Shown here one piece after another: positions 1-64,000 of a DNA stretch of 64,000 bases. The position numbers and the translations under genes are program-made. Every line of letters starts with the position of its first letter. Within the stretch, counting starts at the first letter, position 1. Source of the DNA: Kineococcus mangrovi (GTDB lineage Bacteria; Actinomycetota; Actinomycetes; Actinomycetales; Kineococcaceae). Below the pieces are notes generated by a model. It was not told where the DNA came from. It was given only the letters and a program-made list of their open reading frames with translations, and made no database searches. The stretch is taken from assembly GCF_041320705.1 (NCBI RefSeq), contig NZ_JBGGTQ010000003.1, forward strand, positions 186,001 to 250,000, in the 5' to 3' direction.

Positions 1-11
1 AGACGAGCACG

Positions 12-3000
12 GTGTCCGAGGACGTGACGGAAACCCCCCAGACCGGCGAGGTCGCCGGTGACGTGGCCGCGGAGACGACGAGCGGCCCGAGCTTCCCCGA
101 GATCGAGCGCGCCGTGCTGGACTCCTGGGCCCGGGACGACACCTTCCGCGCCAGCGTCGACGCGCGCAGGGGGTCCGCGGCCGGGGAGTTCGTCGTCTAC
201 GACGGCCCGCCCTTCGCCAACGGCCTGCCCCACTACGGCCACCTGCTCACCGGGTACGTCAAGGACCTCGTGCCGCGCTACCGGACGATGCGCGGTCACC
301 AGGTCGAGCGCCGCTTCGGCTGGGACACCCACGGCCTGCCCGCCGAGGTGGAGGCCGAGAAGCAGCTCGGTATCACCCACAAGTCGCAGATCGACGCGCT
401 CGGCGTCGCGGCCTTCAACGACGCCTGCCGCACCTCCGTGCTCAGGTACACGAAGGAGTGGGAGGAGTACGTCACCCGCCAGGCGCGCTGGGTGGACTTC
501 GAGAACGACTACAAGACCCTCGACACCGACTACATGGAGTCGGTCATGTGGGCCTTCAAGACGTTGTGGGACAAGGGTCTGGTCTACGAGGGGTTCCGCG
601 TCCTGGCCTACTGCTGGCGGTGCGAGACGCCGCTGAGCAACTCCGAGACCCGCCTGGACGACGTCTACCGCAACCGCCAGGACCCCGCCGTCACCGTCGG
701 GTTCCGGTTCACCGACTCCGGCGACGACCTCGACGGCGTCCTCGGCCTCGTCTGGACGACGACGCCGTGGACGCTGCCCAGCAACCTCGCGATGGCCGTC
801 CACCCCGACCTGGAGTACGTCGTCGTCACGGGCACCGGCGACCACGAGGGTCGGCGGTTCCTGCTCGCCGCCGACCGGCTGGCCCACTACGCCCGCGAAC
901 TGGGCGAGGACGCCGCCGACCGCGTCGTGGCCCGCAAGCGCGGCGCCGACCTGCTCGGCCGCCGCTACGTCCCGCCCTTCGACTACTTCGCGGGCCGGGA
1001 GAACGCCCACCAGGTCCTCGCCGCCGACTACGTCACCACCGACTCCGGCACGGGGATGGTCCACATCGCCCCGGCCTTCGGCGAGGACGACAAGCTCGTC
1101 ACCGACGCGGCCGGGATCGTCCCCGTCGTCCCCGTCGCCTCCAACGGGACGTTCACGGGCGAGGTCCGCGACTTCGCCGGGATGCACGTCTTCGACGCGA
1201 ACAAGGAGATCAACCGCGCGCTGCGCGACGGGGTGCCCTCGGGCGCGCTGCTGCTGCGCCTGGAGACGTACGACCACTCCTACCCGCACTGCTGGCGGTG
1301 CGGGAACGCGCTGATCTACCGCGCCGTGTCGAGCTGGTTCGTCAAGGTCACGGCGATCCGGGACCGCATGGTCGAGCTCAACGAGCAGATCACCTGGGTC
1401 CCCGACCACGTGCAGCACGGGTCCTTCGGCAAGTGGCTGGAGGGGGCGCGCGACTGGTCCATCAGCCGCAACCGCTACTGGGGCAGCCCCATCCCGGTGT
1501 GGGTGTCGGACGACCCGGCGTACCCGCGCGTCGACGTCTACGGTTCGCTCGACGACCTCGAACGCGACTTCGGCGTCCGGCCGGCCGACCTGCACCGGCC
1601 GTTCGTCGACGAGCTGACCCGGCCCAACCCCGACGACCCGACGGGGCGCTCCACCATGCGCCGCGTCCCGGAGGTCCTCGACTGCTGGTTCGAGTCGGGG
1701 TCGATGCCGTTCGCCCAGGTGCACTACCCGTTCGAGAACACCGACTGGTTCGAGAGCCACTACCCGGGCGACTTCATCGTCGAGTACATCGGGCAGACCC
1801 GCGGCTGGTTCTACACGCTGCACGTCCTGGCCACGGCGCTGTTCGACCGGCCGGCGTTCCGCACGTGCGTCTCGCACGGGATCCTGCTCGGCGACGACGG
1901 CCGCAAGATGAGCAAGTCGCTGCGGAACTACCCGGACGTGTCCGAGGTCCTGGACCGCGACGGCTCGGACGCCATGCGCTGGTTCCTCATGAGTTCCCCC
2001 GTGCTGCGCGGCGGGAACCTCATCGTCACCGAGCAGGGCATCCGCGACTCGGTGCGCCAGGTGCTGCTGCCGCTGTGGAACACCTTCCAGTTCTTCCAGC
2101 TGTACTCCGGGACCTCCAGCCACACCCCGCGCTGGCGCACGACGTCGCCCGACGTCCTGGACCGGTACGTGCTGGCCAAGCTGCACGACACCGTCGTGCA
2201 GGTGACGGCACAGCTCGACGGTTACGACATCGCCGGGGCGTGCGAGACGTCGCGGCAGTTCCTGGACTCCCTGACCAACTGGTACGTCCGCCGGTCCCGG
2301 TCGGCGTTCTGGGACGGGGAGTCCGACCGCGCCCACGACGCGTTCGACACCCTGCACACGGTGCTGGAGACGACGACGCGGATGCTCGCGCCGCTGCTCC
2401 CGCTGTTCACCGAGGAGATCTGGCGGACGCTGACCGGCGGCCGCTCGGTGCACCTCACCGACTGGCCGGACCCGGTCGACCTGCCGAGCGACCCCGCGCT
2501 CGTGGCCGCCATGGACGAGGTGCGCGCCACCTGCTCCGGCGCGCTGGCGCTGCGCAAGGCGCACGGTCTGCGCGTCCGGTTGCCGCTGGACAAGCTCGAG
2601 GTCCTCGTCGCGGACCCGGCGGCCCTGGAACCGTTCGCCCAGCTCGTCGCGGAGGAGGTGAACGTGCGGCAGGTCGTGCTCGCACCGATCGACCGCGCCA
2701 CCGAGCACGGCGTGGCCGCCAAGCTCACCGTCAACGCCCGCGCGGCCGGACCGCGCCTGGGCAAGCAGGTGCAGCAGGCGATCAAGGGGTCCAAGAGCGG
2801 GGACTGGACCGAACGCGCCGACGGGACGGTCGTGTCCGGCGGCGTCGAGCTCGTCGAGGGCGAGTACGAGCTGACGACGACGGTCGAGGGCGGTGACGGC
2901 GCCGTGGCGACGTCCGCGCTCGACGGGGGCGGGTTCGTCGTCCTCGACACGACCGTGACGCCGGAACTGGCGGCCGAGGGCATCGCCCGCGACGTCGTCC

Positions 3001-3263
3001 GCCTCGTGCAGCAGGCCCGCCGCGACGCGGGGCTGCACGTCAGCGACCGCATCCGGTTGACCGTGGCCGCGGACGGCCCCGTCTGGGAGGCGCTCGTGAC
3101 GCACCAGAACCTCGTCGTGTCCGAGACGCTGGCCCAGCAGTTCGGGTCCAGCGGGTCGGCGTCGGCGGTCAGCGAGGAGGAGGCGACGCTCGTGGGGTCG
3201 GTCGAGGGGCACGAGGTGCGGATCTCGGTGCGGCGCGCCGACGACCTCGGGGGGCGGCGGTGA
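12..3263 (+). CDS. ileS: Isoleucine--tRNA ligase, eukaryotic-type (IleS2-like)
   Basis: Charges tRNA-Ile with isoleucine in the cytoplasm. The 1083-residue product has the class I signature NGLPHYGH (HYGH at residues 74-77), the CP1 editing-domain segment [11 protein letters not shown], and the KMSKS loop at residues 632-636, followed by an anticodon-binding domain and a long C-terminal extension. The length and the HYGH form of the HIGH motif fit the eukaryotic-like IleRS class found in many actinobacteria, a class known for low mupirocin sensitivity; that property is inferred. The start used is GTG at 12; the acidic, poorly conserved first 25 residues and the window edge leave an earlier start possible. 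The stop overlaps the folC start (GTGA), so the two are likely translationally coupled. Confidence 0.97.
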
Positions 3264-4816
3264 GCGCGCCCGGCGGTCCCGGCGAGGACGACCGCGAGCT
3301 CGAGGAGCTCATGGGCCCGCTCGGCGACGGCACCGACGACACGGGGGAGGCGTTCGGCACGGACGGCCTGCGCCGCGGGCGGGTCCCGCAGGACCACCGC
3401 TCCCCGCGCGTGAACGCCGACGGCCGGCTGGTGGCGGCCGGCCCGGTCGAGGAGGAGGACGACCGGTTCTCCGACGTCGTTGCGCAGGTCCTCGAGCGCA
3501 ACCCCGAGCACCGGATCCACCCGACGCTGGACCGGGTGCGCGAGGCGTGCGGGCTGCTGGGCGACCCCCAGCTCGCCTACCGCGTCGTGCACCTGGCCGG
3601 CACCAACGGCAAGACGTCCACGGCTCGCGTCGTGGAACGGCTGGTCCGCGAGCACGACCTGCGGACCGGCAGGTTCACCAGCCCGCACCTCGTCGACATC
3701 ACCGAGCGCATCTCGATCGACGGCGACCCGATCTCCCACGCCGCGTTCGTGCGGGCCTGGGACGACGTCGAACCCGTGGTGTCGATCGTCGACGAACGGG
3801 CCGCCGAGCGCGGCGAACCGCGGCTGAGCTTCTTCGAGGTGCTGACCCTCATGGCGTTCGCGGCCTTCGCGGACGCCCCCGTCGACGTGGCCGTCATCGA
3901 GACCGGCCTCGGGGGCACCTGGGACACGACGAACGTCGTGCAACCCGACGTCGCCGTCATCACCCCGGTGTCGATGGACCACGAGACGTGGCTCGGCTCG
4001 ACGCTGGAGGAGATCGCCGGGCAGAAGGCCGGGATCATCAAGCACGGCGCGACGGTCGTCCTGGGCAAGCAGGAGGAGGAGGCCGGTGCGGTGCTGCTGG
4101 CCAAGGCCGCCGCCGAGCGCGTGACCGTCGTGCGCGAGGGCTTCGACTTCGGGGTCGAGGACCGCACCCTGGCCGTCGGTGGGCAGCAGGTCTCGCTGCG
4201 CACGCGCGGCGGGCTGTACGCCGACGTGTTCCTGCCCCTGCACGGGGCCCACCAGGCCGAGAACGCCGCCGTGGCGCTGTCGGCGGCCGAGGCGCTGCTC
4301 GCGCTGCCCGGCGGAACGCTGTCACCCGGCCTCGTCGAGGCCGCGTTCGCCGACGTCTCCTCCCCGGGACGGCTCGAGGTGCTGCGCACGTCGCCGCTCA
4401 TCCTGGCCGACGCCGCGCACAACCCGGCCGGTGCGCAGGCCCTGGCCACCGCGATCGCCGAGGCGTTCACGCTCAGCCGGCTCGTCGGCGTCGTGGCGGT
4501 CATGGCCGACAAGGACGTCGAGGGGGTGCTGCAGGCCCTCGAACCGGTCCTGGCGGAGGTCGTCGTCACCCGGTCGAGCTCGGCGCGCGGGATGGAACCG
4601 GCCGAGCTGGCCGAACTGGCCGAGGACGTGTTCGGGGAGGACCGCGTGCACGTCGTCGAACGCCTCGACCAGGCCGTCGCGACGGCCGTGGACCTCGCCG
4701 AGGCCGAGGCGGGCGCCGGTGGCGGCATCGGGGGGTCCGGGGCGGGGGTCGTCGTCGCCGGGTCGGTCGTGCTCGCCGGGGACGCCCGCGCGTTGCTGGG
4801 GAAGGGCAAGCAGTGA
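3260..4816 (+). CDS. folC: Folylpolyglutamate synthase / dihydrofolate synthase
   Basis: Adds glutamate to dihydropteroate and to folates (Mur ligase superfamily, ATP-dependent, cytosolic). The 518-residue product carries the ATP-binding loop [10 protein letters not shown] near residue 114, the folate-binding segment [13 protein letters not shown], and a C-terminal Mur-ligase domain with DAAHNPAGA. It has an extra acidic, low-complexity N-terminal stretch of about 65 residues before the usual start of the family fold, so an internal start is conceivable, but the GTG at 3260 overlaps the ileS stop and fits a coupled operon. Downstream it overlaps the DUF4233 gene, the usual actinobacterial order. 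Confidence 0.95.
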
Positions 4817-5172
4817 GGAACCCCAAGCGGCTCATGGCCGCGACGACCCTCGGCAGCGAGGCGCTCGTCGTGTTCTTCGCGACGCTCGTGGCCTACGGGC
4901 TCGTGCCCATGGAGCAGCGCAGCTCGACGTACCTCCTCGTCGGGGGCGTGCTCGTGCTGTTGTGCCTGCTCGCGGCGGGGATGCTGCGGCGCCGCGGCGG
5001 CTACGCGCTGGGGTGGGTCCTCCAGGTGGTCATCGTCGCCGGGGGTTTCGTGGTGCCGCTGATGTTCGTCGTCGGCGGGGTCTTCGCGGTCATCTGGATC
5101 TGCTCGATCGTCGTCGGCAACCGCATCGAGCGGGAGCAGGCGGAGATCGCGCGGAGGATGGCGCAGGAGTGA
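4813..5172 (+). CDS. DUF4233 family small membrane protein
   Basis: A 119-residue protein with four hydrophobic segments (around residues 15-35, 42-57, 65-85 and 88-103) separated by short polar turns, ending in a charged tail (RIEREQAEIARRM). DUF4233 proteins are commonly encoded directly after folC in actinobacteria and have no established function. The GTG start overlaps the folC stop (GTGA), and the stop overlaps the next gene, so it is part of the ileS-folC operon. Membrane location is predicted from hydrophobicity. Confidence 0.85.
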   Translation: MRNPKRLMAATTLGSEALVVFFATLVAYGLVPMEQRSSTYLLVGGVLVLLCLLAAGMLRRRGGYALGWVLQVVIVAGGFVVPLMFVVGGVFAVIWICSIVVGNRIEREQAEIARRMAQE

Positions 5173-5642
5173 ACGTCCGTGACGTCGTCCTCGACGACGC
5201 CGTCGCCGTGGCGCAGTTCCAGACCCGGACGTGGGACGAGTGCTACGCGGGTCTCGTCCCCGACACCTACCTGCGGACGCAGCGCGTGCCCGAACGGCTG
5301 GCCCGGTGGGCGCAGACGCTGCGGACGGGGTCCCGCGGCTGCGCGTTGGCCGAGGTGGACGGCCCCGACGGACCCGAGGTCGTCGGTGTCGTGAGCTGGG
5401 TGCCCGGTGCGCCGAGCTGGGAACTGCGGAGCCTCTACGTGGCGGCCGTGGTCCGCGGCACCGGGGTCGCGGACACGCTGCTGCGGCGTGCGGTGGGGGA
5501 GCGGCCGGCCCACCTGCGGGTGTTCCGCGACAACGCGCGGGCCCGCAGGTTCTACGCTCGGCACGGGTTCACCGTCGTGGCCGGCAGCGAGCAGGTCGAC
5601 ACCGGGACGGGTGTGCCCGAGGTCTCGATGTCCCGACCGTGA
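5169..5642 (+). CDS. GNAT family N-acetyltransferase
   Basis: A 157-residue single-domain GNAT protein. The acetyl-CoA binding region is visible as SLYVAAVVRGTGVADTLL followed by a conserved C-terminal block FRDNARARRFYARHGF. The family transfers acetyl groups to amines on small molecules or proteins; the substrate here is unknown. The GTG start overlaps the stop of the DUF4233 gene, so it is likely the last strongly coupled member of the ileS-folC operon. Confidence 0.85.
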   Translation: MNVRDVVLDDAVAVAQFQTRTWDECYAGLVPDTYLRTQRVPERLARWAQTLRTGSRGCALAEVDGPDGPEVVGVVSWVPGAPSWELRSLYVAAVVRGTGVADTLLRRAVGERPAHLRVFRDNARARRFYARHGFTVVAGSEQVDTGTGVPEVSMSRP

Positions 5643-5673
5643 CGACCACGCCCGAGCACCGGAGGAACCCGCC

Positions 5674-6015
5674 GTGCGCATCGCCGTCGACCCCACCGCG
5701 GCCCAGCCCGCCGAACTGCTGGACCACGACGTCGTCACGTCCCTCGACGTGACCGTCCCCGCCGGCACGTCCGTGAGCGACCTGGCCGCCGTCCTGGGTC
5801 CGGTGGGCGAGCTGGACGCCGAGGGCGACGACGTCGCGGCCGCGCACGTCCGCGTCGCGGTGTCCTGGCTGCGGGACACCGCCCACGCCGAGGGTGCCGA
5901 CGCGGGGTGGGACGAGCGGTTCGAGGGGATGCTCGCGTTCGCCGGGCAGCGGGGTTGGGTCACCGGGGACGCCGACGCCCGGACCGTCAGGGCGCACGTC
6001 GTGCCCGTCGGCTGA
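5674..6015 (+). CDS. Hypothetical acidic protein
   Basis: Unrecognised 113-residue protein. A good Shine-Dalgarno (GGAGGA at 5661-5666) sits 7 nt before the GTG start. The composition is acidic and alanine/valine-rich with no signal peptide or membrane segment. It contains a helix-like central block (VAVSWLRDTAHAEG) and a tail WDERFEGMLAFAGQRGW with conserved-looking aromatic residues. It lies 31 bp after the GNAT gene on the same strand and may belong to the same transcript. Codon use (strong G/C third positions) matches its neighbours. Confidence 0.65.
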   Translation: MRIAVDPTAAQPAELLDHDVVTSLDVTVPAGTSVSDLAAVLGPVGELDAEGDDVAAAHVRVAVSWLRDTAHAEGADAGWDERFEGMLAFAGQRGWVTGDADARTVRAHVVPVG

Positions 6016-6027
6016 GGTGCGGTCCCC

Positions 6028-6693
6028 TCAGCGCAGGACGGGGAACCGCGCGGACAGCCCCGGGTATTGCTCGGCCTCGGAGCCGGTGAGCGCGACCCGG
6101 CCGGTGCCGGCCAGGACGACGGTGGCGTCGTCCCAGCCGGCGGGGACCGCCCCGCCCGCGAGGTCGTCCACCGTGCGGCGGGCCAGGTGCAGCGCGCTCG
6201 CCGCGGGCGGGTCGGCGATGAGTTCCAGGTCGAGGTGGTGCACGGCGAGTTCCACGGCCCAGCTGCCGAGGAAGTCGCCGGTGGAGAACGTCATGTCCTG
6301 GAACGCGATCCGGCCCTCGGTGACCCGTTCGACCCCTCGGGCCAGGCCGCGGACGGTCGTGGCGACGTGAGCCGTGAAGACGGTGGGCCCGGAGTGCGCG
6401 GCGACCAGGCCGGCCAGGAACGTGGCCTCCCCGGCGGGGTCCGTCGACGTCGGGTACCGCTCCCAGTACCCCGCGGCGTCGACCGTGAGGTCCCCCGGGC
6501 CGTCGACGGCCAGCAGGGCCAGCGCGACCTCCTGCAACCCGAGGTGGACGTGGGCCAGCACCTGCCCGCACGTCCACCCCTCGCACCGGCTGGGAGCGTC
6601 GAGGTCGTCGAACGCCCCCAGCAACCGCTCCCACTCGGTGAGCTCGTCGAGCAGGGCGTCGCGACCCTCCTCGTGCCCCAGGTGGAGCGTCAC
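6028..6693 (-). CDS. Mycothiol-dependent maleylpyruvate isomerase-like (DinB-fold) protein
   Basis: A 221-residue protein of the mycothiol-dependent maleylpyruvate isomerase N-domain / DinB superfamily. Visible hallmarks are the N-terminal helix with WERLLGAFDDLDAPSRCEGWTCGQVLAHV, where the GWT-x-x-x-VLAH block supplies one metal-ligand His, and the later block WAVELAVHHLDL with two further His. Members are metal-dependent and use mycothiol as cofactor in actinobacteria; the reaction of this one is unknown. The start GTG overlaps the stop of the upstream sugar transporter gene (GTGA), so the two are co-expressed. Confidence 0.8.
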   Translation of the reverse strand: MTLHLGHEEGRDALLDELTEWERLLGAFDDLDAPSRCEGWTCGQVLAHVHLGLQEVALALLAVDGPGDLTVDAAGYWERYPTSTDPAGEATFLAGLVAAHSGPTVFTAHVATTVRGLARGVERVTEGRIAFQDMTFSTGDFLGSWAVELAVHHLDLELIADPPAASALHLARRTVDDLAGGAVPAGWDDATVVLAGTGRVALTGSEAEQYPGLSARFPVLR

Positions 6694-8159
6694 CGCGCCG
6701 ACGCCGGTGCGGGCTCGTCCATGTCCTCCAGCTCCCTGCCCTTCGTCTCGCGCACCGCCTTGCGGACGAAGACGAACGACAGCAGCGCGATGAGGGCGTA
6801 GAGGCCGTAGGCGAACTGCAGCCCGGCCCCCGCCAGGGCCGGGAAGCTCGTGGAGATGGCGAAGTTCGCCAGCCACTGCGCGGCCGCCGCCACGGCGAGA
6901 CCGGCGGCGCGAATCTTGTTGGGGAACATCTCCCCGAGCAGCACCCAGACGACCGGGCCCCACGTCGCGCCGAACGAGATGACGTAGACGTTGGCGGCGA
7001 TCACCGCGATGGTGCCCCACGGGGCGGGCAGGCTGGGGTTGTCCGCGGTGCCGCCGGCCTGGGAGAACGCGACCGCCATGACGGTGAGGGAGACGAACAT
7101 GCCCGCCGACCCCGCGGTCAGCAGCGGTTTGCGGCCGATCTTGTCCACGAGGGCGATGGCGATGAACGTGACGACGACGTTGGTGACCGAGGTGATGACC
7201 GACGTGGTGAACGCGTCGGACTCCTGGAACCCGACGGCCTGCCACAGGGTCGTGGAGTAGTAGAAGATCACGTTGATGCCGACGCCCTGCTGCAGGACCG
7301 ACAGCAGGATCCCGACCCACACGACGGGCAGCAGGCCGAACCTCGGGCCGCGCAGGTCGCGCAGGCTCGGGTCGTGCTCGCGCCGCATCGAAATCTTGAT
7401 CTCCGAGACCTTGCGGTGCACCGCGTCCATGCTGCGCGTGCCGAGCACCTGACGCAGGACCTCTCCGGCGCGCTCGGTCTGGTTCTGGGCGATGAGGTAG
7501 CGCGGGGACTCCGGGACGCCCAGGGCCAGGACGGCCCAGACGACCGCGGGGACGATGCCGACGAGGAACATCCACCGCCAGGCCTCCCAGCCCAGCCAGG
7601 TCGAGTTCTCAGCACCACCGGCCGAGTCGGCGATGATCTTGTCGGACAGCAGGGCGACGAAGATGCCGACCGTGATCGCGAGCTGCTGCAGCGAGGCGAG
7701 ACGGCCGCGGATGCGGGCCGGAGCGACCTCGGCGATGTAGGTCGGGGCGATGACGGAGGCGACGCCGACGCCCAGCCCGCCGACGACGCGCCAGAGGATG
7801 AGGTCCCACACGGCGAAGGCGAACGCCGATCCGACGGCGCTGACCGCGAACAGGAGACCGCCCGTCACCATGATCGACTTGCGGCCGAAGCGGTCGGCGA
7901 GGCGGCCGGCGAACCAGGCGCCGACGGCTGCGCCGAGCAGGGCGCAGGAGACGGCGAACCCCGAGAGACCCTCCGACAGCGTGAACTGGTTGGTCACCGC
8001 CTGGACGGCCCCGTTGATGACGGAGGTGTCGAAGCCGAAGAGGAAGCCGCCGATGGCCGCCACGATCGAGATCATCACCACCTTCACGGTGGTGTGCCTC
8101 GGGTCCTCGTCCTCGGCGTGGACGTCGCCGCCGCGCCCCTGCGCGCTCTCCGAACTCAT
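6690..8159 (-). CDS. MFS sugar:proton symporter (SP family)
   Basis: A 489-residue integral membrane transporter with about twelve hydrophobic segments. Sugar-porter signatures are present: GFDTSVINGA in TM1, DRFGRK between TM2 and TM3, a PESPRYLI block at the start of the central loop (near residue 225), QQGVGIN in TM7, DKIGRKPLL after TM8, and the C-terminal ETKGRELEDM. These fit proton-coupled uptake of a hexose or pentose; the exact sugar cannot be read. The first 22 residues are hydrophilic. It is the first gene of a two-gene unit with the isomerase-like gene it overlaps. Confidence 0.92.
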   Translation of the reverse strand: MSSESAQGRGGDVHAEDEDPRHTTVKVVMISIVAAIGGFLFGFDTSVINGAVQAVTNQFTLSEGLSGFAVSCALLGAAVGAWFAGRLADRFGRKSIMVTGGLLFAVSAVGSAFAFAVWDLILWRVVGGLGVGVASVIAPTYIAEVAPARIRGRLASLQQLAITVGIFVALLSDKIIADSAGGAENSTWLGWEAWRWMFLVGIVPAVVWAVLALGVPESPRYLIAQNQTERAGEVLRQVLGTRSMDAVHRKVSEIKISMRREHDPSLRDLRGPRFGLLPVVWVGILLSVLQQGVGINVIFYYSTTLWQAVGFQESDAFTTSVITSVTNVVVTFIAIALVDKIGRKPLLTAGSAGMFVSLTVMAVAFSQAGGTADNPSLPAPWGTIAVIAANVYVISFGATWGPVVWVLLGEMFPNKIRAAGLAVAAAAQWLANFAISTSFPALAGAGLQFAYGLYALIALLSFVFVRKAVRETKGRELEDMDEPAPASAR

Positions 8160-8255
8160 GCGGTTCTCCCTCGGTGCCTGGAGCCCCGAGCCGGAGCCCG
8201 TCCCCGATGGTCCGCCCGGGACACGATCTGCGCACGCCGAACGCCCAGGGAACGG

Positions 8256-8504
8256 TCAGGCGTCCTCGCCGCGCGCGGTGGCGAGGTCGTGCGCGGCCAT
8301 GTCGACGGCTTCCTCGGCGCGGCGGGCGGCGTCCACGAGCCCCGCGAGCGCCGAGCCGTCGGGCAGCCGGGCCGTGCGCCCGGCGTAGGCCTTCGACAGG
8401 GACCGCGCCTCGGCGGCGAGCTCGGTGAGGACGTGCGCGGCCTCGTCGCGGGCGGCGCGCAGCGCCTCCTCCTGGGCGGCGGTGTCCTCGCGGTCGTGTC
8501 GCAC
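8256..8504 (-). CDS. Hypothetical small helical protein
   Basis: An 82-residue protein rich in Ala, Glu and Arg, predicted to be almost wholly helical ([20 protein letters not shown], then [20 protein letters not shown]). No family is recognised and there is no membrane segment. The GTG at 8504 is used; an in-frame GTG at 8522 would add six residues. It is divergent from the VOC gene and 96 bp upstream of the sugar transporter start on the same strand. Confidence 0.5.
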
Positions 8505-8572
8505 CCCGACATCCTGGCGCACCGCGCGCACGAGGTGTCCGATGCGTGCAAGACGCGGAGCCCCGGCCGCAC

Positions 8573-8578
8573 CAGGCT
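8573..8578 (+). promoter_or_regulatory. Candidate leaderless promoter -10 (CAGGCT) of the VOC gene
   Basis: CAGGCT ends 6 nt before the ATG at 8585, the spacing seen at several stronger TANNNT boxes in this window. The first base is C rather than T, so this is a weaker example. Confidence 0.35.
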
Positions 8579-8584
8579 GGGGGC

Positions 8585-8995
8585 ATGAGCGACCAGCCGC
8601 CCGCACCCCGCCTCGACCTCGTCGGCCTCGTCGTCGCCGACATGGCCGCCTCGCTGTCCTTCTACCGCCGTCTCGGCCTCGACCTGCCCGCCGAGGCCGA
8701 CGACGCCCCGCACGTCGAGACGACGCTGCCCGGCGGTCTGCGCCTGGCGTGGGACACCGAGGAGACCATCCGGTCCTTCGACCCCTCGTACTCGCGGGAG
8801 GCCGCCGGCAACCGGACCAGCCTCGCGTTCCGCTGCGCGAGCCCGGCGCACGTCGACGCGCTCCTCGCGGAACTCGTGGACGCCGGGGCACGCGTCCACC
8901 TCGCCCCGTTCGACGCGGTGTGGGGGCAGCGCTACGCGACGGTGCTCGACCCCGACGGCGGGTCGGTCGACCTGTTCGCGCCGCTGCCGGGCTGA
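8585..8995 (+). CDS. VOC family (glyoxalase/bleomycin-resistance fold) protein
   Basis: A 136-residue vicinal oxygen chelate protein. It shows the paired beta-alpha-beta-beta-beta pattern: [20 protein letters not shown] at the N-terminus and a second half ending in [17 protein letters not shown], where DPDG is the usual family turn. Family members bind a metal and act as dioxygenases, glyoxalases or antibiotic-binding proteins; no specific role can be assigned. The ATG at 8585 is preferred over an upstream in-frame ATG at 8546 because it matches the family start. Its 3' end overlaps the convergent AraC-type gene by 64 bp. Confidence 0.8.
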
Positions 8996-9675
8996 AGCGC
9001 ACCGGGCGTCGTCCCGCCGAACCGGCGCACCTCCCGCGTCAGGTGCGCCTGGTCGGTGAGACCGAGCCCGGCGGCCACCTCGGCGGGCGGGTGACCGGCC
9101 CGCAACGCCGCCAGGGCCCGGCGGAAGCGCAGGACCCGCGCGAGGAGCTGGGGCGAGTACCCGAACGCGGCCAGGCTGCGCCGGTGCAGCGTCCGCTCGC
9201 TGACGTCGAGGTCGGCTGCGACCGCCGCCACCCGGCGGCCCGCGGCCAGGGCCCGCACGACGTGGTCCAGGGCCGGGTCGCAGGCGGGCCCGGCCCCGGC
9301 GACGGCCTCCAGGACGGCCCCGGGGGCGGCGCTCGCGGCGACCGTCGCGGTGAGCTGGCGGACGCGGGCCGCGCCCCAGAGGTCGGCCAGGTCGACGCGG
9401 CGGTCCCGCAGCTCCTCGGCCCGCACCCCGAGCACCGCGGGGGCGTGCCCGGGGACGAACCGCAGACCCGTCCAGCGGACCCCGGCCCCCGCCCCGCCGG
9501 ACTGGGGACGGGTGTCGGGCCCTGCGACGAGCAGGCGCTCGGTGTCGCTGCGCCACAGCAGGTCCATGCAGCCGTCGGGCAGCACCGGCCCGGTGTCCGC
9601 GCCGGCCGAGGCGCTGGTCCACACGACGGCGCCCGGGACGGACGACGTGCGCTCGCGGTAACCCGTCCGGTCCAC
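8932..9675 (-). CDS. AraC family transcriptional regulator
   Basis: A 247-residue one-component regulator. The N-terminal half carries [13 protein letters not shown], typical of the small sensory domain (DUF6597-like) fused to AraC DNA-binding domains. The C-terminal half has two helix-turn-helix units: [20 protein letters not shown] with [18 protein letters not shown], then [20 protein letters not shown] and the FGGTTPGAL end motif. The effector and targets are unknown. The start GTG at 9675 is a choice; GTG at 9690 is also in frame. The gene is divergent from ndk with a 51 bp gap, and its 3' end overlaps the VOC gene. Confidence 0.82.
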
Positions 9676-9713
9676 GCCCCCAGTCCACACCCGGGAGACA
9701 CCACCCGTCCCGC

Positions 9714-9719
9714 TAGGGT
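9714..9719 (+). promoter_or_regulatory. Candidate -10 box (TAGGGT) of ndk
   Basis: TAGGGT ends 7 nt before the GTG start of ndk, which places the expected transcription start at or within a base of the start codon. There is no good Shine-Dalgarno before ndk, which fits a leaderless mRNA. Confidence 0.5.
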
Positions 9720-9726
9720 CGTCCGC

Positions 9727-10170
9727 GTGACCGAGACCACCAGCGCGAACACCGCCCAGCGCACCCTCGTCCTCGTCAAGCCCGACGGCGTGCGGCGCAA
9801 CCTGTCCGGGGAGGTCCTGCGCCGCATCGAGGCCAAGGGCTACACCCTCGTCGCCGTCGAGCTGCGGAGCGCGACGCGCGAGCTGCTCGCCGGCCACTAC
9901 GCCGAGCACGAGGGCAAGCCGTTCTACGAGCCCCTCGTCGAGTTCATGCTGTCCGGTCCCGTCCTCGCGGCCGTCGTCGAGGGCCACCGCGTCATCGAGG
10001 GCTTCCGCTCGCTGGCCGGCACGACTGACCCCACCACGGCCGCCCCCGGCACGATCCGCGGCGACCTCGGGCGCGACTGGGGCCTGAAGGTCCAGCAGAA
10101 CCTCGTCCACGGCTCGGACTCCGAGGAGTCCGCGGCCCGCGAGATCGGTCTGTGGTTCCCGAACCTCTGA
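9727..10170 (+). CDS. ndk: Nucleoside diphosphate kinase
   Basis: Transfers the gamma-phosphate from ATP to other NDPs through a phosphohistidine. The 147-residue product has [14 protein letters not shown] at the N-terminus, [11 protein letters not shown], and the active-site block [16 protein letters not shown] with catalytic His at residue 128. The length is normal for the family apart from about ten extra N-terminal residues. The start GTG at 9727 follows a TAGGGT box by 7 nt, so it is probably the first transcribed codon. It is convergent with acs across a strong bidirectional terminator. Confidence 0.96.
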
Positions 10171-10242
10171 GCGGTCGACGGGTTCTGCGGCAGGCCGAGG
10201 TCGAGAGGGGCAGGAGGGGCGGGCCGCCCACCGCGCGGAGGC

Positions 10243-10289
10243 CTCGTTGCCTCCCCGGGGTCGATGACCGGCCCCGGGGAGGCAACGAG
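10243..10289. terminator. Perfect 18-bp inverted repeat, bidirectional terminator between ndk and acs
   Basis: The left arm CTCGTTGCCTCCCCGGGG (10243-10260) is perfectly complementary to the right arm at 10272-10289 with an 11-nt loop. It lies between the convergent ndk (+) and acs (-) genes. There is no clear T-tract, as is common for high-GC actinobacteria, so the length and stability of the stem are the evidence. Confidence 0.85.
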
Positions 10290-10318
10290 ATGAACCCCCG
10301 GGGCCGGCGCAGGGCCCG

Positions 10319-12253
10319 TCAGCGCGACCGCATGTACGCGGCCCACGCCGTCTCGACGGCGGCGAGGGCGGTCTCGTCCTGCAGCGAGGTCACGTCCCCG
10401 CCGCCGCGGCCGGCGGTCATGTCGGCCATGAGCCGGCGCATGATCTTGCCCGACCGCGTCTTAGGCAGGTCCGGCACGACGACGACGTCGCGGGGCTTGG
10501 CGACCGGCCCGATCTGCTGCGCCACGTGCTCGCGCAGTTCCGCCGCCACGTCCTGCGGCCCCTCGCCGCGCAGGATCACGAACGCGACGATCCGCTGCCC
10601 CGTCGTCTCGTCGGGCGCGCCGACGACGGCGGCCTCGGCCACCCGCGGGTGCGAGACGAGGGCGGACTCGAGCTCGATGCTCGACAACCGGTGCCCCGAG
10701 ACGTTGAGGACGTCGTCGATGCGCCCGCCGATCCAGACGTACCCGTCGGCGTCCTTCGTGGCGGCGTCCCCGGCGAGGTAGTACCCCCGGTCCGCGTACG
10801 GTTCCCAGTAGCTCTCGACGAACCGCGCGTGGTCGCGCCACACGGTGCGGGCCATGCCCGGCCAGGGTTCCGTGATGACCAGCACCCCCTGCTCGCCCGG
10901 TGCCACCTCCTCGCCCGCCTCGTCGACGACGGTCGCCGACAACCCCGGCAGCGCGACGGTGCCCGACCCGGGTTTCAGCGGTGTGACGCCGGGCAGGGGA
11001 GCCACGACGGCGGCGCCGGTCTCGGACTGCCACCACGTGTCGACGATCGGGCAGCGCCCACCACCGACGTGGCGGTGCAGCCAGAGCCAGGCCTCGGGGT
11101 TGATGGCCTCGCCGACGGACCCCAGCAGCCGCAGCGAGGACAGGTCGAACCGGGCGGGCAGTTCGGGGCCGTGCTTCATGAACGTCCGCACGAGCGTGGG
11201 GGCGGTGTAGTAGATCGTCACCCCGTACTTCTCGATGACCTCGAAGTGCCGGCCCGGGTGCGGCGTCAGCGGCGACCCCTCGTAGATCACCTGGGTCACG
11301 CCGTTGGACAGCGGCCCGTACATCTCGTACGAGTGCGCCGTCACCCACGCCAGGTCCGCCTGGCACCAGTAGACGTCGTCGTCCTTGACGTCGAACACGG
11401 CCCAGTGCGACCACGACGTGTGCGTCAGGTACCCGCCGCTGGTGTGCACGAGGCCCTTCGGCTTCCCCGTGGTCCCCGACGTGTAGATGATGAACAGCGG
11501 GTTCTCGGCGTCGAAGCTCGGCGCGACGTGCTCGGGGGACTGGCGGTCGACGAGGTCGTGCCACCACACGTCGCGGCCCGGGCTCCACGGCACGTCGGGG
11601 GTCAGCTCGCCGGTGCGGCGCAGGACGAGGACGTGCTCGACGTGGTCGAGCCCCTCGACCGCCGCGTCCACCGCGCCCTTGACGGCCACGGCGCTCCCGC
11701 GGCGGAACTGCCCGTCGGTGCAGACGAGGAGCTTGGCGCCGGTGTCCTCGACGCGGAACCGCAGCGCCTCGGCCGAGAAACCGCCGAACACGAGGGAGAC
11801 GACGGCGCCGATCCGGGCGCACGCCATCGTCGTGACGATGGTCTCGGGCAGCACCGGCAGGTACAGCACGACGCGGTCGCCGTGCCCGACGCCGAGCTCG
11901 CCGAGCGCGTTGGCGAGGCGGCACACCTCGTCCTGCAGCTGCGCGTAGGTGATCGTCCGGGAGTCGCCCGGCTCGCCCTCCCAGTGCAGCGCGACCTTGT
12001 CCCCGCGCCCGGCCGCCACGTGCCGGTCGACGCAGTTGACGGCCACGTTGAGCCTGCCGCCGGTGAACCACCGCGCCGTCGGCAGCGTCGAGCCGTCGAA
12101 CACCGTCGTGAAGGGCTCGTCCCACTGCAGGCGCCGGGCCTGCTCGGCCCACCACGCCTGCGGGTCCGCGGCGGCTCGCGCGTACTCGTCCGCGCCGACG
12201 TTGGCCTGGGCGGCGAACTCCGCCGGGGGCGGGACGACGAGCTCGTCGGGCAT
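10319..12253 (-). CDS. acs: Acetyl-coenzyme A synthetase (AMP-forming)
   Basis: Converts acetate, ATP and CoA to acetyl-CoA through acetyl-AMP. The 644-residue product has the ACS N-terminal domain (WWAEQARRLQWDEPF), the adenylate-forming P-loop YTSGTTGKPKG, the substrate-pocket region DTWWQSETGA, the hinge GGRIDDVLNVSGHRLS, and a C-terminal PKTRSGKIMRR block whose Lys is catalytic for adenylation and is the usual acetylation site. The ATG is preceded by GGAGGA. The closest upstream sequence on the divergent side is the promoter and leader of the sulfur operon. Confidence 0.96.
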   Translation of the reverse strand: MPDELVVPPPAEFAAQANVGADEYARAAADPQAWWAEQARRLQWDEPFTTVFDGSTLPTARWFTGGRLNVAVNCVDRHVAAGRGDKVALHWEGEPGDSRTITYAQLQDEVCRLANALGELGVGHGDRVVLYLPVLPETIVTTMACARIGAVVSLVFGGFSAEALRFRVEDTGAKLLVCTDGQFRRGSAVAVKGAVDAAVEGLDHVEHVLVLRRTGELTPDVPWSPGRDVWWHDLVDRQSPEHVAPSFDAENPLFIIYTSGTTGKPKGLVHTSGGYLTHTSWSHWAVFDVKDDDVYWCQADLAWVTAHSYEMYGPLSNGVTQVIYEGSPLTPHPGRHFEVIEKYGVTIYYTAPTLVRTFMKHGPELPARFDLSSLRLLGSVGEAINPEAWLWLHRHVGGGRCPIVDTWWQSETGAAVVAPLPGVTPLKPGSGTVALPGLSATVVDEAGEEVAPGEQGVLVITEPWPGMARTVWRDHARFVESYWEPYADRGYYLAGDAATKDADGYVWIGGRIDDVLNVSGHRLSSIELESALVSHPRVAEAAVVGAPDETTGQRIVAFVILRGEGPQDVAAELREHVAQQIGPVAKPRDVVVVPDLPKTRSGKIMRRLMADMTAGRGGGDVTSLQDETALAAVETAWAAYMRSR

Positions 12254-12303
12254 GGGTCCTCCGGGGGGTCACGGGTGGCTTGGCCGTCAGCGTAGCCGCG
12301 CCG

Positions 12304-12309
12304 TACCGT
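12304..12309 (+). promoter_or_regulatory. Candidate -10 box (TACCGT) of the sulfur operon leader
   Basis: TACCGT ends exactly 6 nt before the GTG of the leader peptide. A TTGGCC at 12280-12285 lies 18 bp upstream as a possible -35. The spacing implies transcription starts at the leader's GTG. Confidence 0.55.
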
Positions 12310-12315
12310 GGGCCC

Positions 12316-12420
12316 GTGGACAGGACCGGGGGTGCGGGCACCGCTGCCGCGCGTTCGTTCGTCGCCGTCCAGCGCCGGCACGTCGACCTCTGCCGCACCC
12401 GCTCCGCCGTCTGTCGCTGA
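12316..12420 (+). CDS. Cysteine-responsive leader peptide (RRHVDLCR type)
   Basis: A 34-codon ORF ending in RRHVDLCRTRSAVCR and a TGA stop. The R-H-V-D-L-x-R...C core matches the actinobacterial leader peptides found before sulfur assimilation genes. It has cysteine codons at positions 26 and 33, near the end. Ribosome stalling at Cys codons when cysteine is low is the model proposed for such leaders. It has no Shine-Dalgarno but a TACCGT box 6 nt upstream, so it is probably translated from a leaderless mRNA. A short hairpin follows its stop codon, and the first flavin monooxygenase gene begins 65 nt later. Confidence 0.8.
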   Translation: MDRTGGAGTAAARSFVAVQRRHVDLCRTRSAVCR

Positions 12421-12431
12421 CCCGCTCCGCC

Positions 12432-12451
12432 GCCCGGGACCCCTCCCGGGC
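12432..12451 (+). promoter_or_regulatory. Hairpin after the leader peptide, possible attenuator
   Basis: The 8-bp arms GCCCGGGA and TCCCGGGC surround a CCCC loop, 12 nt after the leader stop codon and 34 nt before the first structural gene start. There is no T-tract, so it may act through Rho or on translation rather than as a classic terminator. Confidence 0.45.
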
Positions 12452-12485
12452 CGCCCGGCAGGTCACGACCACCCCGAGGAGCCCC

Positions 12486-13580
12486 GTGCCGTTCCCCCCG
12501 CCCCTGCGCTGGGCCGTCGAGCTCGACGGCGCCGGCCGCCACCCCGCTGCCTGGCGACTGCCCGGTGCCTGTCCCGGGGACCTGTTCACCGCCGCCCACT
12601 GGCGGCGGCTGGCGGCGACCGTCGAGGCCGCCGACCTCGACCTCCTCGTCGTCCCCGACGCCTACCGCCTGCAGTCGGCCGGCGAGCGCGACCAGCGCGG
12701 TCGCCTCGACGCGGTCGCCGTCGCGGCCCACCTCGCCCCGCTGACCCGGCGCACCGGGCTCGTCCCCGTCGTCACGGCGACGCACACCGAGCCGTTCCAC
12801 ACCCAGAAGGCGATCGCGACGCTGGACCTCACGAGCCGGGGCCGCGCCGGCTGGCAGGTCGAGGTGTCCACGACGCCCGCGGAGGCGGACCTGTTCGGCC
12901 GCAAGCCGGTCGCGCCCGCGGACGAGCTGTGGCGGGAGGCGGCCGAGACCGTCGACGTCGCCCGCCGGCTCTGGGACTCCTGGGAGGACGACGCGGTGGT
13001 CCGCGACCTGGCGACGGGCCGGTACGTCGACCGGGACAAGCTGCACCCCGTCGACTTCGCGGGCGGGTTCTTCACGGTCAAGGGTCCCTCCATCACACCC
13101 CGCTCACCGCAGGGCCAGCCGTTGGTCGTCGTGCCCGTGCGGGACGAGCCGTCCCTCGCGCTGGCCGCGGCGCAGGCCGACGTCGCCCGGCTGGAGACCG
13201 CCAGCCCGGAGCGGGCCGCCGCGTGGGCGGCCCGGCTGCCGGACGCGACCGTCCTGCTCGACGTCGAGATCCTCCTGCGCCGGGGCGCGGGGGAGGCCGC
13301 CGGTGTCGCCGCGCAGCTCGACGCGTGGAGCCCCGGGCACGCCCCGCGCACGCTGCGGCACGTGGGGACGCCGGACACGTTCCGCGGCCTCGTCCAGGCC
13401 CTGCCCGCGGGCGTCGACGGCGTGGCCGCGGTCCCGCTGGACCTGCCCGGGTCGCTCGACGTCCTGACCGCCGAGGTCCTGCCCCGGCTGCCCCGCCCCG
13501 TCGTCCGGGGCACCACCCTGCGGGAGCGCTTCGGCCTGCCCCGACCCGTCAGCCGCTACGCCCGGGAGGTCCCCGCGTGA
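12486..13580 (+). CDS. LLM-class (luciferase-like) flavin-dependent monooxygenase homologue
   Basis: A 364-residue protein of the bacterial luciferase-like superfamily, which oxidises organic sulfur or nitrogen compounds with FMNH2 and O2. Visible blocks are the N-terminal strand LRWAVELDGAGRH, the HTEPFHTQKAIATLDLTSRGRAGWQVEVST segment that forms the flavin site wall, and a C-terminal LRERFGLPRPVSRYA end seen in the NtaA/SnaA/DszA-type subgroup. The Shine-Dalgarno GAGGAG lies 4-5 nt before the GTG start. It follows a cysteine leader peptide and overlaps the next monooxygenase gene (GTGA). Use in scavenging sulfur from sulfonates, sulfones or thioethers is inferred from context. Confidence 0.8.
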   Translation: MPFPPPLRWAVELDGAGRHPAAWRLPGACPGDLFTAAHWRRLAATVEAADLDLLVVPDAYRLQSAGERDQRGRLDAVAVAAHLAPLTRRTGLVPVVTATHTEPFHTQKAIATLDLTSRGRAGWQVEVSTTPAEADLFGRKPVAPADELWREAAETVDVARRLWDSWEDDAVVRDLATGRYVDRDKLHPVDFAGGFFTVKGPSITPRSPQGQPLVVVPVRDEPSLALAAAQADVARLETASPERAAAWAARLPDATVLLDVEILLRRGAGEAAGVAAQLDAWSPGHAPRTLRHVGTPDTFRGLVQALPAGVDGVAAVPLDLPGSLDVLTAEVLPRLPRPVVRGTTLRERFGLPRPVSRYAREVPA

Positions 13581-14944
13581 GCGCGAAGCGCCAGGTCCAC
13601 CTGGGCGCCCACTTCCCGGGGGTCAACCAGACCACCGTCTGGCGCGATCCGCGGGCGGGCAGTCAGACCGACTTCACCTCCTTCGAGCACCTGGCCCGCA
13701 CGGCCGAGCGCGGGCTCATGGACTTCTTCTTCCTGGCCGAGGGCCTGCGCCTGCGCGAGCAGGGCGGCACGATCTACGACCTGGACGTGGTGGGCCGGCC
13801 GGACACGCTGACGGTCCTGAACTCCCTGGCCGCGGTCACGACGCACCTCGGCCTGGCCGGGACCATCAACGCCACGTTCAACGAGGCCGCCGAGGTCGCG
13901 CGGCAGTTCGCCAGCCTCGACCACCTCTCCGGCGGGCGGGCCGCGTGGAACGTCGTGACGAGCTCGGACGCGTTCACGGGCGAGAACTTCCGCCGCGGCG
14001 GGTACCTTGCCCACGCCGACCGGTACGTGCGGGCCCGTGAGGTGATCGACGTCGCCAGGGCGTTCTGGGACTCCTGGGGGCCGGGCGCCCTCGTCGCCGA
14101 CCCGGAGCTCGGCGTCTTCGCGCGCGACGTCCACGACGTCGGGCACCACGGACCGCAGTTCGACGTCCGGGGCCCGGGGTTGCTGCCGCGCAGCCCGCAG
14201 GGGCACCCGGTCCTGTTCCAGGCCGGGGACTCCGACGACGGCCGGGAGTTCGGCGCCGCGTACGCCGACGCCGTCTTCACGATGCACGGCACGCTCGAGG
14301 CGGGCCGCCGCTTCACGGCGGACCTGCGGGCCCGCGCCGTCCGCAACGGCCGCTCGGGCGAGGACCTGCGCATCCTGCCCGGCGCCTCGTTCGTGCTCGG
14401 GGACACCGAGGCCGAGGCCCGCGAGAACGCCCGGACGATCCGGTTCCAGCAGGTCGGGCCCCAGCAGGCCGTCGCGTTCCTCGAACAGGTCTGGGGCCGG
14501 GACCTCACGGGGTTCGACCCCGAGGGGCCGCTGCCGGTGCAGGACCCCGACCTCACGGCGACGATCGCCCAGGGCCGCACCCGCTTCCCCCGCGACCGGG
14601 TCGAGGTCGCCCGCGAGTGGCGGGAGCTGGCCGCCGCGAACGGCTGGAGCGCCCGGGAACTCGTCGTCGAGGTCTCCGGCAGGCAGCAGTTCGTCGGGAC
14701 GCCCGAGCAGGTCGCCGCGGAGATCGACGAGTACGTGCAGGCCGACGCCTGCGACGGGTTCATCCTCGTGCCGCACCTCACCCCGACCGGTCTGGACGAG
14801 TTCGTCGACCGCGTCGTCCCGCTGCTGCAGGAACGCGGCGCGTACCGCACGGAGTACACCGGGACGACCTTGCGCGAGCACCTCGGACTGACCCACCCGC
14901 ACGACGCGTCCCGCGCGCTCGACCCCGCCCCCCGCACCGCCTGA
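13577..14944 (+). CDS. NtaA/SnaA/DszA family FMN-dependent monooxygenase
   Basis: A 455-residue luciferase-like monooxygenase. Family hallmarks are QVHLGAHFPGVNQTTVW at the N-terminus, SFEHLARTAERGLMDFFFLAE, the flavin-site region SGGRAAWNVVTSSD, the region around residue 200 ending RSPQGHPVLFQAGDS, and the C-terminal FILVPHLTPTGLDEFVDRVVPLLQERG. The length is usual for the subgroup that includes nitrilotriacetate and dibenzothiophene-sulfone monooxygenases, which need a separate FMN reductase; none is encoded next to it. Translationally coupled to the shorter LLM gene. The leader peptide context favours organosulfur oxidation, but the substrate cannot be read. Confidence 0.88.
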   Translation: MSAKRQVHLGAHFPGVNQTTVWRDPRAGSQTDFTSFEHLARTAERGLMDFFFLAEGLRLREQGGTIYDLDVVGRPDTLTVLNSLAAVTTHLGLAGTINATFNEAAEVARQFASLDHLSGGRAAWNVVTSSDAFTGENFRRGGYLAHADRYVRAREVIDVARAFWDSWGPGALVADPELGVFARDVHDVGHHGPQFDVRGPGLLPRSPQGHPVLFQAGDSDDGREFGAAYADAVFTMHGTLEAGRRFTADLRARAVRNGRSGEDLRILPGASFVLGDTEAEARENARTIRFQQVGPQQAVAFLEQVWGRDLTGFDPEGPLPVQDPDLTATIAQGRTRFPRDRVEVAREWRELAAANGWSARELVVEVSGRQQFVGTPEQVAAEIDEYVQADACDGFILVPHLTPTGLDEFVDRVVPLLQERGAYRTEYTGTTLREHLGLTHPHDASRALDPAPRTA

Positions 14945-17074
<2,130 letters not shown>

Positions 17075-17098
17075 ACCCCCCGTGAGAACCTGACGCGC

Positions 17099-17530
17099 GT
17101 GGACCTGTACCAGCAGCTGATCATCGAGCACTCCAAGCGTCCGCACGGCGAGGGGTTGCGGGAGCCGTTCGGCGCGCAGTCCCACCACGTGAACCCCACG
17201 TGCGGGGACGAGATCACGCTGCGGGTCCGCCTCGACGACGCCGGTGGCGCTCCGGTCGTGGGGGACGTGTCCTACGACGCGCTCGGCTGCTCCATCAGCC
17301 GGGCCTCGGCCTCGGTGCTGCACGGGCTCGTCGTCGGCCGGTCCGTCGCCGAGGTGGGCGAGCTGCGCGAGGCGGTGCAGCACATGCTCACCAGCCGCGG
17401 TGAGGACCCCGGCGACGAGGAGGTCCTCGGCGACGCCGTCGCCTTCGCCGGGGTCGCCAGGTACCCGGCCCGCGTGAAGTGCGCGCTGCTCAGCTGGTCG
17501 GCGCTGGCCGACGCGGTGCTGCGCGCCTGA
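17099..17530 (+). CDS. sufU: SufU-type sulfur acceptor / Fe-S assembly protein
   Basis: A 143-residue SufU homologue that takes persulfide sulfur from SufS through a zinc site. The three conserved cysteines are at residues 35 (NPTCGDE), 64 (LGCSIS) and 128 (RVKCALLSW), and the insertion between the second and third cysteines is the SufU-specific loop missing in IscU. The GTG start lies 24 bp after sufS. The pair forms a complete sulfur-mobilisation unit within the operon driven by the cysteine leader. Confidence 0.92.
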   Translation: MDLYQQLIIEHSKRPHGEGLREPFGAQSHHVNPTCGDEITLRVRLDDAGGAPVVGDVSYDALGCSISRASASVLHGLVVGRSVAEVGELREAVQHMLTSRGEDPGDEEVLGDAVAFAGVARYPARVKCALLSWSALADAVLRA

Positions 17531-17552
17531 AGGACGCGCCGGTCGCGGTGGT

Positions 17553-17558
17553 TACCGT
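17553..17558 (+). promoter_or_regulatory. Candidate -10 box (TACCGT) of the GNAT gene
   Basis: TACCGT ends 6 nt before the GTG at 17565, the same box and spacing as at the cysteine leader, so the acetyltransferase likely has its own leaderless transcript. Confidence 0.45.
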
Positions 17559-17564
17559 TCCCCC

Positions 17565-18056
17565 GTGCAGATCCGCGACTACACCGAGGCCGACTGGGCC
17601 GGCATCTGGCCCTTCTTCGACGAGATCGTCGCCGACGGCGAGACGTACGCGCTGCCGCGGGGGCTGACCTCGGACCGGGCCCGCGCCGAGTGGGTCGGTG
17701 CGCCGCCCTGGGCGACGGTCGTCGCCGTCGAGGAGGGGACGGGGACGGTCCTCGGGACCGCGAGGTGCGGGCCGAACCGGCCCGGTGCCGGCTCCCACGT
17801 CGCCACCGCGAGCTTCATGGTGGCGCCGGCCGCCCGCGGCCGCGGTGTGGGTCGGTCGTTGGGGGAGCACGTCGTCGCCCGGGCGCGCGAGCGGGGCTTC
17901 CTGGCGATGCAGTTCAACGCCGTGGTGGAGACCAACACCGCCGCCGTGGCGCTGTGGCGGTCCCTGGGGTTCGCGGTCGTCGGCACCGTCCCGCAGGCCT
18001 TCGACCACCCCGAGCACGGCTACGTGGGGCTGCACGTCATGCACCGCTTCCTGTGA
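17565..18056 (+). CDS. GNAT family N-acetyltransferase (phosphinothricin acetyltransferase-like)
   Basis: A 163-residue GNAT protein. The start MQIRDYTEADWAGIWPFFDEIV, a GETYALP segment, the acetyl-CoA loop APAARGRGVGRSLGEHVV and the C-terminal AVALWRSLGFAVVGTVPQAF resemble the PAT/Bar-like subgroup that acetylates small amines or amino acid analogues. The substrate is unknown. It lies 34 bp after sufU and has its own TACCGT box, so it may be only loosely tied to the sulfur operon. Confidence 0.85.
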   Translation: MQIRDYTEADWAGIWPFFDEIVADGETYALPRGLTSDRARAEWVGAPPWATVVAVEEGTGTVLGTARCGPNRPGAGSHVATASFMVAPAARGRGVGRSLGEHVVARARERGFLAMQFNAVVETNTAAVALWRSLGFAVVGTVPQAFDHPEHGYVGLHVMHRFL

Positions 18057-18220
18057 GCGACCCGCGGTCCGGGGGCCGGGGTCGTCGCGGAGTCCACCCG
18101 GCTCCGGGACGGGCGCACCACCGTCGTGGTCGAGGGGGTCGAGGTGTCGGGCAGCCACCTCCCGTCGTCCGGCGCCTCGCCGGGGCGTCGGGCACGGCCG
18201 GCGATGCCCTAGGCTGACCG

Positions 18221-18320
18221 GACCATCCAGAGCGGCCGAGAGACCTGGCTCGTCGACGCCGCAGCAACCCCGGGGACGCACCGCGTCCCGGAGGGTGCTC
18301 ATGCCAGGACCGATGGGAGG
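18221..18320 (+). ncRNA. SAM-I (S-box) riboswitch controlling the rhodanese-metZ operon
   Basis: The S-box core is visible: AGAGCGGCCGAGAGA at 18229-18243, CTGGCTCGTCGACGCC, then GCAGCAACC at 18261-18269, a P3 stem GGGACGC/GCGTCCC (18273-18279 with 18283-18289), and GAGGGTGCT. A short P1 pairs CCATC (18223-18227) with GATGG (18312-18316). The Shine-Dalgarno GGGAGG (18315-18320) of the rhodanese overlaps the 3' strand of P1, so SAM binding would hide the ribosome site. This argues for translational control. A TAGGCT at 18210-18215 may be the promoter -10. Confidence 0.85.
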
Positions 18321-18324
18321 AACA

Positions 18325-18726
18325 GTGGGCTACGCCGGCGACCTCACCCCGCGTGAGGCCTTCGACCTGGTGCAGGACGACCCGGACGCCGTCCTCGTGG
18401 ACGTGCGCACCGAGGCGGAGTGGCGCTTCGTGGGGGTCCCGAGCGGTCTGGACCGCGACCCGGTCCTCGTCTCGTGGCTGCCCGTCGACCCCGGGCGCTT
18501 CCTCGGGGAACTGGCCGCCGCGGGCATCACGCCGGGCGCGGACCGCGCGGTCGTCTTCCTGTGCCGTTCCGGGCAGCGGTCCGTCGGCGCGGCCGACACC
18601 GCGACGGCGGCCGGGATCGGGCCCAGCTACAACGTGCTCGAGGGTTTCGAGGGACCGCTGGACGAGGAGGGGCACCGCGGCGGCACCGGCTGGCGGGCCG
18701 CGGGGCTGCCCTGGCGGCAGTCGTGA
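18325..18726 (+). CDS. Rhodanese-like sulfurtransferase
   Basis: A 133-residue single rhodanese domain: LTPREAFDLVQDDPDAVLVDVRTEAEW at the N-terminus and active-site loop CRSGQRS with catalytic Cys at residue 80, then NVLEGFEGPLDEEGHRG and GWRAAGLPWRQ. Such proteins carry sulfane sulfur. A rhodanese directly before metZ is a common actinobacterial arrangement, and sulfur delivery linked to homocysteine synthesis is inferred. GGGAGG precedes the GTG by 4 nt and overlaps the SAM riboswitch. The stop overlaps metZ (GTGA). Confidence 0.9.
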   Translation: MGYAGDLTPREAFDLVQDDPDAVLVDVRTEAEWRFVGVPSGLDRDPVLVSWLPVDPGRFLGELAAAGITPGADRAVVFLCRSGQRSVGAADTATAAGIGPSYNVLEGFEGPLDEEGHRGGTGWRAAGLPWRQS

Positions 18727-19931
18727 GCGGACGGCGGGACCGGCGACCGGACACCGCGGCCGTCCGCGGCGGGCTGGCCCGCTCCCCGTTCGAGGAGACG
18801 GCCGAGGCGATGTACCTCACGTCGGGCTACGTGTACGAGAGCGCCGCCGCGGCGGAGGCGGCCTTCGCCGGCGACGTCGACCGGTACGTCTACTCCCGCT
18901 ACGGCAACCCGACGGTGTCGGTGTTCACGGAGCGGCTGCGGCAGCTGGAGGGGGCGCAGGCCTGCTACGGCCTGGCCAGCGGCATGTCCGCCGTGTTCTA
19001 CGCCCTCGCCGCCCTCCTCGGGGCGGGCGACCGGGTCGTCGCGGCCCGCAGCCTCTTCGGGTCCTGCTTCGTCGTCCTCGACGAGGTCCTGCCCCGCTGG
19101 GGCGTGGAGACGGTGTTCGTCGACGGTGAGGACCTCGGGCAGTGGGAACGGGCCCTGGCCCCGGGAGCCCAGGCGGTGTTCTTCGAGACCCCGGCCAACC
19201 CGATGCAGACCCTCGTCGACGTCGCGGCGGTCTCCGAGCTCGCGCACGAGGCCGGGGCGACCGTCGTCGTCGACAACGCGTTCGCGTCCCCGGTCGGGCA
19301 GCGCCCGTTGCGGTTCGGCGCGGACGTCGTCGTGTACTCCGCGACGAAGCACATCGACGGCCAGGGGCGCGTCATGGGCGGGGCGGTCCTCGGCTCCGAG
19401 GAGTTCCTCGGCGGGCGGTTCCGGGAACTCACCCGGCACACCGGGCCGACGCTCAGCCCCTTCAACGCCTGGACCCTGGCGAAGGGCCTGGAAACCCTCA
19501 GCCTGCGGGTGCGGCACTCGTCGGCGAACGCGCTGCGGATCGCCGAGCACCTGGAACGGCGACCCGGGATCCGCTGGGTGCGCTACCCCGTGCTGGACAG
19601 CCACCCGCAGGTCGACCTCGCGCGGCGGCAGATGGACCTCGGCGGCACCGTCGTGACGTTCGAGCTCGACGCCCCGCAGGGCCGCGGCAAGGAGCGCGCC
19701 TTCGAGGTCCTCGACGCCCTGCAGGTCGTCGACATCTCCAACAACCTCGGTGACGCCAAGTCCCTGGCCACCCACCCGGCGACGACGACGCACCGCCGGC
19801 TCGGTCCGGACGGCCGCGCCGCCATCGGCCTGACCGACGGCGTCCTGCGCCTGTCCGTCGGCCTCGAGGACGTGGAGGACCTCCTGGAGGACCTCGACCA
19901 CGCCCTCACCCGCGCGACCCCGCGCCCCTGA
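18723..19931 (+). CDS. metZ: O-succinylhomoserine (or O-acetylhomoserine) sulfhydrylase
   Basis: PLP-dependent Cys/Met metabolism enzyme making homocysteine from an activated homoserine and sulfide. The 402-residue product shows YSRYGNPTVSVFTERLRQLEGA, the SGMSAVFYALAALL cofactor loop, FFETPANPMQTLVD, the PLP Lys at residue 209 (SATKHIDGQGR), and LSVGLEDVEDLLEDL at the C-terminus. The QGRVMGGAVLG segment after the Lys is typical of MetZ. It is coupled to the rhodanese by GTGA and lies under the SAM riboswitch. Acetyl versus succinyl specificity cannot be decided by eye. Confidence 0.9.
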   Translation: MSGRRDRRPDTAAVRGGLARSPFEETAEAMYLTSGYVYESAAAAEAAFAGDVDRYVYSRYGNPTVSVFTERLRQLEGAQACYGLASGMSAVFYALAALLGAGDRVVAARSLFGSCFVVLDEVLPRWGVETVFVDGEDLGQWERALAPGAQAVFFETPANPMQTLVDVAAVSELAHEAGATVVVDNAFASPVGQRPLRFGADVVVYSATKHIDGQGRVMGGAVLGSEEFLGGRFRELTRHTGPTLSPFNAWTLAKGLETLSLRVRHSSANALRIAEHLERRPGIRWVRYPVLDSHPQVDLARRQMDLGGTVVTFELDAPQGRGKERAFEVLDALQVVDISNNLGDAKSLATHPATTTHRRLGPDGRAAIGLTDGVLRLSVGLEDVEDLLEDLDHALTRATPRP

Positions 19932-19966
19932 CACCCCTGACACCCCTCCCGATCGGAGCCCCACCC

Positions 19967-21184
19967 GTGACCAGGTCCGTCCCCGTCTCCCACGCCGGCA
20001 GCCTCCCGCGCACCGCGGAACTCATCGCCGCCAACGAGGCCCGCACGCTCGCCGCGGACGGTTTCACCCTCGAGCGCACCCCCGAGTTCGAGGCGCTGCT
20101 CACCGACGCCGTCGTCGACCTCGTGCGCCGCCAGCGCGACCTCGGCGTGACGGTCGTCGGCGACGGGGAGTACGGCAAGGCGATGACGAGCGCCGTCGAC
20201 TACGGCGCCTGGTGGTCCTACTCGTTCCAGCGCGTGGCGGGTCTGGAGGTGACGGGGGAGGACCTGTTCACCCAGCCGGTCGTCCGGTCCGCGCCGGGCG
20301 ACGTCCGGCTCACGAGCTTCCCCGACCGGCGGGACTGGACGATCTTCCGCGACGCGTACACCGACCCGGCGTCGGGGATCTCGACGGGTGAGACCGCGAC
20401 GGCGTTCCCCGCCACGACCGGCCCGCTGTCCTACACGGGCCAGGGAGCCATCGCCTCCGACATCGCCAACCTCAAGGCCGGCCTGGCCGCGGCCGGGGTC
20501 GAGGAGGGTTTCATCACCTCGCTGTCGCCGGGCAGCGGGGCGCGCATCTCCAACCGGTACTACGCGACCGAGGAGGAGCACATCTGGGCGTGGGCGGACG
20601 TCATGCGCGAGGAGTACCGCGCGGTCGTCGACGCCGGGCTCACCGTGCAGATCGACGACCCGTCCATCGCGGAAAACTGGGACCAGATCAACCCCGAACC
20701 CTCCGTGGAGGACTACCGCGCCTTCACCCGGATCCGCGTCGAGGCGTTGAACCACGCCCTGCGCGGGCTGCCCCCGGAGCAGGTGCGGTTCCACCTGTGC
20801 TGGGGCAGCTGGCACGGTCCGCACACCACCGACGTCGAGTTCCGGCACATCGTCGACCTCATGCTCGAGATCGACGCGGGGTCGTACTCCTTCGAGGCCG
20901 CCAACGTGCGGCACGAGCACGAGTGGAAGGTCTGGCGCGACGTCGAACTGCCGGCCGGCAAGAGGATCGTGCCCGGGATCGTCAGCCACGCGACGAACGT
21001 CGTGGAGCACCCCGAACTCGTCGCCGACCGCATCGAGCGGTTCGCCTCCGTCGTCGGCGCGGAGAACGTCGTCGCCTCCACCGACTGCGGGCTCGGCGGC
21101 CGCATCCACCCCCAGATCGCCGTGGCCAAGCTCGCGGCCCTGGGGGAGGGCGCCCGGATCGCCGGGTCCCGACTGTTCCGGTGA
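19967..21184 (+). CDS. MetE-like (cobalamin-independent) methionine synthase C-terminal-type protein
   Basis: A 405-residue stand-alone protein of the MetE C-terminal-domain family (COG0620), which transfers methyl groups to thiols such as homocysteine. Zinc ligands are recognisable as H276 and C278 in FHLCWGSWHGPH, a Glu in the following strand, and C374 in STDCGLGGR. The N-terminal half of classical MetE is absent, so the methyl donor may not be polyglutamylated methyl-folate. It starts 35 bp after metZ and probably belongs to the riboswitch-controlled transcript, giving a homocysteine-to-methionine sequence. Confidence 0.82.
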   Translation: MTRSVPVSHAGSLPRTAELIAANEARTLAADGFTLERTPEFEALLTDAVVDLVRRQRDLGVTVVGDGEYGKAMTSAVDYGAWWSYSFQRVAGLEVTGEDLFTQPVVRSAPGDVRLTSFPDRRDWTIFRDAYTDPASGISTGETATAFPATTGPLSYTGQGAIASDIANLKAGLAAAGVEEGFITSLSPGSGARISNRYYATEEEHIWAWADVMREEYRAVVDAGLTVQIDDPSIAENWDQINPEPSVEDYRAFTRIRVEALNHALRGLPPEQVRFHLCWGSWHGPHTTDVEFRHIVDLMLEIDAGSYSFEAANVRHEHEWKVWRDVELPAGKRIVPGIVSHATNVVEHPELVADRIERFASVVGAENVVASTDCGLGGRIHPQIAVAKLAALGEGARIAGSRLFR

Positions 21185-21200
21185 GCCGGGTGAGCACGCC

Positions 21201-22010
21201 GTGACACCCACGAGCGGGCCCGCGGGGGACGCGGCCTGGGCCCTGTGGCAGGACTCGCCCTGGGGCCGGCTGCGTTACCACGTCGTGGCCCGGCTGCTGC
21301 GGTCCTGGACCGCCGACCTCGGTGAGGGCCTGCGCGTCCTGGACGCCGGGGGCGGCGACGGCCGCGACGCGTTGCCCTTCGCCCTGGCGGGGCACGACGT
21401 GACGGTCCTGGACCGCTCACCGCAGATGCTGGCGCTGGCCCGGGCCGCCGCCGGCGCCGCGGGGGTCGCCGACCGCGTGCACACGGTGGCGGCCGACCTG
21501 GAGGACCTCACCGCGCTGGCCGCCCTCACCCGGCACCGGGAGGGCGGGTCGGGTTCCTTCGACGTCGTGCTCTGCCACGACGTGCTGCAGCACAGGGCCT
21601 CGCACGCGCAGGTCCGGGCCGACGTGGCGACCCTCGTTTCGTCCGTGCGACCCGGCGGGCTCGTGTCGCTGCTGGCGCCGAACCCGCCGGCCGATGTCCT
21701 CGCGACCGTCCTGCACCGGGGGCCCGCCGCCGCGTGGGTGGCTCTGGACGCCGACCGCGCGAGCGATCCCGCCACCGGGCACACCGCGCTGCGGTTGTCG
21801 CCGGAGTTCGTCGAGGACGCCCTCGACGACGCCGGCTGCGACGTCGTCGGCAGCGCCGGGGTCCTGGCCGTCACCGCCCTGCTGGAGGGCGCCGAACGGG
21901 TGGACGACCGGGTGGCGGCCGACCTCGAGGAGCTCGAGGTGGACCTCAGCGGGCGGCCGTCGTTCGCCGGGACGGCGCGGTACTGGCTGCGCGCGGGCCG
22001 ACGACGCTGA
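21201..22010 (+). CDS. Class I SAM-dependent methyltransferase
   Basis: A 269-residue methyltransferase resembling SmtA/CmoM-type proteins. The SAM site is clear: motif I LRVLDAGGGDGRDALPFA, acidic motif II VTVLDRSPQML, and VLCHDVLQH in motif IV. The WALWQDSPWGRLRYHVV opening is typical of the group. The substrate is unknown. It starts 16 bp after the MetE-like gene and could share its transcript. Its last 65 bp overlap the convergent FAD/NAD(P)-binding protein gene. Confidence 0.85.
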   Translation: MTPTSGPAGDAAWALWQDSPWGRLRYHVVARLLRSWTADLGEGLRVLDAGGGDGRDALPFALAGHDVTVLDRSPQMLALARAAAGAAGVADRVHTVAADLEDLTALAALTRHREGGSGSFDVVLCHDVLQHRASHAQVRADVATLVSSVRPGGLVSLLAPNPPADVLATVLHRGPAAAWVALDADRASDPATGHTALRLSPEFVEDALDDAGCDVVGSAGVLAVTALLEGAERVDDRVAADLEELEVDLSGRPSFAGTARYWLRAGRRR

Positions 22011-23862
22011 CCGCACCCAGGCCCAGCAGACCACGCGCCACGCGGTCGTTGAGCCGGAAGAACCCCGCGTCCAGACCGGGTCGGGCGAACGCCGCGGCCC
22101 ACCCGCCGCCCGCCACCCACGGCCCGACCGCGAACCGCCCCGGGTGGACGGTGCCGTCGGCGTGGACCAGGCGCTGCTCGGTGTCCACGACGAGCTTCCC
22201 GCCGGCGAGCTCGCTGAGTTCCCCCCGGCCGCTGAGGTTGCGCAGCAACGGGTCCGCGCTCTCGGTGACGTGCGCCCGGGGCAGCCGGGCGTCGACGAGC
22301 ACGGCCGCGCTGGTCGCGTCGGGCGAGTTCGACGAGCGGGCGGTCCAGCACCCGCCGACCTCGTCGGGCGCGAACCGGACGTCTGCGCCGAGGAACCGGA
22401 CGACCCCGGCGTCGGCCAGCGCCAGCAGCTCGCGCAGGCGCCGCGGCGGTGGCCCCGACGCCACGTAGCTGAACAACCCGTGCCACCAGCCGTCGACCTC
22501 GGCCACCGAGTCGTCGTCCAGGCGTCCCGCGTGCGCGAGCCCGGCGACGGTGACGTAGCAGGACAGCAGCGCGGAGAACACGGCCGCGTCCATGCTGAAC
22601 CGCGGGTCCCCCCTGCGTTCGACGTCCGCGGCGACGTGGGCCCGGACGCGGTCGTGCACGGCTGCTCCCGTCGGGGCCCACCACCCGTCGAGCGGCCGGT
22701 CCAGCCGGCGCAGGTCGAAGCGGTCCTCGGCGGCGGGGACGGCCTGCGCGACGAGGGCGTCCAGGTCCGGGTCCCCCCAGCGGGCGGTCGCGAACCGGCG
22801 GTCGAACTCCGCCGGGTCCAGGGTGGTCCGCCCCGGGTGGGCGCGGAACAGCTCGGCGTAGTGCGCACCGGCGAGCTCCTTGGCCACGAGCGGCCACACG
22901 TCCCGCCGCAGGCCCAGCACCGGGCGCGACGGCAACTCCTGCTCGGTGAGGAACCGGGGCAGCACCGGCCGCTCGGTGAGCTGGTAGGTGATCTTCGAGC
23001 GGTAGGGGACCCCGCGGCGCGACCCCACGTGCAGCACCGGTTCCCGGCCGCTGCGGTGGTAGACGGGACCGTCGGGGGTCTCCTCGAACCGGCCGCCCCG
23101 GCCCTGCGTCAGCAGCACGAGCAGGTCGACGAAGGCCAGGCCCATCCCCGCCACCAGGACGTCGCGGCCGGGCGGCAGGGTCTCCTCGTCGTCGCTCAGC
23201 CCGAGGTCGCTCGTGTAGCCGGGGGCCACGTACCCGAGCCCGTGCCGGGCGGCGAACTCCCGCGCCGCCACCTCGCGCGGCCCCGGGACCACGTCGGGGT
23301 GCCCCTGCGCCAGGACGACCCCGTCCACGTCGAGCGTGGTGCCGTCCTCGAGCACGGCGTGCTGGCGGTCCGTGCCCCGCTGGTCGTCGAGCACGTCCAC
23401 GACGCGGGTGCGGTGCACCGTCAGCCGCACCCCCGCGGGGAGCCCCGCGACGACGCGGTCCCACGCCCAGCGCAGGTACCGGTTGCCGAGGGCCCGGGAG
23501 ACGAACGTGTCCTCGTGCACGGACAGGACCTCGCGCCGCAGGGCGTCCTGGCCGGTGCGGGCGAACTCCTCGGCGAGCGCGGTGCGGTGCGCCTCGAGCC
23601 AGGCGTGCAGGGTCGGTCCGGTGCGCACGGGCCCCTCGAGCCGGGAGGACGCGTCGGGCAGCACGGTGACGTCCGCGGCGCGCGAGTTCATCCACAGCAG
23701 GGGGTCCTGGTCGGCGCGCCAGACGCGTCCGGCCCCCGCCGGGTGGGGGTCGACGACGTGCACGTCCACCGCGGCTCCGGTCGCGGCGGCGTGCGCGGAC
23801 AACCGGTCGAGCACGCCGAGGGTGCGCGGACCGGCGCCGACGAAGAGCAGGGTGAGACGCAC
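21946..23862 (-). CDS. FAD/NAD(P)-binding oxidoreductase-like protein
   Basis: A 638-residue protein with an N-terminal Rossmann fold (LTLLFVGAGPRTLGVLDRL), a PHPAGAGRVW loop, and a second nucleotide-binding stretch GRDVLVAGMGLAFVDLLVLLTQGRGG around residue 220, the pattern of the FAD-NAD(P)-binding (NAD_binding_9) family. No reaction is assigned to this family with certainty. The GTG start has GGGAG 6 nt upstream. It follows a cysteine leader peptide encoded just upstream, so a role in sulfur metabolism is likely. The last 20 or so residues (ASTAPSRRTTAAR) look unstructured and overlap the methyltransferase gene. Confidence 0.78.
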   Translation of the reverse strand: MRLTLLFVGAGPRTLGVLDRLSAHAAATGAAVDVHVVDPHPAGAGRVWRADQDPLLWMNSRAADVTVLPDASSRLEGPVRTGPTLHAWLEAHRTALAEEFARTGQDALRREVLSVHEDTFVSRALGNRYLRWAWDRVVAGLPAGVRLTVHRTRVVDVLDDQRGTDRQHAVLEDGTTLDVDGVVLAQGHPDVVPGPREVAAREFAARHGLGYVAPGYTSDLGLSDDEETLPPGRDVLVAGMGLAFVDLLVLLTQGRGGRFEETPDGPVYHRSGREPVLHVGSRRGVPYRSKITYQLTERPVLPRFLTEQELPSRPVLGLRRDVWPLVAKELAGAHYAELFRAHPGRTTLDPAEFDRRFATARWGDPDLDALVAQAVPAAEDRFDLRRLDRPLDGWWAPTGAAVHDRVRAHVAADVERRGDPRFSMDAAVFSALLSCYVTVAGLAHAGRLDDDSVAEVDGWWHGLFSYVASGPPPRRLRELLALADAGVVRFLGADVRFAPDEVGGCWTARSSNSPDATSAAVLVDARLPRAHVTESADPLLRNLSGRGELSELAGGKLVVDTEQRLVHADGTVHPGRFAVGPWVAGGGWAAAFARPGLDAGFFRLNDRVARGLLGLGAVSVVGPRAASTAPSRRTTAAR

Positions 23863-23907
23863 GTGGGCTCCCGAGGAGGAGGGGTGGAGGGGACTCCGGG
23901 ACGTTCC

Positions 23908-23994
23908 TCAGCGACACGTGGCGGTGTGGGTGCGGCACAGGTCGACGTGGCGACGGCGCACGAGCCGGCCGTTCGTCGTCCCCGCGATCCGCAC
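23908..23994 (-). CDS. Second cysteine-responsive leader peptide (RRHVDLCR type)
   Basis: A 28-codon ORF starting at a GTG and ending LVRRRHVDLCRTHTATCR then TGA. It shares RRHVDLCRT-x-(S/T)A-x-CR with the leader at 12316-12420, including cysteines at the same two places. A TACCCT box ends exactly 6 nt upstream, so it is probably leaderless. It ends 45 bp before the FAD/NAD(P)-binding protein gene, which it is expected to control. Confidence 0.8.
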   Translation of the reverse strand: MRIAGTTNGRLVRRRHVDLCRTHTATCR

Positions 23995-24000
23995 GAGCCC

Positions 24001-24006
24001 AGGGTA
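24001..24006 (-). promoter_or_regulatory. Candidate -10 box (TACCCT) of the second cysteine leader
   Basis: On the minus strand TACCCT is followed by six bases and then the GTG of the leader, the same geometry as the first leader. Confidence 0.5.
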
Positions 24007-24052
24007 GGCGAGCCCGCCCCGCCCCGTCCCGCGCGGAGGGGGCCGGGTCGTC

Positions 24053-25207
24053 TCAGCCGGTGGTGCGGCTGCCGAGCACGAAGGTCCGGATCGCGGTGAC
24101 CGCCGCGCCGCGGGCCCACTCGGTGAACCCCGTCGGCTGCACCTCCAGGTCCAGCGCGCCGGCGTAGCGGCTGCGGTGCTCCCGGAGGCCGCGGTGCAGG
24201 GCGTCCTGGCCGACGACGGCCAGCCGGATGCCCTCGCCGGACAGGATGACCTTCTCCGGCATGGTGAGGTTGCCGATCGCGGCGACGAGGACGCCGAGGC
24301 CGTAGGCGGAGTCGTCGACGACGCGGCGCGCCAGCGGGTCGCCCTCCGCGGCGAGGTCGAGCACCTCCTCGTACCGCACGGGCCGGCGCAGCGCCGCGGA
24401 CGCGCGCGACTCCACGGCCGCCACGGTCAGCAGCGCGTCGGCGCAGCCCTGGTGCCCGTCGGGGCACAGGGGACCCCCGGGCAGCAGCGGGAAGTGCCCG
24501 AGCAGCCCCACCCCGGCGTCCGGGCGGTCGAGCACCTCGTCGCGCACGACGAGGCCGTAGCCCAGCCCTTCGCCGATGGTCAGGACGGCGAAGTGCCCGC
24601 AGCGGCGCGCGGAGCCGAACCACTGCTCCGCGCGCGCGAAGGACAGCAGGTCGTTGTCGACGACGACCGGCAGGCCCAGCTCGGCCTCCAGGTCCCGGCC
24701 CAGGGGGACGTCCTCCCAGCCCAGGAAGCTCGCGTTGAGCACGTGCCCGTCCGCTCCGACGAGACCGCCGAGCGAGACCCCGACGGCCCGGACGTTCCCG
24801 GGCGCGAGGAGGTCGTGCTCGGCCACCACCGCGCGGACCAGACCGACCACGGTCTCGCGGACGGAGTCGGGGGAGGGGTCCGGCAGGACGGCCTCGACGG
24901 TCCCGAGGACGGTGGCGCGCAAGGAGGTCAGCACGACGTGGACGGTCGTCGCCGTCAGCTTGACGCCCACGAACAGGTGGGAGCGCTCGTCGACGTCCAT
25001 GGGCCGGGTCGGCCGGCCCGTGACCGGGTCGGGGGCCTCCCCGATCTCCTGGAGCAGGCCGGAGTCCAGCAGCGGCCGCGACAGCCGCGTCAGCGTGCCG
25101 GCGGAGAGGTCGAGGCGCCGGGCCAGCTCGCTGCGGGGCAGCGGCCCGTCCAGCAGCACCTCCAGGGCGATGCTGTGCGCCGTGCCCGTCAGGGGTGTCC
25201 AGGCCAC
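24053..25207 (-). CDS. ROK family transcriptional regulator (copy 1)
   Basis: A 384-residue repressor: winged helix (ARRLDLSAGTLTRLSRPLLDSGLL) plus a ROK sugar-binding domain with GVSLGGLVGADG, a VDND...WFGSARRCGHFAV segment, GLLGHFPLLPGGPLCPDGHQGC (zinc-site pattern) and TEWARGAAVTAIRTFVLG. The DNA-binding helices are almost identical to those of the second ROK protein 10 kb away. The start is uncertain. GTG at 25207 has no Shine-Dalgarno, whereas AAGGAGG at 25256-25262 lies 6 nt before an in-frame ATC at 25249 and no ATG/GTG/TTG. It is divergent from the GH36 gene and likely controls it. Confidence 0.85.
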   Translation of the reverse strand: MAWTPLTGTAHSIALEVLLDGPLPRSELARRLDLSAGTLTRLSRPLLDSGLLQEIGEAPDPVTGRPTRPMDVDERSHLFVGVKLTATTVHVVLTSLRATVLGTVEAVLPDPSPDSVRETVVGLVRAVVAEHDLLAPGNVRAVGVSLGGLVGADGHVLNASFLGWEDVPLGRDLEAELGLPVVVDNDLLSFARAEQWFGSARRCGHFAVLTIGEGLGYGLVVRDEVLDRPDAGVGLLGHFPLLPGGPLCPDGHQGCADALLTVAAVESRASAALRRPVRYEEVLDLAAEGDPLARRVVDDSAYGLGVLVAAIGNLTMPEKVILSGEGIRLAVVGQDALHRGLREHRSRYAGALDLEVQPTGFTEWARGAAVTAIRTFVLGSRTTG

Positions 25208-25300
25208 GGCCGTCGGCGCGGTACGGGCGCCGGGTGCGGGAGCGTCGATGGTCCGCCTCCTTCGTCGAACCTGGATCGTACGGCTGGGAGTGTTGGTGCG

Positions 25301-25382
25301 GAAGTCACTTCGGGAAGTTCTCCTTCCGAAGACCGCGGTGGGACCGTGATTGACGGCGTGGGAGTTTCGGCGTAGAACTCTC
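25301..25382 (+). promoter_or_regulatory. Promoter and operator region of the GH36 gene
   Basis: TTGACG (25350-25355) and TAGAAC (25373-25378) are spaced by 17 bp. GAGTT (25362-25366) and AACTC (25376-25380) form an inverted repeat over the -10, and CGGCGTAGAACTCTC (25368-25382) is repeated exactly, inverted, at 27686-27700. Upstream are palindromes GAAGTCACTTC (25301-25311) and CTTCGG/CCGAAG (25308-25313 with 25326-25331). These are candidate ROK operators. Confidence 0.6.
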
Positions 25383-25417
25383 CCTGTCCACCACGCCGAC
25401 GTGCCGACGGAGCCACC

Positions 25418-27622
25418 GTGACCCAGCACGACCCCACCCCCCTCGCCCCGGGCGACGGTCCCGCGGCCGCCGCGTCCGGGGCTGCGGCGGGTCGGACCCT
25501 GCACCTGCGGGCCGCGGGCGTCAGCCTCGTGGTCGACGTCCCCGCCACCTCCGTGCCGGTCGTCGTGCACTGGGGCGCGGACCTCGGCGATCTCGGCGAA
25601 CGGCACCTCGCCGACCTCGTGACCGCCGGCCGCACGGCCCGCGCCAACAACGACCTCGACGAGCCGCAGCCGGTGCGCCTGCTGCCGGAGGGGTCCTGGG
25701 GCTGGGGCGGCCGGCCCGGTCTGAGCGGCCACCGCGCCGGTGCCGCCTGGTCCACCCGCTTCGTGCCGACCGCGGTGGAGGTCGAGGAGGGCCCGTCCGG
25801 GGGGCGGCTGCGCGTCGACTGCGCCGACGAGGCCGCCGCCCTCACCCTGGGCATCGAGCTCGAGCTCCTGCCCTCGGGGCTGCTGCGGCACCGCGCCACG
25901 GTGACGAACACGGGCACGGGCGTCTACGAGGTCCTCGACCTGGCCTTGAGCCTGCCCGTCCCCGTCGTGGCGACCGAGCTCTTCGACCTCGCCGGCCGGT
26001 GGGCCAAGGAGCGCGTCCCCCAGCGCCGTCCGCTGACCTTCGGGTCGCACGTGCGGGAGAACCGCCGGGGGCGGACCGGACCGGACGCGCCGCTCGTCCT
26101 GGCCGTGGGCACCGCGGGCTTCGGGTTCCGCCGAGGGGAGGTCTGGGCCCAGCACACGGCCTTCAGCGGGAACCACCGCTCGATCGCCGAACGCCTCAAC
26201 AGCGGCACCACGACGCTGTCGGGCGGGGAACTCCTGCTGCCCGGCGAGGTCCGGCTGGCGCCGGGTGAGGGCTACGCCAGCCCCTGGGTGTTCGGCGCCT
26301 GGTCCGACGCCGGTCTGGACGGGATCGCCGCCCGGTTCCACGAGCACCTGCGCGCCCGGCCGCACCACCCCACCTCCCCGCGCCCGGTCGTGGTGAACAC
26401 CTGGGAGGCCGTCTACTTCGACCTGGACCTGGACAAGCTGCTGGAACTGGCCCGGGCCGCCGCCGAGGTCGGTGCGGAACGGTACGTGCTGGACGACGGG
26501 TGGTTCCGCCACCGACGCTCCGACGATGCCGGGCTCGGTGACTGGTACGTCGACGAGGGCGTCTGGCCGCAGGGCCTGCGGCCCCTCGTCGACGGGGTCC
26601 GCGCGCTGGGCCTGCAGTTCGGGCTCTGGGTGGAACCGGAGATGGTCAACCCGGACTCCGACCTGGCCCGCGCGCACCCGGACTGGATCCTGCGCGGCGG
26701 GGACCGGCTGCCCCCGGAGTCCCGGCAGCAGCAGGTCCTCGACCTCGGCAACCCCGACGCCTTCGCGTACGTGCTGGAACGGCTCGACGCGATCCTGTCC
26801 GAGCACGAGATCTCCTACCTGAAGTGGGACCACAACCGCGACCTCGTCGAGGCGGGGTCGGGACCGGTCCGCGCGCCGGGGGTGCACGCGCAGACCCTCG
26901 CGGTCTACCGCCTGTTCGACGAGCTGCGCCGCCGGCACCCCGGGGTGGAGATCGAGTCCTGCTCCTCGGGCGGGTTGCGCGTCGACCTGGAGGTGCTCGA
27001 GCACACCGACCGGGTGTGGGCCAGCGACTGCATCGACCCGCTGGAACGCCAGGACATCCAGCGCTGGACGCTGCAGCTCCTGCCGCCCGAGCTCATCGGC
27101 TCGCACGTCGGTGCGTCCCCGTCGCACACGACGCACCGCACGAGCGACCTGTCGTTCCGGGCCGGCACGGCGCTCTTCGCCTCGTTCGGCGTCGAGACCG
27201 ACCTCACCGGACTGTCCGCGGACGACCGCGAGGAACTGGCCCGCTGGGTCGCCCTCTACAAGGACGTGCGCGGACTGCTGCACACCGGGACCCTCGTCCG
27301 GGCCGACGACGTCGACCCGTCGTTCCGGGTCCACGGGACGGTGGCGCCGGACGGTTCGGACGCGCTGTTCGCGGTCGTGCAGACGGGAACCCCCGACGGT
27401 TCCGTCCCCGGCCGGGTGCGCCTGCCCGGCCTGCTGCCCCAGGCGGAGTACGAGGTCACCGCGCAGGAACCGGGGCACGACCCCGCCGTGCGCGGAGGAC
27501 GTGACCTGCCGTGGCTCGCCTCGGGGGTGCGGCTCACCGGCCGCGCCCTCGAGGCGGCCGGGGTGGCGGCACCGGCGATGCAGCCGCAGCAGCTCCTGCT
27601 GCTGCGGGTGCGTCGCGTCTGA
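25418..27622 (+). CDS. Alpha-galactosidase, GH36
   Basis: Hydrolyses terminal alpha-1,6-galactosyl residues from raffinose-type oligosaccharides. The 734-residue product has the N-terminal beta-sandwich, then the (beta/alpha)8 barrel with VLDDGWFRHRR, GLWVEPEMVNPDSDL, the nucleophile Asp 471 in LKWDHNRD, ESCSSGGLRVDLEVL, and the acid/base Asp 537 in WASDCIDPLERQ. No signal peptide, so it is intracellular and acts on imported sugars. The GTG start is used. It is flanked by two inverted copies of a 15-bp candidate operator and followed by an ABC importer and a beta-galactosidase. Confidence 0.93.
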   Translation: MTQHDPTPLAPGDGPAAAASGAAAGRTLHLRAAGVSLVVDVPATSVPVVVHWGADLGDLGERHLADLVTAGRTARANNDLDEPQPVRLLPEGSWGWGGRPGLSGHRAGAAWSTRFVPTAVEVEEGPSGGRLRVDCADEAAALTLGIELELLPSGLLRHRATVTNTGTGVYEVLDLALSLPVPVVATELFDLAGRWAKERVPQRRPLTFGSHVRENRRGRTGPDAPLVLAVGTAGFGFRRGEVWAQHTAFSGNHRSIAERLNSGTTTLSGGELLLPGEVRLAPGEGYASPWVFGAWSDAGLDGIAARFHEHLRARPHHPTSPRPVVVNTWEAVYFDLDLDKLLELARAAAEVGAERYVLDDGWFRHRRSDDAGLGDWYVDEGVWPQGLRPLVDGVRALGLQFGLWVEPEMVNPDSDLARAHPDWILRGGDRLPPESRQQQVLDLGNPDAFAYVLERLDAILSEHEISYLKWDHNRDLVEAGSGPVRAPGVHAQTLAVYRLFDELRRRHPGVEIESCSSGGLRVDLEVLEHTDRVWASDCIDPLERQDIQRWTLQLLPPELIGSHVGASPSHTTHRTSDLSFRAGTALFASFGVETDLTGLSADDREELARWVALYKDVRGLLHTGTLVRADDVDPSFRVHGTVAPDGSDALFAVVQTGTPDGSVPGRVRLPGLLPQAEYEVTAQEPGHDPAVRGGRDLPWLASGVRLTGRALEAAGVAAPAMQPQQLLLLRVRRV

Positions 27623-27685
27623 GCGGGCCCCTCGGGTGCCCGAACCCCTTGCGCGGCAGTCGTCCTGCTCGACGAGGGGATGTCC

Positions 27686-27723
27686 GAGAGTTCTACGCCG
27701 GGGTTTCCCGGATCTGCTTGACA
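27686..27723 (+). promoter_or_regulatory. Candidate ROK operator and -35 upstream of the first ABC operon
   Basis: GAGAGTTCTACGCCG (27686-27700) is the exact reverse complement of 25368-25382. A TTGACA follows at 27718-27723; the matching -10 is poor (CACGCT at 27742-27747). The rest of the 209-bp gap between 27623 and 27831 shows only the Shine-Dalgarno of the next gene. Confidence 0.5.
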
Positions 27724-27831
27724 GTCGATGAACCGCCAGCACACGCTTGCAGGGACTGACCACCGTGATGACGGTCGGCAGCACTGCGTGCCGCGTCCGG
27801 GGCCGAACCGGACGCCGACGAAGGAGTCGCG

Positions 27832-29172
27832 ATGAACCGCCCCAGCACCGAATCCGAGTACCTCGCCGGCCTCGTGCCCGCGTCCGCCGGCCGGCACGGC
27901 TTCAGCCGCCGGTCGATGCTGCGCGGCTCGCTCCTGGCCGCCGGGCTCCCCGCTCTGCTCGCCGCGTGCGGCGACGGGGGCGGATCCGGCGGTGGGGGTG
28001 GAGGTGGGGGCGAGGTGACCCTGGGTTCCAACTTCTCCGACGAGGTGCCCCTGAAGACCATGAACGCCATGGTGGCGGCCGCGGAGGAGCAGCAGGACAT
28101 CTCGGTCAAGCTCAACACGATCGACCACACGACCTTCCAGAACAACATCAACAACTACCTGCAGGGCAGCCCCGACGACGTCTTCTCGTGGTTCGCCGGC
28201 TACCGGATGCAGTTCTTCGCGGCCCAAGGGCTGGCGTCGGACATCTCCGACATCTGGGAGACGATCGGCTCGGACTACACCGAGGCGTTCAAGAAGGCCT
28301 CGACCGGTGAGGACGGCAAGCAGTACTTCGTCCCCACCACGTACGGGCCGTGGGCGGTCTTCTACCGCAAGTCCCTGTGGCAGGAGCGGGGCTACCAGGC
28401 CCCCGAGACCCTGGACGAGATGAAGACCCTCGCCACGCAGATGCAGCAGGACGGTCTGGTCCCCCTCGCGTTCGCCGACAAGGAGGGCTGGCCGGCGATG
28501 GGCACGTTCGACCAGCTCAACATGCGCCTCAACGGCTACCAGTTCCACGTCGACCTCATGGCCGGCGAGGAGTCCTGGACCGACCCGAAGGTCAAGAACG
28601 TGTTCGACACCTGGCGCGGGCTGTTGCCGCTCTCCCAGTCCGACTCCCTGGGGCGCACCTGGCAGGAGGCGGCGACCGGGATCGTCAACAAGACGTCCGG
28701 CATGATGGTCATCGGGTCCTTCATCAGCCAGCAGTTCGACGAGGCCGACCAGGACGACATCGACTTCTTCAACTTCCCGGAGATCGACCCCGCCATCGGC
28801 GCCGACGCCGTGGAGGCCCCCATCGACGGCTTCATGATGTCCGAGCGCCCCCGCAACGAGGACGGCGCCAGGGAGCTGCTCCTCTACCTGGGCTCCCCGG
28901 AGAACGGCGTGGTCCAGACGACGAACGACCCGTCGGGGATCGCGGCGAACACCGAGTCGGACAGGTCGCACTACACCGAGCTGCAGAAGAAGTGCGCCGA
29001 CTTCGTCGCGAACGCGAAGTCCATCTCGCAGTTCATGGACCGCGACACCCGTCCGGACTTCGCCTCGACGGTCATGATCCCCTCGCTGCAGTCGTTCATC
29101 CAGAACCCGAACGACATCGACGGGCTCTGCACCCAGATCGAGAACCAGAAGAAGAGCATCTTCACCTCCTGA
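27832..29172 (+). CDS. ABC sugar-binding lipoprotein (system 1)
   Basis: A 446-residue CUT1-family extracellular solute-binding protein. The N-terminus has a twin-arginine-like SRRSMLRGSLLAAGLPALLAAC with lipobox LAAC at about residue 43, followed by a glycine-rich linker, so it is exported and lipid-anchored. The mature domain has typical blocks such as LQGSPDDVFSWFAGYRMQFF, VPTTYGPWAVFYRKSLW and MMVIGSFISQQF. GAAGGAG precedes the ATG. It is the first gene of the operon with two permeases and a beta-galactosidase, so a galactoside ligand is likely. Confidence 0.92.
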   Translation: MNRPSTESEYLAGLVPASAGRHGFSRRSMLRGSLLAAGLPALLAACGDGGGSGGGGGGGGEVTLGSNFSDEVPLKTMNAMVAAAEEQQDISVKLNTIDHTTFQNNINNYLQGSPDDVFSWFAGYRMQFFAAQGLASDISDIWETIGSDYTEAFKKASTGEDGKQYFVPTTYGPWAVFYRKSLWQERGYQAPETLDEMKTLATQMQQDGLVPLAFADKEGWPAMGTFDQLNMRLNGYQFHVDLMAGEESWTDPKVKNVFDTWRGLLPLSQSDSLGRTWQEAATGIVNKTSGMMVIGSFISQQFDEADQDDIDFFNFPEIDPAIGADAVEAPIDGFMMSERPRNEDGARELLLYLGSPENGVVQTTNDPSGIAANTESDRSHYTELQKKCADFVANAKSISQFMDRDTRPDFASTVMIPSLQSFIQNPNDIDGLCTQIENQKKSIFTS

Positions 29173-29182
29173 AGGAGCGCCC

Positions 29183-30144
29183 GTGTCGTCCCCCGACCTG
29201 CCGCTCGCGGCCCCGCAGACGGCGCACCCCGCGCCGTCCGCGGGGTCCCACGAGAGCTCCGGCAAGAACCAGCGCGTCCGGCGTCTGACCGGCCGCGACC
29301 GCCTCGTCGTCGTCCTCATGGTGGCCATCCCCACCGTCGTGGTCGTCGGTCTCATCTGGCTGCCGGCGATCGCCTCGGTGCTGCTGTCGTTCACCGACTG
29401 GAACGGTGTCGGTTCGCTCGCGGACGCGAAGGTGATCGGCCTGCAGAACTACACCGACGTCTTCACGATCTACCCGCCCTTCAAGCCGGCGGTCGAGCAC
29501 AACCTGCTCTGGCTCGTCGTGATGTTCGTCGTGGCGACCCCGCTCGGGATCCTCTTCGCGGTCCTCATCGACAAGGAGCTCAAGGGCAGCCGGTTCTACC
29601 AGACCGCCCTCTACCTGCCCGTCGTGCTGTCGCTGGCCCTCATCGGTTTCATCTGGCAGCTCATGTACTCCCGCGACCAGGGCCTCATCAACGCGGTCCT
29701 GGGCACCCAGGTCGACTTCTACGGAGACCCGCGGTGGAACATCTGGGCGGCGCTGTTCGCGACGTGCTGGCGGCAGGTCGGGTACGTCATGCTGCTCTAC
29801 TTGGCCGGGCTGAAGGGGGTGGACGCCTCCTTGAAGGAGGCGGCGCAGATGGACGGCGCCAACCAGGTCCAGACGTTCTTCCGGATCGTCTTCCCGGTGA
29901 TGCGCCCCATCAACATCATCGTGCTGGTCATCACGGTCATCGAGTCGCTGCGCGCCTTCGACCTGGTCTGGATCATCAACCAGGGCCGCAACGGCCTCGA
30001 GCTGCTCGCGACCCTGGTCACCGCGAACATCGTGGGCGAGGCGAGCCGCATCGGCTTCGGGTCCGCCCTGGCGACGATCATGCTGCTGATCTCGCTGGTG
30101 TTCATCAGCATCTACCTGACGGTCGTCATGCGGGAGGACGAACG

Positions 30145-30148
<4 letters not shown>
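29183..30148 (+). CDS. ABC sugar permease (MalF/UgpA type, system 1)
   Basis: A 321-residue inner-membrane permease with six hydrophobic segments and a polar N-terminus of about 40 residues. The EAA loop that contacts the ATPase reads EAAQMDGANQVQTFFRIVFP. It starts 10 bp after the binding protein and overlaps the next permease (ATGA). No ATPase gene is in the operon. Confidence 0.93.
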
Positions 30149-34013
<3,865 letters not shown>

Positions 34014-34047
34014 CCGGTCCGGGGTCGACCGGCGGTCCGGGCGGACG

Positions 34048-35211
34048 TCAACGGCGCGAGCCGAGGACGAACGTCCGGATCGCCGTCACCGCCGCGCCCC
34101 GGGCCCACTCGGCGAACCCCGTGAGCTGCACGTCCACGGGGAGCCCGTCGGCGAGCGGGTTCCGCCCCGCGCGCAGTCCCGCGTCGAGGGCGACCCGCCC
34201 CACCTCGGCCAGCCGCGCGTTCTCGCCCGAGACGACGATGCGCTCGGGCATCGTGAAGTTCCCGACCGCCGCGAGCAGGGTCCCCAGCGACCGCGCGGCG
34301 TCGTCGACCACCCTGCGGGCCAGCGGTTCCCCCCGCTCGGCGAGGTCCAGCACCTCGGGCACGGTGACGGGCCTGCGCAGCGCGAGACCGGCGCGTGCGG
34401 TGAGCGCCCCGGTGGTCAGGACCGCCTCGGCGCACCCCACGTGCCCGGCCGGGCACAGCGGTCCGTGCGAGTCCAGCGGGTGGTGGCCGAGCAACCCGAC
34501 ACCGGAGTCGGGGCGGTCGACCACCTGGTCGTGCACGACGAGGCCGTAGCCGATCCCCATGCCCACGACCACGACGGCGAAGTGCCCGCAGCGGCGGGCC
34601 GACCCGAACCACTGCTCGGCCCGGGTGAGGGACAGCACGTCGTTGTCGACCACGACCGGGACGCCGAGGAGGTCCTCGAGCGGACCGCCGAACGGCACGT
34701 CCTCCCAGCCGAGGTAGCGCGCGCTGTCGACGACGCCGTCCGCCCCGACCTTGCCCCCCAGGCCGACCCCCACGGCGCGCACCGGCCGGGGGTCGAGGGC
34801 GTTGAGCTCGCCGACGAGCGCGGCGACCGTCCGGGCCACGTGCGCGGGGGAGCGGTCCGTCAGGGACACCTCCCGCGAGGCGACCACCTCGGCCCGCAGC
34901 GTCGTCAGGACCGCGTGGACGGTGTCGGCCGTGAGCTTGACCCCGACGAAACCGTCGCGGGCGTCGTCGACGTCGAGCGGCCGGGTCAGGCGGCCGGACG
35001 CCGGGTCGAAGACACCACGGGTCTCGACCAGGAGCCCGGAGTCCAGCAGGGGTCTGGACAGGCGAGTGAGGCTGCCCGCGGACAGGTCGAGCCGGCGCGC
35101 GAGCTCGCTGCGGGGCAGGGGCCCGTCGAGCAGCACCTCGAGGGCGATGCTGTGCGCCGCGCCCGCCAGCGGTGTCCACGTCGACCTCCGGGCCTGCGCG
35201 TCCAGGCTCAT
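34048..35211 (-). CDS. ROK family transcriptional regulator (copy 2)
   Basis: A 387-residue ROK repressor paralogous to the one at 24053-25207. The winged-helix block (GAAHSIALEVLLDGPLPRSE and ARRLDLSAGSLTRLSRPLLD) is nearly the same, while the sugar-binding half is more divergent. The zinc pattern GPLCPAGHVGC and the end TEWARGAAVTAIRTFVLG are present in both. The ATG at 35211 has GGAGG 5-6 nt upstream. The gene is convergent with lacZ (34 bp apart) and divergent from the second ABC operon, which it probably represses. Confidence 0.88.
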   Translation of the reverse strand: MSLDAQARRSTWTPLAGAAHSIALEVLLDGPLPRSELARRLDLSAGSLTRLSRPLLDSGLLVETRGVFDPASGRLTRPLDVDDARDGFVGVKLTADTVHAVLTTLRAEVVASREVSLTDRSPAHVARTVAALVGELNALDPRPVRAVGVGLGGKVGADGVVDSARYLGWEDVPFGGPLEDLLGVPVVVDNDVLSLTRAEQWFGSARRCGHFAVVVVGMGIGYGLVVHDQVVDRPDSGVGLLGHHPLDSHGPLCPAGHVGCAEAVLTTGALTARAGLALRRPVTVPEVLDLAERGEPLARRVVDDAARSLGTLLAAVGNFTMPERIVVSGENARLAEVGRVALDAGLRAGRNPLADGLPVDVQLTGFAEWARGAAVTAIRTFVLGSRR

Positions 35212-35292
35212 GCGCACCTCCTCCCGCGCTGTCGGCGCCGACCGCCGACCCCGGCTCGATCCAGCGCGGATCGTGCGGTCCGCACGCTAGCC

Positions 35293-35406
35293 GACTTCCG
35301 CCGCAGAAGTCGCAGCCCGTCGCGATTCCGCACCTCGGGAGCATCACGATCCGGTGTTGCTTCCCAGGAGACTGTTGACGGCTCGTTGTGTATTGCCGTA
35401 GAACTC
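35293..35406 (+). promoter_or_regulatory. Promoter and operator region of the second ABC operon
   Basis: A perfect inverted repeat GACTTC (35293-35298) / GAAGTC (35306-35311), then TTGACG (35375-35380) and TAGAAC (35399-35404) with an 18-bp spacer. CGTAGAACTC at 35397-35406 matches the core of the sites at 25368 and 27686. The whole 295-bp gap (35212-35506) holds no gene; its 3' end carries the Shine-Dalgarno GAGAAGG. Confidence 0.6.
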
Positions 35407-35506
35407 ACAGCACACGAGAAGCCCGGTCCACGACGACGTGTCCACGGAGATCAAGTGCACCCCACCCTCCCCTCGTCCCCCGCCCACCCCGAGAAGGCCT
35501 GAGCCC

Positions 35507-36451
35507 ATGGCGCTCACGAGCAGGAACGCGCGGACGGGGGGCGTGTCCGTCTCCGGGCAGGCGCTGCGTCCCGACGTGAACGGCACCCGGCGCGAGCGGC
35601 TGACCGCCCTCGCCTTCGTCGCCCCGGCGCTGCTGGGGTTCACCGTCTTCTACTTCTGGCCCACGCTGCGGGGCCTGTACTACAGCCTCACCGAGTTCGA
35701 CTTCTTCAGCCCGCCGCGGTTCGTCGGCCTGGACAACTACGCCGCGCTGTTCTCGGACGCCATCTTCTGGAACGCCATGAAGGTGACGGTGCAGTACGTC
35801 GTCATCAACATCGGCACCCAGACGGTCCTCGCGCTGCTGCTGGCCGTGCTGCTGCACCGCCTCACCCGTTCGATCGTCGTCCGCAGCATCGTCCTGCTGC
35901 CGTACCTCATCTCGAACGTCGTCGTGGCGCTCGTCTTCTACTGGATGCTCGACGCGCAGATCGGCATCACGAACCAGGCGCTGACCTTCCTGGGGCTGGA
36001 CGCCGTGCCGTTCTTCGGCTCCCAGGACTGGGCCATCCCGACGATCGCCTTCATCAACACCTGGCGCCACCTGGGCTACACCGCGCTGCTCCTGTTCGCG
36101 GGGATGCTGATGATCCCCGGCGACGTCTACGAGGCCGGCCGCGTCGACGGCGCGTCGGAGTGGAAGATGTTCTGGCGCATCACGTTGCCGCTGCTGCGTC
36201 CCATCCTCGCGCTCGTCCTGGTCATCACGGTCATCGGCTCGTTCCAGGCCTTCGACACCGTCGCGGTGACGACGGCCGGGGGCCCGGGGGACGCGACCCG
36301 GGTCATCCAGTACTACATCTTCGACCTCGCCTTCCAGCGGTACCAGTACGGGTACGCCTCGGCGGTCTCGGTCGTCCTCTTCCTCATCCTCGCCGTCGTC
36401 GCCTTCGTCCAGCTCCGGCTGATGCGGGCCGACGAGTCCGACGTCGCCTGA
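35507..36451 (+). CDS. ABC sugar permease (MalF type, system 2)
   Basis: A 314-residue permease with six hydrophobic segments and EAA loop EAGRVDGASEWKMFWRITLP, where the second Ala of EAA is Gly. The ATG at 35507 follows GAGAAGG; an in-frame upstream GTG at 35438 would add a proline-rich, membrane-unfriendly extension and is not used. First gene of the second CUT1 operon, in which the binding protein comes last rather than first. Confidence 0.92.
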   Translation: MALTSRNARTGGVSVSGQALRPDVNGTRRERLTALAFVAPALLGFTVFYFWPTLRGLYYSLTEFDFFSPPRFVGLDNYAALFSDAIFWNAMKVTVQYVVINIGTQTVLALLLAVLLHRLTRSIVVRSIVLLPYLISNVVVALVFYWMLDAQIGITNQALTFLGLDAVPFFGSQDWAIPTIAFINTWRHLGYTALLLFAGMLMIPGDVYEAGRVDGASEWKMFWRITLPLLRPILALVLVITVIGSFQAFDTVAVTTAGGPGDATRVIQYYIFDLAFQRYQYGYASAVSVVLFLILAVVAFVQLRLMRADESDVA

Positions 36452-36475
36452 GCGACCGAGACCACCGGAGACGTC

Positions 36476-37420
36476 ATGGCCACCACCGCCACCACGTTCG
36501 ACGAGGCCGTCGCGGTCTCGAAGCCCACCGGAGGAGCCCGTCGCGGCCGTCCGAACCCGGGTCGGGTCCTCGCCTGGACCGCGCTCGGCCTCATCATGGC
36601 CGCGACCCTGTTCCCCTTCTACTGGATGCTGCGCACGGCCTTCTCCAACGGGGCCTACCTGGCGACCGAGCCGGCCAACCTCCTCCCGGTCGAGACGACC
36701 TGGGGTGCCTTCGAGCGCGTCCTGGGACTGGCGACCACGGAGGAGGCGCAGGCCCAGGCCGGGTCCGGTGCCTCGGTGAGCATCTTCAGGGCCCTGCTGA
36801 ACTCGGTCCTCGTCGCCTCGCTCATCACCGCCGGCCAGGTCTTCTTCGGCGCGATGGCCGCGTACGCGTTCTCGCGGTTGCGCTGGCCGGGCCGCAACAC
36901 GGTGTTCTTCATCTTCCTCACCGCGCTCATGGTGCCCCCGATCTTCACCCAGCTGCCGAACTTCCTGCTCATGCGCGATCTGGGTCTGCTGAGCTCGTAC
37001 ACCGCCATCGTCCTGCCGTTCTTCTTCATGACGCCGTTCGCCATCTTCTTCCTGCGGCAGTTCTTCCTCGGCATCCCGAGGGAGGTCGAGGAAGCAGCTC
37101 GTCTGGACGGCGCCGGGGCCGTCGGCCGGTTCTTCCGCGTCATCCTCCCGATGGCCTCCGGTCCGCTCGTGACGCTGACGATCCTGCAGTACATCCAGGC
37201 CTGGGGTGAGTACCTGTGGCCCCTGCTGGTCGCCTCCGACCGGGACCACCGCGTCCTCACCGTCGCCCTGGCCGTCTTCCGCTCGCAGACGCCGCAGGGG
37301 GCTCCGGACTGGGCCGGGCTCATGGCCGCGACGCTGCTGGCGGCGCTGCCGGTCGTCATCCTGTTCGCGGTCTTCAGCCGCAAGATCGTGAACTCCATCG
37401 GTTTCTCCGGGATCAAGTGA
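36476..37420 (+). CDS. ABC sugar permease (MalG type, system 2)
   Basis: A 314-residue permease with six membrane segments and EAA loop EAARLDGAGAVGRFFRVILP. The extracellular loop between the first two membrane segments is longer than usual (about residues 60-100, including TTEEAQAQAGSGASVS). It follows its partner by 24 bp and is followed by the binding protein. Confidence 0.92.
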   Translation: MATTATTFDEAVAVSKPTGGARRGRPNPGRVLAWTALGLIMAATLFPFYWMLRTAFSNGAYLATEPANLLPVETTWGAFERVLGLATTEEAQAQAGSGASVSIFRALLNSVLVASLITAGQVFFGAMAAYAFSRLRWPGRNTVFFIFLTALMVPPIFTQLPNFLLMRDLGLLSSYTAIVLPFFFMTPFAIFFLRQFFLGIPREVEEAARLDGAGAVGRFFRVILPMASGPLVTLTILQYIQAWGEYLWPLLVASDRDHRVLTVALAVFRSQTPQGAPDWAGLMAATLLAALPVVILFAVFSRKIVNSIGFSGIK

Positions 37421-37428
37421 GGTCTGCC

Positions 37429-38805
37429 GTGCCGTTCTCCACCCGAATCTCTGCCCGGCTGCGCACCGCCGTCGCCTCGGTCGGCGCCGTCGCGGTGCTG
37501 TCCGCCTGCGGCACCTACGGCGTCGACCCCGGCGCGGACGGCGAGACGGGCACCGTCACCTACTGGCTCTGGGAGTCCGCGCAGCTGCCGGCCTACCAGC
37601 AGTGCGCGAACGACTTCCAGGTGCAGAACCCGGACATCGACATCCAGATCGAGCAGTTCGGCTGGGAGGACTACTGGAACAAGCTGTTCACGGGCTTCGT
37701 CGCCAACTCCGCCCCGGACGTCTTCGCCGACCACACCCAGCGTTACGGCGAGTTCGCCGAGCGCGGGCTCATCGTGCCCATCGACGAGCAGGTCGAAGCG
37801 GCCGGCATCGACCTCGGCAAGTACGTCGAGGGCACGACGGACCTGTGGATCGGCCCGGACGGCAAGCGCTACGGCCTGCCGAAGGACTTCGACACCATCG
37901 GCCTGTTCTACAACGAGGCGATGACGCAGGAGGCCGGCATCTCGCGGCAGGACATGGAGACCCTGACGTGGAACCCGCAGGACGGGGGCACCTACGAGCA
38001 GGTCATCGCGCACCTGACCGTCGACCAGAACGGCGTCCGCGGGGACGAACCCGGCTTCGACAAGTCCAGGATCCGGACGTACGGACTCGGCCTGGGCTCG
38101 GCCGGCGCCCCGTTCGGCCAGGTCGAGTGGAGCTACCTGGCGATGACCAACGGGTGGTCCTACGCCGACAAGGCGATGTGGGGCACCGACTTCCACTACG
38201 ACGACCCGAAGTTCAAGGAGACCTACGGGTGGTGGCGCGGGCTCATCGACAAGGGGTACATGCCGCCGCTGGCCTTCACCGAGGGCGGTGCCCCCGACCA
38301 GCAGATGCAGGCGGGCCGGTACGCGATCGTCAGCGAGGGGTCCTGGCAGACGGCCAACTACGGGAACCTGCAGGGGGTCGACCTGGCTCTCGCCCCGACC
38401 CCGATCGGTCCGTCGGGCCAGCGATCGGCCATGCAGAACTCCCTCGCCGACTCCATCTCGACCTCCTCGCAGGTCAAGGGGGCGGCGTGGAAGTGGGTCG
38501 AGTACCTCTCCTCGGTGGAGTGCCAGTCGGTCGTGGCGCAGGCGGGGGTCGTGATGCCCGCGATCGCCAGCACCGTCGAGACGTCCAAGGAGTCCCTGGG
38601 GCGGACGGGCTTCGACATCAGCGCCTTCACCGACCAGGTCGAGCAGGGAACCACCTTCCCCTACCCGGCCGTCCTCAACGGGGCCGAGTTCCAGAGCATC
38701 ATGGGCTCGACCATGGACAACGTCATGGCGTTCAACACCGACCTCGACGCCTTCGACGCGGCCAACGAGCGGGTCAACGCCCTCTTCACGGCCCCGCAGG
38801 AGTGA
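37429..38805 (+). CDS. ABC sugar-binding lipoprotein (system 2)
   Basis: A 458-residue solute-binding lipoprotein: basic n-region (RISARLR), hydrophobic core and lipobox LSAC near residue 25, then a CUT1-type domain (YWLWESAQLPAYQQCANDF, ...FDTIGLFYNEAM, SEGSWQTANY). GTG at 37429 has TGAGG 7 nt upstream; an in-frame GTG at 37417 that overlaps the permease stop is also possible. Placed before a GH4 and a GH27 gene; an alpha-galactoside ligand is inferred. The last 20 bp overlap the convergent AraC gene. Confidence 0.92.
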   Translation: MPFSTRISARLRTAVASVGAVAVLSACGTYGVDPGADGETGTVTYWLWESAQLPAYQQCANDFQVQNPDIDIQIEQFGWEDYWNKLFTGFVANSAPDVFADHTQRYGEFAERGLIVPIDEQVEAAGIDLGKYVEGTTDLWIGPDGKRYGLPKDFDTIGLFYNEAMTQEAGISRQDMETLTWNPQDGGTYEQVIAHLTVDQNGVRGDEPGFDKSRIRTYGLGLGSAGAPFGQVEWSYLAMTNGWSYADKAMWGTDFHYDDPKFKETYGWWRGLIDKGYMPPLAFTEGGAPDQQMQAGRYAIVSEGSWQTANYGNLQGVDLALAPTPIGPSGQRSAMQNSLADSISTSSQVKGAAWKWVEYLSSVECQSVVAQAGVVMPAIASTVETSKESLGRTGFDISAFTDQVEQGTTFPYPAVLNGAEFQSIMGSTMDNVMAFNTDLDAFDAANERVNALFTAPQE

Positions 38806-39622
38806 CGGCGCGGGTGGCGCGGTAGGCGCCGGGGGAGCAGCCGCAGGCCTTCGAGAAGTGGGCGTACAGGCTGCTCCCCGACCCGAACCCGGCCGCGTGG
38901 GCGACGGCTGCCGTCGTCATCGTGGTCGTCAGCAGCAGGCGTTGCGCCTCGGCGATCCGGTGCCGCAGCAGCTGCTCGCCCAGCGTCACCCCGACGGTCG
39001 AGCGGAAGAGGGTCGTCGCGTAGTTGGGGTTGAGGTTCGCGGCCCGGGCGATGTCCGCCGCGGAGATGCCGGACCGGAAGTTCTCGGCCGTGAAGCGGGC
39101 CATCCGCGCCACGGGGCGCAGGTCGGCCCGCGACCCCGGAGCGGTGTCCGCGGGAGCGGGTCCGGCCGACCCCTCGGCTGCCAGGATCCTCAGCAGCAGA
39201 GCCTGACCCTCCAGCAGCACGGCCCCGGTGTCCGCGCCCGCGGCCAGGTCCCGCTGCCAGGTCCCGAACTGGGCGACGACGTGGTCGCCGACGGCGGCCG
39301 TGGGCACGACAACCACCCCGTGCGAGACGATGCGCGCCGCGGCGCCCTCGGGCAGCGACCAGCGCAGCACGGTGCTGAGCGGCAGGTGGACCCAGCAGAT
39401 GTCGCTGTCGCGCGGTTCGTCCTGCCGGGCCAGGCGGTGCGGGACGGCCGCCCAGAAGAGCGCGGTGTGTCCTTCCGGGACGGTCGTCCGGCGCCCGCCG
39501 ATGAGGTACTCCAGCGACCCGCGGACCGCCACGTTCACCTCCACGTCGTCGTGGCGGTGGAACTCCCGCATGGGCGGGGCGGAACCCCGGTGCACCCACA
39601 GGGCCGGTTCGGCGGTTTCCAC
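38786..39622 (-). CDS. AraC family transcriptional regulator with cupin sensor
   Basis: A 278-residue regulator. The N-terminal cupin-like sugar sensor shows FHRHDDVEVNVAVRGSLEYLIGG, and the C-terminal AraC domain has ISAADIARAANLNPNYATTLFRS and the second helix-turn-helix AVAHAAGFGSGSSLYAHFSKACGCSPGAYR. GTG at 39622 is chosen because a TACCGT box ends 7 nt before it; GTG at 39631 is also in frame. It is divergent from the GH4 gene (84 bp) and is the likely activator of the alpha-galactosidase genes. Confidence 0.85.
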   Translation of the reverse strand: METAEPALWVHRGSAPPMREFHRHDDVEVNVAVRGSLEYLIGGRRTTVPEGHTALFWAAVPHRLARQDEPRDSDICWVHLPLSTVLRWSLPEGAAARIVSHGVVVVPTAAVGDHVVAQFGTWQRDLAAGADTGAVLLEGQALLLRILAAEGSAGPAPADTAPGSRADLRPVARMARFTAENFRSGISAADIARAANLNPNYATTLFRSTVGVTLGEQLLRHRIAEAQRLLLTTTMTTAAVAHAAGFGSGSSLYAHFSKACGCSPGAYRATRAVTPAGP

Positions 39623-39629
39623 GCAGCCC

Positions 39630-39635
39630 ACGGTA
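39630..39635 (-). promoter_or_regulatory. Candidate -10 box (TACCGT) of the AraC gene
   Basis: On the minus strand TACCGT is followed by seven bases and then GTG, and it supports the start at 39622. Confidence 0.4.
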
Positions 39636-39694
39636 CCTGAGGATCCTGGAAGGTTTGGTGCGGTTCCCGGACGCGTCCCGACGGGTTCGGAGCC

Positions 39695-39700
39695 TAGCCT
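39695..39700 (+). promoter_or_regulatory. Candidate -10 box (TAGCCT) of the GH4 gene
   Basis: TAGCCT ends 6 nt before the ATG at 39707. No separate 5' untranslated region would remain. Confidence 0.5.
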
Positions 39701-39706
39701 GGAGCC

Positions 39707-41080
39707 ATGACGCAGAGCCCCAAGATCACCATCATCGGCGCCGGTGGTTTCGTCTTCCCGTTCCGCCTCATCGGCGACATCCTCAGCTTCCCGGCCCTGC
39801 GCTCGGCCCGGCTGTGCCTCATGGACGTCCGTGAGGACAAGCTCGGGCCCGTGGCCGACGCGGCGCGCAAGCTCGTCGCCCACCACGGGTTCGACGCCGA
39901 GGTCGAGGAGACGACCGACCGGCGGGCAGCCCTCGACGGGGCCGACTTCGTCATCATCACCTTCCAGGTGGGCGGCGTCGAGGCGTACAAGGACGACGTC
40001 CTCATCCCGCGCCGGTACGGGATCGACCAGACCGTCGGCGACACCGTCGGCCCCGGCGGCGTGTTCCGCTTCCTGCGGTCCGTCCCCGCCTACGAGGCCA
40101 TCGCGGCCGACGCGCTCGAGGTCTGCCCCGGTGCGGTCTTCATCAACTACGCCAACCCGATGGCGATGGCCACGGCGTTCCTCAACGCCAAGGGCCTGAA
40201 GACCGTCGGGCTGTGCCACAGCGTGCAGGGGACGACCCGCATGCTCGCGCGCACGCTCGACGTCCCCTACGACGAGGTGAACTACCTCTCCGCCGGCATC
40301 AACCACCAGGCGTGGGTCCTGAGGTTCCGCCGCGGGCAGGAGGACCTCTACCCCCGCCTGCGCGAGGTCATGAACGAGAAGCACGTGGCGGGTCGCGGTG
40401 CGCACGAGCTCGCCGGCGACGACGGGGACCACAGCGAGGCCGCCCAGGCCGCCAGCACCTACGAGGGTGGCAACGAGCAGGTCCGCACCACGCTGATGAA
40501 CGCCTTCGGCTACTTCGAGACCGAGTCCAGCCACCACGCCTCGGAGTACCTGCCGTACTTCCGCAAGAACCCCGAGATGGTCGAGCACTACATCCCCGAA
40601 CGGTGGGACTACTACGAGATCTGCGTCGGCCACGACGACCAGGGCGACATCGACACCCAGCTCGCCAAGCTGAAGGAGGAGCTGGCCCCGAGCGTCGAGT
40701 ACGGCGCCTCGATCGTGAACTCGGTGGTGACGGGCGTCCCGAGCGTCGTCTACGGCAACGTCCCGAACGCGCCCGGGGTCATCTCCAACCTCCCGGCCGA
40801 CGCGTGCGTCGAGGTGCCGTGCCTCGTCGACGAGAACGGCGTGCAGCCCACCTCCATCGGCGAGCTGCCGCTGCAGCTGGCCGCCCTGAACCGGACCAAC
40901 GTCAACGTGCAGACGCTCGCCGTGCAGGCGGCCCTCACCGGGAACCGCGAGAACGTCTTCCACGCGGTGGCCGTCGACCCGCTGACGGCGGCGCTGCTCA
41001 CCCTGGAGCAGGCGCGGGACATGACCGAGGAACTGCTCACCGCGCACGCCGAGCGGCTGCCGGAGAACCTGCGCGCATGA
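39707..41080 (+). CDS. Alpha-galactosidase-like enzyme, GH4
   Basis: A 457-residue NAD- and Mn-dependent family 4 glycosidase, which cleaves by oxidation and elimination at C3/C2. The NAD-binding loop is KITIIGAGGFVFPF, and the metal site appears as NYANPMAMAT and LCHSVQG, with INHQAWVL supplying a His. The CHS motif is that of the alpha-galactosidase/glucuronidase branch of the family. It is cytoplasmic (no signal). It overlaps the GH27 gene by ATGA. Confidence 0.9.
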   Translation: MTQSPKITIIGAGGFVFPFRLIGDILSFPALRSARLCLMDVREDKLGPVADAARKLVAHHGFDAEVEETTDRRAALDGADFVIITFQVGGVEAYKDDVLIPRRYGIDQTVGDTVGPGGVFRFLRSVPAYEAIAADALEVCPGAVFINYANPMAMATAFLNAKGLKTVGLCHSVQGTTRMLARTLDVPYDEVNYLSAGINHQAWVLRFRRGQEDLYPRLREVMNEKHVAGRGAHELAGDDGDHSEAAQAASTYEGGNEQVRTTLMNAFGYFETESSHHASEYLPYFRKNPEMVEHYIPERWDYYEICVGHDDQGDIDTQLAKLKEELAPSVEYGASIVNSVVTGVPSVVYGNVPNAPGVISNLPADACVEVPCLVDENGVQPTSIGELPLQLAALNRTNVNVQTLAVQAALTGNRENVFHAVAVDPLTAALLTLEQARDMTEELLTAHAERLPENLRA

Positions 41081-42369
41081 GGGCGCGCTCGACCGCGGGC
41101 CCGACCCGGCCGCCGATGGGCTGGAACAGCTGGGACTGCTACGGCACGACGGTGACCGAGGAGGAGGTGCTCGCCAACGCCCGGTTCCTGGCCGAGCACC
41201 TCCTGCCCTTCGGCTGGGACACCGTCGTCGTGGACATCGACTGGTCCGACCCGACGGCGAAGGCCCACGGTTACAACCCGGAGGCACCCCTGTGCCTGGA
41301 CGCCGCCGGGCGGCTCGTCCCCGACCCCGGACGCTTCCCCAGCGCCGCCGGGGGAGCGGGGTTCGGGCCGCTGGCGGCGCAGGTCCACGCTCTCGGGCTG
41401 AAGTTCGGCATCCACGTGATGCGCGGGATCCCGCGCCTCGCGGTCGAGGAGGACACGCCCTTCGTCGACCGCACGAACGTCTGCGAGTGGAACCCCGACA
41501 TGCTCGGGCTGGACCACACCCAGCCCGGGGCCCAGGCGTACTACGACTCCGTGCTGGAGCTCTACGCCTCCTGGGGCGTCGACTTCGTCAAGGTCGACGA
41601 CATGCTGTGGCCCTACCAGGCCGCCGACCTCGAGGCCTTCGCCCGCGCCGTGGACCGGTGCGGCCGGGAGATCGCCGTGAGCCTGTCCCCGGGGCGGGAC
41701 CTGTCGCTGTCCCGGCTGCCGCACCTGCGCGAGCACGCGACGATGTGGCGCATCTGCGACGACCTGTGGGACCGGTGGGAGGACGTGGAGGCGAACTTCG
41801 CGCGGTTCGCCCGCTGGGCCCCGCACGCGGGACCCGAGGGCTGGCCCGACGGGGACATGCTGCCGCTGGGCCGCATCGGCCTGCGGGCCGAGCGTGGCGA
41901 CCCCCGCCACGACCGCCTGACCCCCGCCGAGCGCCGCACCCTCCTCACCCTGTGGGTCGTGGCGCGGTCCCCGCTCATGATCGGCGGTGACCTGCCGTCG
42001 TCCGACCCCGCCACCGTCGCGCTGTTCACCAACGCTGACGTGCTCGCCGTGCTCGACGCCACCGGCAACCGGGAGGTGTTCCGCGAGGGTCCGCTCGTCC
42101 TGTGGACCGCGCAGGGGGAGGGCGGCACCGGCTACGTCGCGGCGTTCAACCTCGGCGACGGCCCCCTCGAGGTGGCGCTCGACAGCCGGAACGTCGACCT
42201 GCCCGCCCGCCTCGGGACGGTGCACGACGTGTGGACGGCGGACGTCGTCGAGACGGTTGCCGTCACCGCGCAGGAGGACGCCACCCGCGGGGTCGCCCCC
42301 GGGAGCACGGCGGTCCCCGTCCGCCTCGACCCCCACGGGTGCGTGCTGCTGCGGCACATCCCTGACTGA
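41077..42369 (+). CDS. Alpha-galactosidase-like glycosidase, GH27
   Basis: A 430-residue clan GH-D enzyme. The opening PPMGWNSWDCYGTTVTEEEV is the GH27 hallmark; VVVDIDWSD is barrel strand 2, the nucleophile Asp lies in FVKVDDMLW (near residue 176), and MWRICDDLWDRWEDV holds the acid/base Asp. The C-terminal beta domain ends at CVLLRHIP. No signal peptide. GH27 also includes beta-L-arabinopyranosidases and isomaltodextranases, so the exact sugar is uncertain. Coupled to the GH4 gene. Confidence 0.88.
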   Translation: MRARSTAGPTRPPMGWNSWDCYGTTVTEEEVLANARFLAEHLLPFGWDTVVVDIDWSDPTAKAHGYNPEAPLCLDAAGRLVPDPGRFPSAAGGAGFGPLAAQVHALGLKFGIHVMRGIPRLAVEEDTPFVDRTNVCEWNPDMLGLDHTQPGAQAYYDSVLELYASWGVDFVKVDDMLWPYQAADLEAFARAVDRCGREIAVSLSPGRDLSLSRLPHLREHATMWRICDDLWDRWEDVEANFARFARWAPHAGPEGWPDGDMLPLGRIGLRAERGDPRHDRLTPAERRTLLTLWVVARSPLMIGGDLPSSDPATVALFTNADVLAVLDATGNREVFREGPLVLWTAQGEGGTGYVAAFNLGDGPLEVALDSRNVDLPARLGTVHDVWTADVVETVAVTAQEDATRGVAPGSTAVPVRLDPHGCVLLRHIPD

Positions 42370-42392
42370 CCCCGCCACCCCCGTGCGCAGAG

Positions 42393-42437
42393 CACTCTCT
42401 CCGCCCTCGACGATCTCCTCGAAGGTCGGAGAGAGTG
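42393..42437. terminator. Perfect 11-bp inverted repeat between convergent operons
   Basis: CACTCTCTCCG (42393-42403) pairs perfectly with CGGAGAGAGTG (42427-42437), with a 23-nt loop that can fold further (CCTCGA/TCGAAGG). It lies between the GH27 gene (+) and the aldehyde dehydrogenase gene (-) and likely stops transcription from both sides. Confidence 0.75.
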
Positions 42438-42454
42438 GGACCGGTGACGGCGGG

Positions 42455-44014
42455 TCAGTCGCGCAGCTCGGCCGGGAGCAGGCCGGCGGGGACGTCCTGG
42501 TAGGCGACCGGGCGCAGGAAACGCTCGATGGCCAGCGTGCCGACGGAGGTCGAGCGGGCGTCGCTCGTGGCGGGGAACGGGCCCCCGTGCACGATCGCCG
42601 CGCCCACGTCGACGCCCGTGGGCCAGCCGTTCACGACGATGCGGCCCACCGTCTCCTCCAGCACCGGCACCAGCGCGGCCGCGGTCGCGGTGTCACCCTC
42701 GCCGACGTGCACGGTGGCGGTCAGCTGGCCCTCCAGGGCCTCCAGCAGCGGGTGCAGATCGGCGACGGCGGGGACGCGCACGACGAGCGACGTCGCACCG
42801 AACACCTCCGCGTGCAGGGCTTCGTCGGTCGCGTACGCCTCGGCGGTCGTGGTGAACAGGTGCGCCGTGCCCGGGACCGCGAGGGACGTGTCCTCCTGGC
42901 CCGTCGCGACCTCGATGACCGCCGGGTGGGTGCGCAGGGCCTCGACCCCCTCACGGTAGGCCCGGCCCACGGCCTGCGACAGCATCGGGGCTGCCGGGGT
43001 CGCGCGCACCGCCGCGGCGGCGCTCTCCAGGAACTCCCCACTGCCCTCACCCTCGACGAGGAGGACCAGGCCGGGGTTGGTGCACAACTGGCCCGCGCTG
43101 GTCGTCAGCGAGGCCACGAGACCCTCGCCGATGACAGCGCCCCGCTCGCGCAGCGCGCCGGGCAGCAGGACGACGGGGTTGGTGCTCGACATCTCCGCGT
43201 ACACCGGGATCGGGACCGGACGGGCCTGGGCGACCGCCACGAGGGCGGTCCCGCCGGAGCGGGAACCCGTGAACCCGACCGCGGCGATGGCGGGGTGCGC
43301 GGCGAGGGCGGCCCCGACCTCCCGGCCGTCGCCGAACACGAGGGAGAACACCCCGGCGGGCAGGCCGTGCTCGGTCGCGGCCTCGGCGATCACCGCACCC
43401 ACCAGTTCGGAGGTTCCCGGGTGGGAGGTGTGCGCCTTGACGACGACGGGGCAGCCGGCGGCCAGCGCGGCGGCCGTGTCGCCCCCGGCGACCGAGAACG
43501 CCAGCGGGAAGTTCGAGGCGCCGAACACCGCGACCGGCCCGATCGGCACCCGGCGCTGGCGCAGGTCCGGGCGCGGCAGCGGTTTCCTCTGCGGCAGCGC
43601 GGGTTCGATGCGCACCCCCGTCGCGGACCCGTCGCGCAGCACCCCGGCGAACAGGCGCAGCTGGTTGGCCGTGCGGGTGAGTTCTCCGCGCACCCGCACC
43701 TCCGGGATGCCCGTCTCCTGCTGCACACGCGCCACGACCGCCTCGCCGCGGTCCTGCAGGGTGGCGGCGATCGTGTCCAGGAACGCGGCCCGAGCTTCGG
43801 GGGTGGTGCGACGGAAGGTGCGGAAGGCCGCCGCGGCGGCGGTGGCGGCCCGGTCGACGTCCTCGGCCCCGCCGAGGGCGTACCCGGGTTCGAGGGTCTT
43901 ACCGGTGCGCGGGTCGAGCGCGTGCACGGTTCGGCCGCGGCCGCGCACCCGCTCACCGGCCAGGAACATCTCGCCCGTCAGCGTGTCCTGCGGGGTGGTG
44001 GTCGTCGCGGTCAC
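42455..44014 (-). CDS. 2,5-dioxovalerate (alpha-ketoglutaric semialdehyde) dehydrogenase
   Basis: A 519-residue NAD(P)-dependent aldehyde dehydrogenase. The cofactor and catalytic blocks are FGASNFPLAFSVAGGDTAAALAAGCPVVVKAHTSHP, GFTGSRSGG, the Glu in VPVYAEMSSTNPV, and catalytic Cys 311 in SAGQLCTNPG. The FGASNFP...SVAGGDT pattern is that of the KGSADH/AldH group. With the adjacent kdgD-type gene (1 bp apart) it completes the last step of oxidative uronate or aldarate breakdown, forming 2-oxoglutarate. GTG start. Confidence 0.87.
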   Translation of the reverse strand: MTATTTTPQDTLTGEMFLAGERVRGRGRTVHALDPRTGKTLEPGYALGGAEDVDRAATAAAAAFRTFRRTTPEARAAFLDTIAATLQDRGEAVVARVQQETGIPEVRVRGELTRTANQLRLFAGVLRDGSATGVRIEPALPQRKPLPRPDLRQRRVPIGPVAVFGASNFPLAFSVAGGDTAAALAAGCPVVVKAHTSHPGTSELVGAVIAEAATEHGLPAGVFSLVFGDGREVGAALAAHPAIAAVGFTGSRSGGTALVAVAQARPVPIPVYAEMSSTNPVVLLPGALRERGAVIGEGLVASLTTSAGQLCTNPGLVLLVEGEGSGEFLESAAAAVRATPAAPMLSQAVGRAYREGVEALRTHPAVIEVATGQEDTSLAVPGTAHLFTTTAEAYATDEALHAEVFGATSLVVRVPAVADLHPLLEALEGQLTATVHVGEGDTATAAALVPVLEETVGRIVVNGWPTGVDVGAAIVHGGPFPATSDARSTSVGTLAIERFLRPVAYQDVPAGLLPAELRD

Positions 44015-44015
44015 G

Positions 44016-44936
44016 TCAGGCCACCTTCTGCACGAGCGCGGTCAGTTCGGTCAGTTCGGCGGCCGTGAGGTCCGTCAGCGGCGGCCGGACCGGGCCGGCG
44101 CTGCGGCCCACGGCCGTCATGCCGGCCTTGACGATCGAGACGGGGTACCCGGGGGAGCGGTCCCGGATGGACAGGTAGGGCAGGACGAACGTGCGCAGCC
44201 CGTCCAGGACGGTGTCCCGGTCGCGGGCGCGGACGGCGTGGTAGAACTCCGTCGCCCAGCGGGGGGCGAAGTTGAAGATGGCCGAGGAGTACGTCGTCAC
44301 ACCCAGTTCGAGGTAGGGCAGGGCGTACGTCTCGGCGGTCGGCAGCCCGCCCACGGTCAGAACTCGTTCGCCGTGGGTGGCGTTCAGCCGCGCCAGGAGC
44401 TCGACGTCGCCGATGCCGTCCTTGAACCCGACGAAGTTGTCGAACTCGGCGACGAGCCGGTCCACGGTGGCCGCGGTGAACCGGGCGTTGGCCCGGTGGT
44501 AGACGACCACGCCGAGGGGCGTCGCCCGGCAGACGGCCGCGACGTGCTGGTACAGCCCCTCCTGGGTCAGCTCGTTGAGGTAGGGCGGGAGGACGAAGAC
44601 GCCGTCCGCGCCCGCGGCCCCGGCGTCGCGGGCCATCGCGACCGCCGTCGAGGTGCCGTAGCCGGCCGGCGCGACGACGGGGGCGGTGCCCCCGCCGGCC
44701 TCGACGGTGGCGCGGACGATCCGCTGGACCTCCTCCTGCGTGAGCGCGGGGAACTCCCCGGTGCCGCCGGCGGCAAACAGTCCGGAAGCCCCGAACTGCG
44801 CCAGGTGGGCGACGTGTTCGCGGTACCCGTCCTCGGCGAAGGAGAGGTCGTCGCGGGTGTGGGTCACCGGGAAGGACAGCAGGCCCGCGCCGAGGGTGCG
44901 GCGCAGGTCGTCGGGGGAGCAGGTGCTCTCGGTCAC
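44016..44936 (-). CDS. kdgD: 5-dehydro-4-deoxyglucarate dehydratase (KdgD) of the DHDPS family
   Basis: A 306-residue class I aldolase-fold enzyme converting 5-keto-4-deoxyglucarate to 2,5-dioxovalerate, CO2 and water. Visible are the GGTGEFPALTQEE loop, the Tyr in VVYHRANA, the Schiff-base Lys in FVGFKDGIGD, and TTYSSAIFNFAP. The GTGEF form (rather than GTTGE) fits KdgD. The GTG at 44936 has AGGAG 5 nt upstream. Followed at once by the semialdehyde dehydrogenase. Assignment rests on motif form and neighbours. Confidence 0.85.
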   Translation of the reverse strand: MTESTCSPDDLRRTLGAGLLSFPVTHTRDDLSFAEDGYREHVAHLAQFGASGLFAAGGTGEFPALTQEEVQRIVRATVEAGGGTAPVVAPAGYGTSTAVAMARDAGAAGADGVFVLPPYLNELTQEGLYQHVAAVCRATPLGVVVYHRANARFTAATVDRLVAEFDNFVGFKDGIGDVELLARLNATHGERVLTVGGLPTAETYALPYLELGVTTYSSAIFNFAPRWATEFYHAVRARDRDTVLDGLRTFVLPYLSIRDRSPGYPVSIVKAGMTAVGRSAGPVRPPLTDLTAAELTELTALVQKVA

Positions 44937-44974
44937 GGGGTTCTCCTGTGTCACGGGTCGGTGGGGACGTTCCC

Positions 44975-45016
44975 AGCCTACTTCGTGTCCACGCAGAAGG
45001 ACAGTATCCAAGGATG
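44975..45016 (-). promoter_or_regulatory. Candidate promoter and palindrome upstream of kdgD
   Basis: On the minus strand TAGGCT (44975-44980) is a -10 candidate about 40 bp before the start codon. A perfect 10-bp palindrome ATCCAAGGAT lies at 45007-45016, close to where a regulator would sit above the -35. The regulator is unknown. Confidence 0.4.
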
Positions 45017-45022
45017 TAGACA

Positions 45023-46165
45023 CTAGCGGTGGGCGGCGCGGGCCCAGTCGAGGCCGAGCTCGGTGAAGGTGCGCCGCCGGGTCACCGCCTCGTGGACCGC
45101 CTCCTCCACCCCGGGCAGCTGCCGGTGAACGTCGCCGCCGGGCAGGTCGTGCCGGACCCAGAACTCCCCGGGCACCGCGCGCGGCTCGGGGCCGGAGACG
45201 ACGGCGTCCTGGACGCGGGCGAAACCCCCGGCGTCCTGCAGCGGGGACCGGGGCCGGCGGTCCGTGCGCACGGCGTCGAGCAGGTCGTCGAGCAGGTCCA
45301 CGCGCTCGTGCCGGGTGACCCGCGGCGGCCGTCCCGGGACCTCCTCCACGACCGTGTCGAGCGTGTAGAACAACGTGATCGACCCGCCCGTGCCCGTCAC
45401 GGTGACGGACGGTTCACCGGGCTCGGCCGCGGCGAGCGTGACGGCGACGAGGACGTCGAGCCCGTCGGCGAGCGCGATCCGGGCCGTGGAGGTGTCGTCG
45501 GCCTCGATGTCGTTGACGTGGAACAGGTCCGTCTCGACCGCCCGCACGTCCTCGAGGCGTTGCGACCCGGCGACGGCCAGGACGGTGGCGACGGCGTGCG
45601 CCAGCGGGTTCGTCAGCGCGCCGTCGGCGACGACCCGCCCGTCCAGCCGGCGCCGGCCCGCCCAGGGTGCCCGCGCGTAGTAGGAGTGCGTGCGCACCCA
45701 GCACCCGGCCGCGGCGTACCCCGTCACCGTGCCGATCCGGCCGCCCGCCACCCGGTCGCGGACGTGCTGGACCGCAGCCGACCCCAGGCTCTGGAACCCG
45801 ACCTGGCACCAGCGACCGGTCTCCCCGGCCAGGGCGAGCAGCGCCTCGAAGGAGGGCAGGTCCGCGGTGGCGGGTTTCTCCACGAGCACGTGCGCGCCGG
45901 CCCGCAGGGCGGTCCCGGCGAGGTCGGCGTGCGTGTGCAGCGGGGTGCTCACGACGACGACGTCGGGCTCGTGCGCCGCCAGCAGGTCCGTCAGGTCGCT
46001 GAACCGCTGCACGCCCTCCAGCGCCCCGTCCGGCGGGACGGGGTCGGCGACGGCGACGAGGTCGATCTCGCCGCCCTCGCGCCGGGCGAGCAACCGGTCC
46101 ACGTGCCGCCGGCCGTACCCGTGCACGCCGACGAGGGCGACCGCCGGTCGCGCCGGGCCGCTCAC
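45023..46165 (-). CDS. Gfo/Idh/MocA family oxidoreductase
   Basis: A 380-residue NAD(P)-dependent sugar oxidoreductase. The N-terminal Rossmann domain shows VALVGVHGYGRRHVDRL, VVVVSTPLHTHADLA and the family EKP motif (VLVEKPATADLP). The C-terminal alpha/beta domain includes DGALTNPLAHAVATVLAVAG. The VGVHGYGRRH form of the nucleotide loop is typical of the members found next to PmoA-like genes. GTG overlaps the stop of the PmoA-like gene. The sugar substrate is unknown. Confidence 0.87.
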   Translation of the reverse strand: MSGPARPAVALVGVHGYGRRHVDRLLARREGGEIDLVAVADPVPPDGALEGVQRFSDLTDLLAAHEPDVVVVSTPLHTHADLAGTALRAGAHVLVEKPATADLPSFEALLALAGETGRWCQVGFQSLGSAAVQHVRDRVAGGRIGTVTGYAAAGCWVRTHSYYARAPWAGRRRLDGRVVADGALTNPLAHAVATVLAVAGSQRLEDVRAVETDLFHVNDIEADDTSTARIALADGLDVLVAVTLAAAEPGEPSVTVTGTGGSITLFYTLDTVVEEVPGRPPRVTRHERVDLLDDLLDAVRTDRRPRSPLQDAGGFARVQDAVVSGPEPRAVPGEFWVRHDLPGGDVHRQLPGVEEAVHEAVTRRRTFTELGLDWARAAHR

Positions 46166-47097
46166 GAGCGGACCCCCGTCACGCCCGCGCCGCCCGCCAC
46201 CGTTCCCGTCACCGTTCCCGTCACCGTTCCCATCTCCTGGTCCTCCTCGTGGTCGCGCACCGGTTCCCCCGTTCGTCCCTGCCCAGGGTCCCCGAGGAGC
46301 CCCGCCGCCAGTCCCGCGGCCGCGGCGGCCTCGAGCCGCTCGTCGAGGACCAGCACGTCGACCTCCTCCACGAGCGGGTCCGCCGGGGTGAGGACGAGGC
46401 GCTCGGCCACGGCCAGGGCCGGGCCGAACCCGACGTACCCCTGCGTGCGCACGAACCAGGGCCGGGGCCGGCCCCGCTGCACGGCCAGCAGCGACACCGC
46501 CTCCGGGCCGTCGGAGGTGACCAGCAGCCAGGGCGAGCGGACGCCGTGGGCGTGCTCGACACCGGTGCCCGCCGTCGTCGCCACGACCGCGCCGGGGAAG
46601 GGGGTGCGCCAGAACCAGCCGCCGTAGAAGGCGCCGGGGCGCCCGTTCGTCGCCGACGACCCCACCGACAGCGGGCGGTCGGGCACGAACGCGGTGCGCC
46701 AGGACAGGACCCAGCCCGCGGGGTGCGGGCACGTCCGCAGGCGCCGCGCCTCCACGCCCTGCCGGCGCCCCCGCTCGTCGGTCCACACGATCTCCAGGTC
46801 GACTCCGTCGGGGTGGTCGCGCCGGGCCGTCACCCGCTGCCGGCCGTGGTCGTCTCGCAGGACGGACCCGCGGCCGCGGACGAACGTGCGTCCGCCCCAG
46901 TGGTTCGTCCCGCCGAGGTCGGCCACGGCCACCCCCACCCCGTGGTGGTGGGGGTGGTCGGTCGGTGCGCTGTCGCTGAGGACCACGCCCGCCAGGGAGC
47001 GCACGGGGTGCAGGTGCGGGCGGGGGGACTCGGCCGGGGGCAGGTCGTCGCCGAGGCGGACCTCGACCACGTCCGCCGCCAGGACGGGGCCGGTCAC
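46162..47097 (-). CDS. PmoA-like (DUF6807) family protein
   Basis: A 311-residue protein of the PmoA/DUF6807 family, a beta-rich fold often found beside Gfo/Idh/MocA oxidoreductases in sugar-degradation clusters; despite the family's name no methane oxidation role is implied. Conserved blocks are HPVRSLAGVVLSD, HPHHHGVGVAV with four His, GGTNHWGGRTFV, DHGRQ, and FYGGWFWRTP. The last 35 residues form a repetitive Thr/Val/Gly tail (GTVTGTVTGTV). Both ends overlap neighbours (GTGA), so GH43, this gene and the oxidoreductase are one unit. Confidence 0.83.
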   Translation of the reverse strand: MTGPVLAADVVEVRLGDDLPPAESPRPHLHPVRSLAGVVLSDSAPTDHPHHHGVGVAVADLGGTNHWGGRTFVRGRGSVLRDDHGRQRVTARRDHPDGVDLEIVWTDERGRRQGVEARRLRTCPHPAGWVLSWRTAFVPDRPLSVGSSATNGRPGAFYGGWFWRTPFPGAVVATTAGTGVEHAHGVRSPWLLVTSDGPEAVSLLAVQRGRPRPWFVRTQGYVGFGPALAVAERLVLTPADPLVEEVDVLVLDERLEAAAAAGLAAGLLGDPGQGRTGEPVRDHEEDQEMGTVTGTVTGTVAGGAGVTGVRS

Positions 47098-48719
47098 GGG
47101 CGCTCCTCCTCGACGGTGCGCTCGACGGGCCCGAACCGGCCGGTGCCGGGGGACCCGCCCAGGGGGGCGGCGGCGAAGAGGGCCGTCTCCGCACCGATCC
47201 AGTGCCCGGCCACCGCGGGCTCGTCCCGGACCAGGACCTCCAGGTCGTGCCCGGGGCGGCGCACCGCGGTGCTCGTCGTGGCGCCCTCGTGCACGACGAG
47301 CTCGACCTCCAGCGCCGAGCCGGCGGGGACCGCGCCGTGCACCTCGACCCTCTCGTCCAGGTCGTCGGGGCCGCGTCGTCCCACGACCACCTCGTCGTGG
47401 CCGTCCGGGTGCCGTCGCACCCCCGTCCAGCTGTAGGACCGCCCCAGGACCGCCACGCCGGCGCGGGCGCCGGGTGGGCCGTCGAGGCTGACCGTCGTCG
47501 TGAACCGGGTTGAGACCAGGGGTAGGGGCTGGCCCATGACCTGCGGCAGCGTCCGCACGTTCCCGGTGTCGTTGGCGTCCCCCCGCAGCACGAGACCCCC
47601 GCCGTCCTCTCCTCCGGACGCCTGCCCGGCGGGCACGTCGGCCTGCCAGCGCCACTGCGGGCCGGGACCGTTCGCGAAGTCGTCCCCGCCCCCGGGCAGC
47701 CGTGAGCCCTGGGCGGTGCCGTGCGGCGAGGGGTGCTGCGCGACCGGTTCCCCCCACTGCCCCCCGTCCCCGCCGGACCCGGGGGTGGCGCCGATGACGG
47801 GCCACCCGTCCTCGGCCCAGCGCAGCGGTTGCAGGTGCACGACCCGGCCGGCGGCCCCGGTGTCCTGGAAGTGCAGGAACCAGTCGTCCCCGGCGGGGGT
47901 GTCCACCCACGCCCCCTGGTGGGGGCCGTTGACGTCGGTGCCGCCCTGGCGCAGGACGACGCGGTGCTCCCAGGGGCCCTGCAGGGAGCCCGACCGGAAC
48001 ACCGACTGCCACCCGGTCGCGACACCGCCGGCGGGGGCGAAGACGTAGTAGGACGATCCCCGGCGGTACAGCTTGGGCCCCTCCAACGTCGTGCAGCCGG
48101 GCACGTCGCGGCCGTCGACCAGCACCCGGCCCGGGCCCAGGGCCCGTGTCAGCCCGGCGTCGACCGGGACGAGCGACAGCCGGTTCCCAGTGCCGCTGCG
48201 GCTGCGGGCCCAGCCGTGGACCAGCCAGGCCGAGCCGTCCTCGTCCCAGAACGGGCAGGGGTCGATGAGCCCCAGCCCCGTCAGCAGCGGGCGGGGCGGG
48301 CTCCAGGGGCCGGCGGGGTCGGTGGCGCTCACCACGAACACGCCGCGGTCGGGGTCGGGGTACACGACGTGGAACACCCCGTCGTGGAACCGGATGGCCG
48401 GTGCCCAGACGCCGCCGCCGTGCCGCGGCAGCGCGAACGCGCCCGACGCGTCGACCCGGGGCAGGGCGTGGGTGAGGAGTTCCCAGTTCACGAGGTCGCG
48501 GGAGTGCAGCACGGGCAGGCCGGGGGAGCGGTTGAAGCTCGAGGCGACCAGGTAGTAGTCCGGCCCGACGCGCACCGCGTCCGGGTCGGGCCAGTCGGCG
48601 GCGAGCACCGGGTTCCGGTACGTGGCCGCAGGGGTTTCACGGGTCTGCGGGTTCTCGAGGGTTCCCGGGGCCGCCGGTCCTGCGGGGTCCCCGGGCGCGC
48701 CGGCGTCGGTGACGGACAT
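47094..48719 (-). CDS. Glycoside hydrolase family 43 (xylosidase/arabinofuranosidase type)
   Basis: A 541-residue GH43 enzyme with the five-bladed propeller (catalytic base Asp in WPDPDAVRVG, pKa-modulating Asp in LGLIDPCPFWDEDG, acid Glu in TTLEGPKLYRR) plus a C-terminal GH43 beta-sandwich domain from about residue 345. Likely removes xylose, arabinose or galactose side chains of pectic or xylan polymers. No signal peptide, so it probably acts on imported oligosaccharides. The ATG has a TAGGGT box 6 nt upstream, in a 58-bp divergent promoter shared with the pectinesterase gene. Confidence 0.9.
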   Translation of the reverse strand: MSVTDAGAPGDPAGPAAPGTLENPQTRETPAATYRNPVLAADWPDPDAVRVGPDYYLVASSFNRSPGLPVLHSRDLVNWELLTHALPRVDASGAFALPRHGGGVWAPAIRFHDGVFHVVYPDPDRGVFVVSATDPAGPWSPPRPLLTGLGLIDPCPFWDEDGSAWLVHGWARSRSGTGNRLSLVPVDAGLTRALGPGRVLVDGRDVPGCTTLEGPKLYRRGSSYYVFAPAGGVATGWQSVFRSGSLQGPWEHRVVLRQGGTDVNGPHQGAWVDTPAGDDWFLHFQDTGAAGRVVHLQPLRWAEDGWPVIGATPGSGGDGGQWGEPVAQHPSPHGTAQGSRLPGGGDDFANGPGPQWRWQADVPAGQASGGEDGGGLVLRGDANDTGNVRTLPQVMGQPLPLVSTRFTTTVSLDGPPGARAGVAVLGRSYSWTGVRRHPDGHDEVVVGRRGPDDLDERVEVHGAVPAGSALEVELVVHEGATTSTAVRRPGHDLEVLVRDEPAVAGHWIGAETALFAAAPLGGSPGTGRFGPVERTVEEERP

Positions 48720-48725
48720 GCCGAA

Positions 48726-48771
48726 ACCCTACCGGAAAGCGTTTACTCGGGTGCCCGCGAGAAACTACGAT
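48726..48771. promoter_or_regulatory. Shared divergent promoter with LacI-type operator
   Basis: The 58-bp gap holds TAGGGT on the minus strand (48726-48731, 6 nt before the GH43 ATG), TACGAT on the plus strand (48766-48771, 6 nt before the pectinesterase ATG), and between them GAAAGCGTTTAC at 48735-48746. This element differs by one base from the reverse complement of 55983-55994, upstream of the third ABC operon. One repressor could close both promoters. Confidence 0.6.
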
Positions 48772-48777
48772 CGCCCG

Positions 48778-50367
48778 ATGGACCGACTCGTGGACCGCCC
48801 CCGGAACCAGACCGCGCACCGGACGGTCGTGGTCGGGGACGACGCCGAGCTCCTGCCCTCCGTCGGTCGCGCCCTCGCCGAACCCACCGTCACCGAGATC
48901 GTCGTGCAGCCCGGCCGCTACGTCGAGCACCTGCGGATCGAACCCCGTGCGGCGCCGCTGACGATCCGCTCCGCCACCGGGCGCGCCGAGGACGTCGTCC
49001 TGACCTTCGACCTGTGCCAGGGCGACCGGGACCGGACGGGACTGCCCTACGGGCAGGACTGCGCGACCCTGACCGTCGTCGCCGACGACGTGACCCTGGC
49101 CGACCTCACCGTCGAGAACACCTTCGACCGGTTCGCCGAACCCTGCCAGGTCGAGGCGCAGGCGATCGCGCTGCGGACGCTGGGGGACCGGATCACTGTG
49201 CAGCGCTGCCGGTTGCTCGCGCGGCAGGACACGCTCCTGCTCGACGCCCCCGGGTGGTCCGACGTCCGGCACGTCCACCTCCGGGACTGCCTCGTGGAGG
49301 GCGACGTCGACTTCGTCTACGGCCGCGCCACCGCCGTCCTGGAGGGCGGGGAGGTCCGCAGCAACGGCCGGGGCTGGGTGTCGGCCCCGTCCACGGCGCG
49401 GGAGAACCCCCGCGGCCTGCTGTTCTCCGGGGTGCGGTTCACCGGCCCCGGGCTGCCCTCGGGCAGCGTCCACCTGGGGCGCCCGTGGCACCCCGGGGGC
49501 AAACCCGACGCGGTGGGCCAGGCCCTGTTCGTCGACTGCGCGTTCGGGTCGCACCTGAGCCCCGCGGGTTTCACCGAGATGAGCGGTTTCGACTGGCGCG
49601 ACGCCCGCTTCGGCGTGCTCGGCGGAACCGGCGCGCACCCCGGCTGGCCGTCCGTCCCGCCCGGTTCCCCGACCCGTCCCGAGGAGTTCCTGGCGGGCTG
49701 GGACGGCCCGCCGGTCCTCAGCGGCCGCGTCGTCGTCGTCTCGGACTCCACGGCCTCGGACTACCCGGCCGACCGTGCTCCGCGCACCGGCTGGGGTCAG
49801 GTCCTCGCCCGGTGCACGGGCGGCGAGGTCGTCAACCGGGCGATCTCGGGGGCCAGCACCACGAGTTTCCTCGCCTCCGGCGCGGCCGACGAGGCCCTCG
49901 CGGAACTCCGCCCCGGGGACCTGCTCCTCGTGGCCTTCGGGCACAACGACGCCAAGACGGACGAGCGGCACGCCGACGTCCACCGGACCTACCCGGCGAA
50001 CCTGCGCCGCTTCGTGGTCGGCGCCCGCGCGCGGGGAGCCCACCCCGTGCTGCTGACGCCGGTCGAACGCCGGTCCTTCGACGCGCAGGGCCGTGCCCGG
50101 TCCACCCACGAGGGGTACCCCGATGCCGTGCGCCGGTTGGCCGAGCGCGACGGCGTGCCCTGGTTCGACCTCACCGTTGCGAGCCGACGGCTGTGGCAGG
50201 AGCAGGGGGAGGAGGGCAGCAGGGCGTCGTTCCTGTGGTTCGGCCCCGGCGCCCACGACGGCTACCCCGACGGCGAACGCGACGACACCCACCTCTCGGA
50301 GGCGGGGGCCGTCGCGATCGCCGAACTGGTCAGTGCCGGGCTGCGGGACCTGGGCCTGCTGCGGTGA
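48778..50367 (+). CDS. Pectinesterase (CE8) fused to SGNH/GDSL rhamnogalacturonan acetylesterase-like domain
   Basis: A 529-residue two-domain esterase. Residues 1-310 form a pectin methylesterase beta-helix with all key residues: Gln in EAQAIALRT, Asp 151 in RQDTLLLD, Asp 178 in GDVDFVYGRA, and Arg 235 in HLGRPWHPGG. Residues 317-529 form an SGNH hydrolase: Ser in VVVSDSTASDYP, AISGAST, GHNDAKTD, and the catalytic pair in DDTHLSEAG, as in rhamnogalacturonan acetylesterase. It would remove methyl and acetyl esters from pectic material. No signal peptide is seen, which is unusual for CE8. Leaderless-type promoter. Confidence 0.88.
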   Translation: MDRLVDRPRNQTAHRTVVVGDDAELLPSVGRALAEPTVTEIVVQPGRYVEHLRIEPRAAPLTIRSATGRAEDVVLTFDLCQGDRDRTGLPYGQDCATLTVVADDVTLADLTVENTFDRFAEPCQVEAQAIALRTLGDRITVQRCRLLARQDTLLLDAPGWSDVRHVHLRDCLVEGDVDFVYGRATAVLEGGEVRSNGRGWVSAPSTARENPRGLLFSGVRFTGPGLPSGSVHLGRPWHPGGKPDAVGQALFVDCAFGSHLSPAGFTEMSGFDWRDARFGVLGGTGAHPGWPSVPPGSPTRPEEFLAGWDGPPVLSGRVVVVSDSTASDYPADRAPRTGWGQVLARCTGGEVVNRAISGASTTSFLASGAADEALAELRPGDLLLVAFGHNDAKTDERHADVHRTYPANLRRFVVGARARGAHPVLLTPVERRSFDAQGRARSTHEGYPDAVRRLAERDGVPWFDLTVASRRLWQEQGEEGSRASFLWFGPGAHDGYPDGERDDTHLSEAGAVAIAELVSAGLRDLGLLR

Positions 50368-51142
50368 GCTCCACCGCGGTGAAGGCGGCGAACAGGTTCG
50401 CCGCCAGCAGTCGCTGAGCGGCCGCGGTGAGGTGGGTCGTCCCGTCGTTGACGTGGCCGGCCGGGGACGGTGCGAACGCCGTCCCCGGCACCCGGCCCGG
50501 GGTGGCTGCGTGCGCTGCGGCCACCCCGGCGTGGTTCGGGTACGCGGCGATGCGCTCCGGCGCCATGCCGCCGAGCAGGAACGGGACGTCCTGCGCCGTC
50601 GGGACCTGCGCGCGGAAGGCGGCGACGAGCTCGTCGAGGTCCGCGGCGTACTCGGCCTCGCTGCGACCGTGGCCGCCGTCGGTCTCGCCCTGGTGCCACA
50701 GCACCACCCGCACGCGGGAGTCCGGGCCTGCCGCGGCCAGGGCCGCCCGCACGTGCGCGACGGCGCGCGCGAACAGGTTCGGGGTGTCCGCCCGCTCCAG
50801 GCCCACCTTCCAGACGCCGGGGTAGGACGTGTGGGCGTGGAAGCCCGTCCCGCCCACGGCGGCCGGGACGACGAGGACGCGCCGGTCGGCCGGCAGGGTC
50901 GGCAGCAGCAGCGCGGCGAAGGGGCCGCCGGGTCCGACGCCGCCCGGCGGGTGCCCCAGCAGCGGCCAGAACGGCTCGCGGGCCGGCACTATCCGCCCCC
51001 CGTCCGGTCCGGTCGCGGCGAACACCTCCACCCGCGGGTCGAACGCGTCGGCCCCCTCGGGGTCGAAGTCCGTGTTGGACCCGGCGGCGTTGGACTGCCC
51101 GAGGACGACGACGAGGTCGCGACCCGCCCGTTCCCCGTTCAC
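50330..51142 (-). CDS. Carbohydrate esterase, SASA/DUF303 (sialate O-acetylesterase-like) SGNH hydrolase
   Basis: A 270-residue SGNH-type esterase. Block I DLVVVLGQSNAAGSN has the nucleophile Ser, block III is VVLWHQGETDGG, and block V DGTTHLTAAAQRLL provides Asp/His. The family removes acetyl groups from xylan, pectin or sialic acids. No signal peptide. The GTG overlaps the stop of the Gfo/Idh/MocA gene (GTGA), and the gene ends the ABC system 3 operon. Its 3' end overlaps the convergent pectinesterase gene by 38 bp. Confidence 0.83.
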   Translation of the reverse strand: MNGERAGRDLVVVLGQSNAAGSNTDFDPEGADAFDPRVEVFAATGPDGGRIVPAREPFWPLLGHPPGGVGPGGPFAALLLPTLPADRRVLVVPAAVGGTGFHAHTSYPGVWKVGLERADTPNLFARAVAHVRAALAAAGPDSRVRVVLWHQGETDGGHGRSEAEYAADLDELVAAFRAQVPTAQDVPFLLGGMAPERIAAYPNHAGVAAAHAATPGRVPGTAFAPSPAGHVNDGTTHLTAAAQRLLAANLFAAFTAVELTAAGPGPAARH

Positions 51143-52557
51143 GTCCCCGTTCGCGCCATGACCGCCCCGGCGTCCAGGGGCAGCCCGAAGTCGGCCAGCC
51201 GGACTGCCTGTCCGCTCGCCAGGGAGGCGTTGCCGCTCACTCCGACCAGGACGCTGCGGACCCCGTCGAGGTACCCGGCCTGCCGGCCCAGCGGGTCCGG
51301 GGCCGCACCGCGCAGGACGTCGTCGAGGAGCATCGCGTCCCCGCCGCCGTGCGCGCCGGCCCCCTCGGGGATGGGCAGGAGCTGCGGCGGCTGCCAGTGC
51401 TCCTGCAGCAGGAGGCGGGACCCCCACGGCCGCAGGGACTGCGCGGCCACCTCGGGGTCGTCGGGCTGGGCGCTCGGGTCGACGGCCGGCGCCGACTTGC
51501 CGGGCGTCGCGCCGGCGGCGACGGCCGCGGCCGCGACGTGGGAGCGTTCCACGACCTCCAGCTCGACGCGGCCCCGGGTCCCGTTGACGGCGACCCGGTA
51601 CCCCTCCCACGGGGAGTGGGCGTTGAGCGTGTACGCCATGGACGCGCCGCGGGAGTAGCCGACCGCCAGGGTCAGGTTGTCCTCGATGGTGATGCCCCCG
51701 GTGAACACGTCGCGGTCGCGGTGGTACCCGTCGACGGCTTCGCCCTCCAGGAACAGCCGGCGCATCTTCTCATCGGCGGCGAGGTCCAGGACGAACGGGT
51801 CGCCGTGGCCCACGGCGTCCCGGCCGAGCAGCGGGCGCGGCCCCAGCCCGCGGCGCGCGGCGTTGGCCTCGCCGTAGAACCGCAGCCCGCCGAGGGCGAA
51901 GACGGTCTCGGGGGCGTCGTCCAGCCACCAGTTCACGAGGTCGAAGTGGTGGGTGGACTTGTGCACCAGCAGCCCGCCGGAGTTGGCCTTGTCCCGGTGC
52001 CAGCGGCGGAAGTAGTCGGCGCCGTGGACGGTGTCCAGGCACCACTCGAAGTGCACCGACGTGACGTCCCCGACCCGCCCGTCGGCGATGACCTGCCGCA
52101 GGAGGGTGTTGCGGGGGGAGTACCGGTAGTTGAACGTCACGACGAGCCGGCCCGTCGAGGTGCGCGCCGCCTCCACGATGTGGAGCAGCGACTGCGCGTC
52201 GATCGTCAGGGGTTTCTCGCACACGACGTCGACCCCGGCGCGCAGCGCGGCGACGACGTACCGGGCGTGGGTGTGGTCCGGGCTGGTGACGAGGACGACA
52301 TCCGGGCGCTCGGTGCGCAGCAGGTCGTCGAACGCCTCGGGCCGGTACCGGTGCGGGGCGCGCCGCCCCCGCTCGAGGAGGAACTGCTCGTAGTAGTCCA
52401 TCCGGACGTCGTTGCCGTCGACGAGGGCGACGACCTCCCCGACGTCGGTGTGGGTGGAGGACAGGGCCTCCAGGTACATCTGGGACCGTCCCCCGGTGCC
52501 GACGACGGCGTAGCGCCGCCGTCCCGTCGAGGGGGTCGTCACTCGTGCCTCGTCCAT
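51139..52557 (-). CDS. Gfo/Idh/MocA family oxidoreductase (long form)
   Basis: A 472-residue NAD(P)-dependent oxidoreductase, about 100 residues longer than usual. The Rossmann loop is YAVVGTGGRSQMYLEAL, followed by VVLVTSPDHTHARYV and VCEKPLTID. The C-terminal region has SGGLLVHKSTHHFDLVNWWLDD with the catalytic Lys/His. This long subgroup is common in actinobacterial and planctomycete sugar clusters. It follows the permease genes by 59 bp and is coupled to the SASA esterase gene. The substrate is unknown. Confidence 0.87.
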   Translation of the reverse strand: MDEARVTTPSTGRRRYAVVGTGGRSQMYLEALSSTHTDVGEVVALVDGNDVRMDYYEQFLLERGRRAPHRYRPEAFDDLLRTERPDVVLVTSPDHTHARYVVAALRAGVDVVCEKPLTIDAQSLLHIVEAARTSTGRLVVTFNYRYSPRNTLLRQVIADGRVGDVTSVHFEWCLDTVHGADYFRRWHRDKANSGGLLVHKSTHHFDLVNWWLDDAPETVFALGGLRFYGEANAARRGLGPRPLLGRDAVGHGDPFVLDLAADEKMRRLFLEGEAVDGYHRDRDVFTGGITIEDNLTLAVGYSRGASMAYTLNAHSPWEGYRVAVNGTRGRVELEVVERSHVAAAAVAAGATPGKSAPAVDPSAQPDDPEVAAQSLRPWGSRLLLQEHWQPPQLLPIPEGAGAHGGGDAMLLDDVLRGAAPDPLGRQAGYLDGVRSVLVGVSGNASLASGQAVRLADFGLPLDAGAVMARTGT

Positions 52558-52616
52558 CGTTCCTCGTTCCAGGTGGTCGGTTCGGCGGTCCTGCGGGTGG
52601 TCACGTCAGGGGGTGC

Positions 52617-53528
52617 TCACTTCATCCCCGTGGTGGCGATGCCGTTGAGGAGATAGCGCTGCCCGATGAAGAAGAACGCCACGACGGGCAGGAGCGAGAC
52701 GACCGACATCGCGAACATCGGGCCCCAGTCGCTGGCGCCCTCGGCCGACATGAACTGCCGCAGCGCCAGGGGCACGGTGAACAGGTCCGAGTCGGTGAGG
52801 TAGAGCAGCGGCCCGAAGAAGTCGTTCCAGCTGGAGATGAAGGTGAAGATCGCCACGGTCGCCATCGCGGGGACGGTGAGCGGCATGATCACCTTCCAGT
52901 AGGTCCGGTAGGGCCCGCAGCCGTCGATCTTGGCGGCGTCCTGCAGCTCCATGGGCAGTGCGCGCATGAACTGCACGAGCAGGAAGACGAAGAACGCGTT
53001 GGTGGCCAGGAACGCCGGGACCGTCAGCGGCAAGTAGGTGTTGACCCAGCCCAGCTTGGCGAAGATGACGTACTGCGGGATGAGGACGACGTGGGCCGGC
53101 AGCAGCATCGTGCCGAGCATGGCCGCGAACAGCGTCTTGCGGCCGCGGAAGCGGAGCCGGGAGAACGCGTAGGCCGCCATCGAGCACGACAGCAGGTTCC
53201 CGACGATGTTCAGCACGGCCAGGATGAGCGAGTTCACCAGGTAGAGCTGGAACGGGTGCTCCAGCGCCGACCAGCCGGCCGCGTAGTTGCCGAGCTCGAC
53301 CTGCGAGGGGACGAGGTTGCTGTCGGCGAACACCTTGGCGCTCGGCTTGAACGACGCCGACAGCATCCACAGGAGCGGGTAGAGCATGACCAGCCCCACC
53401 CCGACGAGGACGACGTGGCGCAGGAAGCGCGTGCGGGGCGTCCCGCTCAGCTCCTCCTGGTAGGCCTCGACACCACGCAGGCGGTCCTTGGCCGAGCGGA
53501 GTCCGCGGGTCAGGGTCGTGTCAGTCAT
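52617..53528 (-). CDS. ABC sugar permease (MalG type, system 3)
   Basis: A 303-residue permease with six membrane segments and EAA loop DAAKIDGCGPYRTYWKVIMP (first residue Asp). The ATG overlaps the end of the partner permease gene by 8 bp. Part of the third CUT1 importer, again without an ATPase gene. Confidence 0.93.
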   Translation of the reverse strand: MTDTTLTRGLRSAKDRLRGVEAYQEELSGTPRTRFLRHVVLVGVGLVMLYPLLWMLSASFKPSAKVFADSNLVPSQVELGNYAAGWSALEHPFQLYLVNSLILAVLNIVGNLLSCSMAAYAFSRLRFRGRKTLFAAMLGTMLLPAHVVLIPQYVIFAKLGWVNTYLPLTVPAFLATNAFFVFLLVQFMRALPMELQDAAKIDGCGPYRTYWKVIMPLTVPAMATVAIFTFISSWNDFFGPLLYLTDSDLFTVPLALRQFMSAEGASDWGPMFAMSVVSLLPVVAFFFIGQRYLLNGIATTGMK

Positions 53529-54468
53529 CGTAGAACACCCACCACTTGGAGACGAGGAAGTTGAGCGCGGTGAAGAAGGCGATGACGATGAACATCACCC
53601 ACGCGAGCGCGGAGGCGTAGCCCATGTCGAACCGCTGGAACCCCTGCTGGTACAGGTAGAGGTTGAAGAACAGGGTGGACTCCGCCGGGCCGCCGGTGCC
53701 GCCGGAGAAGACGAACCCCTGGGTGAACGTCTGCAGGGATCCGATGAGCCCGAGCACGAGGTTGAAGAAGATCACCGGGCTCAGCAGGGGGACGGTGATG
53801 GAGCGGAATTGCCGCCACCAGCCGGCGCCGTCGACGGAGGCGGCCTCGTAGAACATGACGGGGATCTGCCGCAGCCCGGCGAGGAAGATCACCATCGAGG
53901 CGCCGAAGCTCCAGACGCCGAGGGTGACGAGGGTGACGAGGGCCCAGTCGGGGTCGGTCACCCAGCCCGGGCCCTCGATGCCGAAGAAGCCCAGGAAGGA
54001 GTTGACGATCCCGCCGTAGCCGAAGATCGAGCGCCACAGCATGACGATGGCGACGCTGGCCCCGATGAGGGAGGGCAGGTAGAAGATCGATCGGTAGAAC
54101 TTGAGCCCGCGCACGCCCTTGTTGAGGAGCATGGCCACCGCCAACGCCGACACCATCGAGATGGGCACGGACAGGAAGGTGTAGGTGAGCGTGACGCGGG
54201 CCGACGTCTCCGCCTTCGGGTCCTCGAAGACGCGGGTGAAGTTCTCCAGCCCGACGAGCGCGGGGGACTGCAGGAGGTTGTAGTTCGTGAAGGCCAGGTA
54301 CAGCGAGACCCCGAACGGGATGACCGTGAACAGCATCCCGATGAACCAGGGCGCGAGGAACACGTAAGCGGCCCGTTCCTCCGACGCCTCGGCCGAGCTG
54401 CGCCGCCGCAGGCGTGGCGGCCTGTCCACCCCGGGGGCGGCCACCGGGGACGTGGTGCTGGTGCTCAT
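53521..54468 (-). CDS. ABC sugar permease (MalF type, system 3)
   Basis: A 315-residue permease with six hydrophobic segments and EAA loop EAASVDGAGWWRQFRSITVP. The ATG at 54468 has AGGAGGAA just upstream and is preferred over an in-frame upstream start that would add a proline-rich stretch. It sits between the binding-protein gene and the second permease. Confidence 0.93.
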   Translation of the reverse strand: MSTSTTSPVAAPGVDRPPRLRRRSSAEASEERAAYVFLAPWFIGMLFTVIPFGVSLYLAFTNYNLLQSPALVGLENFTRVFEDPKAETSARVTLTYTFLSVPISMVSALAVAMLLNKGVRGLKFYRSIFYLPSLIGASVAIVMLWRSIFGYGGIVNSFLGFFGIEGPGWVTDPDWALVTLVTLGVWSFGASMVIFLAGLRQIPVMFYEAASVDGAGWWRQFRSITVPLLSPVIFFNLVLGLIGSLQTFTQGFVFSGGTGGPAESTLFFNLYLYQQGFQRFDMGYASALAWVMFIVIAFFTALNFLVSKWWVFYDD

Positions 54469-54514
54469 GGTTCCTCCTGCTGCTTCCTCGGTCGGGGGGC
54501 CGGCGGCACCGGCA

Positions 54515-55828
54515 TCAGGACGACGCGCGGGCGAGGCTGGCCTGGGCTTCGGTGACGAACCGCTCACCGGCCTGCTGCGGGGTCATGCGGCCGAACTCGA
54601 CCTCCGTGGCGAGGCTCACGAGGTTGTCGGAGATCTCCCCGGCCCCGGCGGGCTCGAGGTAGTAGGGGGGCAGCTCCTCGTCCTGCAGGCCGAGGAGGAA
54701 GTCGACGAAGGTCTTGCCGTCGGCCGGCAGCGTCGCCGCCACCTCGGTGGCGATGTCGGGGTTGACCGGGACGCCGAGCAGCGCCGCCCGCGACTCGAAG
54801 GACGTCGGGTCGTTGGTCAGGTAGTCGATGAGGGCGGCGGCCTCCTGCGGGTGCTTCGACCCGCTGGCCTGCGACCACAGCAGCGTGGGCGTGATCTGGT
54901 ACCCGTGGGTGGGAACCTCGCCGGGGAAGCGGACGAGGGTCAGGTTCCCGTCCAGCGCGGTGTTGTAGTCGCCGAAGAGGTTGGCGGGGATCGTCTGGGA
55001 CGCGACGAACCCCTTGCCCAGGGCGGAGTCCTCCACGGTGGTGGCCTGGTCGTCCAGGCTGCCCGCGGGGGCGTACCCGCCGGCGTCGCGGAGGTCGACG
55101 GTCATCTGGAAGTAGTCCGCCAGCGTCTGCGCGGACATCCCGAGAGTTCCGTCCTCGGTGTACAGGCTCTCCCCGTGCTGACCGGCCCACAGGGACACGG
55201 TCGGGGCCCAGGGGATGTTGTAGCCCGTGCCGTACGTCGCCCGGCCGGTGGCCTCGGTGATGGCCACGTTGAAGTCGTGGAACTGCTGCCACGTCCAGGT
55301 GCTCGTGTCCGGCAGGGTCAGTCCCACGTCCTGCAGGACCTTCGTGTTGTAGACCAGGCCCTGGCAGGTGGTGCCGGTGGGCACGCCGTAGAGCTTGCCG
55401 TCGAGGCGGCTGGAGGCCAGGACGCTGTCGTCCAGCGCGGTGAGGTCGAGGGCGTCGGGGAAGGTCGCGAGGTCGGCCAGGGCGCCGCGGGAGGCGTACT
55501 CCCCGAGCCAGCGCCCCACGAGGAACATGACGTCCGGCGGGTTGCCCGCGGCGAAGCGGGTGTTGAGCTTGTCCTGGTAGCTCCCGACGTCCATCCACTC
55601 CAGCTTCACGGTGACGCCCGGGTTGGCCTCGTGGTAGGCGGCGAAGGCCTTCTCGTAGACCGCCGCCTGCTTGGAGTCGGCCCATGCCATGACGGTCAGC
55701 TCCACGCCGTCCGCGTCCGTCCCGCCGCCGGAGGCGCCGAAGCGGCTGCAGCCGGTGAGGGCGACGGCGGAGGCGGTCGCCACGCCGGTGGCCAGGGTGG
55801 TGCGACGACTGAGGGGGCGAGCGGACAC
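54515..55828 (-). CDS. ABC sugar-binding lipoprotein (system 3)
   Basis: A 437-residue CUT1 solute-binding protein. The N-terminus has a twin-arginine-like SRRTTLATG, a hydrophobic core and a lipobox LTGC at about residue 27. The mature domain has VMAWADSKQAAVYEKAFAAY, NTRFAAGNPPDVMFLVG and QGLVYNTKVLQDVG. The GTG has GAGGAGA 6 nt upstream. First gene of the minus-strand operon with two permeases, an oxidoreductase and an esterase; a pectin-derived or uronate oligosaccharide ligand is inferred. Confidence 0.9.
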   Translation of the reverse strand: MSARPLSRRTTLATGVATASAVALTGCSRFGASGGGTDADGVELTVMAWADSKQAAVYEKAFAAYHEANPGVTVKLEWMDVGSYQDKLNTRFAAGNPPDVMFLVGRWLGEYASRGALADLATFPDALDLTALDDSVLASSRLDGKLYGVPTGTTCQGLVYNTKVLQDVGLTLPDTSTWTWQQFHDFNVAITEATGRATYGTGYNIPWAPTVSLWAGQHGESLYTEDGTLGMSAQTLADYFQMTVDLRDAGGYAPAGSLDDQATTVEDSALGKGFVASQTIPANLFGDYNTALDGNLTLVRFPGEVPTHGYQITPTLLWSQASGSKHPQEAAALIDYLTNDPTSFESRAALLGVPVNPDIATEVAATLPADGKTFVDFLLGLQDEELPPYYLEPAGAGEISDNLVSLATEVEFGRMTPQQAGERFVTEAQASLARASS

Positions 55829-56225
55829 GGGGGTCTCCTCGGGTGTGGGCGCCTGCGGCGCGGGTCCTGTCCGGACGATCTGTGAGCGGTGCGGGAGCGG
55901 GTGGTGCGAGGACGGGTGGTCCTCCTCGACCCCCCGTGGCGCGGTGGTCGGCGACCCTCCTCGGTCGCCGTGAGCAGGTACGGTAATCGCTTTCTCGCTC
56001 CCGGTCCAGGGGTGGGGTCGCGAGCCGGTCGCGGCGCCTCCCTCGTCCACCCGGATCAAAAAAACTCTTGCAGCCCAACAAGATGTGGATGCAGACCGTG
56101 CTGCCCTTCCCCGGCGGGCGTTGTGTGGGTACCGTCTGGGGAACCGGTTTCTTGGTGGAGCGGGCGACGCGGCCGTCGCCCCCGCCGGGGAGGATGGCCG
56201 GGAGACCTCGGAGGTGGTTCGGGCG
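55829..56225. promoter_or_regulatory. 397-bp divergent regulatory region of the pectin/uronate genes
   Basis: No gene is seen here. On the minus side TACCGT (55980-55985) overlaps the LacI-type site GTAATCGCTTTC (55983-55994). On the plus side TACCGT (56130-56135) is followed by the perfect palindrome AACCGGTT (56142-56149) at the expected transcription start. Between them is an unusual A-rich patch (seven As at 56058-56064 region) and an inverted repeat TCTTG/CAAGA around 56066-56083. Confidence 0.55.
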
Positions 56226-58211
56226 ATGACGACCGGTGCGGCGCGGCTGGCCCGGCACGACGGGAGCATCCGCTGGGTGTCGGTCCCGGGGGCGGGCCAT
56301 CCGGTCGCCTACCTGCACGGCCTGGGGTGCAGCTCGCTCGCCAGCTGGGCCGGCACCGCCGCGCGGCTGGGCCGCCCGGGCGTCCTCGTCGACCTCGTCG
56401 GGCACGGCCGCTCGGACCGGCCGGCCTCCTTCGACCACTCCCTCCCCGAGCACGCCGACGCGGTGGCGGTGGCCCTGACCGCGAGCGGCCGGGCCCCCGT
56501 GGACCTGATCGCCCACAGCCTCGGCGGGTCGGTGGCGGTCGTGCTGGCCGACCGCCACCCCCACCTCCTGCGCTCGCTGGTGCTCGTCGAGCCCGGTCTG
56601 GACCCGGTGGCGGTCGGCCCGGACCACGTCGCCGCGACGGACGAGGCCGAGCTGGCGCACGGCGGGTGGGAGCGGCTGCTGGCCCGGGAGGACCCCGAGC
56701 GGCGCGCCGAGGTCCGCACCACCGACCCGCTGGCCTTCGTGCGCGGGGCCCGGACGGTCTGCGACGCGCTCGGGGGTTCTCTCAACGACCTCCTGTCCCG
56801 GACCCGGACCCCGACCCTGCTGATCGCCGGCCACCGGACCTACGCGCAGTGGGACGTGCTGCAGGAAAACGGGATCCGCTGCGAACGGATCGCGGGCGGA
56901 GGTCACTTCGTGATGCTCGAGCAGCCAGCGCGGTTCCACCGGCTCGTCGAGGACTTCACCGCTCGCGCGCACCCCGCCCCGCCGTCGCCGCCCAGCACCT
57001 CCGGTCGCCTCGGCGCCTTCGACGGGCTGCACGACGTCGTGGCCCGGTCCTGGCCCCTGTTCGGCGCCGACGCCCCGGACCCGGAGACCGTCCGGGGCCG
57101 ACTGCGCGCCGCGCTCGGGGTCCCGCTGCGCCCCACCGTCGCCGAGGCCGGTCTCGTCGTCCACGAGCGGTGGACCCGCGACGGCCTGGACGGCGCCGAG
57201 GTCAGCTGGGAAGCGGGCTTCGGCCCGCGGGTGCGCGGGCGGGTCCTGCGCCCGGCGGGGCAGGCCGGCCCGCTGCCGGGGGCGCTGTTCCTGCACTGCC
57301 ACGGCGGGGTGAAGTCCGTCGGGCTGGACAAGCTCGCCGACGGGGCGGACGGTCGACCCGCGCACCCCCGTGTCGCCGGGATCCGCGACGGCCTCTACGG
57401 CGGTGTCGCGTCGGCGGAGGACCTGGCCCGCCGCGGCGTCCACGTCCTCGTCCACGACGGGTTCGGCTGGGGCAGCCGGCGGACCCCGCTGTCCGCTCTG
57501 CCCGCGCGCAGCGAGGCCCAGGCCGGCCACGAGCTGGCCGTGCGCACCGCCCGGGGCGAACGGCTCGACGAGGCCGCCGTCTACGACCTGCACGCCGGCC
57601 CCGCCGAGGACGCGGTGGCCAAGGCGCTGGGGGTCCTCGGCACCTCCTGGGCCGGGATGCTCGCCCGCGAGGACCTGCTGGCCCTGGACCTGCTGACCGC
57701 CGACCCCGGCGTCGCCCCCGGCGGGGTGGGCGTGCTCGGGTTGTCCGGCGGGGGGGCCCGCGCGGCGATCACCGCGGCGCTCGCACAGGACGAGCCGCAC
57801 CTGGCCGGTGCCGTCGGTGCGGTCGTCGTGGCCGCCATGGTCTCCACCCTCCGCGAGGCGCTGCCTGAGCACCTGCACTGCCACACCTGGGCCCTCATGA
57901 CGCCCGGGCTGGGGCGCGTCGCCGACTGGCCGCAGGTCGTCGCCGCGAGCGCCCCGACCCCCCTGCTGGTGCAGTTCGCCGCGCAGGACGCGCTGTTCCC
58001 CGCGGCGGGCATGAACCGGGCCCGCGGCGTCCTCGCCGACGCCTACGCGGACGCCGGTGCCCCCGACCGCTTCCTCGGCACCGTGCACGACGTGCCGCAC
58101 AGCTTCGGCCGAACCCAGCAGGGCGAGGCCTTCGACTGGCTCGCCCGGCACCTGCCGGCGGGCCGCCCCACCGACCAGCCCGACGCCCCACCCCTTGGAG
58201 GACACCCGTGA
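56226..58211 (+). CDS. Tandem alpha/beta hydrolase (two esterase domains)
   Basis: A 661-residue protein with two alpha/beta hydrolase domains. Domain 1 (about 1-245) has the HGLG oxyanion motif, nucleophile elbow AHSLGGS, and the His in GGGHFVML. Domain 2 (about 260-655) resembles acetyl-xylan or dipeptidyl-peptidase-like esterases: FLHCHGGVKSVG, VLVHDGFGWGSRR, nucleophile elbow LGLSGGGARA, Asp in FAAQDALFP and His in DVPHSFGR. Both triads look complete. The ATG at 56226 is chosen because it lies after the TACCGT/AACCGGTT promoter element. First gene of a five-gene plus-strand operon. Confidence 0.82.
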   Translation: MTTGAARLARHDGSIRWVSVPGAGHPVAYLHGLGCSSLASWAGTAARLGRPGVLVDLVGHGRSDRPASFDHSLPEHADAVAVALTASGRAPVDLIAHSLGGSVAVVLADRHPHLLRSLVLVEPGLDPVAVGPDHVAATDEAELAHGGWERLLAREDPERRAEVRTTDPLAFVRGARTVCDALGGSLNDLLSRTRTPTLLIAGHRTYAQWDVLQENGIRCERIAGGGHFVMLEQPARFHRLVEDFTARAHPAPPSPPSTSGRLGAFDGLHDVVARSWPLFGADAPDPETVRGRLRAALGVPLRPTVAEAGLVVHERWTRDGLDGAEVSWEAGFGPRVRGRVLRPAGQAGPLPGALFLHCHGGVKSVGLDKLADGADGRPAHPRVAGIRDGLYGGVASAEDLARRGVHVLVHDGFGWGSRRTPLSALPARSEAQAGHELAVRTARGERLDEAAVYDLHAGPAEDAVAKALGVLGTSWAGMLAREDLLALDLLTADPGVAPGGVGVLGLSGGGARAAITAALAQDEPHLAGAVGAVVVAAMVSTLREALPEHLHCHTWALMTPGLGRVADWPQVVAASAPTPLLVQFAAQDALFPAAGMNRARGVLADAYADAGAPDRFLGTVHDVPHSFGRTQQGEAFDWLARHLPAGRPTDQPDAPPLGGHP

Positions 58212-59143
58212 AGGTTCTCGTCACCGGCGGCGCCGGCCGGCTCGGCCGCAGCGTCGCCACGGTGCTGCACCGGGCCGGTCACCACGCCGTCAGCGTCGAC
58301 CGGTTCGACCACCCCGACCCCGCCGTGGAGGACGTGCGCCTCGACCTGCTCGACGAGGACGCCGTCGTCGACGCGTTCGCGCGGCTGCAGCCCGACGCGG
58401 CCGTCCACCTCGCCGCGATCGCCGTCCCCTTCAGCGCCCCGGAACTGCAGATCCTCACGACCAACACCCGGCTCGCGCAGGTCGTCGTCGACGCCGCCCT
58501 GCGCGCCGGGGCCCGCAAGGTGCTGGCCGCCGGCAGCCCGACCGTCCTCGGCTACGGCGCCCCCGGCGGCTGGACGCCGCAGTACCTGCCGCTGGACGAG
58601 GAGCACCCCACGGCCCCCTGGAACGCGTACGCCCTGTCCAAGAGCGTCGTCGAGGGCGTCGTGGCGATGCACGCGCGGACCGCGACCGACGCGGTGCTCG
58701 GCAGCTTCCGCCCGTGCTTCGTCGTCAGCCCCGAGGAGTGGGCGGGAGCCCCCACCCAGCAGGGCCACACGATCGCCGAGCGGCTGCGGGACCCGGCGCT
58801 GGCCGCGGTGTCGCTGTTCAACTACGTCGACGCCCGCGACGCGGGGGAGTTCGTCCTGCGCTGGCTGGACGTGGCCGACGCCTCGGTGTCCGGGGAGTGC
58901 TTCTTCGTGGGCGCCGCGGACGCGCTCGCCGTCCTGCCGACCGCGCAGGCCGTCGCGCAGGCGCTGCCGTCCGCCGCGGGCGCCGCCGAGAACCTCCCCG
59001 GGACCGCAGCCGCGTTCTCCTGCGCCAAGGCCGAGCGGCTGCTCGGCTGGCGACCGCGGCGCGGCTGGCGCACCGAGCTGCAGGACGCCCCCGACCTCGT
59101 CCCAGCGCCCGCCCCGACCCTGGCCGGGGGTGAGCGCTCGTGA
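58208..59143 (+). CDS. NAD(P)-dependent epimerase/dehydratase (extended SDR), possible uronate dehydrogenase
   Basis: A 311-residue extended short-chain dehydrogenase. The cofactor loop is VLVTGGAGRLGRSVA, the acidic binding residue is in DVRLDLLD, the NNAG-like segment is HLAAIAVP, and the catalytic pair is YALSK (with Ser in AAGSPTVLG). In this operon, beside a sugar-acid dehydratase and with kdgD nearby, a uronate or sugar dehydrogenase role is attractive, but the sequence fits a general epimerase family equally. GGAGG lies before the GTG, which overlaps the preceding stop. Confidence 0.8.
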   Translation: MKVLVTGGAGRLGRSVATVLHRAGHHAVSVDRFDHPDPAVEDVRLDLLDEDAVVDAFARLQPDAAVHLAAIAVPFSAPELQILTTNTRLAQVVVDAALRAGARKVLAAGSPTVLGYGAPGGWTPQYLPLDEEHPTAPWNAYALSKSVVEGVVAMHARTATDAVLGSFRPCFVVSPEEWAGAPTQQGHTIAERLRDPALAAVSLFNYVDARDAGEFVLRWLDVADASVSGECFFVGAADALAVLPTAQAVAQALPSAAGAAENLPGTAAAFSCAKAERLLGWRPRRGWRTELQDAPDLVPAPAPTLAGGERS

Positions 59144-60252
59144 CCACCGTCGTCGAGCGGCCCGGCGCGGCCGGCGGCGCCACCGCGCCCGTCGTCACCG
59201 ACCTGCGCGTGGAGCACCTCACGGTCCCCCTGCGCCGCCCCTGGGGCCCGGACGTCACCGTCGTGCACGTCCTGGCCACCCACGTCGAGACCTCCGACGG
59301 GGCCACCGGCGCGGGGTTCACCTGGACGCCCACGATCGGGGCGCACGCCGTGGAGGCGCTGCTCGCCCACGACGTCCGCGCCTTCGCGCTGGGCCGCCCC
59401 GCCACCACCGGCTGGTGGGAGCAGGCCTGGGAGCACCTGCACGAGGCCGGTGGCGGCGGGGTCACCACGATCGCCCTGGCCGGTCTCGACCTGGCGCTGT
59501 GGGACCTCGCGGCCCGGCGGGCCGACGCCTCGCTCACCGACCTGCTGGGCCGGCGGCACCAGCACCAGCCCACCTACGGCAGCGGCGTCAACCTGCACTA
59601 CACCGACGCCGAGCTCGCCGACCAGGTGCGTCGCTGGGTCGACGTCGGCCACGCCGGGGTCAAGGTCAAGGTCGGGCGCCCCGACCTCGCCGACGACCTG
59701 CGCCGCGTGGCGATCGTGCGCGACCTCATCGGCCCCGACCGAGCCCTCATGGTGGACGCCAACCAGCGGTGGGACCTGCCGCGGGCGACCACCGCCGTGC
59801 AGGCCCTGGCCGAGTTCGGACCGGCCTGGGTGGAGGAACCCCTGCGCGCCGACGACACCTCCGGCCTGGTGGAGCTGCGCCGCCGCACCGGAGCCCGGCT
59901 GGCCATGGGGGAGAACGTCCACACCTGGTACCGGTTCCGCGACCTCATCGAGGCCGGCGCCGCGGACGTGCTGCAGCCCAACGTCGTCCGGGTCGGCGGC
60001 ATCACCCCGTTCCTGAGGATCGCCGCGCTCGTGCGCGACGCCGGCCTGGAACTGGCGCCCCACCTGCTGCCGGAGCTGTCCGGGCAGCTGGCCCTCGCCC
60101 TGCCCGGGCGCACGTGGGTGGAGGACGTCGAGGACGCGGGGTTCGCCGACCTCGGCGTCCTGCGGGTCCCCACCGGCGGGACGTGCTCGGGCGGGTCCTT
60201 CCGCGGCGGTCTGCGCCCCGGCCTGGGGTTCGACTTCCGGACCGCGACGTGA
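59140..60252 (+). CDS. Enolase-superfamily (mandelate racemase type) sugar-acid dehydratase or cycloisomerase
   Basis: A 370-residue mandelate racemase/muconate-lactonising enzyme homologue. The base motif KVKVGRPD lies near residue 175, the three metal ligands are Asp in LMVDANQRWD, Glu in WVEEPLRAD and Glu in MGENVHTW, and a catalytic His is in LAPHLLPE. It likely acts on an acid sugar such as galactarate, glucarate or galactarolactone, producing a 5-keto-4-deoxy acid. The step is inferred from neighbours kdgD and the SDR gene. GTG overlaps the SDR stop. Confidence 0.83.
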   Translation: MTTVVERPGAAGGATAPVVTDLRVEHLTVPLRRPWGPDVTVVHVLATHVETSDGATGAGFTWTPTIGAHAVEALLAHDVRAFALGRPATTGWWEQAWEHLHEAGGGGVTTIALAGLDLALWDLAARRADASLTDLLGRRHQHQPTYGSGVNLHYTDAELADQVRRWVDVGHAGVKVKVGRPDLADDLRRVAIVRDLIGPDRALMVDANQRWDLPRATTAVQALAEFGPAWVEEPLRADDTSGLVELRRRTGARLAMGENVHTWYRFRDLIEAGAADVLQPNVVRVGGITPFLRIAALVRDAGLELAPHLLPELSGQLALALPGRTWVEDVEDAGFADLGVLRVPTGGTCSGGSFRGGLRPGLGFDFRTAT

Positions 60253-61316
60253 GCCCCGCCCCGGTCCCTCCGCACGGCGCCGACCGTCCCGAGAAGCGCC
60301 GCCGGCTGCGCGAGCTGCTCGACCGCGCCGGGCACGAGCGCGTCCTGCTGACCACCGGCCCCACCCTGGCGTGGTACCTCGACGGCGCCCGCGTGGACGT
60401 CGGGGCCGGCGCGGCACCGGTCCTGGCCGTCGTTGCCGACGGTCGCGGCGACGTCGTGCACTGCGCCGTCAACGAGGTCGACCGGCTCCTCGCCGAGGAG
60501 CTGCCCGACGACGTGGACGTCCGCCCGGTGCCCTGGGCCGTCCCCCCGGCGCTCGCGGCGGCGCGGGACCTGCCCCGCGAGGACGACCTCGCGCTCGAGC
60601 TGCGCGCCGCCCGCGCTGGGCTGCTGCCGGGCGAGCGCGTCCGGTACGCCGACCTCGGCCGCGCCTGCGCGGAGGTCCTCACCCGGGCGCTGCACGAGGC
60701 CGAGCCCGCGCAGAGCGAACGCGCCCTCGCCGGGCGGGTCGGCGGTCTGCTGCTCGCCGAGGGGATCGACCCGCTCGTCGTGCTCGTCGCCGGGCAGGAC
60801 CGCGTCCTGCTGCGCCACCCCGTGCCGGGGCCCGGCCCTCTGGGGCGGCGCGCGATGGTCGTGGTCTGCGGACGCCGGCACGGCCTGGTCGCCAACCTCA
60901 CCCGGTGGGTGGCCTTCGACGACCCCGACCCGGCCACCGCCGAGGCCACCCGAGCCGTCCTCGAGGTCGAGGCCGACGCCCTCGCCGCCTGCCGGCCGAG
61001 CCGAACCTTGGCCGAGGTGCTCGAGGACGTCGCCCGTGCCTACCCCCGGCACGGCTTCGACGCGCAGGAGTGGACCCGGCACCACCAGGGGGGTCCGACC
61101 GGGTACGCCGGGCGCGACCCCCGCGCCACCCCGGACGCCGTCGACACCGTGGTCCCCGGTCAGGCCTTCGCCTGGAACCCCACGGCGCCGGGCGTCAAGG
61201 TGGAGGACACCCTCGTCCTGGCCCCCGGCGCCGACCCGCAGGTGCTGACCTGCGACCCGGCGTGGCCGACCGTCACCGTGCGGGGCCTGGCGCGCCCGGC
61301 GGAGCTGCGGCGGTGA
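60249..61316 (+). CDS. M24-like (creatinase/aminopeptidase fold) protein lacking usual metal ligands
   Basis: A 355-residue protein with creatinase N-domain features (LRELLDRAGHERVLLTTGPTLAWYLDGARVDVG) and an M24 pita-bread C-domain with TRHHQGGPTGYAGRDPR and AWNPTAPGVKVEDT. In metallopeptidases the strand after the active-site helix holds two Asp ligands; here it reads MVVVCGRRHGLVANLTRWV with no Asp. So it is probably not a metal-dependent peptidase. Possibly a creatinase-like or non-catalytic relative. Coupled to the dehydratase gene. Confidence 0.72.
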   Translation: MSPAPVPPHGADRPEKRRRLRELLDRAGHERVLLTTGPTLAWYLDGARVDVGAGAAPVLAVVADGRGDVVHCAVNEVDRLLAEELPDDVDVRPVPWAVPPALAAARDLPREDDLALELRAARAGLLPGERVRYADLGRACAEVLTRALHEAEPAQSERALAGRVGGLLLAEGIDPLVVLVAGQDRVLLRHPVPGPGPLGRRAMVVVCGRRHGLVANLTRWVAFDDPDPATAEATRAVLEVEADALAACRPSRTLAEVLEDVARAYPRHGFDAQEWTRHHQGGPTGYAGRDPRATPDAVDTVVPGQAFAWNPTAPGVKVEDTLVLAPGADPQVLTCDPAWPTVTVRGLARPAELRR

Positions 61317-61365
61317 CCCGGGACCGCCGCGGGCCCGGCGCCCGGACGGTCCGCCCGACGGCACT

Positions 61366-61371
61366 TACCAT
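61366..61371 (+). promoter_or_regulatory. Candidate -10 box (TACCAT) of the LacI-DUF6807 gene
   Basis: TACCAT ends 6 nt before the GTG at 61378. A short inverted repeat GGCAC (61360-61364) / GTGCC (61378-61382) surrounds it, and could allow autoregulation. Confidence 0.45.
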
Positions 61372-61377
61372 CTTGTC

Positions 61378-63339
61378 GTGCCACGGGTGACACGGCGGTC
61401 CGCGGCGGCCGGGGCGACCATCAGCGAGGTGGCGGCCGCCGCCGGCGTCTCGCAGGCCACCGTCTCGCGCGTCATGAACGGGCGCGTCACCGTCGCCCCG
61501 GACATCGCCGACCGGGTGCGCGCGGCCGCGCTGGCCCTGCGCTACCGGCCCAGCACCTCGGCCCGCAGCCTGTCGCTGGGGCGCACCGGGACCGTCGCCC
61601 TCGTCGTCCCCGACCTGGCCAACCCCGTCTTCCAGCGCGTCATGCGCGGGGCCGTCGACGCCGCCGAGGCGGCCGACCACCGGGTCCTGGTCGCCGAGAC
61701 GGCGGGCCGCACGAGGCGCGAGCTCGACATCGTCCGCGAGGCCCGGTCCCGGTGCGACGCCCTCGTCCTGGTGTCCCCGACCGTGTCGGACGCCCAGCTG
61801 CACCAGGTGTTGGGGGAGATGGCACCCGCCGTCCTCGTCAACCGGGTGCTGCCCGGATCACCGGCCCCTTCCGTCGTCGTCGACCACGGCCACGGTTTGA
61901 ACGCGCTCGTCGAGCACCTCGCCGGCCTGGGGCACCGGCACCTCGTGCACCTCGCGGGACCGGAGACTGCGGCCGCGACCCCCGAACGCGCCCGGACGCT
62001 GCAGGAAGCCGCCCGACGCTGGGACGGCCTGCGGGTGACGACGCTGCCGGCGGGTACCGGGCTCGACGACGGGTACGCGGTCGCCGACCAGGTGCTGGAG
62101 ACGGGGGCGACGGCCGTCGTGGCGTTCAACGACCTCGTGGCTTTCGGCGTCCTGGCCCGGCTCAACGAGACCGGGGTCGCGGTGCCCGTCGACCTGTCCG
62201 TGGCGGGGTTCGACGGCATCGAGCTGGCGCGCTTCGCGACGCCGCCGCTGACCACCGCCAGCGTCGACCAGGCCGACCTCGGCCGGCGGGCGATGCGGCG
62301 GCTGCTGGACCTGGTGGCCGGTCGCGAGGACGTCGTCTACAGCGTCGACGTCCTCGTCCCGAGCCTGCTGGTGCGCGCCAGCACCGGCCCGGTGCCCCCG
62401 GCCCGCCGCGAGATGCGGGCGGTCCCGTCCGGGGCTGCCGCGTCGGCCCCGGACGACCCGGCGCGCTGGGTCCTGGAGGGGTCCGGCGCGCACCTGCGGG
62501 CCGCGGGCACGGTGCTGGCCCGGCTCGCCGACGGCTCGACGACGCCCAAGGTCCACAGCCCTCGGCCGTTCGTGCACCCCGTGCACTCCCTGGCCGGGGT
62601 CCCGGTGAGCGCGGCCGGCTCGGTCGTCCACCGCCACCAGAACGGTCTCTCGCTCGCCCTGCCCGACGTGGACGGCACCAACCACTGGGGCGGTCGGACG
62701 TACGTCGCCGACCGGGGGCCGGTGCTGCTCATGGACCACGGCCGGCAGGAGATCGCCGATCTGCGGCTCGGGGAGGACGCGACCCACCCCGGCGCGCGCC
62801 TGGAGACGGACGTCCGGTGGATCGACCGGGACGGAGAGCTGCAGCTGCGCGAGGACCGGTCGCTGACCGCGCGGGTCCTGCCCGAGGAGCAGGCATGGCT
62901 GCTGGACTGGCGCAGCCGGCTGGTGCCGCGGCGGGACCTGACGCTCACGAGCCCTGTGGCGCGGGGACGGGTCGGCGCCGGGTTCGGCGGGATCCACTGG
63001 CGGCTGGCCCACGCCGACGAGACCCTGCTGTTCACGGCGCAGGCCGAGGGGGAGGCGGCCGTCATGGGGTCCCGGACCCCGTGGCTGGCCTTCGCCCGTC
63101 GCCACGGCCGGTCGTGGTCCAGCGTGCTGCTCGCCCAGGACCCCGGCGGCCCGCTCGTCCCGTGGTTCGCCCGGGTGGTCGACTACGTCGGTGCCGGCCC
63201 CGCCCTCGCGTGGGACGCGCCGGTCGTCCTGCCTGCCGACGCGCCCTTCGACGTGACCCTGCTGACGGTCGTGGTGGACCGGTGCCTCACGCCCTCCTCC
63301 GCCGAGGACCTCCTCCGGCTGGCCCGCGGCTCGGCGTAG
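61378..63339 (+). CDS. LacI family regulator fused to a PmoA-like (DUF6807) domain
   Basis: A 653-residue protein in three parts. Residues 1-60 are a LacI helix-turn-helix (TISEVAAAAGVSQATVSRVMNG and hinge). Residues 65-335 are a periplasmic-binding-protein-like effector domain (VALVVPDLANPVFQRVMRG, AVVAFNDLVAFGVL, DLSVAGFDGIELARF). From about residue 360 it continues into a PmoA/DUF6807 domain with HPVHSLAGVPVS, GTNHWGGRTYV (from residue 433) and DHGRQEI. The four-His cluster of stand-alone members is degraded (HRHQNG). Typical LacI proteins end near residue 340. It probably senses a sugar or aldarate and controls the pectin genes. Confidence 0.87.
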   Translation: MPRVTRRSAAAGATISEVAAAAGVSQATVSRVMNGRVTVAPDIADRVRAAALALRYRPSTSARSLSLGRTGTVALVVPDLANPVFQRVMRGAVDAAEAADHRVLVAETAGRTRRELDIVREARSRCDALVLVSPTVSDAQLHQVLGEMAPAVLVNRVLPGSPAPSVVVDHGHGLNALVEHLAGLGHRHLVHLAGPETAAATPERARTLQEAARRWDGLRVTTLPAGTGLDDGYAVADQVLETGATAVVAFNDLVAFGVLARLNETGVAVPVDLSVAGFDGIELARFATPPLTTASVDQADLGRRAMRRLLDLVAGREDVVYSVDVLVPSLLVRASTGPVPPARREMRAVPSGAAASAPDDPARWVLEGSGAHLRAAGTVLARLADGSTTPKVHSPRPFVHPVHSLAGVPVSAAGSVVHRHQNGLSLALPDVDGTNHWGGRTYVADRGPVLLMDHGRQEIADLRLGEDATHPGARLETDVRWIDRDGELQLREDRSLTARVLPEEQAWLLDWRSRLVPRRDLTLTSPVARGRVGAGFGGIHWRLAHADETLLFTAQAEGEAAVMGSRTPWLAFARRHGRSWSSVLLAQDPGGPLVPWFARVVDYVGAGPALAWDAPVVLPADAPFDVTLLTVVVDRCLTPSSAEDLLRLARGSA

Positions 63340-63345
63340 CGGGTC

Positions 63346-64000
63346 TCAGGTGTACAGCGTGAACCCCGGGTGGGTGCCGGTGAGGAAGTGGTTCCCCACC
63401 TCGCGCGCCTTGTACTGCACCGGGTCGTGCAGGGTGTGGGTGCGGACGTTGCGCCAGAACCGGTCGAACCCGTACTTGTTCGACGACGCGCGGGCTCCTG
63501 TCACCTCGTAGATCGTCGACGTCGCCTCGACGGCCAGGTCGGAGGACACGACCTTGAGCGCCGCGATCTCCTCGGCCACCTCCCCGCGCTCGGACCACGT
63601 CAGGTCGGCACCGCGCTCGTGGGCCTGGGACAGGGACTCCCCGACGCTGCGGCCCAGCGCCTCCGCCGCGCGCAGGCGCGCGACGAGCCGGCCGTACGTC
63701 GCCAGGACGTACGGGTCCTCGACGGCGTCCTGCACGTCCGACAGCAGCCACGGCCGCGAGGTGGTGCGGGTGTACTCGGCGGCGGTCTCCAGCGCCCCGC
63801 GGGTGACCCCGAGGTAGAAGTGCCCGAACGCGGCCTGGATGGCCGGGGTCACGAGGGACCCGAACGCGCCGCTCGTGGACGCCGAGCCCAGGACGGCGTC
63901 CGGGGCGATCCGCACGTCTTCGAACCGGACGGACCCCGACGCCGACAGGCGCTGGCCGAGGTTGTCCCAGTCACCGCCCTTGACGAAACCGGGGGTCTCG
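63346..64000 (-). CDS. SfnB/DszC-like acyl-CoA dehydrogenase-family flavoprotein (partial)
   Basis: The C-terminal 217 residues of a gene that continues beyond the window; the start is not visible. The segment GDWDNLGQRLSASGSV before FEDVRIAPDAVLG, the helical bundle with LGVTRGALETAAEYTRT, and the end SNKYGFDRFWRNVRTHTLHDPVQYKAREVGNHFL are typical of the SfnB/DszC group of FMNH2-dependent oxidoreductases in the acyl-CoA dehydrogenase superfamily, used for desulfurising sulfones or dibenzothiophene. It is convergent with the LacI fusion gene (6 bp between stops). Confidence 0.85.
   Translation of the reverse strand, partial: ETPGFVKGGDWDNLGQRLSASGSVRFEDVRIAPDAVLGSASTSGAFGSLVTPAIQAAFGHFYLGVTRGALETAAEYTRTTSRPWLLSDVQDAVEDPYVLATYGRLVARLRAAEALGRSVGESLSQAHERGADLTWSERGEVAEEIAALKVVSSDLAVEATSTIYEVTGARASSNKYGFDRFWRNVRTHTLHDPVQYKAREVGNHFLTGTHPGFTLYT

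Follow-up and report, generated by a model that had tools for sequence, protein, structure and literature searches.

In the textbook view, repressors of the LacI family sense sugars through a single ligand-binding core. In a 64,000-nucleotide stretch of Kineococcus mangrovi DNA (the window), one such repressor is joined to a complete domain of the DUF6807 family (Pfam PF14100), which to our knowledge has no known function. The locus raises the question of what a repressor does with this second domain: whether it senses a further ligand, works as an enzyme, holds the protein together, or is there by accident.

The fusion gene, its protein and its relatives

The gene and the parts of its product are as follows.

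61378..63339, + strand: LacI-DUF6807 fusion gene, 653 aa (single open frame, Pfam, AlphaFold2 model)
61417..61554, + strand: LacI helix-turn-helix, residues 14–59 (PF00356, E 2.5e-12)
61588..62385, + strand: LacI-type sugar-binding core, residues 71–336 (Pfam and alignment to E. coli LacI)
62398..62466, + strand: linker, residues 341–363 (low model confidence at 347–356; fast evolving)
62467..63336, + strand: DUF6807 domain, residues 364–653 (Pfam match 373–645; galactose-mutarotase-like supersandwich in the model)
62626..62646, + strand: motif VHRHQNG, residues 417–423 (commonest family forms DHx[WH]HxG; D417 and H421 lost)

A preliminary description of this DNA took 61378–63339 as one gene in which about 290 residues beyond the usual end of a LacI protein form a full DUF6807 domain. 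Both points stand. The frame is open over 653 codons without a stop or frame change, with candidate starts at GTG 61378 or GTG 61387, and a second genome of the genus holds the same fusion (LacI part 80% and DUF part 68% identical) with matching neighbor genes, which argues against a frameshift or mis-assembly near 62400. The N-terminal LacI helix-turn-helix is present at 46.8 bits against a cut-off of 27, Peripla_BP_3 (PF13377) matches residues 178–336 (E 8e-30, 104.5 bits), and PF14100 matches over positions 4–268 of its 270 (E 4e-52, 177.9 bits, cut-off 27). A profile search of the whole genome returned just two PF14100 matches, the fused domain and a stand-alone copy. The sugar-binding anchors R204, N251, D252, and D279 are identical in all 96 distinct fused proteins considered below; they align with R197, N246, D247, and D274 of E. 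coli LacI, residues that bind inducer.

AlphaFold2 modeled the whole protein (50-sequence alignment) with a mean pLDDT of 91.4 and a pTM of 0.70, loose at residues 1–6 and 347–356, and the DUF part alone (likewise 50 sequences) with a mean pLDDT of 96.2 and a pTM of 0.92. This confident model of the C-terminal part, a check proposed in the preliminary description, appears compatible with its DUF6807 reading. The top Foldseek matches of the DUF part were galactose-mutarotase-like supersandwich domains, namely those of GH36 alpha-galactosidases (best E 6e-5, with seven matches at E ≤0.001 and query TM of about 0.4–0.5) and of a galactose-mutarotase-related protein (E 2.8e-3, TM 0.46). The list also contains YidC periplasmic domains, and its scores, weak overall, hint at a carbohydrate-handling fold. 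A search of solved structures by sequence gave no credible match to the DUF part (best E 0.017).

PmoA is a membrane subunit in methane oxidation. Identity of the fused domain with this methane monooxygenase subunit can be set aside given the predicted beta-sandwich and the context of LacI and sugar genes. One metatranscriptome study employs PF14100 as a marker of methane monooxygenase PmoA (PMC10291797), and another article notes an operon in which PF14100 accompanies new beta-galactosidases (PMC5342196). The predicted fold and the neighboring genes argue against PF14100 as a PmoA marker.

Divergence from the ortholog of the same genus (NG86) amounts to dN 0.126 and dS 0.416 in the LacI part, dN 0.254 and dS 0.644 in the DUF part, and dN 0.579 and dS 0.712 in the 23 codons of the linker. 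From these values, the DUF part of the window protein is under constraint, unlike the linker. That the gene is a chance fusion, a mis-assembly or in decay has a negligible probability: nothing was found in its favor, and against it stand a dN/dS of about 0.3–0.4 in both domains, the confident model, and the recurrence of the fusion, with synteny in the second genome of the genus and across the loci that follow.

In a sample of 297 genomes from the order, counting that of the window, PF14100 occurs in 76 and the LacI-DUF6807 fusion in 39; for the second figure every PF14100 match in a frame of at least 600 aa was inspected, and matches in shorter frames counted as unfused. A scan of genome contigs with the fused DUF domains, which kept the best 80 loci by likeness and is not a census, gave LacI helix-turn-helix, intact, and DUF6807 in one frame at 75 of the 80; these belong to 21 actinomycete genera (69 loci in Micrococcales, 5 in Propionibacteriales, 1 in Pseudonocardiales). 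Both counts rule out a unique fusion and give no support to rarity of the three-part protein, of which the preliminary description knew no described example. The fusion is common among actinomycetes, though we found no description of a LacI-DUF6807 protein in the open-licence PMC articles searched. Elsewhere among the best 80, the fusion is cut by the contig end in L067, its parts lie in overlapping frames in L070, and DUF6807 has no LacI beside it in L124 and L129; in a Cellulomonas MAG (L122:6888–10894) LacI and DUF6807 are separate adjacent frames on one strand. A phylum-wide sample had PF14100 in 21 of 396 genomes, and outside the order none of the 15 domains placed in our tree (from 23 matches, 16 of them fetched) shared a frame with LacI. 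Plasmid records held nothing covering 80% of the fused protein, and four held relatives of the stand-alone copy.

The partner dehydrogenase and the state of the fused domain

Evidence on the role of DUF6807 comes from a pair of genes elsewhere in the window.

45023..46165, − strand: Gfo/Idh/MocA partner dehydrogenase (413 bits to an HMM of the genes behind the fusion in relatives)
46162..47097, − strand: stand-alone, "paired" DUF6807 copy (HPHHHG; Pfam E 2.6e-42; 4-base overlap with the dehydrogenase gene)

The assignment of this stand-alone gene to DUF6807 in the preliminary description was correct. The other Gfo/Idh/MocA gene of the window (51139–52542) reaches 64 bits against the same HMM. 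We collected 117 fused genes, of which 96 are distinct after 21 near-copies were dropped. The partner dehydrogenase lies directly downstream in 56 of the 96, in 33 by a 4-base overlap, according to our own gene calls, which miss some genes (L080 is counted without a dehydrogenase though its closest relatives have one).

A tree of 134 DUF6807 domains, built by a quick method from 51 of the 95 LacI-fused domains with short and identical domains dropped, has one branch (SH-aLRT 94, marginally below the value that the program marks with a star) that unites all 51 LacI-fused domains with 26 dehydrogenase-adjacent, 15 dehydrogenase-fused, and 6 other domains. A second branch holds 34 other stand-alone rows, and two rows fall outside both. 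This composition suggests that DUF6807 of the first branch and the dehydrogenase belong together, and that the LacI protein carries that branch's domain. Within the branch the LacI-fused rows do not form one clade, with five label changes, at least three of them on starred branches; a single origin of the fusion, repeated origin, and splitting are all possible on the domain tree. In Sanguibacter inulinus (L068:8900–13141), LacI-DUF6807, a second DUF6807, and the partner dehydrogenase stand in a row, possibly an intermediate arrangement.

Residues were compared across 146 distinct domains (86 LacI-fused, 8 dehydrogenase-fused, 52 other). The unfused domains keep D417 in 50 of 51, H418 and H421 each in 51 of 51, and R531 in 50 of 50. 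The window fusion has D417V, H421Q, and Y536F and keeps H418 and R531. It is nonetheless a family member by its profile match; the set of D417, H418, H421, and R531 is a criterion of our own and not of Pfam. The preliminary description held that the His cluster of the stand-alone copy had been replaced in the fusion. The difference between HPHHHG and HRHQNG (418–423) is real, but H418, H420, and G423 remain, and the family is variable at positions 419 and 422, leaving H421 and the adjacent D417 as the family-wide residues lost. Judging by their conservation, D417 and H421 may be catalytic, and the window copy has probably lost any enzyme activity.

Most relatives differ from the window. All four residues are intact in 79 of the 96 distinct fused proteins, and none is changed in any of the 56 with the dehydrogenase downstream, of which 53 are intact at all 19 family-wide positions and three have H400 changed. 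In the other 40, which lack it there, all 19 positions are intact in 17, W569 alone differs in six, and at least one of D417, H418, H421, and R531 is lost in 17, with D417 or H421 affected in 14 of these. Each of R396, H400, E492, R494, R542, R599, and D634 is nevertheless kept in all 17 degraded copies, which, together with the constraint on the window's DUF part, indicates that the bulk of the conserved residues persists even where the motif is incomplete. These patterns bear on the idea that the fused domain binds nothing specific and is only a structural or oligomerization module in place of the LacI tetramerization helix. Its C-terminal position, where LacI ends, and the loss of two motif residues in some lineages would suit such a role; the retention of all 19 positions in most dehydrogenase-linked copies and of seven charged or His residues in every degraded copy tells against it, and we regard it as improbable.

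The genomes show where degradation occurs. In the 39 fusion genomes, the partner dehydrogenase (E limit 1e-25; in several genomes searched among the first 50 candidates) has exactly one match in 37 and none in two. The fused gene adjoins the dehydrogenase in 18 genomes, none with a degraded fused copy. A stand-alone DUF6807 adjoins it in 15, of which 13, the window's among them, hold a degraded fused copy; G161 and G262 are exceptions with an intact fused copy only, and in G275 a degraded fused copy coexists with an intact one. In four genomes the dehydrogenase lies elsewhere, and the fused copy keeps D417, H418, H421, and R531 and has W569F. The two genomes without a match, G102 and G208, have no PF14100 match other than the fused copy, which carries H418R and R531G, a state consistent with a domain that persists without serving as an enzyme. 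Applied to the raw counts, with relatedness ignored, Fisher tests gave p 3e-8 (17/40 vs 0/56) and p 2e-7 (13/15 vs 0/18), values that are not taken as evidence of independent loss events. On the tree of the fused proteins (a quick tree with long branches flagged) there are just two changes of the loss label, and the independent-pairs test lacks the power to reach significance. The losses thus appear to represent only two or three evolutionary events, three by our reading of the kind of substitution.

A different explanation is that the protein is both regulator and enzyme, in the window as elsewhere, with a catalytic fused domain whose substrate turnover or occupancy sets DNA binding. The intact motif in every fused gene followed by the dehydrogenase speaks for it, as do the 15 DUF6807 domains fused to that same dehydrogenase and the 18 dehydrogenase-linked genomes with one partner match each at E 1e-25 or better. 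Five of these 18 have no unfused PF14100 copy, and in 12 others the further copy falls in the separate DUF6807 branch, so that no other member of the fused domain's branch was found in these genomes, G044 with an additional one (L189) excepted; G282 has a further copy without a place in the tree. The window copy, however, has lost two residues that unfused domains keep almost without exception, and the window has a paired stand-alone copy. The dual role is likely for the dehydrogenase-linked relatives and less so for the window, where we consider it unlikely though still a serious competitor. The suggestion in the preliminary description that the fused domain became a sensor or second ligand module is reasonable for the window lineage, with its two changed pocket-motif residues. 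For the family as a whole it does not carry over simply, because 79 of 96 intact copies and 56 of 96 downstream dehydrogenases point to a family that may be regulator plus enzyme. More speculatively, and with rather less than even confidence, we envisage that in many actinomycetes the LacI repressor, carrying the sole DUF6807 of that branch, is itself a pathway enzyme made together with the dehydrogenase as partner, and that where a stand-alone copy has the pairing, the tail became a catalytically dead sensor two or three separate times with its pocket kept. On this view the window would show one end state of a conversion from enzyme to sensor in a one-component regulator that reads two ligands.

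The pectin island and a predicted operator

The surroundings of the fusion suggest which pathway it would serve.

42455–52542: pectin/galacturonate island (aldehyde dehydrogenase, DHDPS-family gene, the dehydrogenase-DUF6807 pair, GH43, pectinesterase-GDSL, SASA esterase, second Gfo/Idh/MocA)
52617..55828, − strand: ABC-type sugar importer, two permeases and a solute-binding protein, divergent from the fusion operon
55980..55997: second LacI-type palindrome GGTAATCGCTTTC (same intergenic region as the predicted operator; the same-genus relative has a similar site; may belong to another regulator)
56137..56154: predicted operator TGGGGAACCGGTTTCTTG (25.0 bits, best in the window; between the divergent starts 55828 and 56226)
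56226..61316, + strand: alpha/beta hydrolase, epimerase-family, MR_MLE enolase-family, and M24-like genes, upstream of the fusion

The last of these genes and the fusion are separated by 61 bases on the same strand. We take the island genes to fit oxidative galacturonate breakdown, and the preliminary picture of a three-part LacI-DUF6807 regulator in a pectin or uronate island agrees with the predicted domains and the island genes. Two gene structures may be recorded here: 48709–50367 encodes a single protein that combines a pectinesterase domain with a GDSL lipase/esterase domain, and 56226–58211 is a 661-aa gene with an N-terminal alpha/beta hydrolase that in the same-genus relative L154 is called as two (237 and 404 aa).

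When up to seven genes around the fusion were surveyed in 77 loci (the 75, L153, and the window), a homolog of each ABC permease was found in 65 loci and the solute-binding protein in 49. The window importer is homologous to the importer divergent from the fusion in many relatives. One Gfo/Idh/MocA gene occurs in 48, directly downstream on the same strand in 47. Recurrent neighbors, in clusters named from one representative, include galactarate/altronate dehydratase (24 loci), GH43 (20), GH28 (10), rhamnogalacturonan lyase 11 (9), pectinesterase/pectate lyase (7), and pectate lyase (7). These recurrent clusters suggest pectin use by the fused loci.

A palindromic motif search over 95 upstream regions yielded ATGgGaAACCGGTTtCcCAT, with the palindrome centered on AACCGGTT. 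A score of at least 14 bits is reached by 46 of the 55 regions that have the dehydrogenase downstream and by 8 of the 40 that lack it, these being the training regions. The 83 loci scanned, 1.62 Mb in all, contain 180 sites of at least 15 bits, 177 with a gene start within 350 bases, compared with three sites in reversed sequence. Most of the 180 precede the ABC permease (117) and the fusion (98, for the greater part training regions), and others precede GH43 (33), the second Gfo/Idh/MocA (9), pectinesterase/lyase (7), and pectate lyase (4). The AACCGGTT site, one of two that the preliminary description had singled out, thereby gains support as the predicted operator of the family.

In the window, the site at 56137, which is outside the training set, scores 25.0 bits against 13.9 for the highest of 20 simulated windows. 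It lies 5.2 kb upstream of the fusion at the head of the presumed operon; within 300 bases upstream of the gene no site of at least 10 bits was found in 31 of the 40 fused genes without the dehydrogenase downstream, the window's included. A second window site of 15.9 bits, at 63381, lies inside an acyl-CoA dehydrogenase gene. The divergent region of the same-genus relative has a weaker best site, AACCGCTT at 14.5 bits, as well as the other palindrome, AAAGCGATTAC, and the operator assignment within the genus is tentative for that reason. At position 26 of the helix-turn-helix the window protein has Q, and 74 of the 86 fused proteins in the alignment have R, which, with the sites of the relative, suggests that the window operator could differ; GAAAGCGWTTAC is another candidate in this genus. 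Palindromes of the GTAA(W)CGCTTTC type lie at 55980–55997 (before the importer) and 48732–48749 (near the divergent GH43 and pectinesterase starts), and may belong to another LacI regulator.

A proposed mechanism and its place among known systems

We hypothesize, with belief and doubt about evenly balanced, that the window protein is a LacI repressor of the pectin island in which an enzyme-derived, degraded DUF6807 domain serves as a second sensor. The repressor would bind the AACCGGTT-centered palindrome in the divergent promoter region (55829–56225), and binding there would control the ABC importer (52617–55828) and its own operon (56226–63339). The LacI core, with its sugar-binding anchors kept, would provide one candidate ligand site. 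The fused DUF6807 would descend from a domain working with the Gfo/Idh/MocA dehydrogenase, a job held in the window lineage by the stand-alone copy (46162–47097) beside that enzyme, and would act as a second effector site, binding without turnover either the substrate or the product of the pathway and passing its signal between domains. A second effector site seems the most likely role because two family-wide residues are lost while the domain stays under selection.

The fused family is widespread, and its enzyme-family domain, intact beside the partner dehydrogenase and mostly degraded where that role falls to another copy, provides a natural series in which to study how enzymes turn into sensors. 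Tying DUF6807 to one dehydrogenase and to pectin use means that its reaction can be sought, and a predicted operator is now available for the pectin islands of Cellulomonas-type bacteria. The new elements here are the dehydrogenase link of the branch, the pattern of residue loss, and the shared upstream palindrome.

The window protein resembles LacI/GalR repressors such as E. coli LacI, CcpA, and RbsR in having helix-turn-helix, hinge, and sugar-binding core in the usual order, in its 32% identity to aligned E. coli LacI, and in a predicted CG-centered palindromic operator. Those repressors end in a short C-terminal tail, and E. coli LacI has its tetramerization helix where the window protein has a complete DUF6807 of about 290 residues. 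With DUF6807/PF14100 proteins, called "PmoA" in some annotations, the window domain shares a near full-length profile match and, with the copies that pair with the Gfo/Idh/MocA dehydrogenase, a branch; it differs in being joined to a DNA-binding protein and in lacking D417 and H421. Gfo/Idh/MocA-DUF6807 fusions (15 domains) belong to the same large DUF6807 branch and involve the same dehydrogenase subfamily as in the window, which suggests that both domains act in one pathway, but there DUF6807 is joined to the dehydrogenase and in the window to a repressor. The trigger enzymes PutA, BirA, and NadR combine enzyme and DNA-binding parts in one polypeptide with a pathway metabolite in control; in the window, by comparison, it is a LacI repressor with its own sugar-binding core that gained the domain.
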